From assembly GCA_026770025.1 (NCBI GenBank), contig JAMXDE010000029.1, forward strand, positions 620,001 to 684,000: a stretch of 64,000 nt of DNA, written 5' to 3'. Position numbers and translations under genes: made by a program. This DNA comes from Craspedostauros australis. Its lineage: Eukaryota; Bacillariophyta; Bacillariophyceae; Mastogloiales; Achnanthaceae. Positions 1-64,000 of the stretch are shown here, in pieces. The number at the start of each line of letters is the position of its first letter. Position 1 is the stretch's first letter. The notes beneath the pieces are model-generated. The model saw only the letters and a list, made by a program, of their open reading frames with translations. It made no database searches and was not told the DNA's origin.

Positions 1-1860
1 ACGCATGCATCCTCCAAGGACGTAGTGTAGATCCAATTCTGAGAGTTGATCCTCTTCTGCTTCCTCCAATAGTCGGTTGAGGATGGCTGCGTTGGCGAGT
101 ATCTCTTCAATCGACTTGAAGTTGTCGGACAGGATGGTGCTCACCATGTTCACCCATATGTATTGCATTGGTTCGTTCACGAATCCTGGGAACATTGGCA
201 ATGCAGCTGTTAGAACCGCGTCGTAGATGAGCTGCTTCTGCATTCGTTTTGCAGTGACCGTTGGTTCCGGGAAGGTCTGGAGTCGGTAGGTGTCGTCGAC
301 TCTTCTGGGATTTGGTTCCGGTGGGAATTAGATTCGGATGGGGTAGACGACGTGTTCATAGGGATTGAACGTATCGTTTGGACGGTCCTCAGCTTCGTCG
401 CTGTCCTCTTCGTCGAAGATGCCCGTTCTCTCGTTTCGCGCTACTGGGGGAGGCGGCGCTTCACCGTGGTTCCCCTTGTCTCTGGTGACATCGTCGTTGT
501 CTTCGTCTGCGCCGTCTTCGTCGGTGTCTTCGTCGTCTTCGCTCATGGCCTCCTCAACGTCGATGTCGATGGCTTCGTTGCCCATCTCAGCTCCGTCGCC
601 GTATGGACCGATCAGGTCGTGCGCGTTGAAGCAGCATTCGTAGCTCACTTCGCGTCTTAGATCCACCTCGTGGATGATTGGCTCCTCGCTGAGCCACTCC
701 GGGATGATCTCATCATCCTGTACTTCGTTGTCACTTCGGACGCACTCGAAGTTATCGAAGAAGGAGTCTTCGATGTAGTCGTCGGACACCAATATGCAGA
801 GCGGCATGTCCTTTGCCAAGAGTACCATCTCGTGCCCGCTCTTGTTGTGTCCTTCCGTTGCTGTGTTGGCCTGTTTGTCGGCCTTCTTCTTCTCGTTGAA
901 TTTCTTCTTTCGGCACTCCGCCTCGCGATGTCCGAAGATGCCGCAGTAGTTGCACTTGCTGTTGAAGCCACTTCCCTTGTTGCGGTTGTTGTTGCGTTTT
1001 CCGTTCATCTTGTTGTTGTTGTTGTTGTTGTTTTTCTTGTTGTTCGATTTCTTGCGTTCTGGGCAATTGGCAGATCTGTGACCATACACACCGCAGTTGT
1101 GGCAGGTCCCCTTGAAGTTACCGGTGCTCGTGAAGCCGGTGTCGTTGCTCTTTGTGTTACTGTCTTGGAAATTGTCAATGTACGCCTTGCCTCCTTGATG
1201 AGTGGCGTATGCTGTTCGGAGTACTCCTCTGATCGCATTGATGGTGACGAGTTCCGGATTGAACGTGAGTTGGTGTTGGAAGTTCACGATGTGAGTTCTG
1301 TACTCGTTGCTCACCGTGCTGAGGATTTGCATGATCATTTCCTCGTCCGTGATCTCGTACTTGACATCGTGGAGACGCGATCGTAGACCCTCGAGTCGCG
1401 TGATGTAAACGTCGGGGTCCGTGTCTCTCTTCATCTTTTCGTTGTTGAATTGGCGCTTGAGTTTGATCTTCGTCACCGCGTCGGATGGGCGGAACTTCTC
1501 CGCGAGAACGTTCCACGCTGCGTGTGGTTCCCCCTTGGGGTAATCGTCGGAGATGCACTAATTGATGTATTGGATGGCCTGCTTGCCCTTTCCCTTCTCT
1601 GCATCCATCATGAGGATCAGATCGCTGAAGCAGTCGCCTGCCAGCTCGTAGGTTTCCTCCAGTGCTTCCCTGTCTGCTTCGGTGGCTGCTGCGATCTCGC
1701 TCATTGTTGGGATCTTCGTCTTGCCCAACATCACGTCTCTCGTCTTCTGTGCACGAGCGTATGCCTTCGCTTGGGACTCCCATGCGCTGTAGTCTTCCTG
1801 TTCACCGCTGAACATTGGCGCCTTGATACGTCGCTTGTTCATGTTGGCTGATGTTGCCAT
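1..1860 (-). pseudogene. Ty1/copia-like retrotransposon gag, left-truncated, two in-frame stops
   Basis: Nucleocapsid/capsid (Gag) polyprotein of an LTR retrotransposon. The frame opens at the ATG at 1860 (MATSANMNKRRIKAPMFSG) and has a gag-like capsid region. Two CCHC zinc knuckles follow, CHNCGVYGHRSANC and CNYCGIFGHREAEC, separated by an Asn/Lys-rich low-complexity linker, and then an acidic Asp/Glu-rich tail. The same frame is interrupted by TAG at 1558-1560 and TAA at 328-330, yet stays open on both sides and runs off the window at base 1 (about 109 further codons after the TAA). Frame continuity across both stops argues for recent point mutations or stop readthrough rather than unrelated ORFs. 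No protease, integrase or RT is visible because the element continues outside the window. Gag identity is secure from the zinc knuckles; the copia assignment is inferred from overall Gag style. Confidence 0.75.
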
Positions 1861-2633
1861 GTTGATTCGTTGTTTCGTCGTTGGTGCGCTCGCGCCCTTG
1901 ATTTCCGTCTGTTTCTGTGTTGTCACTTTTTCGAATTTCGCTTGTTGTTGCGTGGAGTTGAGATTCAATGGGGGACAGTCTATTACCGAACACGGTATCA
2001 ACCCGATGGGAGAAATTCTTGTTTTGGCGCGAAATCTTCCGACTTGATTGACCACCAAATCTTTTCTCCTCCTTCCTCTCCTCCATTCACGAATCCATCA
2101 TGACTCAAACCTGACCGACCTGACTCACACCCCACCTGGGAACTATATGCTCTTCAGATCCTCCTTACTACAACATACCTCGATTCCTCCATGCTGATGA
2201 CCACCACACTACCACCGTGGTCTCAACATGCGTATCCAACTTGCTTCAACCCAAGCAATGGAATCCGAGGGTCAGCTTCAGCCACAGCCACTGCTTCATG
2301 ACCGTCACCACTAGGTGTCATGACCTACACTGCAGTGTAACTACATGTACGGAGAGCAAAGCACTGTAATGATTGTCTACTCTGTTGCACTGAATCAAGT
2401 ACATCAGTGCAGGGTCTCGCCAAGTTGTGTGGCATCGTTTCTTCACCCTACTAACACCAATAAGCTAATTCATAATAACAGACAAGGATTAGCTACAAAG
2501 CACTCTACTACTCATCGTTACAGTTACAACTCTTCAATCAGTACACCTCTCTTGAACTGCATCACACGGCTATCCCGAAGCCGGCAGATTCACGAGGCAT
2601 CCTCCACCGATTCGCGACGTCTACGCCCGAATC
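1861..2633. other. Leader/flank of the gag element, no gene seen
   Basis: This stretch lies upstream of the gag start on the minus strand and would be expected to hold the 5' LTR and primer-binding site. I could not delimit an LTR or recognise a tRNA-complementary primer site. Short ORFs on both strands here show no family features. Confidence 0.4.
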
Positions 2634-2954
2634 CTAACTCGTGGAGATTGTTTTCGTCACAAATTCTCCTCCTGGTGGTGTCTCACTTTTCCCACCCTGT
2701 TTGGCTGTGCGAATGCTCTTCGTCACACCAGTCTCCTCTTGCTTGATCGCCTTGAGAATCCTCTTCTCCTTACGATGTAGTCTTGCAGACCGTTCTTCTT
2801 CGGTCTCGTCGATCGCGCTTGCGTCTGCGCCTGATAGGACAGTAGCCGCGGCTGCTTCCTTCTCTTGTCGTGGTGGAGTCTCACTCGCACCTTCTTCTCT
2901 CTTGATAGTCGGATTGGACAGAGGGATCTCTTTCAATTCCTCTTCCTCGCTCAT
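2634..2954 (-). CDS. Small acidic/Lys-rich ORF beside LTR-like repeat
   Basis: A 106-residue ORF starting MSEEEELKEIPLSNP, rich in Glu, Lys, Ala and Thr, with a charged helical segment (ERSARLHRKEKRILKAIKQEE). It begins about 80 bases inside the LTR-like repeat at 3037-3540 when read on the minus strand, which is where the first codons of a retrotransposon gag would lie. I therefore read it as the amino end of a truncated retroelement polyprotein, but no domain is recognisable and it may be spurious. Confidence 0.35.
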   Translation of the reverse strand: MSEEEELKEIPLSNPTIKREEGASETPPRQEKEAAAATVLSGADASAIDETEEERSARLHRKEKRILKAIKQEETGVTKSIRTAKQGGKSETPPGGEFVTKTISTS

Positions 2955-3036
2955 TCAGCCTGCTGCTCTTGAATGATGTTCGTCTTCCTCGCACGATACG
3001 ATTCGCGGGCTCGCCCTGATCTATCGTTTATAAACG

Positions 3037-3540
3037 TGTTGGCAAGTTCCGCTCACGGTAACCTACGATCGTGGATGATGGTGTTGGTTGATAGTCGTCT
3101 GTTTGCTATTTCATTACTTGGCTACTCCGATCCTCTTGGTGTACGCCTGTCCTCTTGCCCGATGCTCTTGGCACGTTTGTCTGTTTCGTAGATTCAGTCT
3201 CCGACTATGAGTCGGTGCGCGAGATGCTCTCTTGCTCCTCTCTGTATTCTCTCTCTCTCAACATTGTGTGCTCGTGCTACACGATACTCCGTGTTCAATG
3301 CGTACTTCGCATTTGACACTCCGTTCATTCAGTACTGGTTCCTACTCCATGAGTACTCACCATTTGAAGTTCACCTTCTGTATCCATGATGCTGATGCCC
3401 TTCGGTCATTGGGTCTTTGCCTTCTGCTCTGACTTGGAGACAGATGTCGATGTGGTGACATGATGACATCCTGTCAACGTCAGTAGGCGTCCTTCTGCTC
3501 TCCAGATGTCATGTTCCATTGGTGATGCAGCAGTCTGTCA
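3037..3540. repeat. LTR-like dispersed repeat, copy 1 (504 bp)
   Basis: This segment recurs at 25486-25990 with almost the same length and only scattered substitutions by eye. Both copies begin TGTTGGCAAGTTCCGCTCACGG and end CTGTCA, giving the TG...CA termini of a long terminal repeat on either strand. On the minus strand an ORF opens just past the CCAACA end, which fits a 5' LTR in that orientation. No 5-bp target duplication could be matched. Confidence 0.6.
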
Positions 3541-4680
3541 GATGGAGGAATGAAGAGTGAGGAAGAAAAAGGCAAGCGAGCTCGCGAGCAGTATTCCAAT
3601 CAGACACACAGGAAAAAATGCAAGAACAGCGACCAGCAACTACGAGATGAAGTGACACAGACACAACAAGATTCCAATGGAGATGGAGATGAAGGCTTCA
3701 AAATGCCATGAGCAACCTGTGGGCGGAAGTGTCGGAGAGGTATGTGAATAATTTGTCAGTTGAGTGGACTAGAATGCGTGTCCTGTGCGCGAAGCTCACC
3801 CGAGTTACCCCAGGTCGTGTCCGTGTGTGAACCGATTCACCTCAGAGAACAAGATCACACGAGTGAAGGAGAATATGCCAGGAGATGACACAGACAGCGA
3901 CGAAATGAGGGTTGGACACAACCATGGTGCCAACTACGATGGTCTCGCATTAACTCGACAATCTCTAAGCGCATATTATCAGGGTCCGTCGGGTGTGCTT
4001 CTTTTTATTCGACCAGCACTTCATTGTGTGGTTTTATATTTCCCCCGCAGCTTCTGAGGGTGGCTGAACGACAAAAACAGAGCGTGCCGTGCCTGTGTTC
4101 GGGCTGAATCCTTTCCGGTCGGAGTAGTATTAGAGAACAAGACTGAATCTCCATCCCGCCATGTTCTCTCTCACCCGCGACGATCGCAAAAATTTGGAGT
4201 TCTCCATTTGTGATTGATGCTCGACGAATCTGCGTCGCGGCTCAACGAATCAACGATAAAGTTGGCTACCCTGTTTTTGGCCACACAACAAAACGCGCAT
4301 GGGGCCAACAGCCAAACCACAATCGTTGTGTCTTGTGATCCAAATTGTGAGGGCCAAGCCGCCGTTATTCGTCAGTCGATGATGGCATGAACATCTCGTG
4401 ATCAGCATCTTTGCACGATCCACGGGGGTGCCGTCTCTTCCGGCGAAGCAGATTCAGAGGTTTCATGTTGCCTTCGCTTTGCGCATCTTGGAGTGGAGCG
4501 GTCTACTGCTATTCTATATAGTATTCTTGAAGACCCTACTCTAGTCTGCTGCAGAGATAGTATTATATGTTCGTACTCGTACTGCGGTGTTGTCCTATGT
4601 TATGCCATGTTATGCCGTGCCATACCGTAAGATGCAAATGCCAACAACACTCTCTTGCATCTGTCCGTCGCTGCACTATG
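3541..4680. other. Intergenic, no gene seen
   Basis: Between the LTR-like repeat and the 3' end of the NEF1-like gene. Only short ORFs without family features are present; no RNA gene or tandem repeat was recognised. Confidence 0.4.
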
Positions 4681-7600
4681 TTAAATGCGCTGCTGAGAAT
4701 GCTTGGTGATCTGCTTGCGCAGCACCATGACTCCGCTTCCGACCAAGCCGATGAAACCGAGCGCCCGGAGACTAGGGATCCCGGTGCACACGAAGGTTGG
4801 GATCAGCGTCAGCGGCATGAAGATACTGAACTGGTTGGATGGCACGTCCTGCTCCTTCCACAGCCGCGACAAAACGAGGAACAGGGAGGGCAGCGCTGCG
4901 GCAAGACCGCCCAGATGAACGAGCGGGGTGAAGATGTTGTCGCATGTCCAAATGCCGCTCGCGGCGAGCTTGGTGGAGACGTCCGTTGCGGCGCTGTAGC
5001 TGATGCTCCTCTCGGCGAGCTCCGCCAGCATCCAGGCTTCTGACTTGTGATCGAACAAATTGGCGAACATGGTCTTGTGGATGGAGGCCGTGCGTCCATC
5101 GATCAGCCCTCTGAGCAGGATTACGTACAGCGATGCGATGAACAGCACGAGGCACGTTGCGATCACCGGCGGGGCGAGACGGTTGGAGTCGTTCAGTGCA
5201 TCGATTGTGAATCCGATCGTCTGAACCTGAGGTTTGGATTTGTTGGACACCCGCTGCACCGTGCGTCTGCGATCGTTCGATACTTCGCCTTCCAAGGCCA
5301 GAAGCATCGGCGCAACCAGAAAGGTTCCCAGAATGGACACCGGAATGCCAAGAATTGTCGTGACGTCGAAGTTGTCGTCCAAGCCAGCGACGCCGTATCC
5401 ACCGTACAGGACGGTAATGGCGAGCAGCCAGGCCATGGCCGCATTGAGGTTGCCGAGTTTTCTGGAGGCACGGTCGCGTCCTGGCCTGGCTCTCAGCGCA
5501 CAGGCGATGGACAACGCCGAGATGGAGGCCACCGTGAGGAAGGTGGACATCCAACCACCGACGCCGAACATCGGCTCCTCCAGGCTCCTCACGAGGAGGT
5601 GCGGCGCCGAGACGACGAAGGTGAAGACCACCAAAATGGCAACCCAGATCTTCGACACCTGATCCACCTCGTCGAAGTTCTCCAGTTCCAAGAAGTAGGA
5701 CAGGACCGCCACGACGGTCGCAAAGAAGGAGACTGCCATGGAACCGAATCCGGTGGCGATCAGGATGGGCAGCGATGCCTGGCTCATGCCCTGCATCGTC
5801 ACGAACCACGAAACTCCAGATCCGAACATCATGCTGAACATCATCATGCGGAAGAGCATCATGTTGTCCTTCTTGCCGGTGGGCGATCGACGTTCGCGAA
5901 GCTCCAACGGCCCCGTGACGGCCAGCAACGTGGCCAGGGACGCTACGAGGATGCCCCAACCTCCCGTGCGGCTTGTGCCGTCGGAAGACAGCTTCGAACC
6001 AACGCTGGAAATGGATGCGTACGGGTTGGACACGCCATTCTCCAACGTGCCGCGGATCCATTCGGGCACTGACGGTGCCGACAGCGCAATTCCAACTCCC
6101 ATGGCCAACATCACCATCGAAACTCGCTTCCAGGTCTCCGCTCCTCCGTCGGGCAGATAATGCGACAGCATGGAAAGTAATGCGATGCCCCACAACGCCA
6201 GCGCGAACCCAATCAGCTCGCTGAATGGAGGCGCGACGCTGTAGTACGCTCCACCACCGTAGTGCTTGGAGAATGCCATGATGAGAGGCGTGAGCACGTA
6301 AGGGACTGTCGCCATCAGCGTGATCGGCATAATAACGAGACTGTACAAGTAAATGAACTTCCTTGCCTTGGTCGGTACCTCCACGTCCGCCACCATGTTC
6401 GATGTTCTGCGCCTGCGTCCCGTGCTCGTCTTCATGTAGATCGGCGATAGGATTGCGCGTGGTGCGAACATGACGATGAGCATGATCGTGGTGACCATGG
6501 CGCGGAAGAACAGCTGCGTTGCCTTGCGCTCCTGTCTCTTTCGACTGCGGATGCCGCCGTCCAGTTCGCTTGCGTCAGTGATGACCGCCACGGCCTTGCC
6601 GATGGCCAATGCCGCAAGGCACATGGAGGCTTTCGATGAGGCGATCTTTTGCCTGTAGTAGAAGAATGCGATCGCGAACAACAGCAGACTGGTGATCATC
6701 GCCGTGGCGTGATCGTACAGATAGCCCTCGTCTTGCCACGCATCGGACCCGCTGACGTCCATGTCCTGACCGACGAGTTCCTTGGACGGCACAGGATGCT
6801 TCAGCAAGGTGAGCTCCAATATCGTGAGCAGCAGGGCGTAGACGCAGGCGAGGATGCCGTTGGCATCTAGACGCTTGAGGATGGAGGCGCCTGGCCCACC
6901 TGCCGGTCGCACAGCGAGGCCCGTGACCAAACCGATGAGGACCGATGCCGCCACGAATGTCATACCGAATCGGACGAGAGGCACGCGCACGCTGAATGGC
7001 ATAGCCAAGGCGACGGTTTCGTTGATGACGGCGAATCGGTAATTGAACACGACCACGCCGGACGCATGCACCACGAAGAGGAAGATGCTGAGGTATCGCA
7101 GCATGCGTGTTGCCATCCACACCGACAGACCCAGCGAGGACAGGATGGGCAGCGGCGTCAGTCCCCACGGCATTCCAAATGCCTTGCCGAACAGCAGCCC
7201 CCCGCTGGCGATGCAAAGCTGGATGAGATCCTCCTGATACTCGCCGAACAACGGTTCGTTGGTGACGTTCGAGACTCTGCCCGTCATCCATACAGCGAAG
7301 TAAACTGCCAGCGTGGCCGCCGTGAGGTACATGGAGACGACCGTCGTGGAGGCCAGGTCGTGACCGTTGAATTGATACGCCACCGTGTGACACAATGGAA
7401 TGAGGTACCGTTGCTGCAACGCCCAGGAACCAAGCAACGAGACGCCCATGGGAATGAGAGCGCCGCGCAACGTGGTGCCCTGCGGGAACAGGTTGTTGCG
7501 CTTCATGACGTACGGCGAATCGAGCTTCTTGCGCACCGTCGATGTCTGTGCTGCGCTTGTTTCATCGTTGGTCTCGGCGGAGCTGTCAACTTCGAAACTC

Positions 7601-9333
7601 ATGACGTGCGTGGATAAGATGATCAAGCTGAAGTGGAGCATGTAGGGGACCGTCCAGACCAATACGACGTCGTAGATATCATCCATGGATGCGTTGCGGC
7701 TGAGGATGCGATGGCGGAACATGAGGATGTGCACAAGTCCTGGCACAAGCAGCAGGAGCATGGAATGGATGCGCGCTACCGTTGCCGTGATACAGTATTG
7801 GACGGAATTTGCTGATTGCGTTCTCGATCCATGCAGCTTCGAGTTGGGGCTGTTGCCGTAGGACGGTTTGGCGGATGAGTTGTTGTTGGCAAGCTCGAAT
7901 GAAGTTTCCGATGTTCCGAGAAGGTACATTCCAATCGCGAGGAAGGCCGCGAATAAGTGCGGTGCGAACGTTGCCACTCTGTCCAATCCCCAGTACTCGG
8001 AGAGCAAACGAACGACATGGAACGTCCCTATACAAGCCACAAGGGGTGGTAGCGCGGAATGCAAGGACCGTTCCATCCCAATGGCCACGGAAGGAACATC
8101 CTTGTGCAACCATTCGAATTGGAGTGTTCCCCAGCATGCCTGTGTTGAATTTTGCGCCGGGCGCACACAGATGAAACGATACAGTTGGAATGGAAGAGAG
8201 GGGTAGAGATGAGCGTGTTGGTGTGCCGCAGTTGAGAACGAAACAGAACAAGCACAGAAGCATGACAGCAATGCAATGCAATCCAATTCAGTGGACGTAA
8301 TTCAGCACAACCAAATGGCACGCACCATGCAACAGAAGAACATGCCCTCGACGGCCAACTTGAGCAGCTGCAGGATCATCTCGGAACCGCTGGCATCCGC
8401 GTCGTCGACCTGCAACAAATTCCCGAATCCGCTGAGCATGGTGAGAAAGAGCGCCGAGATCCAAATGGCCACGACGAGGGCATCGCGAAAGTCGCTCAAA
8501 TCCAAGGCGTAGAGGATGAGGGCGTCGATCATGATGAGCTGCAGGACGAGGGGCGATTCGTGCCACCAGAGGATGGAGACGAAGGTCGGCAGGAGCAGGA
8601 GCAGGGCGAGGGCATTGTGGTCGTATGTTTGCTTCGCGCCGGCCTTGATTCTGCTGGGCGCGGCCGATGGTGCCTGTTTGACGGGCGTGGCGTAGCTGCT
8701 TGGAGGCAGGACGTAGGGTGAGGAGTAGGACACCACGCCCGGTCCGGAATGTACGTTGGTGTGATCGGCGCCTGCGGTGGCGTACGATGCACCCGCATAG
8801 TACGATGATGCTCCCGGCAATGCTTGCGAAGTCGCAAAGCCAGATCCGTTGGAGTACGATCCTGCTGCTGTGGATGCAGACGTGGAAGATGCAGCCGCTG
8901 ATGCTGCATCAGGCGTTCTTCTGTGCGTCATTCCTGTGGTGGCGGCTGGGGTGGCTGGCATTGGAGGAAGGGACGTCGACGTTGGCGCAGCTGGTTTGGG
9001 TGGTATGACTGTTGGCGCTGCTGCTGGCGTGTTTGGTTGTGCGTAGCCATAGTACGCAGACGTCGCCGTAGGTCTTGCTGGTGCTACTGCTGTTGCTGTT
9101 GGCTGCGCCTGTGACTGCAGATGAGACGGTTGCTGCGAATGCTGGTGCTGAGGCTGACTCTGATACCCGTATGGACTTTGCGCTGGAGGCTGAGGCCTTG
9201 GAGGCGGGGTTGGCGGTGGCTTCGGTCGACCATACTGCTGCTGCTGTTGCTGTGGCGGCGGCCGTGGTGGTGGTGGAGGTTGAGATGACGACATGCTGAG
9301 ATCTTTTGCAGATTCACAAGCTTCTGAATGCAA
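4681..9333 (-). CDS. NEF1: NEF1-like multi-pass membrane protein, two exons
   Basis: Large polytopic membrane protein homologous to plant No Exine Formation 1, a many-helix protein needed for pollen-wall and plastid membrane integrity; its role in this organism is unknown. Exon 1 is 8326-9333 and exon 2 is 4681-8139, with a 186-bp intron (donor GTGCGT, acceptor AACACAG), phase 0. The join gives FFCCM/ACWGTLQFEWL followed by VPSVAIGMERSL, matching my recollection of the plant segment GCWVSLQFKWL...PSIVVALERLL; the C-terminus also aligns. About 1,488 residues against about 1,120 in plants; the excess is mainly a Pro/Gln/Tyr/Ala-rich, probably cytosolic N-terminal region of about 240 residues before the first helices. 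Around twenty hydrophobic helices follow. A second in-frame ATG at 9294 is an equally good start. No enzymatic motif is visible. Confidence 0.8.
8140..8325 (-). other. Intron of NEF1-like gene
   Basis: 186-bp phase-0 intron with GT donor and pyrimidine-containing AG acceptor. Both exons are open into it, so the unspliced frame from exon 1 would stop eleven codons later and exon 2 would gain an unrelated N-terminus. Confidence 0.75.
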
Positions 9334-10326
9334 TGCGAGATCTGAAATGTGGCGCTCTTCCTGTCTTTGCTCTGTGCTCTCCGGTCACTGCTGTTTGCTC
9401 AGTCCTTCGTCAGCAATCGTTCAGTCATGGAGACGTGGATGTTGCGATGTCCGTTGGTGGAAGGAGAACTGTGTCGAATCATGCAACACAAGACTTTGTA
9501 TGTCTCTCTCTCTCTTGCTTTGCATGGGTATAGAGTCGATGTGGTGGGAATGAATCCTTTCCGCATCGGCAGCGCGCACCATTGCTCGTACTCGTGCCTG
9601 TCTGTCCTCTTGTCTTCGCCATTGTCGTGTCCTCCGCAGCCGCACGCTTTGCCGCCGAAGATCTTCTTGTCTCTCCTCCTTTCTCGTGGTTGTTTCCGTT
9701 GGACTTGGTTGTGTAGTCGATCTAGTCAATTGTTGTTGTCGTTAAAAACCGTTATCATCTGACACACCAATTGCGCTCTGTCCCAAACAGTGACTCTTTT
9801 GTGCGTTGGGAAACTCGCAAGGTTGTGCGGCTTCTTCGGCAGGCGACTTTCCGCGCTGTGGGTGTAGTCGTCGCGTGTTCCTGTGTTGCCTTGGCTGCCT
9901 CCAACACGCCAGGTCGTGAAAAGAGAGACGAACGGAGGCAAGGGATTCCATGACCGCTCTGTCTCTCTCTCTCTCTCTCTGCCTCCTCGGACCATCCAAA
10001 AGCCCATACCAAACATCATCCTGACTCTGCGGCGTGCGGGTATTCTCCAAATCTCGCTGTCGTCATCAATCCAGCATTGGTTCCGACTTCCAGTCAACAT
10101 CAACAAGACATCGGTTACCCTCTACAAGAACAAACAAGCAAGAACAACAAGCAAGAGGGAAAGAGAACAAATAAATCCCAATCACATCTCCGTTGCCAAC
10201 CCAAGCCATCGTTGTCTTCCACCCTGCTTCTTCGAACACGCCAACAAGAGAGCAAGAGCATCTCACAAGGCAAGCACAACAGCACATACACGTACGACTA
10301 GGAATACCGATAGCCACAGCATCAAG
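9334..10326. promoter_or_regulatory. Divergent intergenic region with CT-rich tracts
   Basis: Separates the minus-strand NEF1-like gene from the plus-strand small genes and presumably holds both promoters. It carries a (TC)n microsatellite at about 9960-9980 and an A-rich stretch before the next ATG. No specific motif could be assigned. Confidence 0.35.
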
Positions 10327-10539
10327 ATGGGAGTCCGATTTGATGACAGCAGAAATGAAGTGAGGCTGTATGACCTTTGCGAACCAGAAGAGCGGCGAGG
10401 GACGAGGAAGCCCGTCCGCACAAAGCGCAAGAGTGAGTCTCGTTCCTTCATCGTCATGTTCTTTGTTGTCTCTCTCTCTCTCTCTCTCTTGACAGAGTGG
10501 AGTTGGGCGTCTTTGAGTAGAAGACCTGTTCCTGAATGA
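10327..10539 (+). CDS. Putative 49-residue basic protein, spliced
   Basis: ATG at 10327 follows an A-rich leader. Exon 1 (10327-10432) reads MGVRFDDSRNEVRLYDLCEP and continues with a Lys/Arg-rich segment. A textbook intron follows (donor GTGAGT at 10433, long CT tract, TTGACAG acceptor ending at 10495). Exon 2 (10496-10539) finishes ...SWASLSRRPVPE and stops at TGA 10537-10539. Total 150 nt, in phase. No family is recognised. The strong splice signals are the main support; it could instead be the 5' part of a longer transcript including the next ORF. Confidence 0.4.
   Translation: MGVRFDDSRNEVRLYDLCEPEERRGTRKPVRTKRKSESRSFIVMFFVVSLSLSLLTEWSWASLSRRPVPE
10433..10495 (+). other. Short intron, 63 bp
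   Basis: GTGAGT donor, an uninterrupted TCTCTCTC polypyrimidine tract and GACAG acceptor. Among the clearest splice signals in the window. Confidence 0.6.
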
Positions 10540-10677
10540 ACGAATCAATGAATGCCTGTACGTCCAGTTGCTTGTTCCCATCATCTTTCTCACCTCATTT
10601 CACCTTTCTCACTCCGCTCATTCATTCGCTCATCTCCCTTGATTGCGTCTCTCATCCATTCACCAATCAACCAAACC

Positions 10678-10962
10678 ATGGATCAACCAACGCGAGCAGA
10701 ACGCCAACTGCAACAGTACCGACAGTTCATGATGATGCAATCGCGCAGAGAGGCCATGTTCATCGATTTGTTCCGCAAAGTCTGCTTCGTCCTCTTCATC
10801 GAATTCTGCATGGCCTACCTGCTGCTTCCTGGACTAAGATTCGAGATGCAGCGTGTCTTCGTCCATGCCACATCCGCCATTTACAAGGATTATCAGCAGC
10901 TGGTGCACAATGCGACGCAGACGATCGTGCGATTTCAGCGGCCGACGTCGGCGGAGCTGTAG
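10678..10962 (+). CDS. Small single-pass membrane protein
   Basis: A 94-residue ORF beginning MDQPTRAERQLQQYRQFMMM, with a Gln/Met-rich basic amino end, one hydrophobic segment (VCFVLFIEFCMAYLLLPGL) and an amphipathic C-terminal part. The frame is open upstream to an ATG at 10552, but the added residues are low-complexity Ser/His/Leu, so the ATG preceded by CAAACC at 10678 is preferred. Size and topology resemble small mitochondrial or ER tail-type proteins; no family is recognised. It lies 3' of the spliced 49-residue ORF on the same strand. Confidence 0.5.
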   Translation: MDQPTRAERQLQQYRQFMMMQSRREAMFIDLFRKVCFVLFIEFCMAYLLLPGLRFEMQRVFVHATSAIYKDYQQLVHNATQTIVRFQRPTSAEL

Positions 10963-11320
10963 TACGGAGCATCCGATGATGGCACGGTTCATTGTCACAA
11001 CGATGGTGAGTGGATGTGGAATCCATCTCACCCAACGAACGATCGAACGAACGAACAGGAGGCCCTGCTGCAGTAGTCCCATAGAATCCTGCCGGCGTGG
11101 CAGCAAATGCCATACCCGCAACTGCGCACATCCAATTCGAACGCACCAAGCATAGAGCAGCAACAACAAATCAAACATTTTAAACCATAGAGTCAAGCAC
11201 AATCCAACCCAAACATACTGACTGGCTCACAGAGTATTGCATCAAATGTATCAAACTAGAGAGTCGAGTTGAGTGTATTTCTATGTAGTGCGGATATGAA
11301 TTATCCCAAAGCCCCCACAT
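10963..11320. other. Convergent intergenic region
   Basis: Holds the 3' ends of the small plus-strand gene and of the minus-strand coiled-coil gene. Nothing else seen. Confidence 0.4.
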
Positions 11321-14230
11321 CTACGCCGGCGGAACCACGCGACGAACTACCGATGCTGATATGCCCATCAACATGGAGGAGTCGTTCTGTCGATCCCGTT
11401 TGCAAGCAAACAACTTCGTTTCCGTAACACCGGTTGGACCATCGTCACTATCGCTGTCGCTGTCACCACCGCACAACCTGCGATACTCCTCGACGGCACG
11501 GATCGTCGCGTCGACGTCCAGGTTGCCGACGCCAGCGTTGCGCAGGATGCTGCGCCGGATGGACGAGGAGAGGAACAGATCGCGGCTGTGCGCGACGCGG
11601 TAGTCCTGGCGGTAGCTCTCGTACCTGTCCAGGTCTATGGGCGGGATCTGGATGAAGTTCCAGTCCAGCGCGATGGGCGGGCCGTATGTCACGGAAGGGT
11701 GGTCGCCCAATGTTTGTTGGTACAGTCGGATTTGGACAGAGGAAAAGGAAACGGAGGTTTGGGCAAGGTGGGGCGTGGTGGTGTCAGGGCAAGTCGCAGG
11801 TCCCGGTGCGACTGCAGACTCCGGCTCCGATGCATCCACGGATGCGGATGTTGAGTCAGGTGCTTGAGAAGTCCGGACGTTCTTTGGCGCAATCACGGAA
11901 GTGTCAAGTGATTTCAGATCGATGGACGCCAATCGTTTGTACGGCGATGGCGGGTTGGCATTCTCCGGTTCTGATGACTGCGATTGTGGCTGTGACGATG
12001 GCACCAAAGTCCGCAGAGGCGTTACGATGGTGGAGATGTGATGGGGTTCATCGTCGGTGTCGTTGATCGGCTTGATGCGATCCGGGGTTGTAATGCGTGG
12101 ATCGTATTGAAGGTAGTCGGAAGGGTGAGTGTTTTCGTCGTAGCCATGATCAATCGGTGCATCCATCACATCTGCATCTACAAGTGCATCATCGTTGTTG
12201 TTGCTGTCATCGCTGTGGTCTTCATCTTGGTAAACCATCGGGTCGTTGATCTCGTGGAGAGCAAGATTGGTTGCCACTCCGTCATACCCGTCCTCGCTTG
12301 TGCTGTCATCGTCACAGGAGCCGTCGCCGTTGCTGCTGCTGATCTCCGGCATGTCTTGATGTTCGGTGATGTTGTCAGTGATGAAGTGAGTCCAGTCTTC
12401 ATGATCATACTCATGGCTAGGGTCATCGCCGTCAGACTCGTGCGCAGGCACATCCTGGGCTTCGTCTTGGAGCTCTGGCAGATGATCCGACATGTCCATC
12501 ATCATCTGAAGGAAGGATTCCTCGGACGTGACGGAAACTGTCAAACTTGCTGTCGATGTGGATTGGTTGATGCTGTTGGCATCGAAAAGGCGCGATACCG
12601 ACGGGTCCTTTGCGTTGGGTTGGAACTCGGTGGTTTCTGTTGTTTCGGCCGGAAGGGGTGTCGTGGATCCATCACCGATCTCTTCCTCCGGCTCCGCTTC
12701 CTGTTCTCGTTCCTGGTGTTGCTGCCCCATCTCTTCCTCCTGTTGTTGCATCTGAACTTCTTCTACTTCGTCTTCGAGCGCCTCTTCCAATGCCTCATCT
12801 AGTGCTTGTTCTAGTGCCTCTTCCAGTGCCTGCTGGATACCTTCCTCCTCCTCGAGTTCCTCCGGTTCGTGCTGTTGTTGTTCCTGTTGCTCTGGATGTT
12901 GCTGTTCTGGTTCCAAGTTCGACCCCATGTCTTCTTGCAACGCTGTTTGCGACGCCACATCCGTCTTTGACTCGGACGTCCCCACGTCTTTTGAATCCTT
13001 TGTGACGTCTGCCTTCATCTCGACGACGCCGTCAAGTTCCTCGGCCTGCTTCTCTTCACCCGATGTCCCATCCTGCGCTGCAGGATTCGCATCATTCGAT
13101 GCGCGTTCGGAGGCATGAAAGAAGGCCGACAGCGAGACGGTGGGCTGCCTCTGTTTGGAGTGGAACCGCTTCTGCAACCTCGTCTCGGTCTCACGTCGCT
13201 TCCTCATCTTCTCCCTCAAGGTCTGCAAAGAGGTGCTGACCTCGCTGTTGCTCCCCACGCTCTCGAGCGTCAAGGACGTGTCTTCGAGCGACGGCTGGTG
13301 CCTGCTGTGCTGTTCGTCTTGGAGGTCCTTCTCGAGCGTCTTGACGTGCTGCTGATAGCGTTTGACCTCCTTGTCTCGCATCCAGAGCTCCGTCTGCAGG
13401 TGGCGCAGCTGCTGCTTGTGGTCCTGCAGCTGGTGGCGGTGGTTGCGTTTGAGCGTCGTCATGGTGGACCGGAACTGCGTGATGAGCTCGGCCATGGAGT
13501 GCGCTGAGATGGTGGTTATGGATGCGGATGGCGACGATGGTGTCTCTTGGGCTGGACAACCATCTGATCCCTCCTTGTGTTCGTCCATGAGAGAATCGCA
13601 GTCACTATCATCAGCATTGACAGCACTGTTGATGACGCTGGCGTTGATCCGGCTGACATGCTCCAGTTCACACTGAAGGGATCGCATCATGTCGAACTGT
13701 TCTCGTTTCATCATGCGGAGTTGCTGCCGCAGCTCCTTCAGATTGCTATCGTTGTTGCTGCTCGTCCTGATCTGAAGCCGAGTGTGAGGTAGTGTGTGAG
13801 CTGCGTCCGCGCCAGCATTGTCGCTGGTCTTTGGTGGTTCGTGCGCATCAGCCGCATCAAGTCCGACGTAATCGTGGATGTCCTTGGATGTCTCTGGATA
13901 CTCGCAAGTGTCCGTATGGTCGCTGATGTCCGTGTCCATGGTGGCTTTGGTTGCATGGGAAGAAGCAGACGATGATGAACTCATTCCTTCCTGTTGCTGT
14001 GGTTGTTGCGTTTGGATCTGCTGTTCCGTCTCCGTCTTTATCCCCATGCTGGATCGGACAGGTGATGGTGACGACAGCTTGAGCTCCATCTCGTGAGTGG
14101 ATGACAACGTTGTGGAAAACGAGAGATTCATGGCATCACTGATCTGTCTCCTGCTCTCTTCGACCTGATCACAGCCTTCGCAATCATCGGCAGTTGCTGC
14201 CTGTGTCCTCATCATCTCGGCTCGTTCCAA
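11321..14230 (-). CDS. Coiled-coil protein with C-terminal LGDxP module
   Basis: A 969-residue soluble protein in a single exon. The first ~150 residues are low complexity. A heptad-rich coiled coil follows ([19 protein letters not shown] onward, roughly residues 160-350), then a long Gln/Glu-rich acidic segment ([19 protein letters not shown]) and a Ser/Asp-rich region. The conserved part is the C-terminus, about residues 820-930: [21 protein letters not shown], then GPPIALDW, a spaced DRYESYR and a helix with [16 protein letters not shown] associate this module with many stramenopile proteins of unknown function (from memory). The frame is uninterrupted and no splice sites are needed. Function unknown. 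Confidence 0.75.
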
Positions 14231-16003
14231 TCCTGTTTTGTTGGGAGCTGATGGTTGCTGATCGCCCCAACGATACCTTTGTGACCCTCTGCTTGCGGAT
14301 GGCAGAACTCACTATCCGAACGCAGTGATGACTCGACGAAGGTCTCGGTTCCGCCCACAACTGTGATGTGTGGTGGTGTTCTATGATATGATGTGATGTG
14401 CTGTCAGATTCTTTTGTCGACTGGTCAATTGACACTCGGATGTGGCAGATTCGTTGTGTGGATGTTGAGTGGATGCTGACTTGAGTGGATGCTGACTTGA
14501 GTGATGACCAGAGAGTCAAGGTCAAAGTCAAGCCAGAAGTTGAACGTGGAAGGCTGGACTACTTGGCACTGTGGGTGTTGAACGAGGAGTGATGGGATGA
14601 GCTCTGCCGTCCTCGGCTGCTGTTCCGTCAAGAAGAGAACACCGTCGTCAGTGGATGGCAGGTTCCGTTTCTCCCTTCTTGGTTGCTGTTCTCTGTGTGT
14701 GATTGGCTGTGCCTTTTGGTGTGCTCTCTCCCTCTCTCTGCTATGCTTTGCGGGAGGAAGCGGCTCTTCTTTCGTCTCCTCCTCTTTGTGTGGAGGCTCT
14801 GTTGTCGCTTGTCGACTCCTGCCGTCTCCTGTGTTGTCTGTTGTGCGGCCTTTGGCTTGCCTCGCTCACTGTGTTGTGCGTCTTACTGTGCGATTACTCT
14901 CTGGTTGGCTCAGCTCGGCCCAATTCGCAAGCACACCGCCTCTGTTTCTCACGCCAGCACTTTGGCGCGATGCTGTAAGACGCGCGCACTTCACTCCCTC
15001 AGTTTTGTTTTTGTCTCTGTGCTGGTCGTTGATGGCGCGGTTCTCTGTCGCCACTTCGTCAGAACGGGGGAGTTGGTCGTGAGGAAACCGTCCAGTGATG
15101 GTTCCTTCGCCACCTCGATGACCTTTGTGCTTCACGAGCCTCCGTGAAGTGAATAAAGACGTCGCAATACACGTTTCGCACGTATCACAAAATTTGGGTT
15201 GACATAATTGGGACATGCCTCACGACACAGTCGTAAATACACGCATGTGCGGGCTACGCACGCACTACATGCAATCCCGTCCCCACAATTTGAAAAACTG
15301 AGGCGATAGAGGGGTTCGAGTGGCCCCAGAACTTGGGTACTGGGACACGCCGGGCTGTCCGAATTCCAGGGGGAGCCCCGCTATTGAAACTTGTCTGGAC
15401 GCAATGGAGACAGCCACTTTCGTGGGGATTTAGGTCTTTGCAATGCCCATGTGACGTCACGACTCGCCTTCTTCCTTCCCTTTTTCCCGCACTGTTTCGT
15501 CAAACTGTTTGTTTCCTCATGGTACCAACATGGTTGTTCGCATTTTTGCCCAATCTGAACCAAAATGATTGATTCGATTGTCCAGATCTCTCTCTTTTTG
15601 CATCTCTTGTACGCGAATCATCGCATGATTCTTGTCTCTTCTTGTTTCTTTCTGTCAAAACAATGCACACTGTTAAAAATAAGGACGATAATGCCAAAAC
15701 TTGAGTACTTTGATCTGTGGTCTATTCGCGTTGTTGGCAATGAGGAGGAGCGTTGGTTTCTTGTGTGGCAATCCATGCTCAACTCTCAACACAACTCATT
15801 CAGAAACTCGTTGACAACACTGCCAATTGACACTATCTCCTCCCTCCCTTCCTTCCAAGTCAACTTCATCTGCAGAGCAAGTATGTAGCTCATGTGGAAG
15901 TGGGATCGAGAGTGGAAGAAGCATATCACGCCAAGAACCCAAGCCATGCCAACAAACAATCCCCAACAACAAATAGACTCCAACACAACAGTCTCCCACC
16001 CTC
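14231..16003. other. Intergenic region upstream of coiled-coil gene
   Basis: Presumed promoter of the minus-strand coiled-coil gene at its left end, including two tandem copies of a 16-bp unit GAGTGGATGCTGACTT near 14467-14500. Plus-strand Cys/Leu-rich ORFs at about 14600-15150 look like shadows of composition rather than genes. Nothing else recognised. Confidence 0.4.
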
Positions 16004-16021
16004 TCATACTCAGCCATGCCA
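16004..16021. repeat. LINE target-site duplication, left copy (18 bp)
   Basis: TCATACTCAGCCATGCCA, identical to 24611-24628. Together the two copies delimit the non-LTR element. Confidence 0.9.
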
Positions 16022-16124
16022 ATAATAATAACTCAGAGATTACGTTACGTGCCACTACGGGCTTTACCCTCGCCTAGGCGGGCCCCGCTAGGACCCGCTG
16101 TCGAGCGAGCTGTCGAAATCGCGG

Positions 16125-19100
16125 TTAAGGCCGGGTAAGCCACGCGGCCATGAGCGAGCGTTCCTGTTGCATGGACTGCTGTCGCTGCCTGGCCCGTGCG
16201 TCCCGCCTGACCTTTTTCGCCAGTTCGATCCACTGTTTGACCTGCTGTTGAGAGCCAGTGTCTGCCACCACTCCTCGCTGAAGTATCCGCGCTTCGCGCA
16301 GTGTGAGGTCGGGGGGTTGAAAGGAGCGGAGTCGCCTCGCGAATTCCCGCGTGCGCGCTGCCTCGGAGCCTGGCTCTTCATGCTTTTTGTAGTTCCTCGC
16401 GGTCCAGACTGACCAGGGAATCTTCCAGATGCGGCGTATCACGTCCGCTGCCCAAGCCTCCGCCGTGCGGTGCTTCGACAAGTTGTCTTTCATCCAGGCT
16501 TCCTGCTGCATCTTCCAGTCGACATGTAAGAACCCCTGCAGCAGCGGGAGCCACCCCACTGCTCGCTGCGGTCCTGCCGGCTTAATCTTCCTCCTCCACC
16601 TGCTCATGCCTTGGCGCATGCCTCCCACCACACGGGGGCACGTGCCGACTGCGACCATGTAGTCCAGCAACTCCGTTACTGACTCTTCCCACGCTTCTTC
16701 ATACTCACCACAAGTAAGAAGATGCGTCACTGTTTCCTCTTGTCGGCAGCTCGGGCACTCGGAGCTCTCCTGCTGCCCTGCCTGCTTCATCTTGCGCCCT
16801 ACCGCCATGAACCCGGTCGAGAGCTTGGTCACAAACTTGACGCTGTCACGGGCCGCAGAGGACTTGCGCGCCTTGGAGTACGACGCCCAGTCCACCTGGG
16901 AAAGGACTTCGCTACTCCACCCGTGCTTGGCCTGCCAATATTCGTTGATATCCTGCTGCTGCGCCACTGACTCCATTTCGACGGAGTCGAGGTGGGAGTA
17001 AGGTTGGCCGGACCAGCCGACCCGCCACACATCGGCGGACATAGTCCACTTGTCGATAGCCGGGAGTCGGGAGGCCGTGTTCCAATGTCGCTTCGCTGCT
17101 GCGTCAGCACGGATGTTGAGCCTCGCCCAGATGTCAAGCGACGACGTGGAGTCGTCCTGGTGGCCTTTCACCCACTTCCACTTCAGAGAGCACTGAATGA
17201 TGCTCTTAACATGCTCGATCTCCGCGAGCAGGTCCCAGTCCCTCTGCGTAGGCTGGGGACTACCGTCCCTAGCTTGGATGAGTGCCTGCTTCCCGTCGAG
17301 AGCCAGAGTGACCGATGGAATGGTCACCTCGTGCTCAAGCCAGAAGATATGGATGAGAGAGGCCAAAATGCCCATGAGCTTGCTGCGGTAGGAGCTCTGC
17401 ATCTTTGGGACTCCGGGCACTGTAGCCAAGACCATCACCGATTTCTCGGATTGGGTGTCGTAGATAATCGAGGCGGATGTGCCACACCCAGCTTTGAAAG
17501 ATCCATCGCTCACCGCTATCAGAGTGCCGTTGACGGACGCCCGGTGGGCATCATGGCAAGTAAGATCGCCCTGTGTGCTCTGAATATACGGAAACCGCTC
17601 GGGCTCGTGGAAAGGGATATCATCGTAGGGCAGTTGGTCGCCTGTGCTACCTTCCCACGTCACGTGAGCGTCCCGCCGGGTGACTGAGACACGCACAACG
17701 TCGTCGGGCACCGGGATTGAGACCGCCACCGGATGATACCGGACTCGCCGAGTCTTCCGTTGGCCTCGCATCCGGCGATAGGCGATGGTTGAAGACGTGC
17801 GGATCTCGAAGATTGTGTTGGTGGGTTGGTGCTGCCACCATCTCAACTGATGTTCGTCGATGTGCCACGGCCCCAAGGGTTGCGCAAGAGCCCTGCCTGC
17901 CCGAACCAGTCGGTTGCAGAACTGTCGCCACTCGGCCCACCAACTGGCCGGCAACCGCGATGGGAGCTGGGTCCAAGATGCACGCAGTGTGGACGACTCG
18001 AGGCCGTGCCACGCTTCGGGAGTGATTTCGGAACCGCACGCCGAAGCGATGTCGGAGACAAACACTGCCCCCAACATCTGGCGGCACATGTTGATGCGCC
18101 GGAAGCGCTGCCCATGATAACCGAGGCTCAAAGCAATTTCGGTGAGGGTTCGATCGCCCTCGCGCTGGGGCACGAATGCCGGAGTGCGCTCCTGGACGTG
18201 AAACCCTGCTTCCTGCAGATGCCCCCAAAGGTTGGAGATCCAGCATGGAGTGACGGCGTCCTGAAGAAGATGGTGGGGTTGGTCGAACAGAGAGCCCGAA
18301 ACCCCTACTTCGTCCTTGACCGCCGCAATCGAAAGTTCGATCATCCTTCCTGTCGGGGAGGAGGCATGCACTTCCTGAAACATGGCCTGTATCTGTCGCA
18401 CCACTTGACGCCGCCATGGGTGCGGGATACCAAGACCTCCGCCTGAAACCGGAGCGTACAGCACCGTCCTAGGGAAGGTGCGCATCAGCCCCATTTTTGG
18501 CAGCGCCGCTTGCAGGGCCGGGGCCATGATGTGCCGCCACTGCTCCTGAGTGAGCTGCGTGGCAGCCATTACGTACTCCACGGACTTCATGAAACGCAAG
18601 ACCAAGGCTGTTCTGGCCTCGCTCGGAGTGATGTTCGCCACTCGAATCCTTTCGGCAAACGCCTCGGACTTCTGGCGTAGGGTCGTCACCTGGACCGTGT
18701 TGTCCCCGTTGAGCGATATGGCCACGCCCAGTGTTTCGACCGGGTCGGTGTGACACTTGCGCGGAATGATCGACGCGCTGCCGCCTTTGTTGGAGATGTG
18801 GATCTGGCGCGTAGTGTGCGAATCTGCTGCCCACCATTGCCCCGCCTCGAAGGAGAATTGGATCGCCCACCATGCCGACTTGCTGGGCACGATGGCCCCG
18901 CCAGTAGCCGCCAACAGGCCGTTCCAATCTTCGATCATGTTCTGAAAGCCTCCGAATCCGCCTGAAGCCGTTTCGCCCGCCGAGATACGGATGAGGTCGG
19001 TATCGTCGACGAAAGCCGACCCCAGGATTTTCACTGAGGACCGGCTCAAGGGGCCGCGGAGGGTGGACTCGTGTCCTCGTGCCTGCATGGCCCGGAACAT

Positions 19101-19826
19101 CACGGAGCTGATCACTGCCCAGATTGCAGGACCAGCCCCGTTTCCTTGCCCGATGCCGTGCATGATGCATTCGTGGTCTTTCTTGTAGCTGGCAACCGAC
19201 ACTCTGTGCGCCGTGCTGACATAGTGCTCTGCCTTCTGCAGGGTGCCAAACATGCTGCGCACCGCACTCGGGTTGGCGCCTGCCGCCATCATCGCCGCTG
19301 CCGCAAAGTTTGGCACGATCCTGTCGTAGCAGGACTTGGCGTCGTTCGAACAGAAGAAAACTGGAGCTTTTTTCTGGTACGCGATGTCGAGCGAAAGTCG
19401 TTTGTTGAGAGCCGCAACTATCGCCGACATCCCCTTTCGGCTGCCGAATTGATACTCCGACAACCATCCAGCGGATTCCGCTGTGGCCATCATGTCGCGG
19501 CCTAGGCGTTTGTTGTTGAGGTTGAATTGGGCGTCCATGAGTTGGATCGTCCGCATCTTTTCAATGTTGTACACCTGCGCCTTTTTCAAAATCTGTACGT
19601 CCGTGATCCTTCGCCACTCCTTCGGGGATACTGCGCACTGGTAGGGAATCTCCCGCAGCTGCATGTCCACGGCAGCGAGTGAGGCGTTTTGGGAGGCTGC
19701 CTTGTAATGGCCGAAGTGTGGGTTGGCTGGCTCGGAACTGACTCTTTCTGTTTGCTTCTTCCATGCCTCCACGTGATCGTCCACCGAAAGCAGATCCGGG
19801 GGGGGAGGAGATGGGGTGCAGCGCAT
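16125..19826 (-). CDS. LINE ORF2, reverse transcriptase-RNase H part
   Basis: A 1,233-residue open frame. Residues ~75-280 are the reverse transcriptase: MHGIGQGNGAGPAIW and the catalytic FVDD at about 272-275. Residues ~765-915 are RNase HI: SDGSFKAG (Asp774), LALDGKQA (Asp844), WVKGHQDD and IRADAAAK (Asp908). The second catalytic position, normally Glu in the YRxEL motif, is Lys816 (AAG) here. Near the C-terminus a CPSCRQEETVTHLLTC zinc motif is typical of LINE polyproteins. The first ATG is not a real start: the frame continues the endonuclease ORF across a C8 run (minus strand) at 19798-19805, where the two frames differ by one base. Confidence 0.9.
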   Translation of the reverse strand: MRCTPSPPPPDLLSVDDHVEAWKKQTERVSSEPANPHFGHYKAASQNASLAAVDMQLREIPYQCAVSPKEWRRITDVQILKKAQVYNIEKMRTIQLMDAQFNLNNKRLGRDMMATAESAGWLSEYQFGSRKGMSAIVAALNKRLSLDIAYQKKAPVFFCSNDAKSCYDRIVPNFAAAAMMAAGANPSAVRSMFGTLQKAEHYVSTAHRVSVASYKKDHECIMHGIGQGNGAGPAIWAVISSVMFRAMQARGHESTLRGPLSRSSVKILGSAFVDDTDLIRISAGETASGGFGGFQNMIEDWNGLLAATGGAIVPSKSAWWAIQFSFEAGQWWAADSHTTRQIHISNKGGSASIIPRKCHTDPVETLGVAISLNGDNTVQVTTLRQKSEAFAERIRVANITPSEARTALVLRFMKSVEYVMAATQLTQEQWRHIMAPALQAALPKMGLMRTFPRTVLYAPVSGGGLGIPHPWRRQVVRQIQAMFQEVHASSPTGRMIELSIAAVKDEVGVSGSLFDQPHHLLQDAVTPCWISNLWGHLQEAGFHVQERTPAFVPQREGDRTLTEIALSLGYHGQRFRRINMCRQMLGAVFVSDIASACGSEITPEAWHGLESSTLRASWTQLPSRLPASWWAEWRQFCNRLVRAGRALAQPLGPWHIDEHQLRWWQHQPTNTIFEIRTSSTIAYRRMRGQRKTRRVRYHPVAVSIPVPDDVVRVSVTRRDAHVTWEGSTGDQLPYDDIPFHEPERFPYIQSTQGDLTCHDAHRASVNGTLIAVSDGSFKAGCGTSASIIYDTQSEKSVMVLATVPGVPKMQSSYRSKLMGILASLIHIFWLEHEVTIPSVTLALDGKQALIQARDGSPQPTQRDWDLLAEIEHVKSIIQCSLKWKWVKGHQDDSTSSLDIWARLNIRADAAAKRHWNTASRLPAIDKWTMSADVWRVGWSGQPYSHLDSVEMESVAQQQDINEYWQAKHGWSSEVLSQVDWASYSKARKSSAARDSVKFVTKLSTGFMAVGRKMKQAGQQESSECPSCRQEETVTHLLTCGEYEEAWEESVTELLDYMVAVGTCPRVVGGMRQGMSRWRRKIKPAGPQRAVGWLPLLQGFLHVDWKMQQEAWMKDNLSKHRTAEAWAADVIRRIWKIPWSVWTARNYKKHEEPGSEAARTREFARRLRSFQPPDLTLREARILQRGVVADTGSQQQVKQWIELAKKVRRDARARQRQQSMQQERSLMAAWLTRP

Positions 19827-21558
19827 TCAGGAGCGCTGTCAGCATCTCGTCGGTGCCTTCTGGAGGGGGAGGGTCGCTGTGTAGCACTTGGTGCGATGTC
19901 TCTGCGGACCAGATCTTGTTCAGGTAGCCTCGTCCTGGCCGTGTCAGACACGGCATGGCCTTGGCCTGGGAGAATCTCTGTCGATTTTCTCTGATACAGG
20001 CTTCCGCGATTTGCCCTGGTTTGGTACACTCATGCGTGGTGCCGCTCGAGTCCGTGTAGAGGACCTTCGTCGTGAGGGAGTTTTCAGCACCGAGCACCCT
20101 TCGTAGCCTCCTGGCTTCCGCTCGTTGCGCTTCCCTGTTTTGGAGCTGTCGCAGCGCGCTGTCCGCTTCCAGCTGCCCCTGTTGTTGTTTGGCCTGGGCG
20201 AGTTCGACGAGGTACGCTTGTCGAAGCTCCCTGTGACTTGCCTTCAGCTCGTAGTACTTTTTGTACGCTTGCGATCTTTGCGAGTACGCCTCGTCCAGAG
20301 ACTCGGTCGGTGAGAGGCCTGTCTGCTGTCGAAGCCGCTTGCGCAAGGAGGAACTGACCCGGACCTTGTTCAGTGCCTTGACCTCCATGCTCCAAAAACG
20401 GATATTAAGGCGGGCGTGCTGCACCGCTGGGGACCATTCTATGGCGCCCATCCGGAGGTGTCGGCATTCCTTCTCCGCCTTTCGTTTGATCTCGTTGGTT
20501 TGGGATGTCAGGCGGTCCAGTTTGGACAGTTGGGAGTCGTTCAATTCCCACCCTTGGTTCTTCGCCGCGTCGGCGAGCGCTTGCGCCCGCCGCATGATTC
20601 CATGTCTGGAATATTCGGCCAGGAGTGCGTCGTTGTACCGTTGCACCACTTTAGGGTGCTGAACTTGGAGCCTCCTGGGCTGCCGCGAAGGGATGGGCTG
20701 CGTTCCGTGTCCAAGGATCTCGTGGAAGTCCAGGTCCAGCCAGATCGCTCTGTGGTCGGATGGGATGGCCTCCCCAAAATTGTAGTACCTGCCGTCCACG
20801 ATGTGTACTCCAGAAGAGACAAACATCGCGTCGATAGGGGTACCCTTTTGGTTGCGCTGCTGGGTGGCAGTGCGGGCTTCCTCTCCCATGTATGACCAGA
20901 GGGCGTTAGGCAAACCGAGGTCTGACATGGCTTGTGCGGTGGGACCGTCGATCGTGTCGTCGTTGACGTCCACTCCGATCACCAGTACCTCTCCTGCCTC
21001 TTTCCATCGCTGAATGTCTTTTTCCAGGTCGACTTGCCAGGCGTGGATGGGGTCGATCGCTCTCCTCATTGACTGGAGAGCTCGAACCTGCTGCGACCAC
21101 ACTGTCTGGTCGCCCTGGTCTGATTTGCAGGGCCTGTAAGCGGCCACGACGCGTAGTCGTTTCCCTTGCTTCCCTTCGAACGCGAGTGAAGACCATCTGC
21201 CCATGCCTGACGAGTCGGACTCCCGCCCGTAGACGCGGTGGGACAGCTCTTTGAAGGCTGCCACCGCGGAGCCGCCGTATTGACGTGGCTCTCGGTGCTG
21301 CTCGTGGATGTTGTGGGCGAAGATGGATTTTTCTTTCCTCAGGGGGCCTGGTAGGCGCTCTTTCCATTGGTCGGTGGCGTAAACGTTGTCCCAGCGAATG
21401 TTAGTTTCTGCCATTGCTATGACGTCGACTTCCTCCTGGTGCACGAAGTCGAAGATGGCTGTGTTCTTCTCCTGGTACTTTTTGAGGGGGATTTGGGCCA
21501 CGTTTTGAAAGGCGATCCGGACAGTGTCCTTACGTTTGGGCTTCTGCGGGTATTGCAT
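19798..21558 (-). CDS. LINE ORF2, endonuclease part (frameshifted from RT)
   Basis: Opens at ATG 21558 (MQYPQKPKRKDTVRIAFQNV). It is an exonuclease-endonuclease-phosphatase domain that nicks target DNA: IAFQNVAQ, VIAMAETNIRWD (Glu), VIGVDVND and the SDHRAIWLD catalytic His motif. A charged, coiled linker follows. The translated frame goes on to a stop at 19561, but the meaningful sequence ends at the homopolymer 19798-19805, after which the RT reads in the neighbouring frame. One fewer base in that run would give one continuous endonuclease-RT-RNase H frame, so this is a single gene split by slippage, sequencing error or recent mutation. Confidence 0.88.
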
Positions 21559-22236
21559 CTTGCCGTACCGGGACGAGGATAGGACCGCTGTGGCTGTGGG
21601 GTGTGGTGAATGTGTGTGGGTGCCTCGTCTGCGGGTGCGCCGCCGCTGCTGTCGGTTTGTGAGCGTCGACGGATTGGTGGTGTTTGTTTGTGTGGTGGTC
21701 GCTGTGGTAGGTGCGTGTGATGGTGATGTCGGGTTGGCTTCCCGTTGGGTGAGGAGTAGATGGATGTTGCGGGGTTGTTGTCTGCTTCTTACTTGGATGT
21801 GACTTGTCTGTGACGCTGTCGGGCGTCGCTTTGGGCTTGTTGCGTGATACGCTGGATCGGGATGTGGTCCCTGTCGCTGCTATGTTCGCGATGGTGCGGC
21901 TGGTTGGGTAGCCTGGTCGTCGTGTTGGGTTGATTGATTGGTGTGTTCGTTCTCGTAGTCGTTGTTTTTGGTGTCTTGTGATGTCGTCGTTGTGAGTTAG
22001 TGCTTATTGTTGGTATATGTTCCGTTGTTGTTGCTTTCGTTATTGTGTGTACTGGTGTCGTGCTCGACGTTGTCGTGGGAGTGGGCTGCTTGGTCGTTGT
22101 TTTGGTCGCTTTAATGCGGCTCTCTCGTGGATATTCCTGGCGATGCCGTCGCTGTATCGTTCTTCGTGTGCTGTTTCTCTTTTTTTTTTTTGAGAGAGAG
22201 GGTTCCGAGGCCTCTGGGTGGAAGTGAGCTGGGCTC

Positions 22237-24510
22237 CTATTCTGAGGAGTCCATGGCGTCTTTGCTGCCTGCTTGAGATCCTTCGGGAAGCGGGGATAGT
22301 GCCGCTGAGGGGAAGACAATCGTGCCGTCCGTGGTGGTGGCCGGCATTTCGACGTCATGAAGCGCAGTTGGGTCCGTCGCGAACTGATGTGGGCGTGCTG
22401 CCTTGGTGCGCGTCGTCATGGACATCGCATGGCCTGCGAATTCCACCTGCTGGTGCAATGAGATGTCGGCGAAGGTAGCGAGCGTATTGGATCCCACGGT
22501 GTGATTGTCGCCCGTCTGATTCTTTGGGATGTTGTCCAAGTCGATTTCGATTTTCAGAAGAGGGATGCGTTTGGCACGACCTTCGTCATCGACGGCTCCT
22601 TTCCAGCCCATGTCCTCTGCCATGACGGAGTCCATCGCCTCCATGTCTGCGTGGAGGATGCTTTGGGCGATCTCCGTGTAGTCATCCACCTCGTCCTCAT
22701 CGATACCTGTGACAAAGCCTGTGGCCCAGTCTTCGGTGAAGTTGTCTGTATCCGCCCAGCCTGACGGGGTGAACCAATGATGGCAGTTGCCACCCAGCAG
22801 CTTGAGACACAAGAACGGGAGTTTGGAAATCACCTCTTGAGCCTCGACTTGGCGATCCTCGTGGTATACGAAGTTGGTCCGGAAAGGGTCTGCTCTGTCG
22901 GTGTCGACTGACACGAAGAGGGCATACTCGGGGTTTGCGAACGACCGGAAGTTCATGATCACCTCTCGGAGAGATACGAGGTACACTGACATGGGGACAT
23001 CGAGTTCCTGTACCGATTCAACGCCTTGTGTGAGCATCTTTGCCTCAAAGCGGTGCTGCGCTTTTGCCATGTACTCCAGGCCCAGGAGCTTTTTTGGGGA
23101 CGGGACGAATCGTGGGTCGAGAGCGTCTGGCATGAATCGGAGCTGTTTGCCCAAGACTAGGCTTGCGCCTTTCTCGTTGAAGATGCGTTTCATCGCCGAG
23201 CGACACTCTTTTGCTTTAGAGTGCCCGCACATTACGTGGGCTGCCCGTTGCCTGTCTTTGAATTCCTTCCTTTTTACTTGCCGCCCCGATCGAAGACGGA
23301 TCTCCTTCAGCCTGATTTCGATCTCCATCACCCCTTTCACCTTGCTATGGCCGCCAAGCACTTCTGCTAGGTCCTTGTTGTTCGTGGTGCTGTGGCTTCC
23401 GAAGAGCCAGCCAGCTGAGACGATGGTTTTCTCCTGGATGGCTGACGGCTTCATGTGGATGCCTTCGTCGATCAGGGTGCCGTCGTCATTAAACGAGTCG
23501 AAATCCTTTTTGTGCGCCAAGAGGACACGGGTGAAGATTGTGTTGCCAGTCCTCGCATAGAGGTTCTCGACGAACAGCTTGACTGTTTCTCGGGACTCCC
23601 ATTTTCCGTCTCGCTTCGTCCAGGGCCGTGTTGTTCCGTGGTGCCAGGACATGAATTTGGCGTTGGCGTCGTTTTGGAAGATGAAGTCCACCATGATGTT
23701 GAGGCTATCAATTGCTTGCGCCGGCGCGGTCTTTGATCCATCCCGAGGGGCAGGAAGTCGCAGGTCGACGAAGGTTCTGTGGAAATCGGACAGAGCGTTG
23801 TTGACGGAGTTCCTTGTTTTTTCTGTTGCTTCCCTGCGCAGGTACAGCGTCTCCTTCGTTTTCTGCTTCTTCTTTTGTGCCGGGTTGGGGGAGATCGTTT
23901 TCTCTCCTTCCAAGTTGTCGATGTCAATCTGTTTGTCTTTCATGAACACCAAGCGTGCCGCGATCCAACCGGCCGATTCGTGAGTCTCGCGTAACTGGCC
24001 GCTGTCCCACATGGACGTGAACAGGTTGTCCGTCTTGATGAGGCGCAGGTAGAGGTTGATGGTCCTCGTGTTGAACTCTGGCTCCAGCTTGTGGAGGATG
24101 GCCTTTTCGAAGATGTCCGTCCATTGCGCTGCTTTCACGAGGGGTGGATTGCCCGCCAGTCCTTTGACGAACTTTGTGGCGTCGTGGACGGTGTCGCCTT
24201 CCCCGAAGAGAGTGACGAAGGGTTGGACCAGCCGTGTCGCGAAGTTGCGCTCCTTGAGCATTTTGCGCCATTGTTGTTCCAACGCATGGCTCCACAGCCA
24301 CCCTTCTCTTTTTTTCACACTGGTGTTCCTCGCGGTAGGTGTGGCCACTTCGGTCACTTCCTCGTCCTCGGCGACCTGCGTGTCGTACGGAGCTGCGGTT
24401 TGAACAGGTGGGAGCGAGGTCCTTGCCGGAGGCTTGCCTGGCGGTGGCGGTGGGATTGGGGCCATGTCGTCGACTTTGTGGCTACGGTCACTTCGTTTGT
24501 GTTTCGCCAT
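22237..24510 (-). CDS. LINE ORF1 protein
   Basis: A 757-residue basic protein that precedes ORF2 on the same strand inside the same target-site duplications, so it is the ORF1 (RNA-binding/RNP) product. It starts MAKHKRSDRSHKVDD, has a Pro-rich region (PPPPPGKPP) and a Lys/Arg-rich central part, and is uninterrupted. No CCHC zinc knuckle or RRM was recognised, so nucleic-acid binding is inferred from position and charge only. The ORF1-ORF2 spacing is 678 bp, so ORF2 is not expressed by simple overlap. Confidence 0.8.
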   Translation of the reverse strand: MAKHKRSDRSHKVDDMAPIPPPPPGKPPARTSLPPVQTAAPYDTQVAEDEEVTEVATPTARNTSVKKREGWLWSHALEQQWRKMLKERNFATRLVQPFVTLFGEGDTVHDATKFVKGLAGNPPLVKAAQWTDIFEKAILHKLEPEFNTRTINLYLRLIKTDNLFTSMWDSGQLRETHESAGWIAARLVFMKDKQIDIDNLEGEKTISPNPAQKKKQKTKETLYLRREATEKTRNSVNNALSDFHRTFVDLRLPAPRDGSKTAPAQAIDSLNIMVDFIFQNDANAKFMSWHHGTTRPWTKRDGKWESRETVKLFVENLYARTGNTIFTRVLLAHKKDFDSFNDDGTLIDEGIHMKPSAIQEKTIVSAGWLFGSHSTTNNKDLAEVLGGHSKVKGVMEIEIRLKEIRLRSGRQVKRKEFKDRQRAAHVMCGHSKAKECRSAMKRIFNEKGASLVLGKQLRFMPDALDPRFVPSPKKLLGLEYMAKAQHRFEAKMLTQGVESVQELDVPMSVYLVSLREVIMNFRSFANPEYALFVSVDTDRADPFRTNFVYHEDRQVEAQEVISKLPFLCLKLLGGNCHHWFTPSGWADTDNFTEDWATGFVTGIDEDEVDDYTEIAQSILHADMEAMDSVMAEDMGWKGAVDDEGRAKRIPLLKIEIDLDNIPKNQTGDNHTVGSNTLATFADISLHQQVEFAGHAMSMTTRTKAARPHQFATDPTALHDVEMPATTTDGTIVFPSAALSPLPEGSQAGSKDAMDSSE

Positions 24511-24610
24511 TGTCGGCTTTCCACGCCCAGTACTGGTTTAACGTGTTCTACGTGGGAATTTTTGTACCAGTTCTACGTACGTCTTCGACAGTGGAAGGGT
24601 CACGAGACTG

Positions 24611-24628
24611 TCATACTCAGCCATGCCA
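24611..24628. repeat. LINE target-site duplication, right copy (18 bp)
   Basis: Identical to 16004-16021; immediately abuts the 5' end of the LINE. Confidence 0.9.
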
Positions 24629-24763
24629 GACTTGGCATTCAACAAACACCCATCCATCTATCCATCCCTGCCACGCCACGCCATGCCAATGTGCCTCTAG
24701 AGATAGATAGTATCGACACCTGGGAGATGCTCCATCCTGTCTCATATCACACCAAACAAAGAC

Positions 24764-25540
24764 TGTCCCAGCTGTAGTGGACAACCTGATGGGATCCATC
24801 ACACATTTCCTCACTGTAGCAAAGCAACAGAGTTGTCATTCATTGCAGAACCTCCTATCTGTCGCAGATGTGCGGTGCACCAAGTCATGGGCTTGGCATG
24901 CTATGCTTATGTCACTGATCGTTTCAGCAATGACACCATCATCCTTTGCAACAATTTAATTGGGCATGCATGGTGTATACATTGTTCCTTTGCTCTGTCT
25001 TCACCATCTCATCAGACCACACATTGCCAATGCAAAAACAGCAGGCAAAGCATCCAGCGAAGCATCTGCCAGACACCAATGTACAATGAATTTGTCAGCA
25101 TTATTCAACATGCAGACTGCATTCTGTATTTTGAAACAACTCGCCAATCAGAACACAGCATGCGGCAGGAGCTGAAACATCTGCCAACGATCAACAATGA
25201 GTGGGCGGCTCCAGACAGCAGCTGGAGAGCTTCTGATCACACCCAACAACTTCACGCACGGCTGAGCATCGATCAGAGTATTCTGCCACCACCAGCTATC
25301 AATGCATCAGCAGTGATCCTTGCCAGATGTCATTTGGCAAGCAGTAGTGAATTGGCAGTGATGATTTACAAGAGAGAGAGAGAGGGAGGAGCATCCAGCA
25401 CACCACTTGACCCAACCAGAGAATCCACAGTTTACCCAACCAAGAGATTCCAGAAAAGCATATCCAGAAGAGAGCTGAGCATGCATGTTGGCAAGTTCCG
25501 CTCACGGAAGCCTATGATTGTGGAAGATGGTATTGGTTGA
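24764..25540 (+). CDS. Cys/His-rich ORF fused into LTR-like repeat
   Basis: Open frame of about 258 codons with no stop, with CPSC, HHTFPHC, ICRRC, CIHC and CQC spaced like treble-clef or paired zinc-binding sites in its first third, followed by a polar helical region. The first ATG in frame is at 24833, inside the Cys-rich part, so the true start is missing or lies in an exon not found. The last ~18 codons lie inside the LTR-like repeat that starts at 25486, so the natural C-terminus has been replaced. Likely a fragment of a host or transposon zinc protein; family unknown. Confidence 0.35.
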   Translation, partial: CPSCSGQPDGIHHTFPHCSKATELSFIAEPPICRRCAVHQVMGLACYAYVTDRFSNDTIILCNNLIGHAWCIHCSFALSSPSHQTTHCQCKNSRQSIQRSICQTPMYNEFVSIIQHADCILYFETTRQSEHSMRQELKHLPTINNEWAAPDSSWRASDHTQQLHARLSIDQSILPPPAINASAVILARCHLASSSELAVMIYKREREGGASSTPLDPTRESTVYPTKRFQKSISRRELSMHVGKFRSRKPMIVEDGIG

Positions 25541-25990
25541 TAGTCGTTCGTTTGCTATTTCATTACGTTGGCACTCCAATCCTCTTGGTGTCCATTCGTT
25601 CTCTTGCCTGATGCTCTTGGCGCTTCAATCTGTTTCGTAGATTCAGTCTCCAACTATGAGTCGGTGTGCGAGATGCTCTCTCGCTGCTCTTCGTATTCTC
25701 TCTGTCTCAGCATTATGTGCTTCGTGCTACGCGATACTACATGTTCGATGCGTACTCCGCATTCAACACTCCGTTCATTCAGTACTGGTTCCTACTCCAT
25801 GAGTACTTACCATTTGAAGTTCATCTCCTGTATCCATGATCTTGATGCCCTTTGGTCATCGGATCTTTGCCTCCTGCTCTGACTTGGAGACAGATGTCAA
25901 CGTGGTGACACGATGACATCCTGTTGACGTCAGTAGGCGTCCTTCTGCTCTCCAGATGTCACGTTCCATTGGTGATGCAGCAGGCTGTCA
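25486..25990. repeat. LTR-like dispersed repeat, copy 2 (505 bp)
   Basis: Second copy of the 3037-3540 repeat, same TGTTGG...TGTCA ends and the same order of recognisable blocks (TTGGTTGATAGTCGT, ATTCAGTACTGGTTCC, GACTTGGAGACAGATGTC). Internal retroelement sequence is absent on both sides, so it is probably a solo LTR, although no target duplication could be matched. Confidence 0.6.
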
Positions 25991-28452
25991 GATGATATTG
26001 TCATCTGAGGTTTAGTTGGGAAGTACCTCGAGATTCTCTCGGTACCATCGATGGATGGACAGACGATATTTCCAATTCTCTCAGAAATCGTCGATTGCAA
26101 CTTTCCTCCAGAAATTCTGCTCTTTTTCGTGTGTTCCATTTCCGCTGTAATTCTGACGAATCACATCATACTATTGAAACGAATGTAGTTATACCGTCCA
26201 TACATGAATAAGAGAATAACAGGTGAACGATGCACATACACACGTACATCTTGACATATACACGCATGTACATCTCGACAAAGCTGGATGCTTGAGGTTG
26301 AATGGAGTCCAATGGTGTCAAAGCTTCCTGTTGCTTGCGCAAGGCCACCACAACATTGCTCCAACACTCTTTCCAACACCAACAATCATACACTTTTCAA
26401 AGGATCTCTGCCCATTGAATGTAGAGGAAAGATCCCAACCTGGATGCCAACGCCGGAACTTGTACAAGGATGGATGATCTTCATGGATGAATAGATGGGT
26501 GGGTGGGTCCTGTGCTGTGGCCAATATGGCATGCCCACCACCAAAGCAGATGCCCCATGAGTGAAGTTGCCAAAGCTGCAATCTTGAATTCAACCCATAT
26601 TGCAGGCCACAGTGGTGACTGTGACCGACAGCAGCGTGTTTACGCCATTGTAATCAGCATTGTCATTTTTGTTATTGGTTTGCTGTGATGTGCGCATGTG
26701 TTGCATATGGCCGGTGTGCCAAGTATTGTGTACATTTGTAGCGTGAACTCATCCTGCTAGCGAGCACAGACCTGTGGGTACTTGTACTCGACGACAGCAC
26801 CGATGCCATTGTCGATCTTGATGCCGATGTTGTTGTTGTTGTTTTCTGGTGCCACACAAAGACCCAGAATCTCACTCACAACTGTGTTCACAAAGTCACA
26901 GCTGACGACATGATACCAAAACGGATGCTACCGACAGAAGTATCTCAACAGCCAACTGCTGTGTCGCCGTTCACATCAAAGGAACACTTCTGTCCTTGTT
27001 TTGTTGGGATTTTGTAGAAAACGATGTTGTCAATTTTTCGTATGTCTTGGTACTGCTGCGGAAGTACTAGTATTAAACGACAACAATACTGAGCATACGA
27101 TAGTACCATCGAAACGATATCATGACCGTATCGGTCGGAATCGTCGTTCTGTTACGACAATGCAGTTTGTCGCCTCGAGATACTCAAACGGAGATACTGC
27201 ACGTAAATAATTGCAGTTTATTTGCTCAATACGTGATTTCTGAGAAAGTGTCAAAGTTCCACAATTCCTCGTGCGAAACCAACCACGCAATCCCACCGCC
27301 TCTGTCAGCGTTCACAACGAGAATCGATCCGACAGGGAACAGATCGTCTGCGTCACATGGTTCCAAATGAGAACCCCAAGCGCAACAAAGCTGGGGAAAA
27401 TTGACCCAAACTCCCCTCAATTCACCCTTCAATGGGATGGCTTGCTCGTCGAAGTGATAAAGTCTAAGCCATTTGATTGGCTGGGGTCGCCGGCCATGCC
27501 AAAAAATAGCCACTCGAACCCCTCTGATGTCACACCCTGTCCCTTGCGAGTGCCGATCATCCAACCAAAGCCACGCACAAGGGAGGAATGGTCTTCCACA
27601 CAATCTTCGACTTGTTGTGAATCAACCATGATGCAAGTACACGTAGTCCGCAGTTCGTAGATCGTAGATCGTAGTCCAGAGGTAGTAGAATAGTACAAAC
27701 AACTACATGATCCATTCGCACGACCAGAAAGAGAGAGAGAGAGAGAGATGGAGCAAATGAAACTTGTTCATAATTGATGAGGTTGACGCCTTTGTCTTTG
27801 ATGCAGACTCATGTTCCTTCAAAGAGAAAGGCGCAGAACAACAGCTCCCCTCCCCCAACCTTCTTTCCATTCGATTGTTCTCTACCATGTGCGGTGCTCA
27901 ACGATTGCCATGCTTCTCTGGTTGCCGACTCGTTTCTTTCTCCTCTCCTGCAACCACGGTGCATTCAGTCAACCTTGTCTTGGTTGGATGTTTCCAAAAT
28001 GCATCATCTCCTCATGGCAGAGTGTCGTCTTGCGTAGCCCAGCATCACGTTACAATCAATACGACGGATACGATAGATCTCTGTCATGCTCTTCAGACAC
28101 TCGTATCCTCTGTGCGTTTTGCAACTCGCCATGACCACGAGGCTGTTCATCGAATGGGCGGAAAGCAGTTGCGATACGACCAAAGTACCAGCGGGAAGTC
28201 TTGCAGAACAACATGATGCCATCCGTTATACTTGCAAACCATCCTCCATCCGCCACCCTCCATCAGTTTTCGAAAGATCGCATCAACTCAACTCAGCCAA
28301 ACTCAACTCAGCTCGACTCAACCCACAAACAGAGCACATCGCTCCCAATAGCACAGAATCACACAAGAGACCAACAATCTTTCATCTTCAACAACGCCGT
28401 TTGCGACAACCTCAAACGATCTTCAGCCGTCCTTTTGTTCCCACAGATCTTG
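25991..28452. other. Intergenic region without a confident gene
   Basis: Contains only short ORFs. The longest on either strand around 27226-27700 (about 125 residues each way) overlap antisense and show no domain. A short GA-rich microsatellite lies at about 27728-27750. A 17-bp string GCCACTCGAACCCCTCT near 27510 recurs near 15320 but is too short to define a repeat. Confidence 0.35.
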
Positions 28453-28859
28453 GGGGGGGGGGAAAGACGGTAATTTTGCATTTCCCATGATAAGGCAACA
28501 ACAGTTTCTTCCATAATCAGCAGTTCAAAAGTCAAAAACCAAACTGAAAATTTGCCATCTTTCAGCATTCTTCCTGTCAGTTGTTTGCACAATCATCCTG
28601 ATTTATGCAAAACCCAGATTCGTAGCTCCATTTTTGACTTTTACACCCTGTTGCCTGATCGTGTGTGTTGTCCGGACATTCCTCATTGTCATGGCCAACT
28701 TGTGCTTCCTTCTACTCTCCCACTACCCACACAATGTCATTCTTCTTGTGGTACAAATCAACCATTCAGTACTTCCTCGTTTGTTCCGACTATCATGAGC
28801 ACACTACATCCACAATAGATTCTTCAAAGGTGTGTATCTATTTCTCACGTGGTTGCTGC

Positions 28860-31374
28860 TTAGTTTGTTGTGTCATGCTCGTTTCCATCACTGCCCCCAT
28901 TGTCACCCTGCCTCTCTCCATCTCCGGTCATGTCCATTGCCTCGTCAACATTCAATGGTGCTGTTGGGTCCTGCACTATCTCAACATCTTCGACCAACGA
29001 GTTGTTGGTTGTTGGCCCATCCCCTCCGCCTTCAGGTTGGTTTGGCGCCTCCTGACTGGTCATCTGAGCTCCTGCACTGCCTGCGGATTGCCTCACATTC
29101 TCTCCTTCCGGATTCTGATTCGTATTTACAGCTGTGGACCCCGCTGTGATGGTGGTTGTTGCAGTTGCAAGGTTGGTTGCTTCTGCTGCTGCTGCTCCCA
29201 CCGCTGCTGCCTCTGTCAGTTTGTTGGCTTGGTCCGCAAGGACCAGCATTCCTTCACATGGATCAACATCTCGTGGTGGTGGAGGAGACATCTGAGCTGT
29301 TGTTGTTGCCAATATTCCTTCCTCCCGTCCGTGTGGAAGGATCTGTCCTGTGCTGAGTTGCTGCGGATTCGTTGACTGCATGTTGCCCGTCCCAGTCTGA
29401 CCATTCTGCGTCGTTGCCAGGTGCTGGACTGATCCTTGGCCCTTTACGAAATACGGTCTGGTGAGGTCGTCCATTTTGTTGAAGACGCCATCAGGAAGGT
29501 TTCTGGCAGCCTCGTCGGAAGCTGTACCACCAGTCACCACCATTCCCGGACGGCTCTGGTTGAGCTGTCCTTGCCGTCTCAGCTCTGCCCTTTCTCTGGC
29601 AGCCTGCTTTCGCAGTGCCACCCTCAGCTCAAGTTCGGCCACCCTCCCAACCTGGCATTCGAGTTGGGCTTCCAACACCTGAGTCACCTGCGTCGTGACT
29701 GATTGATCGTCTCCATGAAGCATGTTGCGTGCTCCAAGGGTGCGGAGATTCTGTGTCGTTCTTGGCGATTGGAAGCCTTGTTGAATGCGGCTGCCCATTG
29801 GGCTCCTGGGTTGCAAGGGTTGTGGCCATGGGGTCACCTTCTGGGCATTGCTGGCAGATGGTGGGTTTCTGGAGTTGCTGTTGTTGTCCGTGTATTGGGG
29901 GATTCTGTGTGACTGTGAAGGTAGCATTTGTGACTTGGCCCCTTTGTCGATGGCATTGGTTCCGTCTGAGTTGAAACCAAGTGCATGCATTTTTGAAAAC
30001 CTGCACGTCATTCCCACAGTCGTTGGCTTCTCCTTCACCCTCGTCGACAAGATGAGGACTTTACGTGGTTCCCCATTGTTGTCTGGCATCACATGATTGA
30101 GCCAGACAACGCCCCCCAGCGTGCCGCAAGCGGATGGGCAGAACATGGTGTCGATAGCGAAGGGCATCGGCACGAGCATTTCGCACCAGTGCCCCTTTGC
30201 AAAACCGACCTTCTGCATTTGCAGGTCGTGTGCTTGTGCCTTCTGTGCTGCGTCAACGAAGCGGGTCGCCTGAAGGTTGCAAATGGCCTTTGCAATACCC
30301 CCCTTTGCTCCAATGGCCACTGGAGGCCGATACTTCAGCACCACAAAGGGCCGAGGCACCCCACCCACTTCGCGATATTGAATGGTCAGCTGTGTATCCT
30401 GCTGGATGGTGGCTGCAGGCATGTAGAAGTCGATGCTGATCATCCGGAATGCCTCTCCCTTCGGCCTCCACAATTGTGTAGTGTAGAAGACGTCCACATG
30501 TGTTGGGACGGAAGAGAACTGGGCGACGCGAGAGTTCTCGGCCATGTCAAAGAAATGACCATATCTTGCTGTCAGTGAGTTGTATGGTGGAGGGCCTGCC
30601 ATGCCCACAACTTCAATGTCATCATCGAAGTCCATATCTCGACCAAACACTGATGAAAGTTCCTCGCCAAAGTCGCCCATGGCCCAGTCATCATTGAGGA
30701 AGGCAACATTTGGGAACGACCCATTGGTGTTTGATGCCATTTGCGAAGATGGGTTTTGATCCCCTTCTCCATGGCAGCTCTTGTCTGTGTTGGTGGCAGC
30801 GTTTTCGGAGAATGCTGTCATTGTGGGTGTTGTTGTGGTTTCCGCGATGGCCTTTGCAGGAGGGGATTTCGAGGGCTTTGTGTTGTCGAAGCCCTCTGGC
30901 TCATCGATGGGGCGAAGATGCATGCCCAAGTTACCTGATGCGTCTGGATTGAAGCGTCCATTTGCTGCCAAAACCCTCACAAAAGCAAACAGATGAAGAG
31001 ATCGAGTGGTTGCTTGTGAGTTGTGATGTGTTTGTGCAGCATGATCAAAGCAAAGTTTGAGAACAAGAAATGCAACAGGGTGATCGCCACCACCCCCAAA
31101 CGAATGTGTCCGTTGAGTGGTCGGGCCCACACGTCGCCTGCATTGGAGTTGACTTACCAAAGAAGATCTTGTTCTTCACGAGCGTTTTCTTCAGCGTCAC
31201 ATACCCTTTGATGAAGTTCTTTGCTGGATACTTTGCGAGGGTTGGATACTTGTCTCGGATGTGGCAAGGCTCCCACATCCACAAGTTGGGATCAGCTGCA
31301 AGCTCACGGATGAGGAGCTTGGCGTCGACTCCCTTTTTCAAGAAGCGAGGGGCTCGTTTCCTTGGTGGCGTCAT
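28860..31374 (-). CDS. Harbinger partner protein, two exons (novel family)
   Basis: Exon 1 31158-31374 and exon 2 28860-30964 join in phase 1 (donor GTAAGT, acceptor TTTTGGCAG) to give about 773 residues. Exon 1 encodes a small domain beginning MTPPRKRAPRFLKKGVDAKL with DPNLWMW, YPTLAKYP and a Lys-rich end (TLKKTLVKNKIFF). Exon 2 holds a conserved block (LWRPKGEAFRMISIDFYMP ... VLKYRPPVAI ... EMLVPMPFAIDTMFC ... GGVVWLNHV), then a coiled coil (LEAQLECQVGRVAELELRVA) and a Gln/Asn/Thr-rich tail. Harbinger elements normally encode a Myb/SANT-like partner that binds DNA and escorts the transposase; no Myb signature is visible here, so equivalence is inferred from position. A decayed paralogue lies at 56938-59700. 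Confidence 0.75.
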
Positions 31375-31920
31375 GATCGGAGGTTGGTTGTGTTTCTGAT
31401 TTGTGTGACAAAGGGCACCTCTGCTCAACTCAAGGCTCCATTGAAGTGCACTTGCGAGAGAGCAGCAGTGTTTGGCGCAATGGATGTGTGTACGTTGGCG
31501 TGATGTGCCATGGGGTGCTGCTGTGTGGTTGCCAAGGACATGGAAGATGTTGTGCTTCGCAACGAGCAAACAACCATTGCAGCAATTTCTTGCCGACGAC
31601 GCATTACGTGCGCTGGTGACGCGTGCTGGTGTCTTGCACACACACGTACAATGATTGTAATTCGTGGCCATCTGAACATCAGAAAAGAAATGTCAAGAGA
31701 TACTTGCATTGGCTTGAAGTGTTTTTTGTGTTCCTGTCCGTGGCGAAAGACACCGGCGCCCAAGAAGGGTGTACTGTTCCCCGTACAAACTGTAATAATG
31801 GCCGATGTCAAAGGGGCGTAACCAAGTTGCTGCAAGCGCGAAAAGTCATTCGCGGGATGGCGACAACGCGAAGGAGGGCCAATGTTCGTCTTCGGAACCA
31901 CAATGCGTAGGTACAGCATC
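31375..31920. other. Upstream region of partner gene
   Basis: Between the partner gene start and the 48-bp array. Presumed promoter; ORFs here are short and featureless. Confidence 0.35.
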
Positions 31921-32415
31921 GGTCCTTCGTTCACAAGGCACTTTTTACGCTTGCGTTGAAAGCGTACTTGGTCCTACGATGACAATGCACTTTTTGCGCT
32001 TCTGTTAAAGGCATAATCGGTCCTACGATCACAACGCACTTTTGCGCTTCTGGTAAAGGCATACTTGGTCCTACGATCACAACGCACTTTTGCGCTTCTG
32101 TTAAAGGCATACTTGGTCCTACGATGACAATGCACTTTTTGCGCTTCTGTTAAAGGCATAATCGGTCCTACGATCACAACGCACTTTTGCGCTTCTGGTA
32201 AAGGCATACTTGGTCCTATGATCACAACGCACTTTTGCGCTTCTGTTAAAGGCATAATCGGTCCTACGATCACAACGCACTTTTGCGCTTCTGGTAAAGG
32301 CATACTTGGTCCTATGATCATAACGCACTTTTGCGCTCCTGTTAAAGGCATAATCGGTCCTACGATCATAACGCACTTTTGCGCTTCTATTAAAGGCATA
32401 ATCGGTCCTCTTCAT
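31921..32415. repeat. 48-bp minisatellite with alternating A/B units
   Basis: About ten tandem units built on GGTCCTACGATCACAACGCA plus CTTTTGCGCTTCTGGTAAAGGCATA split over neighbouring positions. Two unit types alternate: one with ATAATCGG and CTTCTGTTAAAG, one with ATACTTGG and CTTCTGGTAAAG, so the true period is often a 96-bp dimer. Two units carry an extra T and shift by one base. The 48-bp length keeps one frame open on the minus strand (repeating MPLTEAQKC), but this is a by-product of period length, not a gene. Confidence 0.9.
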
Positions 32416-33000
32416 ACGCAATATTTGAGTGTATGGAGCGCGGGAAAGGATGAATTAACGTCTATGCCGGGTTCACAAGGGCTAATTTGGCCTTATGAAT
32501 CACTTTTTGAGGGTGAAAATTGCGTTATGACCACTCCATAAGGGCAATATTCACCGTTTGGATTGGTGTCATGAAGCACTTAAAATGATGCCTGTGTGAT
32601 AAGGAATATATTGGACTTACGAATACGGCGTGTTGGTCACATTGGATAGGCATAGCGCTTCATATTGAGTCGAAGTAGTCGTAGCATCCAATTCAGTCTT
32701 ATGATGGCTCCATAGTGTCAAAAACACCTCTATGGATAGAATTATAAGCGCTGTTTTGGCCTTATGGACGGCTTCAAAAGCACTATTTGCGTCTTATGCA
32801 TAACTGCTGTGAGGACGAAACAAAATTGAGTCTATGTTGTAAGACTCATCGCGTCCTTATGGAAAGCGCATAAGGGTCAGAAATGCATCTGATTCTGGCC
32901 CATAGCCGCCAATATTGCTTTAACGCGGGCTTATAAGGGCAGATTTGCACCTATGTTTATGTGATAGGCGCAGTTTAATCCATATGAATAGCATGATAAG
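32416..33000. repeat. Degenerate satellite between the two arrays
   Basis: Diverged repeats rich in CTTATG, CATAAG and GGCTTATG words, apparently decayed relatives of the 58-61-bp array to the right. No gene. Confidence 0.5.
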
Positions 33001-33775
33001 ACCGAGTCTATGTCAGTAGTGAATGCTCTATGAACATAAGCAGATGGCTTATGCGGATAAGAAATAATCTTATCTGGTAGTGAATGCTCTATGAACATAA
33101 GCAGATGGCTTATGCGGATAAGAAATAATCTTATCCGGTAGTGAATGCTCTATGAACATAAGCAGATGGCTTATACGGATAAGAAATAATCTTATCCGGT
33201 AGTGAATGCTCTATGAACCAAATGGAGGGCTTGTATGGATAAGAACTGATCTGTGCTATTGATAAATCTGTGCCATTGATAAACGCTCTTTCCACCCAAT
33301 GGAGGGCTTGTACGGATAAGACCGGATCTGTGTCATTATAAACGCTCTTTCCACCCAATGGAGGGCTTGTACGGATAAGACCGGATCTGTGTCATTATAA
33401 ACGCTCTTTCCACCCAATGGAGGGCTTGTATGGATAACAACTAATCTGCATCTGTAGTAAACGTTTTTCCACCAAATGGAGGGCTTGTATGGATAAGAAC
33501 TAATCTGTGCTGTTGATAAACGCTCTTTGAACCAAATGGAGGGCTTGTATGAATTGGAACGCTCCTGTGTCATTGATAAACGCTCTTTCCACTAAATGGA
33601 GGGCTTGTACGGACAAGAACGAATCTGTCCCTGTCATGAACGCCGTTGGAATCAAATGGAGGGCTTGTATGGATCGGAATGCTCCTGTGTCATTGATATA
33701 CTATGTTCCAACCAAATGGATGGCTTGCGCGGAAAGGGACTGAATATGTATCCATGTTATAAGCCTCGATTTGTC
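33001..33775. repeat. 58-61-bp minisatellite
   Basis: Thirteen or so tandem units. The first three steps are exactly 61 bp apart (GTGAATGCT at 33019, 33080, 33141, 33202), two are 58 bp (33283, 33341, 33399) and the remainder are 60 bp (33459, 33519, 33579, 33639, 33699). Shared core CAAATGGAGGGCTTGTA(T/C)GGATAAG. Most units keep CTTGTATGGATAAG or GCTTATGCGGATAAG. Confidence 0.9.
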
Positions 33776-34257
33776 TTACGGACACCTTGCATGGATGTTC
33801 GTGAATGATGTCGATCCCAGTGAGTGTTCTGTGGAATGTCTGAGGAAGCCGAGGAACATGACCCATGACCACCTCGCGTTGAGAGAACAGCGCGCGAATA
33901 CTCCCACCAGCCAACAGATCGTGGAGACAAACACGGAAATCCTTGTGTTCCGCATCACCGTGTATTGCAAGTGATTGCTGTGCAATGCAGCAAATGGCGG
34001 ACTCTGCTTCTCGAGATGTCAGCATCAATGTGCGATGGCCATCGGCTGCACCTCGACAGCAACTCACATGCCGCCTGATGCCAACAAAATATTGACGTCA
34101 ACAACAACGACAGCCAACAATCACACGCAAGCAACCGAATCAACTACTTCTCACAATACCTGCCCACGACAGTATCCGATCCACCATCAAGCCAACATCC
34201 AATCCACTACATTGTGCATCAACTTGCTCCACCTCGCAATGACTCATTCAGAAGACG

Positions 34258-35416
34258 ATGGAGGTTGAGATTGCCCACTCTGGTATGCAAATTGTGGGTC
34301 GCGACGTGGACATGCTCACTTGCATGGAGCAACCCCCATGGCTCACCATCCTTTTCCGCAGGACGTATGGGACCAGCATCGCAGTGGCTTCTGCAGTATG
34401 GACAGCACTGACACAAGACGGGCTGCTACCAGGCAACACCACAATCAACCACATGCTTGGTGCACTCGTATTCCTAAAGCAATACAGTCCATGGGAGATT
34501 CTTTCAGTGATGCTGAATAGGGATCGCAGAACATTGATGAAGTGGACATGGATTGTTTTGGAAGGCATTGCGCGACTGAGCAGAACAAAGGTGAGTGAAC
34601 TTGGTGCTGTGTGCGGAGATGGCTTGAATGTGTGTGCTTGCCTGACATGCCTCACATCACTTGCACATGCTCAAGTTCCTTTTTGTATCACTGCAGATCA
34701 GAATAGAGGAACGCAAGAATGGCAGTGTTGGTCACAACACTGTTTTCATGTCCGTGGATGGCACTGACTTTCGGATTGTAGAGCCCAATCCTTTCGACAC
34801 AGATTGGTACTCTCACAAATTCAATGGGGCAGGCCTCAGATACGAGACTGGTGTGTGCATTCAGACTGGCCATCTTGTTTGGGTCGAGGGTCCATTTCCA
34901 TGTGGGGAGTGGAATGATGTAACCATTTTTCGACGCAAGCTGAGGCAGGAACTGGACGAAGGGGAGCAGGTGATTGCGGATCAAGGCTACAGGGGTGAGC
35001 CTTCGTGTTGCATTGAGAGGACCAGATACAATGGAGTGATACGTGCAAGGCACGAAACAGTTCACAAACGCTTCAAAAACTGGAAGTGCTTGCGGGTGGA
35101 GTGGCGGCACCAACTTTGCAAACACCAACTGGCAATGTATGCCATTGCAGCTATCACACAATTCGAACTGCAGGATGAAAATCCTTTGTTTGACCTGCAG
35201 GAGACCATGGCGGATATCAGGGAAATGGAGAATTGGGTGGCATCACTGGCGCCCCCCTCAGGAGCAGACACCTCACGGGAGGTGGATATGGAGGAAATGG
35301 TGGAGGACGAAGCCAGAAGCGAGGAGAGCAACAGCACAACAAGTGAGGGCATCAGCAGCAGCAGCACAATGAGTGATGGCACAAGCAGCGGTGACAGCAG
35401 CTTTGGACGGGAGTAA
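34258..35416 (+). CDS. PIF/Harbinger DDE transposase, two exons
   Basis: Exon 1 34258-34590 (111 codons) and exon 2 34697-35416, phase 0, intron with GTGAGT donor and CACTGCAG acceptor; 350 residues. The DDE nuclease triad is complete: Asp132 in MSVDGTDF, Asp206 in VIADQGYRG and Glu231 in RARHETVHKRF. PFPCGEWND and the C-terminal acidic/Ser-rich tail are also as expected for DDE_Tnp_4 transposases. It cuts and rejoins DNA ends of its own element in the nucleus. The gene is divergent from the partner-protein gene, with the satellite region between the two starts. No lesions are seen, so it may be active. Confidence 0.9.
34591..34696 (+). other. Transposase intron (106 bp)
   Basis: GTGAGTGAAC donor and TTTTTGTATCACTGCAG acceptor. 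An intron at the same place is recognisable in the decayed second copy (43687-43814), confirming the splice model. Confidence 0.8.
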
Positions 35417-36737
35417 GCCGTCTGGCACATAATAGAATGTTATCACATAGTCCCCACCTCAATCTCGTATCATTCATCTGGTGTTGTACAAGTAGCTGCG
35501 TTGTTGTTAGTCATTTGCGTTGATGGCGATACCCGCAATGGAGTTTGTTGTGGCTGTCAGTGAATTGCAGAAGAGTGCGTACGCATGTGCGAGCACCCAT
35601 GTTGTGAGAAGGAAAACGGAAAACAACACAGGCACCTCCAGAGAAAAGACTACAACAACCATGTAGCACGAATGGCCAACACAACACTGTTATGGTTCCA
35701 CAACACAATGCATGTTTAGCTGTTCACTGCAATGCACCTTGCTTGAGGGTGGCATGTAGATAATGCGGATGTACGAAAAGAAGCATGGCATCCCCACCAG
35801 CTTGGGAGTGTTTTGCGTTGCCTAGAAGGTCGACACTAAAATGCCCCACTGTATGTTGATGATCTCAACAGAACCAACAATACGAGCATGCACATGAACC
35901 TCATTCCCAACAACAAGGATAGTCATTGACATGTCAACAAAGGAACGAACGGCTGTACCAACACACCTGACAACAACAAAAGAAGGACACCAAAATCCAG
36001 AGAAAAAAGGTGTGGACAGAATCACCTCCGTTGCAATCCTACCATGGCGGTCCTGGTCATCCGGAAACCAGGACAAGGAGTGCAAGCAAATGGACAGTCT
36101 TGTGCATGGAGGGAATGCAGCCACCCACAGGAAGCCCCTTGTTCGATCTGCATGATGGGCGAACACAACGTGTATCGAACACAAATTGAGGCATACAACG
36201 GACTACAGCCAAGCATTCCATTGTTGCTGTGGCACAGTGGCAACCAAGCAACTAATTCACCGGACATCATTGCTGGTGCAGGAAGAACTGTTTGAAGAGA
36301 TGAATTCCAGTTGCATCGCATACAGGAGCCACCCATGGACGAAACACTGTTGCGGTGGTGATGTTGGTGTACCTGTTGTGGTTGTTGTTGTGATTGTGAT
36401 TGTTACAGGAACGAAGTGCTCTGTGGAGCAATGATCTCTGTGGAGAGTGTTGGGGTTGTGAGTTTTGTGTGCTCTGTGCTGGCCCAAGACAGCAGCCTTG
36501 TTTTGTGCCGACCGGAGACGAAAACACGCTCAGCAAACACCGACACAGTGTAAAGTGGGGAAATGGAGCAATGACGAAGAGCGAAAGCAACTCGTGCGAA
36601 TTTTGGGGGGAAAGCACCAATTATCCAAAAAAGAACAAAAATTCCATATTATTCCGTCGAGGATAAGAACTAGGCGGAAACAAGCAATTTATGACTTAAA
36701 CGCTATGAAATAGAGCCAATTATTGCATTTTGAACTG
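35417..36737. other. 3' arm of Harbinger copy 1, no gene seen
   Basis: About 1.3 kb between the transposase stop and the tentative right end. Copy 2 has a non-coding arm of similar length (41625-43121). Contains ORFs without family features. Confidence 0.4.
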
Positions 36738-36745
36738 CCCCCCTT

Positions 36746-37617
36746 GGATGCTTTCTTGGTTGTTTCTGTCCACAACCCTCTTTCTGTTTCTGGAAGCACA
36801 ACACGATGGCACAAAACACGATCTGTGGCCTCTTTTCTTGTGCGTTTCGTCGTTCCATTCCTCGAAGCTGTCTGCGCACAAATACCGCCAACAACGAGTA
36901 CCGCACGCCCCATCTATCTGACACGTCGGCAGTTTAGTCCTGAAATGAGTGTTCCGTTTCGCGATGATGGCTGTGAAAAAAAACTGTTTCGAAATGATCA
37001 CTACACGCCTCATCTATCAGACAAGCCTACATGGAGTCGTGAAACGAGTCCGAACGGTCGACGCCTCCTCGATCGTCGCCGATTCTTGGATCGATTGTCT
37101 GAGTCCCGCGTCGCTCCGGATCGTGCATTTTTCGAATTTTGAAGTTTTGGAACATCGCGCGAAAACGAGCGCAGAGGCGGATTGGCCAGAGGCGGCATTC
37201 CTCCACGCAATCCATTCGTTGGACGGTTTTCGCGAGAGGAGGCAGCATTGCATTGGATTTCATTGGATTGTTCCACAACATTGACCATCGAACGTCCAAC
37301 GATCTGCTCCGTCGTTTCATTTCTACCGCACTGCCTGCTCCATCCAGCACACGTCCTTCATCTTACTCCACTCCACTCCATTCCACTCCACCCTTCCAGA
37401 GTCCTTGCTCCTGCCGTCGGATCATCCATCGCATCGGCCATCGCATCATCCGTTGCATCGTTCGTCGCATCGGTCATCGATTTGCTGCATTCCGAACGGC
37501 GATCCGCGTTGCATGTACACCTCCCAATCTCAGTTTCGACCAATTCTGGGCAAGCGGATCGGTTGGAGCTTCGCCAGCAACCAAGACCTGTGCAGCAAGG
37601 ACGCTGCTGCGGGTGCC
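36746..37617. promoter_or_regulatory. Upstream region of glycosyltransferase gene
   Basis: Includes two imperfect ~45-bp direct repeats about 98 bp apart (CGCCCCATCTATCTGACACG at 36909 and CGCCTCATCTATCAGACAAG at 37006). The frame of the downstream gene is open to 37405, but the upstream residues are Ser/His-rich and unlikely to be translated. Confidence 0.35.
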
Positions 37618-38928
37618 ATGTCCGTATCGGCACGAAAACGAGCGCGGCGACGGTCCGTGCTGGCGCTGTGCGTCTACGGCTTGCTCATCATCGCGGTGCT
37701 CAACACCCTTCGCCCTCCGGCAGCTGAAGTGCACGAGCACAGGGAGAATCACAGAGGCTACGTATATGGCGGGAAGGAGTACTATGCCACTGAGCGCGCA
37801 CCCATCACTCCGCGCGCCGTGCTCCCGACGACCGCATTCCAGCCACCGCCCGAGGTGGATGGCAAGCAGCTGCTGCCCAAAGTGCGGTTCCTGTGGGGCA
37901 TCATGAGCACAGATCGGGACAGCGACGTCATGCTGCAGCAGTCGATACGTCGCACCTACCTCAACTACTACAAGGAGCACACGGAATTCAACATGCCACA
38001 CAGAATCTGCTCGTTGCAGGAATACATCGCCAATGCGATGATCCGCGACGAGTGCGAGTTGATCTACACGTTCGTCATTGGCGGTGCCAAGGACCACAAG
38101 GCTCCGACACAGATGGTGGACAGTGTCGATCCGAACCGCCCTCTGACGTTGGAGCCGCCATCTGGCACGACCGGCAGCGACAGCCCTCAAGCCAATGCGG
38201 AGATCATCAACGACGTGACGTACCTAAACATCAAAGAAAACGACGGTGCTGGCAAATCGGCGACCTTCTTCAAATGGGCCAACAGCATCATTCGCGATGG
38301 CACGATATCGGTGGACTACATTGCCAAGGTGGAGATGGACATGATGCTGTTCGCACCGAGATGGTTCGAGTTCACGCAGAGTGTGCTGATGCCAAGCCCA
38401 TACAATCGGCTGATCTACGGCGGAATGCTGATGGACCGACTGAGCTGCGGCGGGTTGCAGGATTGGCGTTGCCGACAAATGGTGAACAAGAACTACATGT
38501 CGAACGAGGCGTACTTCCTGAGCCCAGATCTTGCCGAATTCATCGTGTCCGACGAACTCGATCGCAGCACGCTGACGTTCGGCGCGGAGGATTTGGCGAT
38601 CGGCAACTACGTCAATTCCTGCCCGCACCCGATCCATCAGATCGTCATCTCGCCACGGCACGTGCTGTGGGACAATACCAGGTGGCTTGGAGAAGCGGAA
38701 AGGTACGAAAAACACTGGGAAGCCGTGAAGGATACTTGGAAAAACAAGCCGGGCACACGGCTATCGGCAAGTCCAGCTGCGAACACACCTGCAAGACCGT
38801 CGGTCAACAGCGGCATGGATGGCGGTGCAACGAAGCAGGGGACAAGCCGGTCCTACCTTGATGAATTCTACCGCAGAGTCCCATGGCGATGGATCCCGAA
38901 CTTCCTCACGCGGGTTCACATGCCATGA
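37618..38928 (+). CDS. GT31-like Golgi glycosyltransferase
   Basis: A 436-residue type II membrane protein. The chosen ATG at 37618 gives a basic cytosolic tail (MSVSARKRARRR) and a signal anchor (SVLALCVYGLLIIAVLNTL), followed by a Pro-rich stem. The catalytic part has the family order of beta-1,3-hexosyltransferases: an RRTYLNYY motif, ELIYTFVIGG, NDVTYLNIKENDGAGKSATF, then the metal/nucleotide-sugar site DYIAKVEMDMML, then YGGMLMDRLSCGG, NEAYFLSPDLAEF and TFGAEDLAIGNYV (the acidic catalytic loop). The usual DxD is represented by EMD. It would transfer a sugar from UDP-sugar to glycoprotein or glycolipid in the Golgi; donor and acceptor cannot be told. Single exon. Confidence 0.75.
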   Translation: MSVSARKRARRRSVLALCVYGLLIIAVLNTLRPPAAEVHEHRENHRGYVYGGKEYYATERAPITPRAVLPTTAFQPPPEVDGKQLLPKVRFLWGIMSTDRDSDVMLQQSIRRTYLNYYKEHTEFNMPHRICSLQEYIANAMIRDECELIYTFVIGGAKDHKAPTQMVDSVDPNRPLTLEPPSGTTGSDSPQANAEIINDVTYLNIKENDGAGKSATFFKWANSIIRDGTISVDYIAKVEMDMMLFAPRWFEFTQSVLMPSPYNRLIYGGMLMDRLSCGGLQDWRCRQMVNKNYMSNEAYFLSPDLAEFIVSDELDRSTLTFGAEDLAIGNYVNSCPHPIHQIVISPRHVLWDNTRWLGEAERYEKHWEAVKDTWKNKPGTRLSASPAANTPARPSVNSGMDGGATKQGTSRSYLDEFYRRVPWRWIPNFLTRVHMP

Positions 38929-39248
38929 ACTAATAATGATGAATAGTACTATGCATGGTTAAAGCTAATCTTGTTCGTGTCTTCTTTGTAGCGCTCTCTC
39001 GCGCTTCTTGTTCACAATTGTGTGATGGAGCAGTCACCAATTGCTCAATCCGTGAACATAAATTTGAAGAAAGGTGTGATGTGCTGTGATGTGCTGTGAT
39101 GCCTTGTCTTGTTCCATTCCATGCGAGTATGGAAAAATGGTTGAGGTTGAGTCTGCTTCGGTGATTGATGCTACAAATGCTCAACCTGTCACGAGCGCCA
39201 CTGCAGTACAGAACATGTTTGCTTCTCAAAGGTCTTGGCTACAGCGCT
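38929..39248. other. Convergent intergenic region
   Basis: Between the ends of the glycosyltransferase and ankyrin-BTB genes; three copies of GTGATGTGCT occur near 39075. Nothing else seen. Confidence 0.35.
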
Positions 39249-41057
39249 TCACTCCTCGCCCTCGGCAGTGCCGTCAGTCTCAATCACTCTGGAGGATGTG
39301 ATGGAACGCACAAAAGCCAACAACGCGACGCGATCCATGTATGTATCCACGCGCGAAGTGCCCGCGCCTTCATCCACAACCTTGTACAACTCCATCATGG
39401 ACATGCCCTTGTACTCATCATCAACCTCATCACTCTCGGCTCCTCCACTGCACAGGACATGAATGCCTCCCATCAGTTGGGGCTGTAGAATCAGCTTGCT
39501 GAAATCTGGATGCGTGAATATATCTTTCTCACTTTCAGCTGCCAACCTCGTTGCGGCATCCTTCAACAGTACACAGTTGTGTTGATGAGCGAATATCAAC
39601 GTATCTGTCATGATGTCCTTGGTGAGATGCTTGCGGGCCAACTCCGCTTCAAGAACAAGCTTGAGTCGCCAGAAGCCGAACTCGTTGGCCACAAGGATCA
39701 GCTGGTGTAAATCGTCCCGTCCATTGAGGGTGGGGGTTGGCTGGTTTACGTCAACAGCATTGGCATTGTCATGAGCGTTGTCGTCAGTCTCAATGTTGTC
39801 AGGAACATCATCATCGAAGGATATCTCCCCCGTGTAGATGCATTGGAGGACATGCCGGACATGTTTGGGTTGATGATTGGGAAGAGGGACGGTTGTTTGG
39901 ATGGGGGCGGCGCCATCATCAGTTTCGTCACTAGTTTCGTCACCAGTTCCGTCATTCCAGCGTTGACGTTGGATTCCAGATTCGATCAATGTCTGAATGG
40001 ATGGAACGGTGACCATGAGGACTCCGGAGTTTGCCTTGATTGGTTGTTGTTCATCGCCTTGTCCACACAGGAAGGTGACGTCTGGCTTGGTCTCGGTAAG
40101 AACAGCGCTGCGACGATCTTGGCTGATGCTGATGTTGGTCGTTGTGCAGGTGGCTGGGCTGTTGTGCTTGGATGATGTTGTGATGGTGTTTGTGATGGTG
40201 TTTGTGCGGCGTTGTTTGTTCATTTGCAGCTGCAGTTTTGAGTTGCGGTGATTGAGACCAGTGATGATCGATCTCATCATCTTGATTTGATCGTCTGCTT
40301 TGATCATATCGAGGGGCGTTTGGTTCCTGTTGTTCTTGATATCGATATCGGCCTGGGTTGATTCGATGAGGTCCTCCACGCATTCAGAACTGCCGTTGTA
40401 GCATGCCCAATGAAGGGGAGTGTCACCCTGCAGGTTTTTTCTGTTGGCGTCAGCCTTGGTGGATTCAACAAGATACTTGACACACTCCAGATGACCGTTG
40501 ATGCATGCCCGATGAAGGGGGGTGTCACCATAGTTGTTTTTGCTGTTGATATCAGCCTTCATGGATTCAATGAGGTACATGGCACATTCCAGATGGCCAT
40601 AGGCGCATGCGTCATGTAGGGGAGTGGAACCTTCCATGTCTTTGCAGTCGACATCGGCCTTTGTTGATTCAATGAGGTACTCCACGCATTCAGAACGGCC
40701 TTGGTAGCATGCCCGATGAAGGGGAGTGTCACCATTCGTATTTTTGACGTTGACATCTGCCTGGCATGATTCAATGAGGTACTTGACACATTCCAATTGG
40801 CCGTTGCCGCATACCCAATGTAGGGGAGTGAAACCATGGTTGTTTTTGCTGTTGATATCATCCCCAGTTGATTCAATGAGGTACTTGGCATAATCAAGAT
40901 GACCGTTGGTGCATGCGTAATGAAGGGGAGTGCAACCATATTCATCTGTAACCCAGTTGGTATCACATCCTTCATGCTGCTTGTTCCATTCCTTCAACAC
41001 GGATTGATCACCTGCCTTGGCAGCAGCAATGAGTTGTTGGTTCGAAACGGTCGGCAT
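39249..41057 (-). CDS. Ankyrin-repeat BTB/POZ protein
   Basis: A 602-residue soluble protein. Residues ~35-275 hold seven ankyrin repeats (repeated xTPLHxACxNGHLECVKYLIES). They are unusually uniform, which suggests recent tandem expansion. A BTB/POZ-like domain follows at about 325-480: KPDVTFLCG, a Thr/Asp-rich inserted loop, RHVLQCIYTGEIS, then LHQLILVANEFGFWRLKLVLE and a BACK-like helical part (HLTKDIMTDTLIFAHQHNC). The domain order resembles ankyrin-BTB adaptors of Cullin-3 ubiquitin ligases, which is inference here. Single exon, starting MPTVSNQQLIAAAKAGD. Confidence 0.85.
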   Translation of the reverse strand: MPTVSNQQLIAAAKAGDQSVLKEWNKQHEGCDTNWVTDEYGCTPLHYACTNGHLDYAKYLIESTGDDINSKNNHGFTPLHWVCGNGQLECVKYLIESCQADVNVKNTNGDTPLHRACYQGRSECVEYLIESTKADVDCKDMEGSTPLHDACAYGHLECAMYLIESMKADINSKNNYGDTPLHRACINGHLECVKYLVESTKADANRKNLQGDTPLHWACYNGSSECVEDLIESTQADIDIKNNRNQTPLDMIKADDQIKMMRSIITGLNHRNSKLQLQMNKQRRTNTITNTITTSSKHNSPATCTTTNISISQDRRSAVLTETKPDVTFLCGQGDEQQPIKANSGVLMVTVPSIQTLIESGIQRQRWNDGTGDETSDETDDGAAPIQTTVPLPNHQPKHVRHVLQCIYTGEISFDDDVPDNIETDDNAHDNANAVDVNQPTPTLNGRDDLHQLILVANEFGFWRLKLVLEAELARKHLTKDIMTDTLIFAHQHNCVLLKDAATRLAAESEKDIFTHPDFSKLILQPQLMGGIHVLCSGGAESDEVDDEYKGMSMMELYKVVDEGAGTSRVDTYMDRVALLAFVRSITSSRVIETDGTAEGEE

Positions 41058-41624
41058 GTTGAGATGGTGGTCGAAGATTGTTGGATGATGGTTTAGATGG
41101 ATACCTCCTGGACGGCTGTTGGATGATCGGTTGAGTGTTTTATGGTATCGTATCGTGCCCTCGGATGTTCCAATTCCACCACGAGTCTCGACTTTGGCTT
41201 ACATCGCATGGCTTGTTGTGGTCTTGTTTGCGTGGTCGTCTCTCGCTTTCCTCGCTCTCTCTGGCTTTCTCTCGGTTGCGTCCTCTCTCCTTCTGTCGCT
41301 TCCTTTGTTGGGCTCCATCACACGATCTCCACCCCTTCACCGTGGCCTGTTTCGGTACGAGTGTGCGTGTGCACCATGCATGCGAGCTTCTCGTGGAGGG
41401 AGTGCCAACGGCGTGGACCGCAGATCCTCATCGTGTTCTTGGGGATTGTTGCGCCAAGTGTGGAGTGTAGTATCGTCGCAATAGGTCATATTGTACGTGC
41501 CAACGAAACGAAACGAAACGAAACAGAGAGCGAGAGCTCTCTGCAAGATCACTTTCGCGGATGGCAAGGACAGCAGCGAGAACACTCCGAGCGACATGAT
41601 GAGAGTGAAGAGCGGAGAGACAAA
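41058..41624. promoter_or_regulatory. Region between ANK-BTB start and Harbinger copy 2
   Basis: Presumed promoter of the ankyrin-BTB gene plus the left target flank of the transposon. A pentanucleotide AACGA run lies at about 41503-41523. Bases 41622-41624 (AAA) form the left target duplication. Confidence 0.4.
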
Positions 41625-41652
41625 GGAGGGGAAGGGAAAACGGCATTTTTTT
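41625..41652 (+). repeat. Harbinger copy 2 terminal inverted repeat, left
   Basis: Pairs with the reverse complement of 60043-60070, one mismatch in 28. Confidence 0.88.
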
Positions 41653-43121
41653 GTAAATACGACTTAGAAAGAATAGAAAGTGGGTCCATTGTTGCTATTT
41701 TCCATATTTTCCTGCAGTTCGTTGGAATCAGCCATTTCGCAGGTTCTGCTGTAGCTTTCCTCGTGTATTTGCGACTTCCCTTCGACTCGGGACAACCAGT
41801 CCATCATCCATTGCGACTTCGTCCTTGGCTCGCATCCGCGCTTCGCGACGGTCCTCCCTGTAGCAACTAATAATACTCCAGCCTACCATACTGACAATGC
41901 AAGTTGCTTCTCTCTTCCTCCCCATGCATGCTGTGTACAGTTCTTTTTCTGTTGTTGTTGGTGTTGTGCCATGTAGACTATAATCCATAACCATGTGCTG
42001 CAGCTGCTTTCGTACCGCCTCGTTTATTCCACATAAGTCATTTAGTGTGAACGGATAACGTTGGCAGGTCTTGCCTTGCTGTGTGGTTGCATACAATTGT
42101 GTATGCCAGTACATATACAATGTACATGCAGGAGACACGCGTGGCGGCGCCAGCTGCCTTTGCAGTGACTCCTGCGAGGCGTGCTGGGCGTGTGGTCACG
42201 CTGGAGGATGTTGGCTGCAGATGGTGCATGGTGCAGCTATGCTGGATGCTCTGGAGAAACTGTGGCCTCTGTATGCGGCTTGCCATGTGACACAGCTAGC
42301 AGCCACTCTGCTCTCCTTGGCTGGGTTCCTGGTAGGTGCTGACCAAGCTTACACAGGGTGGGTATGCATAGATCTTCAAGGAAGCTCTACAAAGGCTTAG
42401 CAATCGGTGTCCATGCCCTGTGGCATGATGCCACGCTTGCCTTCTTTGTGGAGCTTGTGATTTCGGCTCGATCACTATTGTAGTGCCACCTGCTACAGTT
42501 TGTGAGTCACTCTGGCTTGCCAGTGGAAGGGTTTCTGGCGCTCCAATGACCCAGTAGGGTTGGGACCATGCTTTCTCCACTCCACCAACCATGCAGTCCA
42601 TATCAGGCCATCTCAGTCCGCTCCTTGCCAAGACTCCTTGATGGCATTGGTTGATATGCAGTTGCTGCCTTCTGGCGTAGTGTTGGCTTGCATCAGGATG
42701 CAGAGAGGTTTGACAAGATGCTCGGCCCAATCTCCGCGAACCTTGATGGCCAGATGATGTGCCAGACTTGTTCGATGCAGGAGTCCAAAACTACCTGGTA
42801 ATATGCATGGTTGTTGTTCTTATGTCATACAAGCTGCTTCTTTTTGTTCTTCCATGTGTTTGTCAACAACACAATCATGATTGCATACAAAGTGCTTCAT
42901 GCCGCTGTTGCTTTTCCTCTTCCTTGTCCTTGTCCTTGTCTTTACCTTTCGAGACCAGGATCGTTCCTCCAGACCACCTTGGTTCGTCCTGGGATACGTT
43001 TTCGGTTGGTGCAGCCAACTGCAGTTTGTTTCCAGCAATTACAGTGACAAATAGACTGAACAGCGCTTGTTGTTTCTATTCTAGAGCATCGTAGTTTCTT
43101 GCATGTGGTTATTGTTTATTC
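41653..43121. other. Transposase-side arm of Harbinger copy 2
   Basis: About 1.5 kb of non-coding DNA between the left TIR and the transposase pseudogene. Short ORFs near 42070-42760 on both strands have no recognisable features. Confidence 0.4.
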
Positions 43122-44160
43122 CTACGGTTCCACCAGGGAATCCAACCAATCATCCATCTCTTGGATGATCCCCATCGTTCGGGTGAGGTTAAACAGCTGA
43201 TTCGTATGTTTCAGTTCCAATTGCGTGATTGCAGCAACCATGTACATTGCATACTGGTGCTTATCCAAACAGTGCCGCCATTTTTGCTTCAGGCACTTTC
43301 AGTTCTTGAACCTTTTTATGTACAGCTTCATGGCATGCACAAATCATGCCATTGCATTGCATGCGATCCAACCAGCAGTTAGGATCACCTCTGTACCCTC
43401 AGTCTGCACCAACCTTCTTGGGAGAATCCAATGAATGTAGGAGCTTCTCTCAATAAATTCTGATGTCCGGCCACTCCCCACATGGATACGGTCCGTCCAC
43501 CCACACAAGGTGCCCTTTTGCAATGGAAATGCAAGCTTTGTAGCCGAGACCCACAGCTTGGAATTTGTGGAAATACCAGCCTGGGTCATACAATGTAGGC
43601 TCTATGATGGAGAAGTCCGTGCCATCTACGGATGCCATGTTTGATGCTCCTTGTGCACATTCCATTTTCCGATCTTCAAAGCAAATCTGGGATAGGATCA
43701 ACACCTGGCAACATTGGACAAGACAGAGATTGTGAGGGATACAGCATGTGGCTCATCAATTGCATTGTGTATGTTGCAGTCCGGCTGTTGATGTACTAAC
43801 GTCATACCACTTACAAGTTCATGGCTGAGGAGTCCCAATGCACAAAGAAAAATCCATGTCCACTTCCGTACAGTTTTCACATCCTTTCCCATCCATCCAG
43901 CCACCACTCCCCATGTTGGATATTGTTTCAGAACATTAGAGTGCACAGCAGGTGCTCCATTGCTGCATTACAAGGCAGTAAGTCCTTCTCATTCAGTCCG
44001 TCCCATGTCATTGCCACCACTTTTGTGTGTGTTCCAAGGTTGCTTTGGACGCATGTTTGCACACTATCTGATGGTGAAGTCTGGAGTCCAGGATTAATTG
44101 CTTGTCCCAGAAGCTCCATGCCCATGCATGCAATGGTTGTCTCTGTTGTCTCCAATGCTA
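43122..44160 (-). pseudogene. Harbinger transposase pseudogene
   Basis: Decayed homologue of the transposase at 34258-35416. Recognisable pieces in order on the minus strand are KDLLPCNAAMEHLLCTLMF, a frameshift, VLKQYPTWGVVAGWMGKDV and KWTWIF, a conserved intron (43687-43814, donor GTAAGT, acceptor CCCAG), the first catalytic motif in ASVDGTDFSIIEP, then GPYPCGEWPDI. The frame is broken after PDIRIY; later pieces (IKRF, KQKWRHCLDKHQYAMYMVAA, QEMDDWLDSLVEP) lie beyond stops, including one in place of the Trp of FKNW. It ends at a TAG at 43122-43124. Not functional. Confidence 0.85.
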
Positions 44161-44514
44161 TTCTGATGTATCTTGGTATACCAACAGGATGGAGGACGAA
44201 AATGTGACACCTACCAGTGAAACATCCATTTCAGCAACAGAGAGAGTAAAACAAACAGGGCAAGCGCTGCTATTGTTGATTTGTTCTGAACACACAATGA
44301 CATGCACAATTTAGTATGTTGTTTGACTCGTTTCCCTTGGCTCTCCATGTCACTTTGAACTGGCACAAAACGACCTACATACACAGACACAGAGGAGGAT
44401 TGGACATGTTGTGTTTGATTGTGCCCATGCAATTCTGTACGTGGGTTGCATGTCTGTGCAGTATTGCTGAAACAAACCGGATATGGAGTCATGGCACACA
44501 GGGTCAATCAATCA

Positions 44515-45224
44515 TACCGAGTAGTCACATGCGCAACATCAACAAGTACGGACAGACAGGCTAAATCGTAACAAACCAAAAAGACCGGTACACACAGACA
44601 CAGACAAAGAGCAGGAGGACTGTGTCTGATGGTGTGCGATCGATGTTGCGCGAGCGATGGTTTTGTTTCGTGCGTGTCGTGTCTGTCGTGTAGACCAGTA
44701 CCGTCGCAACAAACAGGGGTGATTGTACCGAGTTGTCAGGCGCCCAACATCAGCAAGCACAGACCGCCTAAATCGTAACGAACGAAAGAGACCGGTACAA
44801 ACAGACACAGACGAAGACCAGGAGGACCGTGTCAGATGGCACGCGTTCAATGTTGTTGTTATCGTGCGTGTTGTGTCCGTCATGTCCGTGCAGTACCGTC
44901 GCAACAAACAGGGTGATCGTACCGAGTTGTCAGGCGCGTAGCATCAGCAAACACAGACAGCCTAAATCGTAACGAACGAAAGAGACCGGCACACACAGAC
45001 TGATGGCACACGTTCAATGTTGCGCGCGTGATGTTGTTGTTATCGTGCGTGTCATGTCGTGTCGTGTCGTGTCTGTCATGTCCGTGCAGCACCGTCGCAA
45101 CAAACAGGGGCTTATCGAACCGAGTTGTCAGACGCGCAAGATCAGCAAGCACAGACAGCCGAAACCGTAACGAACCAAAAAGACTGGCACACACAGAGAG
45201 ACAGACGAGGACCGTGTCTGATGG
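44515..45224. repeat. ~195-bp satellite of Harbinger copy 2, left part
   Basis: Tandem units with ACCGAGTTGTCAGGCGC-like landmarks at about 44515, 44727, 44921 and 45119 (steps of 212, 194 and 198 bp). Each unit has TAAATCGTAACGAACGAAAG and GTGCAGTACCGTCGCAACAA. The fourth unit is interrupted by the mariner insertion at the TA 45225-45226 and continues at 54832. Reverse-frame ORFs repeating SLRFRxSVLAD are by-products. Confidence 0.88.
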
Positions 45225-45226
45225 TA

Positions 45227-45276
45227 CTACCTCCAGGTCGCAGTTGATGCACTCACGATAACACTAGTTGTGGAGT
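45227..45276 (+). repeat. Mariner TIR, left (50 bp)
   Basis: Matches the reverse complement of 54780-54829 except at the second base. Confidence 0.92.
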
Positions 45277-45980
45277 TTTGGCCCCTTGTTGTCACTGGTT
45301 TGCTTGCTTTTGGGAGAAACGGCGATTGGATATTTAGAGCTATTGTGTGTTTGCTCTCGCTGATCCGTCTTCTACGTCACAGGGAACGTATTCCACGTCA
45401 TGAGAAACGAGTCACAACAGAGGAAGAGACATCGTGTGACTCTTCCTCCGCAAGACAAGATGATGACTGCGCGCGGCGACAACAGAATGTGCCAGGCCAG
45501 GACAGCCAACAACACTCCACGTTGACCAGTCTCACAATGGAAACCAGCAACATCCAATCGTCTCGGAATACAACGAAGCGCATTGGCAATCTGTACGACG
45601 CAGACGACAGTGCTTCGCCAATCACCACAACATCGTCTTCACCTCGGCTGCCAATCCTGTGAATGATGCATGCACAGCTCAGCCAATCCACATTCTTGCC
45701 ACTGTTGCTGTTTCCATTTTTCTTCTCCGATAACATGCGGTGCGCACATGATCAACGTGGTACGGTATGCATCCTGCGCAACCGTGCAGCACGATCCTCC
45801 TGCATGAACGCCAAGGCGCAAGGGACGACATCAACACAACCGAAAGTACCGATCCAGCCACGAGTGTGAAGGAGCCTCGAAGCAAATACGAGCAATAGTA
45901 AACCGCTTGTCCAAATTCGAGAGGAAAGAAACAGCATTCCAGCAAACCACAACCAAGCAAAGATCACGTGGAAACCGAAG

Positions 45981-48703
45981 ATGCTCAACTTCAAGGCAGT
46001 TACCATCACGGCGATCTTGCTCGCCAAATGCAAGACGATCGATGCCATCCTTCGCGGCCATAGATTGATTGACCCAACCAACGAACTTCATGTTGCGATG
46101 CAGGCAACCAGACTGCTGAAGGGCGACGGCGGTTTCATTCCAAAGAACGTCAAGGGTAACAAACAGACGGGAGCACCGTCCAACAATCCAAGCAGCAATC
46201 CCAGTGTGGCACCAACCAGTTCGCCTACCAGCTCTCCTACATTGGCACCAACTGCGTTGGCCTGAATAATGACGACAACACCGACTTCTACACCAACCTT
46301 GCCACCAACTGGGGCACCAACTTCAAGGCCAACTGGGCGGCCAGTTGCCTTGCCGACCAGCAATCCAACCCTGAGGCCTACCTCATCACCGACTGACCAG
46401 CCAACAGGCGGAGCAACCAGCATGCCGACATCAGGGCCTACATCTGCACCGACAACCATCTCGTTTGCATTTGATTCCAGCATCTCCGTGGCCTGCGAGC
46501 CAGATGTTGCGCCGCCATGCTTTCTGCCGGAGGCATCCGAGCCAAAGACCATCATCTGCAATCCATCCAAGACATCGTACCGCAAGGCCGTCACTGCTGT
46601 TCGAAGCACACCAGGATTGCAGAATTACTTTGCATGCGCTGGCCTCTTGACCGAGGGGGATGCGCACAAGCTATTCAACCGATATGCGTCCAGCCCCTTG
46701 CTAGCTGAGGAGCTGAAGCTATTGTCCGCCGCCGGCACCACTCTGCTCACAGCTCTCGGTGGCGAGGACATCTACTACATGTGCCAGGACGCTGGGGCTC
46801 CAAGCTGTGCAGAGAAGTATCACTGTACCAGCGCCGACGGTTACAGTTTCATGACCATTGCCACCACTGCCTGCATTGGGTCTGGATCTTGCGACAGGAT
46901 GGGACGAAACACATTGGTCCTGGCTTCATCCTGTACCAGCAAAGGGGTATGCGCCGGCATGAACTCTCTTTATGTTTCCAATTGCTATGGTCCTCACCCA
47001 ACATACGGTGTCACCTTCATTGGTCAACTGGCCTGCACTGATTATCTTTCCTGCGTCCTTGCTGGCACATACTCCTACAGAGACGCCATCATACAAAGCG
47101 GCGCCTGCGTTGGACCCTACGCCTGTGCGAGCGTTGGCTACCGCGTTGAACAGTACGGGCCCAGCCGTTCCCAGAGCCACGTCAGAATTGGGTTCAACGC
47201 ATGCCTTGGTGAATATGCATGCACCGCAGCACATGCGAGCGGTTACTACGACTGCACATGCACATCGTTGCCATCACCTGCGAAGATTCAGGGCAGCTTG
47301 AGCATCGGCGACAATGCCTGCGCCGCAGCCTACGCTTGCCCGGGATTGGGATTCGGTGACTCAGTGACAACTGACATCATTGTGCCAGACTATGGCTGTG
47401 ACAGCAGCGGCGCATGCTACGAATGCATGACAAAAACCAACTGCGACAGCGACGAAGTCTTCATTATCTACGATGCTGCCGTCGCCTGCCCCAAAGACGT
47501 CGATGGCGACCCAACCAGTGAAAAGGGTCGATCAATTCTGCATCAACAAAGACCAACGCCCAACAGATTGCCCAACTTTCGCCCCCTTCTCCGCTGGCAA
47601 GCGATACCCCAACGATGATTCCGACAGAGCAGCCATCCGATCTGTCAACTTTTGTTCCAACAAACTCCCCAACCATCAACAAGACCACCCTGCAGACCCT
47701 TTGCTTGAATGAGGCTGGGGAGGTTACTGCGGGCTTCACCTCCAGACAAGTCGTCCTCTGCGATGATGATGTGGGCACATGCGCACAATTCGTCAACAAC
47801 AACGAGTCTCTCCCAACGAACAAGGACAGGTTCGTGAAAAGCATCTTCGGATGCGATGACGACCAAGGCAGCCGGACGTCGCAGCAACAGGCGCAGGTAC
47901 GATTTGATCGCATCAAGAATGACCCCCAAGCAATCGCAGCCATCCTCACTGCTCTCGAAGGCGATGGCATCCTTCTCACTGCGAACGCCGCAAGCCTATC
48001 CACGAGATGCGGTGCTGTGGGCGGGGCCTGCCGCTGAGGAACTCTCGGTTGGACTCTCAGGGGCGACATCATCATCACCCTGGACTCATGTGCAAGTGAT
48101 AGTTCCTGCGAAGAGGTTTCGAAGGATGCCATCATCCTCAGCAGCTGTCTGGGACCAAAATCCTGCAAGAATCTTGGATCTTTTTCCAGCCCTCCCAGTG
48201 CCACGGCCACCATTGGCTACCAGATCATCGGGCCAGCCGCATGAACCAGCACAAACAGCTGCGAGAATCTTGGGCAGAACATCTATGGTAACATCTGGAC
48301 CCAACACGCAGGATGAAATGGCGGGGACGGCTGCAAAGGCCTTGGAATTTGCGCCGACCAGTCTCCCAGTATCGCCACACCTACGCTTGCCAACATCGAC
48401 GTGGGGATGAACGCTTGTGAGGGACAACGCGCTAGTCAGAATGTTCACGCTGACCCGTTCAAGACTCTCGGTTGTATCACCATCGGCAGTGGCACATGCT
48501 TGTCACAAGACAGCTGTAACGGTGTTGCAAACTCCAACTTGGCGGTTGATGATCTGGTCGTGGCGGCGAACACCTGCGCGGCTCCAAGCAACTGTCAGGA
48601 CTGCATGGCGACAGACATGTGCAGCGGCTCTCCTGGCTGGACCTACACCATCGACAGCCCATCCAACGACTGCCCTGGACAAAATAACGATGCATGCTCT
48701 TGA
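45981..48703 (+). pseudogene. Secreted PT-repeat Cys-rich surface protein, relic inside mariner
   Basis: Begins with a signal-peptide-like segment (MLNFKAVTITAILLAKCKTIDA) and a propeptide-like stretch, then a stalk of PTxxPT repeats (VAPTSSPTSSPTLAPT; GAPTSRPTGRPVALPT). A Cys-rich ectodomain with regularly spaced Cys pairs follows (TACIGSGSCDRMG, GACVGPYACASVG, NACLGEYACTAAHA, NACAAAYACPGLG), then a second PT linker near 47615 and a second Cys-rich module ending NDCPGQNNDACS. Such stalked Cys-rich proteins are common in diatoms and relatives as wall or surface proteins. Lesions: TGA at 46263-46265 within the stalk, a frameshift near 47500, and further frame changes at about 48037 and 48240-48400. 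Repeats of the ectodomain resemble each other, so internal duplication preceded decay. Confidence 0.75.
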
Positions 48704-49389
48704 AAAATGAAATGGCTGACCGCACTCTCAGGGCGCGAACAGGAGTGGGAGTACAAACATCACAACGTATCCACATGTACGCCCATGCTCATACGGTCGC
48801 ATCTTCCGCAGCGGCAAGACAGCATGGATGCGATCCATATTCAGAACGAATGGCTCAACTCAACTCCATCGTTGCATATGGCACGATGATCGAAGAATAG
48901 AATACATGTTACAATACAGTCATGGAACAATCGTTTGCATCCTGTGCTGTGCTGCGCCTTGCCAGTTGTGCATTCTCGTACTTCCATGTGCTAGTATAGC
49001 ATGATATGGTACCTTTGCCCATGACTTCAAGGGAGCATATCCGAAGATGAACCACACAACTTGACTACAGTTTCAACCACTCCGTCCAGACATCCATACG
49101 AGTGCACTTGCGTTCTTGTCGTACAACTCGTCGAGTATTCTAAACTTGTCTTGTTCGAGGCCAGCTCAGCGAGGAAACGTTATGTGCGAACTAAAACGAA
49201 GACTCGGTGATGCCACGTTTGGTTACCCAGAACGTCTGTATCTGCAGAAGGGGGCATCCTGCGTGTTCGTCTTCAGCACGCAGACGACGGAATAGCTCAT
49301 CGAATGTAACATATTATAGGAGCTGCACTAGCACATCACAACATAGCATAGTATAGCATATGAGCATGGTATGGTGTGGATTCGTTGCG

Positions 49390-49415
49390 CTCTACTCTAC
49401 TCTACTCTACTCTAC
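49390..49415. repeat. CTCTA pentanucleotide microsatellite
   Basis: Five tandem copies of TCTAC/CTCTA. Confidence 0.85.
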
Positions 49416-49878
49416 CAATACATGACGATTGTGCTAGTGGCAGCGCCGTCGGCAGGGCACGAGCAGAGATGAATGATCAGAGGATGCATCGTTGGTGCTC
49501 CAGTGACGAGTACAGACGTTTGGACTTGATGGCAGCAACGATCGCGAGGGTTGCACATGTGTGATGAAGAGAAAGCGGAATACTGGCATGGCACGATGTG
49601 GTACAGATGTACGAGTGCGGTACCAACCAAGAGGAGGCTTTGCCATTCGATTGGTTTGTGCGACACACACCGATTGTGCTGGCGCTCCGATCGACGCAGT
49701 TGAGGCCTTGGAGCGTTTTTGTGTGTGGTTCGGATGGAAATTTTCCGACCAGAACGGCACAACACAACGTGCCGGCTCCACGACGCGATGGCTCCACGAC
49801 GCACACCATTCACGACACAAAAATACGGTCCGCGTCACACAATTCACACCACTCGTCACAAAACACAAAACAAACATC

Positions 49879-49965
49879 ACACACCACACCACACCACACC
49901 ACACCACACCACACCACACCACACCACACCACACCACACCACACACCACACCACACACCACACAT
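49879..49965. repeat. ACACC pentanucleotide array
   Basis: About sixteen copies of ACACC, grading into ACACACC and ACATC variants at the right edge. It lies just beyond the transposase 3' end on its downstream side. Confidence 0.9.
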
Positions 49966-50067
49966 CACACATCACAATCCTCCATGCCATCAAACAGACG
50001 ATGTGCACACAGGCACTCCAATCACAGGTGTGCCTATAACATATAATACTACTACTTTGATTTGCAG

Positions 50068-52614
50068 CTACATCTCTGCTGTGTTGGTATCCTGCTCTGC
50101 TTTGCTGTGATGCTCGTCCTTGCCAACGAACATGGCCACTTCGAATGTGTTCATGGTGGGTGCTGCTTTGGCTTTGCTGTTGTTGTTGCAAGGCTCAATG
50201 ATGTCGGCTTTGCTCTTGCTGGGTTGCTTCTTTCTCTTCTCGTCTTTCTTCTGTTGCTCAGCCTCCTCGTTGGCTCTGGTTGTCGCAACGATTTGCTTCT
50301 CCAGCAACGGAATGAGGCTGCTGGTTGTTGGCAGATTCGTTTTCAGGCACTGCAGTCCACTGACAGCCATCACCTTGAGCGCATCATCGTACATACCTTT
50401 GATGTCGGGCTTGGCGTATTTGAAGTCAGCTGATTTGCCTTTGTTGTCTGTTGCAGTTGGTTTGTTGGTGGTCGCGCGGGTAGCCTCATCCTCCTCCAAC
50501 ACGAAGTCCGTGTGAGACACGGTAACGCCGATCTTGTTGCCCTCTTTGTCGAATTCCGTGGACGTTTGTTTCCGCACATTCATGTGCAGTCCCTTGCGCT
50601 CCGTCACAAATTCGTCACCTCCTTTTGCAGCACAAATTGCGTAGGCAATCTGATGGTGGCGAACATACGCGCTAGCCACCTTGTCCAGCTTGAATTGTTT
50701 CCAACAGGTTCCACAAGCATTCCACAATGCCTCAGTGGTAAGCAATCGGCTTCCATGGTGCTCACCTTGATACGCTGACACGTGTTTTGACATCGCTGGG
50801 AATATCGCATCGTCTTTCACATTCGTGATGGGAGAATTTGGTGGTTGCAGTCGTAAGTGCCATCCGCGACTGTCGAACTCCTTGTTGATGAATCTAAGTA
50901 GCTCCGTGTCTCTGTGTGGCCCTGCGCCATCCATCTGGTACCGAATCACCACGTTCTTTCCGGTTTCGGCCTTGATTTTGCTGGCGAGCGAATCCAGTGC
51001 GGGGAGTTCTTTTTCGCGGAAGAATTTCTTGAGGCTGTACTTCGGCTTGGGCTTAACACGATGACCATCTGTTTCCTTGCTGCCCGTGATTTCCAGTGGT
51101 TGGAAGTACAGTTCACCCTTCTTGCGAGAGATTTTCTCGGGATCAGGAAGGTGCTTGTACTTGGTCGGCGAGACCCAAGTTCGCTTGTACGTGGTCTTCT
51201 GCGCTCGGACCATGCGCCCAACACGTTCGAAGTTCACCTTATACGCCTTTCCTCCTTTCGCAAAACAGTTATTTGTTGGGGCAAATGCTGTTGATGCAAT
51301 TGCCATGGTCTTGTCAATGTGACACTTGTGATGCACAGTCTGCTTCACAGGCTTAACTCCCATCTGGGGCACATGTTTCAGATGCATGCAAGCGACAATG
51401 GAGTAGAACCACTTTTCGTCCATGTGGACAAGGACAACTTGCGTATTCTCAAACAGCTCAGCTGATTCCCAGAACACACAGAAGTCCTGAGCCCAGATGT
51501 CGCGCTTTGCTGTAGTGGTGCCATTGATCAGAGGGAGTATTGTTGTAGAACGGTACTCACTGCCTTCCAATCCCATGACGAATTTGCGAATACACTTCGG
51601 ACCAACGACTTGCGGGTTTCCGCTGCCTGCCAGTTTCCATGCAATTCTGTCCCACGAGATTGCGCCATTGCACCGTCGCAACACATCCTGGAGCTCAAAT
51701 TGCAGGAAGGGACCACGCTCCAACCACAAATCAGCCAGCGCTTTTGCGGATGCCAGCTCTTCCGGCGAAGCAGAGGCATAGGCAGAAGCAATTTCGTCGT
51801 TCTTGAACTGTTGCTCTGGATGTCGAAGACGTAGTTGTTTCTCAAAGGCTGCGCGCTGCGTGAAGTACTGTCGTTGCTTGATGGGGCAGGTGAAGATGCT
51901 GCTGCCTGCGTCACTTCGCTTCTTGCATTCGAGCGTCTCCGTTTGGAATTTCACAATGTTGCGCCCCACTGTGGTGCGGTTGATACCCCATGCATGGGCG
52001 ATCAACTCTGCATGTTCAGGAATCCCACCCAAATTGAAATAGAGAACAGTGTAGTTCCGATTGTCTTCTTTGTCAAGGCGCTTGCTAGGATTACCAGGCT
52101 TAGCAATACTATGCCCTCCATCCTTTCGCAACCATCCTTTTGTTTTCGCGCCTTTCTTCATCTGGTTCGTGAGCTGGGCGATTGCTGTTGCTTTCTGACG
52201 CCGCGAGACCTCGAGAAAAGCGGCGATTTTGGCTTCTTGCGATTCTGTGGTAGTTGGGGATGGTGTGGGGGGCTTAGCCTTGTTGTTGACACGCGTGGCA
52301 GCGACGGAGTGATGCTGGGGAGAAAGGAGGGAAGGCTTAGCAAGGCCTCCAGCAGTGCGAGTCCGTGCGAAGGTAGCGAGGCTGTGTGGTGTGCACAGAT
52401 CCTCGCGAACAACATACATTCGGCTCTGCCCCATCACTGGGGTCACCATGACCATTGCCACCTCTCCTGGTGCAAGAGGCCCATTGCGTTTGACTGTAGC
52501 GCCGTCCGTGGTCTGCTTCATTGCAAAATCAACATGACATACGCCCAGGTCATGGACCCTGCCGCTTGAGCTCTGGTGGGATGCCACCTTCACACAGTCA
52601 CCAGCGCGCAGCAT
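50068..52614 (-). CDS. Tc1/mariner-type DDD transposase
   Basis: An 848-residue uninterrupted ORF. Residues 1-190 are a polar N-terminal extension. A helix-turn-helix that would read the TIR follows at about 197-223 (PEHAELIAHAWGINRTTVGRN). The catalytic domain carries Asp399 in VLVHMDEKWFY, Asp562 in VIRYQMDGAGPHRD and Asp601/602 in PPNSPITNVKDDAIFPAMS, a spacing of 38-39 residues like the DD39D mariners. Plant-type elements have PNSPDxN and LDLGFF here; this protein has PITN and KDDAIF. The Lys/Glu-rich C-terminal ~200 residues are extra. At 848 residues it is much longer than the ~350-500 usual for mariners. It acts in the nucleus on the 50-bp TIRs around it. Confidence 0.9.
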   Translation of the reverse strand: MLRAGDCVKVASHQSSSGRVHDLGVCHVDFAMKQTTDGATVKRNGPLAPGEVAMVMVTPVMGQSRMYVVREDLCTPHSLATFARTRTAGGLAKPSLLSPQHHSVAATRVNNKAKPPTPSPTTTESQEAKIAAFLEVSRRQKATAIAQLTNQMKKGAKTKGWLRKDGGHSIAKPGNPSKRLDKEDNRNYTVLYFNLGGIPEHAELIAHAWGINRTTVGRNIVKFQTETLECKKRSDAGSSIFTCPIKQRQYFTQRAAFEKQLRLRHPEQQFKNDEIASAYASASPEELASAKALADLWLERGPFLQFELQDVLRRCNGAISWDRIAWKLAGSGNPQVVGPKCIRKFVMGLEGSEYRSTTILPLINGTTTAKRDIWAQDFCVFWESAELFENTQVVLVHMDEKWFYSIVACMHLKHVPQMGVKPVKQTVHHKCHIDKTMAIASTAFAPTNNCFAKGGKAYKVNFERVGRMVRAQKTTYKRTWVSPTKYKHLPDPEKISRKKGELYFQPLEITGSKETDGHRVKPKPKYSLKKFFREKELPALDSLASKIKAETGKNVVIRYQMDGAGPHRDTELLRFINKEFDSRGWHLRLQPPNSPITNVKDDAIFPAMSKHVSAYQGEHHGSRLLTTEALWNACGTCWKQFKLDKVASAYVRHHQIAYAICAAKGGDEFVTERKGLHMNVRKQTSTEFDKEGNKIGVTVSHTDFVLEEDEATRATTNKPTATDNKGKSADFKYAKPDIKGMYDDALKVMAVSGLQCLKTNLPTTSSLIPLLEKQIVATTRANEEAEQQKKDEKRKKQPSKSKADIIEPCNNNSKAKAAPTMNTFEVAMFVGKDEHHSKAEQDTNTAEM

Positions 52615-54779
52615 GCTTGCGAGGTGAAGAGTTCAGTGGTTGCGGGATGATACAACTACGTCCAATGTTGGTGAAGGTTGATAGAACTGTGTTATTGTGT
52701 GTGCTTGTTTGAAGTGATGGTTTACAAAGTTAAGTTTGTTGAGATTATGAGCTCATCAATAAGAGCTCATCATCTTCCTGTTTTCTACTTCTTGGCTCCA
52801 CTAATGGTGCTATTCACCATTGTCCATCGTGTTGTAACCATGCCAAACTTCTGGTTACTCTTGCTAATTAGTGTATCTGTGTCCAAACATGTGCAATGAC
52901 ACATGTTTGGAGGTCTAATAGAGTCTCTTTGATCCTCTTGGATCATCTTCCTAATTTTGTCTTGGGTCTGAAACCCGCATCACATTTTCCGAATTCTATC
53001 GAGTAGTTTTCTTGGATCTTTCGAAACGAAGTGTGACTGACACAAAGGACTCAAAACTCGAACAACGATTGGATTGATTCAGCACACATGGTCTAACAAC
53101 AAGGGAACTCATGGTGAATACTAGCTGTGTGTCAATAGAGGTTGCAAGCTGATTGTACGAGATTGGCTGGTCGCGACGCACACCAGGCACACAAGGAGAA
53201 CAGCACAGCACAGCACAGCACCAGTCATTGACGCGCAGCACGGCGCAGCGCACCACAGAACGGCATGAACAACACAGGAGGATGGTCACAAGGTGCCTTG
53301 TACCATCCACTCTTTCCTTTGTGGGAAGGTCACAGTCATTCTACATTCTGTGTAAGCTATGACTACAAGCAGCAGAGAATCAACAGCAGCTCGTCGCAGA
53401 TGCGCAATGTTTCCGTTGTCCATTTTGTGAGGAGGATTTTGTGCCTTCGCTGTGTCGTTGTGGAATGGAGGTGCAATTCGGGACTCGCAAAGTGTTCTCA
53501 TTGATGGGCGCATTTGGTAGAATTGTGATTAATCTCCATGGCCCCCAACAGCAAAAACTGTTTGAGAACACCAAACACAACACAACAACACGACAATGGA
53601 GAAACACAACAAAACTCCACAAGCGCTGTCGAATGGCATCGACGGCACTGCCACAACCAGCGGTCCAGTGCAAGATCTGAGGGCATAGGCGGAACCGCCA
53701 TGGAAAGTTTGGTGGATGAGCGAGAGCGGGATGTCATCTTGGCTTATTTGGGGCCGTGGCAGGCCCACGCGCACACGGCACGATTCGGAGGAAAATATGC
53801 TCATTGGATATGGTCTCTGCCTGGAATGCACAGGCCATTCCAACGACCATGGATGGGCAAGACGTATCCAAGAGGATACGGTGAAGATGCACACGAAGTT
53901 TGAGGGTCGGGGGTGGCCTGGAAGGTGCCCTCCGCAAGAAACAAGTGGCGGGCAAGAGTTTTTTGGCGGGTGGCGGCGGACACATCACGTGACTTCGCTG
54001 GTGATGGGTGCCATTGAAAAGTCACCCATATCGCCAAACCACCCATTCAAGATGTGTTAGAAATCAACTCAAGATGGCCATGGCGAAGTATCCTGCGCAG
54101 ATACGGTCTGGAAGAGGCTGCAGCCTGGGATGCACACGAAAGGGATTTTTTTGGGTGTCGGAAAAACATCATGATGGCATCATCACATGGAGGTGCACCT
54201 TTGGAGGTATGAGCGCCCCACCCATTCTGAACACATCAGTGTGTCGCCAGAGAATGTGGGAACGCATGAGGGGCATGTGAAGGAGCTGCAAGGATCGTAT
54301 CGACGAGATACGGATCCAAATCCGAACGGCATCCGTGTCGGAATCGGGTGTTCGAAAATTCTGCGTTTCAGTGCAGGGACAGTTTGGAGTATGAGATGCG
54401 GCTATCTGCGCAGGATCTTCATGGAGTGGATAGATGGGGGGTATCCGGAGCCAGTGTGGTGCGCAGATTGTGAAAATGCCAGGGATGATAATGATGATCA
54501 TGGGTGCTGAAGGTAGGGCAGCATGGTGCCATCGAGAATTTTTTGCACCCACCACCTGACAGACAGCAAGCCAAAACGACATTAAAAATAAAGTTCATAC
54601 AAATTTAACTAAGATATTCAGAATAAACGATAGCCAAGCGTCCGAATGAACTGTCTAGTTTTAATTTTAAATGGTGCGTTGTTGAGATATAACATCATAA
54701 GCAGTTGTTTGGATGGTTTTGGGTGTGCTCTAATTTAGTCTACTTTATCACGACTCATCACGAGTAAAACTCAAAAAAC
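52615..54779. other. Mariner right arm, possible eroded ORFs
   Basis: Upstream of the transposase start, so its promoter lies here. Plus-strand open stretches at 53538-53903, 53716-54060 and 54187-54510 are 107-121 codons each in changing frames. They contain Trp/Gly-rich segments and a CADCENARDD end, but no recognisable domain; they could be a second captured gene relic or chance. The last 200 bases are AT-rich. Confidence 0.3.
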
Positions 54780-54829
54780 ACTCCACAACTAGTGTTATCG
54801 TGAGTGCATCAACTGCGACCTGGAGGTCG
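54780..54829 (-). repeat. Mariner TIR, right (50 bp)
   Basis: Reverse complement of 45227-45276 with one mismatch; followed by TA at 54830-54831. Confidence 0.92.
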
Positions 54830-54831
54830 TA

Positions 54832-55005
54832 CGCGTCCGATGTTGTTGTTATCGGGCGTGTCGTTTCGTGTCTGTCGTGTCCGTGCAGTACCGTCGCAAC
54901 AAGCAAGGCGTATCGTACCGTGTTGTCAGACGTTCAACATCAGCAAGCACAGACAGGCTAAATCGTAACGAACGAAAAAGACCCAGCACACACAGACACG
55001 GGAGC
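54832..55005. repeat. ~195-bp satellite of Harbinger copy 2, right part
   Basis: Continuation of the repeat unit interrupted at 45224, with GTGCAGTACCGTCGCAACAA, ACCGTGTTGTCAGACG (54917) and TAAATCGTAACGAACGAAA in the same order. Confirms that the mariner inserted into a pre-existing tandem array. Confidence 0.88.
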
Positions 55006-55559
55006 GCTTTGTCGCATTTATTCGTCGTGTGCAAATTTGGGCTGTGACTGTTTCGCTCGGACATTCGCACCGTTTTTTCCATCTCGCTGTCGAATCGTGG
55101 AACATGTTCTCATTTGTGCCTTTTTTTCTGCGTTGGCCACACCGAAACAGTGTTTCCACTGCGTCGCCTTTGGCGCGTTCGCCGAACATGTTGGTCGGGT
55201 TGTACGGACGCTGCAGTTTTGAACCGTTTGCGCCCCAAGGCGCGATGTGCCACGGTTGTCATTGTGGTTGTTGCAGTTCCGAATAGGCAGTTTCAGAACG
55301 AACGGCTCAAGCAACAACATTCAGGTATTTGTTAGCCCCTTTCTATACCAATCGACGTAATTTTGAGACTAATTCATGCCTTTTTGTTCATCTTGACAAA
55401 AAACAGCATTACTTAGACCCATTATTGTCGCTTGTTGTGCGGCTTGTGACAGCGCTATCAACGTCATTGAAAGTGCCATTTTGGACCAAAATGTCACCTT
55501 TTGGGGTCTCTGTGACGCTATTTAGTGTGTGATGTAGTGCGACATGGTTGCGACCATTC
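55006..55559. other. Spacer between satellites in Harbinger copy 2
   Basis: Low-information, moderately AT-rich DNA with no gene recognised. Confidence 0.4.
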
Positions 55560-56520
55560 CAACTAGGGCGTGTTTGACAACACGAACGGACTGTCCGATC
55601 CTGCTGGGTCTTTTCACGACATTCCAAGTGACTGGCGAACGCTGCTGCGGAATGTGACATTGCGATTCTCTCGGTTTCGACTCACCAAGTGGTATTCGAC
55701 TGTGCTGGCAAATTGTCCGATACTGCATGGTCTGTTCGCAACATTCCAAGTCACCAGCAAACACCGCGGTGGAATGCGACATTGCAATTTGCTCGTTCTC
55801 GACTCCACAGGTTGTATTCGACCGTACCGGCAAATTGTTCGATACTGCATGGTCTGTTCGCAACATTCCAAGTCACCGGCAAACACCGCGGTGGAATGCG
55901 AAGTTGCGCTTTGCTCGTTCTCGACTCCACAGGTTGTATTCGACCGTACCGGCAAATTGTTCGATACTGCATGGTCTGTTCGCAACATTCCAAGTCACTG
56001 GCAAACACTGCTGTGGAATGTGACATTGCGCTTTGCTCGTTCTCAACTCCACAGGTTGTATTCGACTGTACCGGCAAATTGTTCGACACTGCATGGTCTG
56101 TTCGCAACATTCCAAGTCACCGGCAAACACCGCTGTGGAATGCGAAGTTGCGCTTTGCTCGTTCTCGACTCCACAGGTTGTATTCGACCACACCAGCCAA
56201 TTGTCCGGTACTACCTGGTCTATTTGCGACGTTCCGTGACATTCGCACCCAATACTCCAGGATGCAACATTGCAAATTGCTCGTTCTTGACTCACCAGGT
56301 TGTATTCGACCACTCCAATAGATTTTCCGATACTACATGGTCTGTTTGCGACATTCCGTGCCATTCACACCCAATGCTGCAGGATGTGACATTGCGATTT
56401 GCTCGTTCTTGACTCACCAGGTTGTATTCGACCACTCCAATAGATTTTCCAAAACTACATGGTCTGTTGGCAACATTCCAAGTCATTCACCACCAATGGT
56501 GTGGAGTGTAAAGTTGCGAT
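55560..56520. repeat. 122-bp satellite, eight units
   Basis: The landmark GATACTGCATGG or its variants falls at 55597, 55719, 55841, 55963, 56085, 56207, 56329 and 56451, every step exactly 122 bp. Central units are nearly identical; the outer units diverge, and the last three share CTCACCAGGTTGTATTCGAC. As 122 is not divisible by three, open frames across it are artefacts. Confidence 0.93.
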
Positions 56521-56937
56521 GCATTGGGGCCAGCTTCTATTGGTCCACATAGCCACATGGGAAGGTATTGGCATTGTGGCAGAACTCAAGACTGTGCTGG
56601 TTTGTTTTTGCATGAGGTAAGAATGGGAGAAACCAAACACCCCGCACCAGCGTACCTGTATGGACCATGATGCCTACAGAGAGAGAAGTGTTCGAAAATG
56701 ACAGCAACATCCGCATCATCAACCCAAATGTCCACATGTTCCGCCCAAAACAAATCAAGGTTGCCATACAATAAAAAATGCAACACTCACACGCACATCC
56801 ACACATCAACCCATCAACACATTGGTGCATCAACACTTGTGCACATTGGCACATCCACACATCCACGCATCCACGCATCAACACATCAACACATAGAACC
56901 AACAATTCAACAGCACAACATTGCAGACACTCCACAA
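56521..56937. other. Upstream of partner pseudogene, ACACATC-rich
   Basis: Includes a run of CAACACAT/CACATCCA words at about 56780-56900, a degenerate short-period repeat before the partner start. Confidence 0.5.
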
Positions 56938-59700
56938 TGGTGGGCTCCAATGACCATTGTTACAAGAATGGGCCTGATGCCACTGAACTCATGAAGGCAT
57001 TTTTGGCTGATCCCACAAAATGGCACTGAGAATCAGTGCCTTTGCGTCTGCAGTATCCATTCTTACTCAAGTACGATGCAAAGAAGTTCGTTCGGACCCT
57101 ACGCAAGTTCAAACGGACATTGGTGAAGAAGGGTTTGTTTCACCGTAAGTACTGCATGCCCAGCCACACAGTCAAAGCTCCATCATGAACTCGTCTACTT
57201 GTATTCAGGTGCCTTCTCATCTATTTTTCTCTTTGCTATGACACCAACATATGGCCTTCATCTCTTCATCATCCAATGCAGAGGACGACAAGCGGAACGA
57301 GATCTCAACCCATAGGCTTGGTGCCACCATCTGTCCTTAGGATGAACCGGCAGTTGATGATGCTGAGTTGGCAACCTCCAATCATCATACCAACACTGCA
57401 ACCAGTTATAGCACCACCGACAGCCACACCAACAGCACCAGGAGCGGAACCAATAGGAACAACACCAACAGGAACAGCACCAACAGACGAATGACACGTG
57501 GCAGCATGTATGAAGCATCAAATGAAGGTGACACTGCCCCCTATTGGAACCGATGACACAGATGAGAGCAGCAGCAGCGCATGGGATAGGTATGACAAAG
57601 CATCGGACAACATTGATGACACTGATTCCGACAATGACATTGCGTACCTTGGCACTACCAACAAACCAGGCTCAAGCAGATTTACAACCACCCCTCATGG
57701 CCCTATCCCTGCAAGATTGGCCACATTTTTTAGGTATTGGAGTCCGAATGAGTTGCAAGGTTTCACTAGCAGAGTCGAACCATTGAGGTCTTCCACAAAC
57801 CCAGGTGTGGAGACCTCATGGTGAAAGGTATTGCATGGTTGCGGTGGATTTTCATATGCCTTCATGCACAGCCAGGAATGATGCTATGGTCACCATCGAA
57901 AGTCGGAAAGTGGATGGAGTACATTGGATGTTCCTGATGTTGCTCTGCAAACCACCAGTCGCTTTCGGTCATGACAGAAGCATTTTCGACATGCCCATTG
58001 ACAAGTTGGGACATCCATTCTCAGATTCAGGTCAGAAACGTTCTGCCCATATGCAACAGTTTCGGAATGAAGACTTCACAGAGTCGTTTCGATCCGACAT
58101 GCTGGTACCGATGCCATTTCCAATTGACACCATCTTCTGTGACACACCATGCTGAAGATTGGGAGGAGTGGTCTGGCTTCATCATGTTGTGAGGGATAAT
58201 GATGGTGCCACCCACAACATCCTTACAATATTGGTACGTTTGAAGGAAGCAACCAATGTTGGTGTGACCCAGCACTTCTCTGTATGCCATGGTCTGGGCT
58301 TTACAGATGGTGACAGAAGCCATCAGGATCGCAATACAGAAGCAACAAACACATCTAACTGAAGCACAGACATTGCCACCCACAACATCAACAACACCAT
58401 GACGAGCACAAGGAACACGACTGTCGGCACCACAGTTGCCATGGCTGGCAACAACATGACGCCCTCAACACCCCAACCCACAATCGACCTAGGAGGTCGC
58501 TGCTCCACGCCGGCAGGGGGCAGTCTGCACAACAGCAACGGAAAACTACCATTGGCAATGCAGCCAAGGCTGCATGGCCAACAAGCCATGCCCACAGTTT
58601 CTGTAATCAGTCATCAGACAGCAACCCTGACTGCCACTGAAGATTTCATGTCAGTCTTGATGGACAGTACCAAACTAACGAGAGATTGCATTGAAATACA
58701 GAGGGCAATGTTTGAGATGATGGAGTCTCAGCTGGCTCTCAAGGTGGAGGCACAGCGCGCAAAGCAGGCACGGGAGGACACCTTGCAACAGAGATCCAGA
58801 TTGTTTGGAGATGTCAATGAAGAAAGCCAAGCAATGAGGAAGCCCCACCTCGCAAAAGAAGTGCCCCTGGCAGGTGTCCCCAAAGTCAATGTTGACGTCT
58901 CCCCAAATGGCAACGAATGGTGGGAGCACAAGGAGATCTCCCTCGATGCAGTGTTGGTTGGTGTTTCTGGCCAGTCGGCATGCAGATCAGCTTGTCAAGG
59001 TCCAGTGGCAACAGTTGTGGCAGGTGTGGGAGCTGGTTCAGACCAGTACATGCACCAACGCCCTAACATGGATGAAAGAAGCTGGAGAAGTTGCATTCTC
59101 CCATCATCTCAATGGATCCTACCAGCCCAGGCAGTTGATGCCCATCACAGAACACAAACAGAGACGCAGACAATGCCACCACCACAATTGTCAGCAGGAG
59201 CATTGGTGGAAGGCTCAGACATTGGAAGAGTAAGGGCACAGATAGAGGGGATAGCAGCAGCGGGGTCACCTGTACGGATCCTACCAGCCCAGGTAGTCGA
59301 CACCCATCACAGAACACAAACAGAGACACGAACAGAGACGTAGGCAATGCCATCACCACAATCACCAGCATCAACAACAGGAGCCAACATATCTAGAATC
59401 GGGATGCCATCGCCAACTGCAACACTGGCATCAACTGCAGCAGTCCCTGAAGATGATGCAAGAACAGGAGAGACAGCAGAAGGAAGTACGGAACAAGCAC
59501 TGCAGCCTGCAGCAGTGCCACCAACAACAGCAGAAGAAGGTATGGAAGAACAACAACCACAACACCAGCATGATGACAAAGAGAAAGAACCAGGAGAGGC
59601 TGCTACTACTGGGATGAGGACCTGGGGGAGGGCTGCACGACAGAGCCGCGGTGATGCAAGTAAACCACATCAGCAAGGCAAACGAGCATACCATAAATAG
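56938..59700 (+). pseudogene. Harbinger partner-protein pseudogene
   Basis: Homologue of the intact partner protein at 28860-31374. Exon 1 (56938-57144) has ATELMKAFLADPTKWH, then TGA in place of the Trp codon, then LRLQYPFLLKYDAKKF and RTLVKKGLF, with a GTAAGT donor at the same place. An intron (57145-57281, ending AATGCAG) follows. Exon 2 has a Ser/Asp-rich segment, a frameshift near 57810, MWRPHGERYCMVAVDFHMP, DMLVPMPFPIDTIFC, TGA at 58153, GGVVWLHHVVRDNDG, TGA at 58360, then the coiled coil (EMMESQLALKVEAQRAKQAR) and TAG at 59341, before the final stop at 59698-59700. Several stops look like single-base changes. Confidence 0.85.
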
Positions 59701-60042
59701 TGGAGTCAGAATGTGCAACTTTTGATTGTTGTAACTAGATGAATCCTGCTGCTGGAATGCAACAAGCCAACTGGCAAGAGAGTTGGAACAACATCCACAA
59801 CCCCCCTTCGAAGAGAGGGGAACATGCTGACTCTGTGGCTGTCGAATGTGTGGAATTGCATGGAGAGGCGAAGGATCTGTGGACCAGAATGAAAAAAGCC
59901 AAAAAAACAACAAGATGCAGTCCGTGCACAACATGAGAATAACCAGAAAAGCCACAAGTTGTTTTGGAAAATACGCAAGAATTTTTCGCCATTTGGTGGC
60001 CCGCATCCCTTTTCGACTTTCGTTTTCCTTCGTCGCAATTTG
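59701..60042. other. Partner-side arm of Harbinger copy 2
   Basis: 370 bp from pseudogene stop to element end, against about 410 bp in the tentative copy 1. No gene. Confidence 0.5.
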
Positions 60043-60070
60043 AAAAAAACGCCGTTTTCCCTTCCCCTCC
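60043..60070 (-). repeat. Harbinger copy 2 terminal inverted repeat, right
   Basis: Reverse complement of 41625-41652 with one mismatch, followed by AAA. Confidence 0.88.
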
Positions 60071-61911
60071 AAAGAGAACGTGGGCCGATCGTGGCGGGAG
60101 AACACGGTGGGAAGCGAGGATCTTGGACTAGCACGACTGACGCATTTGGCGAATGATTGTTGTGACGAAAACAAACGCGGCGAACGCGACTGATCGTGAG
60201 AAACGACACGTATTTTATTCGAACGGTTCGTACAGTGTTTTTGTTGGTCCGACTTGTCGATTCTCGCTTCGTCGCGTTCGTTCGCGCCAAAATGTGCCAG
60301 ATCACGCCGAAATCGTCCATCGTTGGCCTCTTCCATGAGAAGGACGCATCCGCACCTAAACAGGAGATCCTTGCGCACTGACTCGCAACAACCATAGCTG
60401 CGAAAATGACACACCAACAGCGATGGTGCGACGGAGGGGACACCAAGATGAATGATGATCACAACCACAATTGCAATCACAAGCGCAATCGTCGCGAGCA
60501 ATTACGTGCATCCCATGAGAATTCTGCTTGGTGAAATGGCAGCTGGAGTACCTCACCTGAATGGTGCTGGAGATGCGTTGAATGAACGGAGGCAATGGTT
60601 TGGACGATCGTTCCCAACAAATGTGACCAGCGAGTCACCTACCCTCCTGATAATGGATGGGGAGGGGGAGATGACCCCAACTTCTACATGCCGGTACTCT
60701 GGTCACTCCATCACTTGTAGCTCGCACGGTGCCGATACATCGGTCGTGGTCGAAGAACAGTGGACACGTCCAACGGCCCATGGCAACGACGAAGGAGAAA
60801 CGAGAGACTCCACACCATCCACACCAGCGCATCTGCGAGGCAATCCACCCCAACAGTCATCAGACGTTTCATCGCCGTCGCTGCTGCTGCTGACCTCATC
60901 TCACTCTTGTGGCTAACGATGCCACCACCGTGCCTCAGTTTTTCCAACAAGATACATTCCGTGGGATTTCCTGTGAGAAACCTGCTCCTTGCTACGTGTA
61001 CCGGCACCAGGCATGAATGAGTTCGTACCATTCCGAACTGGTGCGTACGAGTTCGCGCCTCTCAGTGCATATCATAGCGGCGAACCATGACATGAGATGC
61101 GTGCCGCTGATTTGCGAGTCCGAGCATACCATCAACCTGTGTTGTGAATACCCATCCCTCTTCCCATCCGTCTGTCCGTAAATAGCTCACTCCACATCAG
61201 ACGCCACTTCTTCGCCTCCGCAGCATCATGAAGAGCACGCCAATGGTCGCAACGAGCATGCGTCAATGACAATACGCCCTGTCCAGCCGCTTCCCCCCCC
61301 CCCCCCCCCCCCCCCCGATCGTCCCAATTGGAGGAGGCTGCGGAACGTGCACCCAAGCACAAAGCACAATCGGTGTGATGATGATGCCAGCTTTTCCTCT
61401 GATTTCACTGGAATGGATTGCAACGTATTATAATACATTATATTACATGGAATACAATGACCACATTCTAAAATGGTATTCTCTTGTTTTGGTATCGAAG
61501 TCATGGAACGTGCCCGAGGGTAGTCGTACCCATTGTTCCCGCAAAGGCGTCGCCAATTGTTTTCGCGTGTGTGCGTGTTTGTTCGCGTGTGAACCCCAAA
61601 CTTGCCTCCGAGAACTTCGAGCCAAGAACACCACGACAGGCAGCACCACGAGGAAATTTGTCGAGGGTGTGGAATGCACACAAGTCCCCGTGTTGGTACC
61701 AAAGGTCTCATCAATCACGGAGTCAACTGACGTTGCTCCCCTTCGTCTTCTTCTTTGTCTGTGCCTCGCCTTTGACATTGCATTCCTGAAGCTCGCACAT
61801 CGCCTCGTGTTGACTTGACTTTCATTCTTTTCCGCATATTCCATTGTGTTATATTTCCAAAAGTCAAGCCAAAGCAGGGCAACACGGTGGGAAGTCCGTG
61901 CTGTCCACACC
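60071..61911. promoter_or_regulatory. Upstream region of RAD17
   Basis: Host DNA between the transposon and RAD17. A 154-codon plus ORF at 60452-60916 starts with a hydrophobic segment but is otherwise Ser/Thr-rich and unrecognised. A (C)24 homopolymer lies at 61293-61316. The rest shows only overlapping antisense ORFs. Confidence 0.4.
61293..61316. repeat. Poly-C run of 24
   Basis: Uninterrupted C homopolymer in non-coding DNA; its exact length may be unreliable in an assembly. Confidence 0.9.
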
Positions 61912-64000
61912 ATGAGCAACATCGAATGCGAAGACCCCCTCTCCGAGGATGACGACTTCGGTTTGCAGCGACGGCGCAAGACGCTGTGGAGGACGACGAG
62001 TCAGAGACAGCAACTGAGGAAGCGACGCTTGGCTCCGGACCGCTTGCGTTGGCCGCCACAGGACGGTTCGGCGAGTACTCACACAAGAGCTTCCGCAGTG
62101 TCGCAGACTCAAACACAGACGCAGTCCGACATGCCATCGATGGGGGACGCCCAAGCCACTGTCGACACCGCGACTCAGACGCCTACCGACTCGCCCAACA
62201 GCTGCACGTTTGGATCGCCCTCCTTGGACATTGATCCTGCAGCCTTGGAGGCCATGATGGTGCAGGTGGAAGCATCCATTCAGACCTCCAGCCAGACGCA
62301 GGATCAATCACCATCACGGACTGCTGCACAAAGGGTGAGCCCGAGGAAAGCATCACCCGGGAAGAAGAGAGCTTCGTCTCCACCTTCGAGTCAACACGCT
62401 GATTCAAAGAGGCGCAAGACAGTGGCATCTGCACAGAGCAACGCCGGGGATCACAACACAAGGAGGCAGCTTGATTTGCCCGTGCGAAACCACATCTCTC
62501 AGACGAAGGCGACATCGAAATCGAACACAGCCACAACCAGAGCCGCATCAACACGAACTTCATCCCCTGTTTCCGCCACCACGACGAATCGACGGACAGC
62601 AACCACAAGGGAGCACCGGAATGTCTCGTCTCAAAGCGCAAAGCAGCGGCGACCGCAGTCGCAGCCAAGGTCGCCACCAAAGGTGAGGAAGGAGAGCCGA
62701 GGCAAGCTGTCGCAAACACGCATCGATCAAAGACAGAAGAAAGAGCTGCAAAGACAAAAGCAAACGCAAGTGTGGCTAGATTGGCACAGGCCGACCACCA
62801 GCGCCGAACTTTGTGTGGCTCCCAAGAAGATAAAGGAGATACGCTCGTTCCTCGATGAATTTCGGAATGATCCAACCCACACTCATGCGAGGAGGTTGCT
62901 CATCCTGGTTGGAAGTCCTGGCATTGGCAAGTCCACTACCATCGACGTGCTTGCCAACGAATTGAACTTGGATGTGTGCAAGTGGACGGAGGACTTCACA
63001 GCTCAAACATGGTCGCGTGGTGACAACATCCTCACCATCGAAACCAAGACACCTTTGCAATCGTTTGAAGACTTTTTGCAAACTGCGGGGGCAGGGTATT
63101 CGTCTCTTGCATTGCAACTCACGACAAGGGGCACCAGCCGTACTACAGTTCCCACCACGGCCGCAGCGGTGGGTGGTGGCAAGAAAAGGCAGAGGATACA
63201 CTCAAACAACAGAAGGAAAACGCAGCAGCAGCAAAGACAACAGCGCCACCAACAAAAACTAATCCTGTTGGAGGATTGGCCCAACCTTCACAGCCCAGAC
63301 TCGCAGCAACGATTCCGTGACATCATGGACAGGCACGTGCGCACGTCGCAAGTCCCAACGGTCATGATCTTCAGCGACGTGTCGGAAGGCAAGCACCGTC
63401 CGGAGGATCTGGAACGTCTCATCACCCCAACCACGCTCTACAACTCGCAAGTCACATGCATCCTGCGTATCAATCCAGTCACGGCCACCAAGATGAAGAA
63501 GCTGTTGCAAAACATCGTTCGAATACGCGGCCATCAGCACACGTTATCCACTGCATTCTTCGAATCGGTACATCTGCAGAGCCATGGCGATATGCGTCAC
63601 GCTGTCTTGTCGCTGCAGCTGGAGTGCACGGGAGAAGATCATGGCAGAACATCCAAGGCATGCACTCGCACTAGTACGACGAAGGAACGCGACACCAAGT
63701 TATCCACCTTCCATGCGCTCGGCAAGGTCCTCTACGCCAAACGCAAATCGAAGAACGAGCTGGATTTCGATCCCGATCGCACCTTGGAAAGCAGCGACAT
63801 GGGTCTGAGCGGTTCGCTGTCGTTCCTGGAATACCATTGCGTCGACATGTACAAGGACATCGGCGACCTCAGCGATGCGATGTCCCTGTACTCCGACACC
63901 GCCTACCTCCTGGATGGCGGGCACAACGTGGGCCGCAATTCCTCGATGGCCGATCGCATGTTCCCTGATGGGTATGTCGGTTCCATCGCCGGGCGTATCA
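61912..64000 (+). CDS. RAD17: RAD17, checkpoint clamp loader, 3' end outside window
   Basis: Open frame of 696 codons from ATG 61912 to the window edge with no stop and no intron. The first ~280 residues are disordered, Ser/Thr/Gln/Lys-rich, with SQ/TQ pairs. The AAA+ part starts with VWLDWHRPTTSAELCV, the N-terminal signature of RAD17/RFC large subunits, then Walker A LVGSPGIGKSTT (334-342), Walker B region KLILLEDWPN (~449-457, ED as in RAD17), MIFSDVSEG, and GDMRHAVLSLQL (sensor-type helix). RAD17-specific TFHALGKVLYAKRKS and EYHCVDMYKDIGDLSDA follow. A ~45-residue Gly/Arg/Gln-rich insertion separates Walker A from B. With RFC2-5 it loads the 9-1-1 clamp at damaged DNA to activate the ATR checkpoint. 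Confidence 0.93.
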   Translation, partial: MSNIECEDPLSEDDDFGLQRRRKTLWRTTSQRQQLRKRRLAPDRLRWPPQDGSASTHTRASAVSQTQTQTQSDMPSMGDAQATVDTATQTPTDSPNSCTFGSPSLDIDPAALEAMMVQVEASIQTSSQTQDQSPSRTAAQRVSPRKASPGKKRASSPPSSQHADSKRRKTVASAQSNAGDHNTRRQLDLPVRNHISQTKATSKSNTATTRAASTRTSSPVSATTTNRRTATTREHRNVSSQSAKQRRPQSQPRSPPKVRKESRGKLSQTRIDQRQKKELQRQKQTQVWLDWHRPTTSAELCVAPKKIKEIRSFLDEFRNDPTHTHARRLLILVGSPGIGKSTTIDVLANELNLDVCKWTEDFTAQTWSRGDNILTIETKTPLQSFEDFLQTAGAGYSSLALQLTTRGTSRTTVPTTAAAVGGGKKRQRIHSNNRRKTQQQQRQQRHQQKLILLEDWPNLHSPDSQQRFRDIMDRHVRTSQVPTVMIFSDVSEGKHRPEDLERLITPTTLYNSQVTCILRINPVTATKMKKLLQNIVRIRGHQHTLSTAFFESVHLQSHGDMRHAVLSLQLECTGEDHGRTSKACTRTSTTKERDTKLSTFHALGKVLYAKRKSKNELDFDPDRTLESSDMGLSGSLSFLEYHCVDMYKDIGDLSDAMSLYSDTAYLLDGGHNVGRNSSMADRMFPDGYVGSIAGRI

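What the first reader, a model, noticed from the sequence alone, without database searches (positions are those of the whole stretch)
45227..54829. 9.6-kb Tc1/mariner with 50-bp TIRs nested in a satellite
TA duplication, one-mismatch 50-bp TIRs and an uninterrupted 848-residue mariner transposase define it. Deleting it restores a 193-bp satellite step against 194-198 bp in neighbours, an internal control for the boundaries. Both its length and its transposase are far above the norm for the superfamily.
Basis: seen in the sequence. Interest (0 to 1): 0.78.

Follow-up and report, generated by a model that had tools for sequence, protein, structure and literature searches.

The report
Jumping gene overwriting stolen host genes
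A large DNA transposon in this eukaryotic genome is real, young and present in dozens of copies, and it is large because one spot inside it has repeatedly been overwritten with pieces of the host's own genes.

Summary
Window 45227-54829 is one DNA transposon: 50-bp TIRs (one mismatch), TA on both sides, inserted in a ~195-bp satellite. Twenty aligned copies at 19 sites are 9.45-9.67 kb and differ by 0-1.0%. At least 94 transposase loci exist in this 74.8-Mb genome, 73 full-length without stops. The "two chance elements" alternative fails.

The length has an unexpected cause. The core is about 5.4 kb; 3.9 kb of the window copy matches free-standing host loci. Copies with the same core carry different fillers in one slot: a NAGS-like gene, a PCMT gene piece ending at a splice-donor-like site, a PT-repeat/Cys-rich gene, and an unidentified fourth. 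The window copy is layered: PT gene, then PCMT-type residue, both inside NAGS remnants. Its cargo is broken; transposase dN/dS is 0.35-0.51.

Best reading: an autonomous, Tc1/mariner-like element whose slot is serially overwritten with host genes, probably by template switching (mechanism inferred). "Tc1/mariner" rests on TA targets and a DD38/39D-like motif; no sequence profile matched and no structure could be run. New variant of a known kind.

The parts
45225..45226 (.). TA target duplication, left
   Evidence: TA on both sides in 20 of 20 copies
45227..45276 (+). left terminal inverted repeat
   Evidence: 49 of 50 match to the right TIR; 88 genome hits of its inner 47 bp at up to 3 mismatches, control 0
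45227..45472 (.). left core, shared by the copies carrying different fillers
   Evidence: alignment with L029, L038 and host L037, which starts matching at 45473
45473..45603 (+). remnant of the 5' part of a captured NAGS-like host gene
   Evidence: 75.6% to free-standing locus L037 over 45473-45607
45604..48866 (+). captured PT-repeat/Cys-rich host gene with flanks, broken (TGA at host codon 107, two 1-bp insertions, further stops)
   Evidence: 88.7% and 91.4% to L035, which holds an open 919-codon frame; breaks
48867..49196 (+). about 35 unassigned bp, then residue shared with the PCMT-type copies (L038); its host origin was not tested
   Evidence: 90.6% to L038 over 48904-49306; junction alignment
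49197..49661 (+). remnant of the 3' part and downstream flank of the NAGS-like gene, with an internal deletion of about 190 bp at 49304/49305
   Evidence: 84.3% and 80.9% to L037; junction alignments
49662..54829 (.). right core, including transposase gene and a 2.2-kb leader
   Evidence: L029 match 49300-54824 at 91.5%; end of L037 homology at about 49661
50068..52614 (-). transposase gene, 848 aa
   Evidence: open in 19 of 20 young copies; dN/dS 0.35-0.51 in 15 of 15 pairs of six diverged copies
54780..54829 (-). right terminal inverted repeat
   Evidence: 40 scored matches for the last 100 bp
54830..54831 (.). TA target duplication, right

Best explanation
An autonomous cut-and-paste DNA transposon family, most likely a diverged Tc1/mariner lineage, with a ~5.4-kb core and one internal slot on the 3' side of its transposase gene. 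The slot has been overwritten several times with host gene DNA. SHOWN by sequence: the boundaries and TA sites; young multi-copy spread; purifying selection on the transposase; four different fillers between the same core sequences; in the window copy, a PT gene and a PCMT-type residue lying inside NAGS remnants; one shared pair of PT junctions; cargo types that do not follow the transposase tree in the 14 copies tested. INFERRED: the order NAGS, PCMT-type, PT; that fillers enter as genomic DNA when a broken or half-copied element is repaired and synthesis switches to a host gene and back; that slots are also exchanged between element copies; that the cargo is a tolerated passenger in the young copies; and that the transposase, not a relative, moves the element.
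For: 20 copies, 19 sites, TA each side. 94 transposase loci, 73 full-length without stop. Fillers: NAGS-like, PCMT with exon end at GTAAGT, PT gene, a fourth in L039. All 13 full-length PCMT-type slots lie next to a full-length stop-free transposase. Layers in the window. Same PT junctions in 23 of 23 PT-type copies compared. dN/dS. Tree.
Against: No profile or PDB sequence identifies the transposase and no fold was obtained. Clear microhomology at the capture junctions was not found; the PT-left junction looks blunt, and one internal deletion shows 3 bp at most. 34 of 94 loci have none of the three known fillers; one of them was read and held the fourth, 33 are unread. Free-standing relatives are 82-91% identical, so they need not be the true donors. 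Cargo dN/dS below 1 (0.58-0.76) leaves room for past function. Cargo-label shuffles were as low as the tree's 3 changes in 500 of 500, so clustering of cargo on the tree is untested with so few copies.
Confidence: 0.75

Rival explanations
1. The cargo genes are functional payload kept by selection for host or element.
For: Cargo dN/dS is below 1 (0.60-0.76 among four element copies); older copies keep long frames, 617 codons in L029 and 621 in L034.
Against: The early stop is in 20 of 20 young copies, two 1-bp insertions in 8 of 8 examined; L029's NAGS frame leaves the host frame near residue 514; fillers differ between copies.
Confidence: 0.1
2. Fillers arrived as nested transposons or as retrocopies rather than by template switching.
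For: Junctions lack clear microhomology; copies 17-19 kb long exist that may hold nested insertions.
Against: Captured pieces include flanks beyond the reading frames; the PCMT piece runs past the exon end into a GTAAGT site; new fillers replace part of the old one instead of only adding to it. No terminal repeats or target duplications were seen by eye at the PT borders; no dedicated search for them was made.
Confidence: 0.15
3. The transposase belongs to another TA-targeting DDE superfamily, not Tc1/mariner.
For: No Pfam, NCBIfam, PHROGs or PDB sequence match; 848 aa is long; D1-D2 spacer is 162 residues.
Against: TA at 20 of 20 copies; HMDEKW, QMDGAGPH and QPPNSPITNVKDD hold aspartates invariant in six copies, 38 or 39 residues between the second and third; these motifs recall plant DD39D elements (recalled; group described in PMC7325037).
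Confidence: 0.2
4. One reading: TIRs of a short element flank unrelated DNA by chance.
For: None found.
Against: 20 full-length copies at 19 sites, each with TA on both sides.
Confidence: 0.01

Closest known systems
PlantMar / DD39D Tc1/mariner elements of plants and some oomycetes (PMC7325037, passages)
   Same: TA target and a DD38/39D-like spacing here; TIRs at both ends
   Different: That paper gives 2-6 kb and short TIRs; here 9.6 kb, 50-bp TIRs, 848-aa transposase, host-gene slot; no profile match
Pack-TYPE elements including Pack-Mariner of plants (PMC8903248, passages)
   Same: TIR elements holding captured host gene pieces
   Different: Defined there as non-autonomous; here most loci keep a full-length transposase, and the captured DNA is serially replaced in one slot
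Pack-TIRs of animals (PMC8277862, abstract and passages)
   Same: Host DNA between TIRs; template switching proposed
   Different: There microhomology is present at one breakpoint or more in 190 cases (67.6%); here clear microhomology was not found; here filler layers are nested and the element keeps its transposase
TBE elements of Oxytricha (PMC4724952, passages)
   Same: Tc1/mariner elements with further ORFs
   Different: TBEs have a set of three ORFs; here the extra content differs between copies and is host-derived
Turmoil-1 transduplication in C. elegans (PMC2572040, start of abstract in the listing only)
   Same: Host coding sequence taken into a transposable element
   Different: There inside the inverted repeats; here in an internal slot in several rounds

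Membership tests
Tc1/mariner superfamily | TA target-site duplication | tested here: met
   20 of 20 copies, 19 sites
Tc1/mariner superfamily | terminal inverted repeats at both ends | tested here: met
   49 of 50; 88 genome hits
Tc1/mariner superfamily | DDD/E catalytic triad with 34-39 residue second spacer | tested here: inconclusive
   D399, D562, D601, D602 invariant in six copies; second spacer 38 or 39; assignment of the catalytic residues is by recalled motif, not by structure
Tc1/mariner superfamily | recognisable by transposase profile or solved relative | tested here: inconclusive
   no transposase match in Pfam, NCBIfam, PHROGs or PDB sequences; one sub-threshold HTH_29 in 1 of 6 members (E 0.046); absence at this divergence does not exclude membership
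Tc1/mariner superfamily | RNase-H-like DDE fold | not tested
   Structure prediction answered 'busy' at all 21 tries; no job ran
Pack-TYPE transposon | host gene DNA captured between TIRs | tested here: met
   L035, L037 and the C2 locus match three fillers
Pack-TYPE transposon | non-autonomous, as PMC8903248 defines it | tested here: not met
   transposase frame open in 19 of 20 young copies, 73 of 94 loci full-length without stop; activity itself was not tested. It works like a Pack-TYPE element but is not one by that definition

The most novel reading that the evidence does not exclude
A self-mobile DNA transposon with a true cassette slot: one dispensable internal site that keeps being overwritten with new host genes, and whose content reassorts between transposase lineages by recombination among copies. 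The element would sample and redistribute host genes in successive layers and keep a readable record of past captures; 33 of the 94 known loci have slots not yet read and may hold more.
Probability: 0.4. Interest if true: 0.75.

Novelty: new variant of a known kind. Interest (0 to 1): 0.6.

Why it matters
Gene capture by TIR transposons is described mainly for non-autonomous elements. Here young copies with full-length transposases, older lineages, nested fillers and free-standing relatives of three fillers lie in one genome, so the order of captures can be read and the mechanism (template switching, insertion, exchange between copies) can be tested. It also warns annotators that NAGS-, PCMT- and PT-repeat-like genes in this genome include transposon-borne broken copies.

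Tried and rejected
Chance or composite element: rejected. Cargo as an original transposon gene: rejected, because fillers differ between copies and three match free-standing loci. Relatives of the transposase in viral contigs and bacterial/archaeal contigs: none confirmed. Superfamily by Pfam, NCBIfam, PHROGs or PDB sequence: no transposase hit. A second protein in the 2.2-kb leader: several frames open in some of seven copies, none judged convincing in all. It recalls a diatom repeat-protein family, which is recollection only. Naming the organism: not done; PT-rich proteins recall diatoms (recalled, no call).

Papers: 8 searches ran. None of the rows listed (20, 20, 20, 20, 12, 0, 12, 7) was by title or abstract start an autonomous Tc1/mariner with serially replaced host genes; this covers only the open library held and only the rows shown. 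Passages (not whole papers) were seen of PMC8903248, PMC7325037, PMC4724952, PMC8277862, PMC6431247 and PMC13317346.

Rows dropped before counts: PT list used 46 of 94 rows (75% identity or more; the 48 rows at 41-49% were taken as host family members); NAGS list 8 of 72 rows (the rest are second pieces, free-standing loci or left/right remnants); PCMT list 14 of 20 rows; four second pieces among the 57 rows. The 14.5-kb distance rule is mine. The 20-copy set leaves out L013 (right end not in the stretch fetched), the 17-19-kb and the ~7-kb copies. Cargo dN/dS used 8 of the 20 young copies plus L032-L034.
Full report
WHAT WAS CHECKED. The window is G000:C27:620001-684000 of an unnamed 74.8-Mb assembly of 90 contigs; I take it to be a eukaryote. 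The 50-bp inverted repeats at 45227-45276 and 54780-54829 match at 49 positions and are followed by unrelated sequence. TA flanks both ends. The 47-bp inner repeat is found 88 times at up to three mismatches, 44 per strand, and never when read backwards. I aligned 20 full copies: all are 9,449-9,667 bp, all carry TA on both sides, at 19 different sites, since L009 and L011 share flanks. Pairwise distance runs from 0 to 1.006%, median 0.44%. Leaving the element out lets the 194-bp satellite run across the junction, with anchor steps of 195, 196 and 194 bp, the last across the junction.

TRANSPOSASE. The 848-aa frame is open in 19 of the 20 young copies; L009 has a frameshift. Two protein searches give 94 distinct loci: 73 full-length without a stop, 15 with a stop, 8 partial, two of these in both classes. 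These are lower bounds, because only the best candidates are scored. Across six diverged copies dN/dS is 0.35-0.51 in all 15 pairs, so the protein has been under purifying selection. Three conserved stretches, HMDEKW, QMDGAGPH and QPPNSPITNVKDD, hold aspartates invariant in the six, with 38 or 39 residues between the second and third. That pattern recalls (recalled, not tested) the DD39D group of plants and oomycetes (PMC7325037, passages). No library or PDB sequence search recognises the protein as a transposase, and the structure server was busy at all 21 tries. Tc1/mariner is likely, not proven.

WHY IT IS SO LONG. Comparing copies shows a constant core (45227-45472 and 49662-54829, 5.4 kb) and a variable slot. 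In L029, L030 and L031 the slot holds a gene piece with an amino-acid-kinase match in L029 (PF00696, 3.9e-8). Its free-standing relative L037 has kinase and acetyltransferase domains in one frame, the architecture of N-acetylglutamate synthase (name recalled). In L038 and 12 further full-length places, eight of the 13 at 99-100% identity, the filler carries the first part of a PCMT gene (PF01135, 5e-8). That exon ends at a GTAAGT site. The profile match ends at model position 96-97 in these 13 copies, at 92 in a fourteenth (C9), and at 98 in the free-standing C2 locus, which matches the filler at 82-83%. In the window type the filler is a PT-repeat, Cys-rich gene, 88.7% identical to L035, where a 919-codon frame is open and no other transposon part was found in the 5 kb read. 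L039 holds a fourth, unrelated filler of about 1.37 kb between the same left core and NAGS 3' flank; no gene was identified. By a distance rule, 39 of the 94 transposase loci lie near PT, 13 near PCMT, 8 near NAGS and 34 near none of these; L039 belongs to one of the 34.

LAYERS. In the window copy the order is core, 131 bp of NAGS 5' sequence, the PT gene, about 35 unassigned bp, about 295 bp shared with the PCMT type (host origin not tested), the NAGS acetyltransferase tail and 3' flank with a deletion of about 190 bp, then core. The simplest order is NAGS first, PCMT-type next, PT last; L039, which has NAGS on both sides and no PCMT-type residue, would be an independent replacement. Identities to the free-standing relatives fit only loosely: 82-87% for NAGS, 82-83% for PCMT, 88.7-91.4% for PT.

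CARGO STATE. Read in the host frame, the PT cargo has an early TGA, a second TGA and two single-base insertions in 8 of 8 young copies examined, and two further stops in 7 of them; the early stop is in all 20. Older copies have fewer or other breaks: L034 has only one single-base insertion and no early stop. Cargo dN/dS is 0.60-0.76 among four element copies and 0.58-0.67 against the host gene, above the transposase values but below 1, so some past constraint is possible. I take the cargo to be a passenger in the young copies.

EXCHANGE BETWEEN COPIES. All 23 PT-type copies compared have both PT junctions at the same place, 43-50 of 50 and 58-60 of 60 letters alike, which points to one capture. 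On a tree of 14 transposases (11 PT, 3 NAGS) the types are interleaved: three changes, of which well-supported branches force two. Shuffled labels also give three in 500 of 500, so the tree shows only that the types are not two clades. Since the PT type has lost most of NAGS, NAGS cannot return by loss alone; slots must have moved between element lineages. This is an inference from few copies.

MECHANISM. Genomic pieces with flanks, and one with a splice-donor-like end, argue against retrocopies; replacement rather than addition argues against nested insertions. Template switching during repair of a broken or replicating element, as proposed for animal Pack-TIRs (PMC8277862, abstract and passages), fits the captures and the exchange. 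That paper reports microhomology at one or both breakpoints in two thirds of its cases; I found no clear microhomology at the PT-left junction and 3 bp at the internal deletion, so this step is inferred.

KNOWN OR NEW. Pack-Mariner elements in plants capture genes but Pack-TYPE elements are defined as non-autonomous (PMC8903248, passages). Plant and oomycete DD39D elements are given as 2-6 kb. Ciliate TBEs carry three ORFs. No autonomous, apparently Tc1/mariner-type element with a serially overwritten host-gene slot appeared in the rows listed by my 8 paper searches. I rate it a new variant of a known kind.

Noticed in passing
G000 C75:2641-22014 and C61:7980-17787 (L001-L004, L009-L011): Two copies of the element stand head to head 51 bp apart on C75, and the same arrangement recurs on C61; L009, L010 and L011 show no differences from each other.
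   Followed up: partly
L023 and L024 (C20): Two copies without a single difference, at different TA sites about 9.7 kb apart.
   Followed up: no
G000 C54, C42, C17, C16, C5: Pairs of matching ends lie 17-19 kb apart instead of 9.6 kb; nested insertions or larger fillers, not read.
   Followed up: no
G000 genome-wide: The PT-repeat/Cys-rich gene has 1371 first-look candidates; 48 of the 94 scored rows are 41-49% identical, mostly in long frames, so it seems to be a very large gene family. Three rows on C73 are spaced 8,715 bp apart, like a tandem array.
   Followed up: no
window 52632-54829: The 2.2-kb leader upstream of the transposase is about 90-96% alike in its first 1.3 kb across seven copies, and several frames are open in some copies; function unclear.
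   Followed up: partly
window 331-1557 (-), 39252-41198 (-), 61819-63999 (+): Copia-type gag with zinc knuckle; ankyrin-repeat protein with a BTB match; Rad17-type AAA protein.
   Followed up: no
window 31918-32409, 33016-33727, 55592-56485: Further tandem arrays with units of 48, 59-61 and 122 bp.
   Followed up: no
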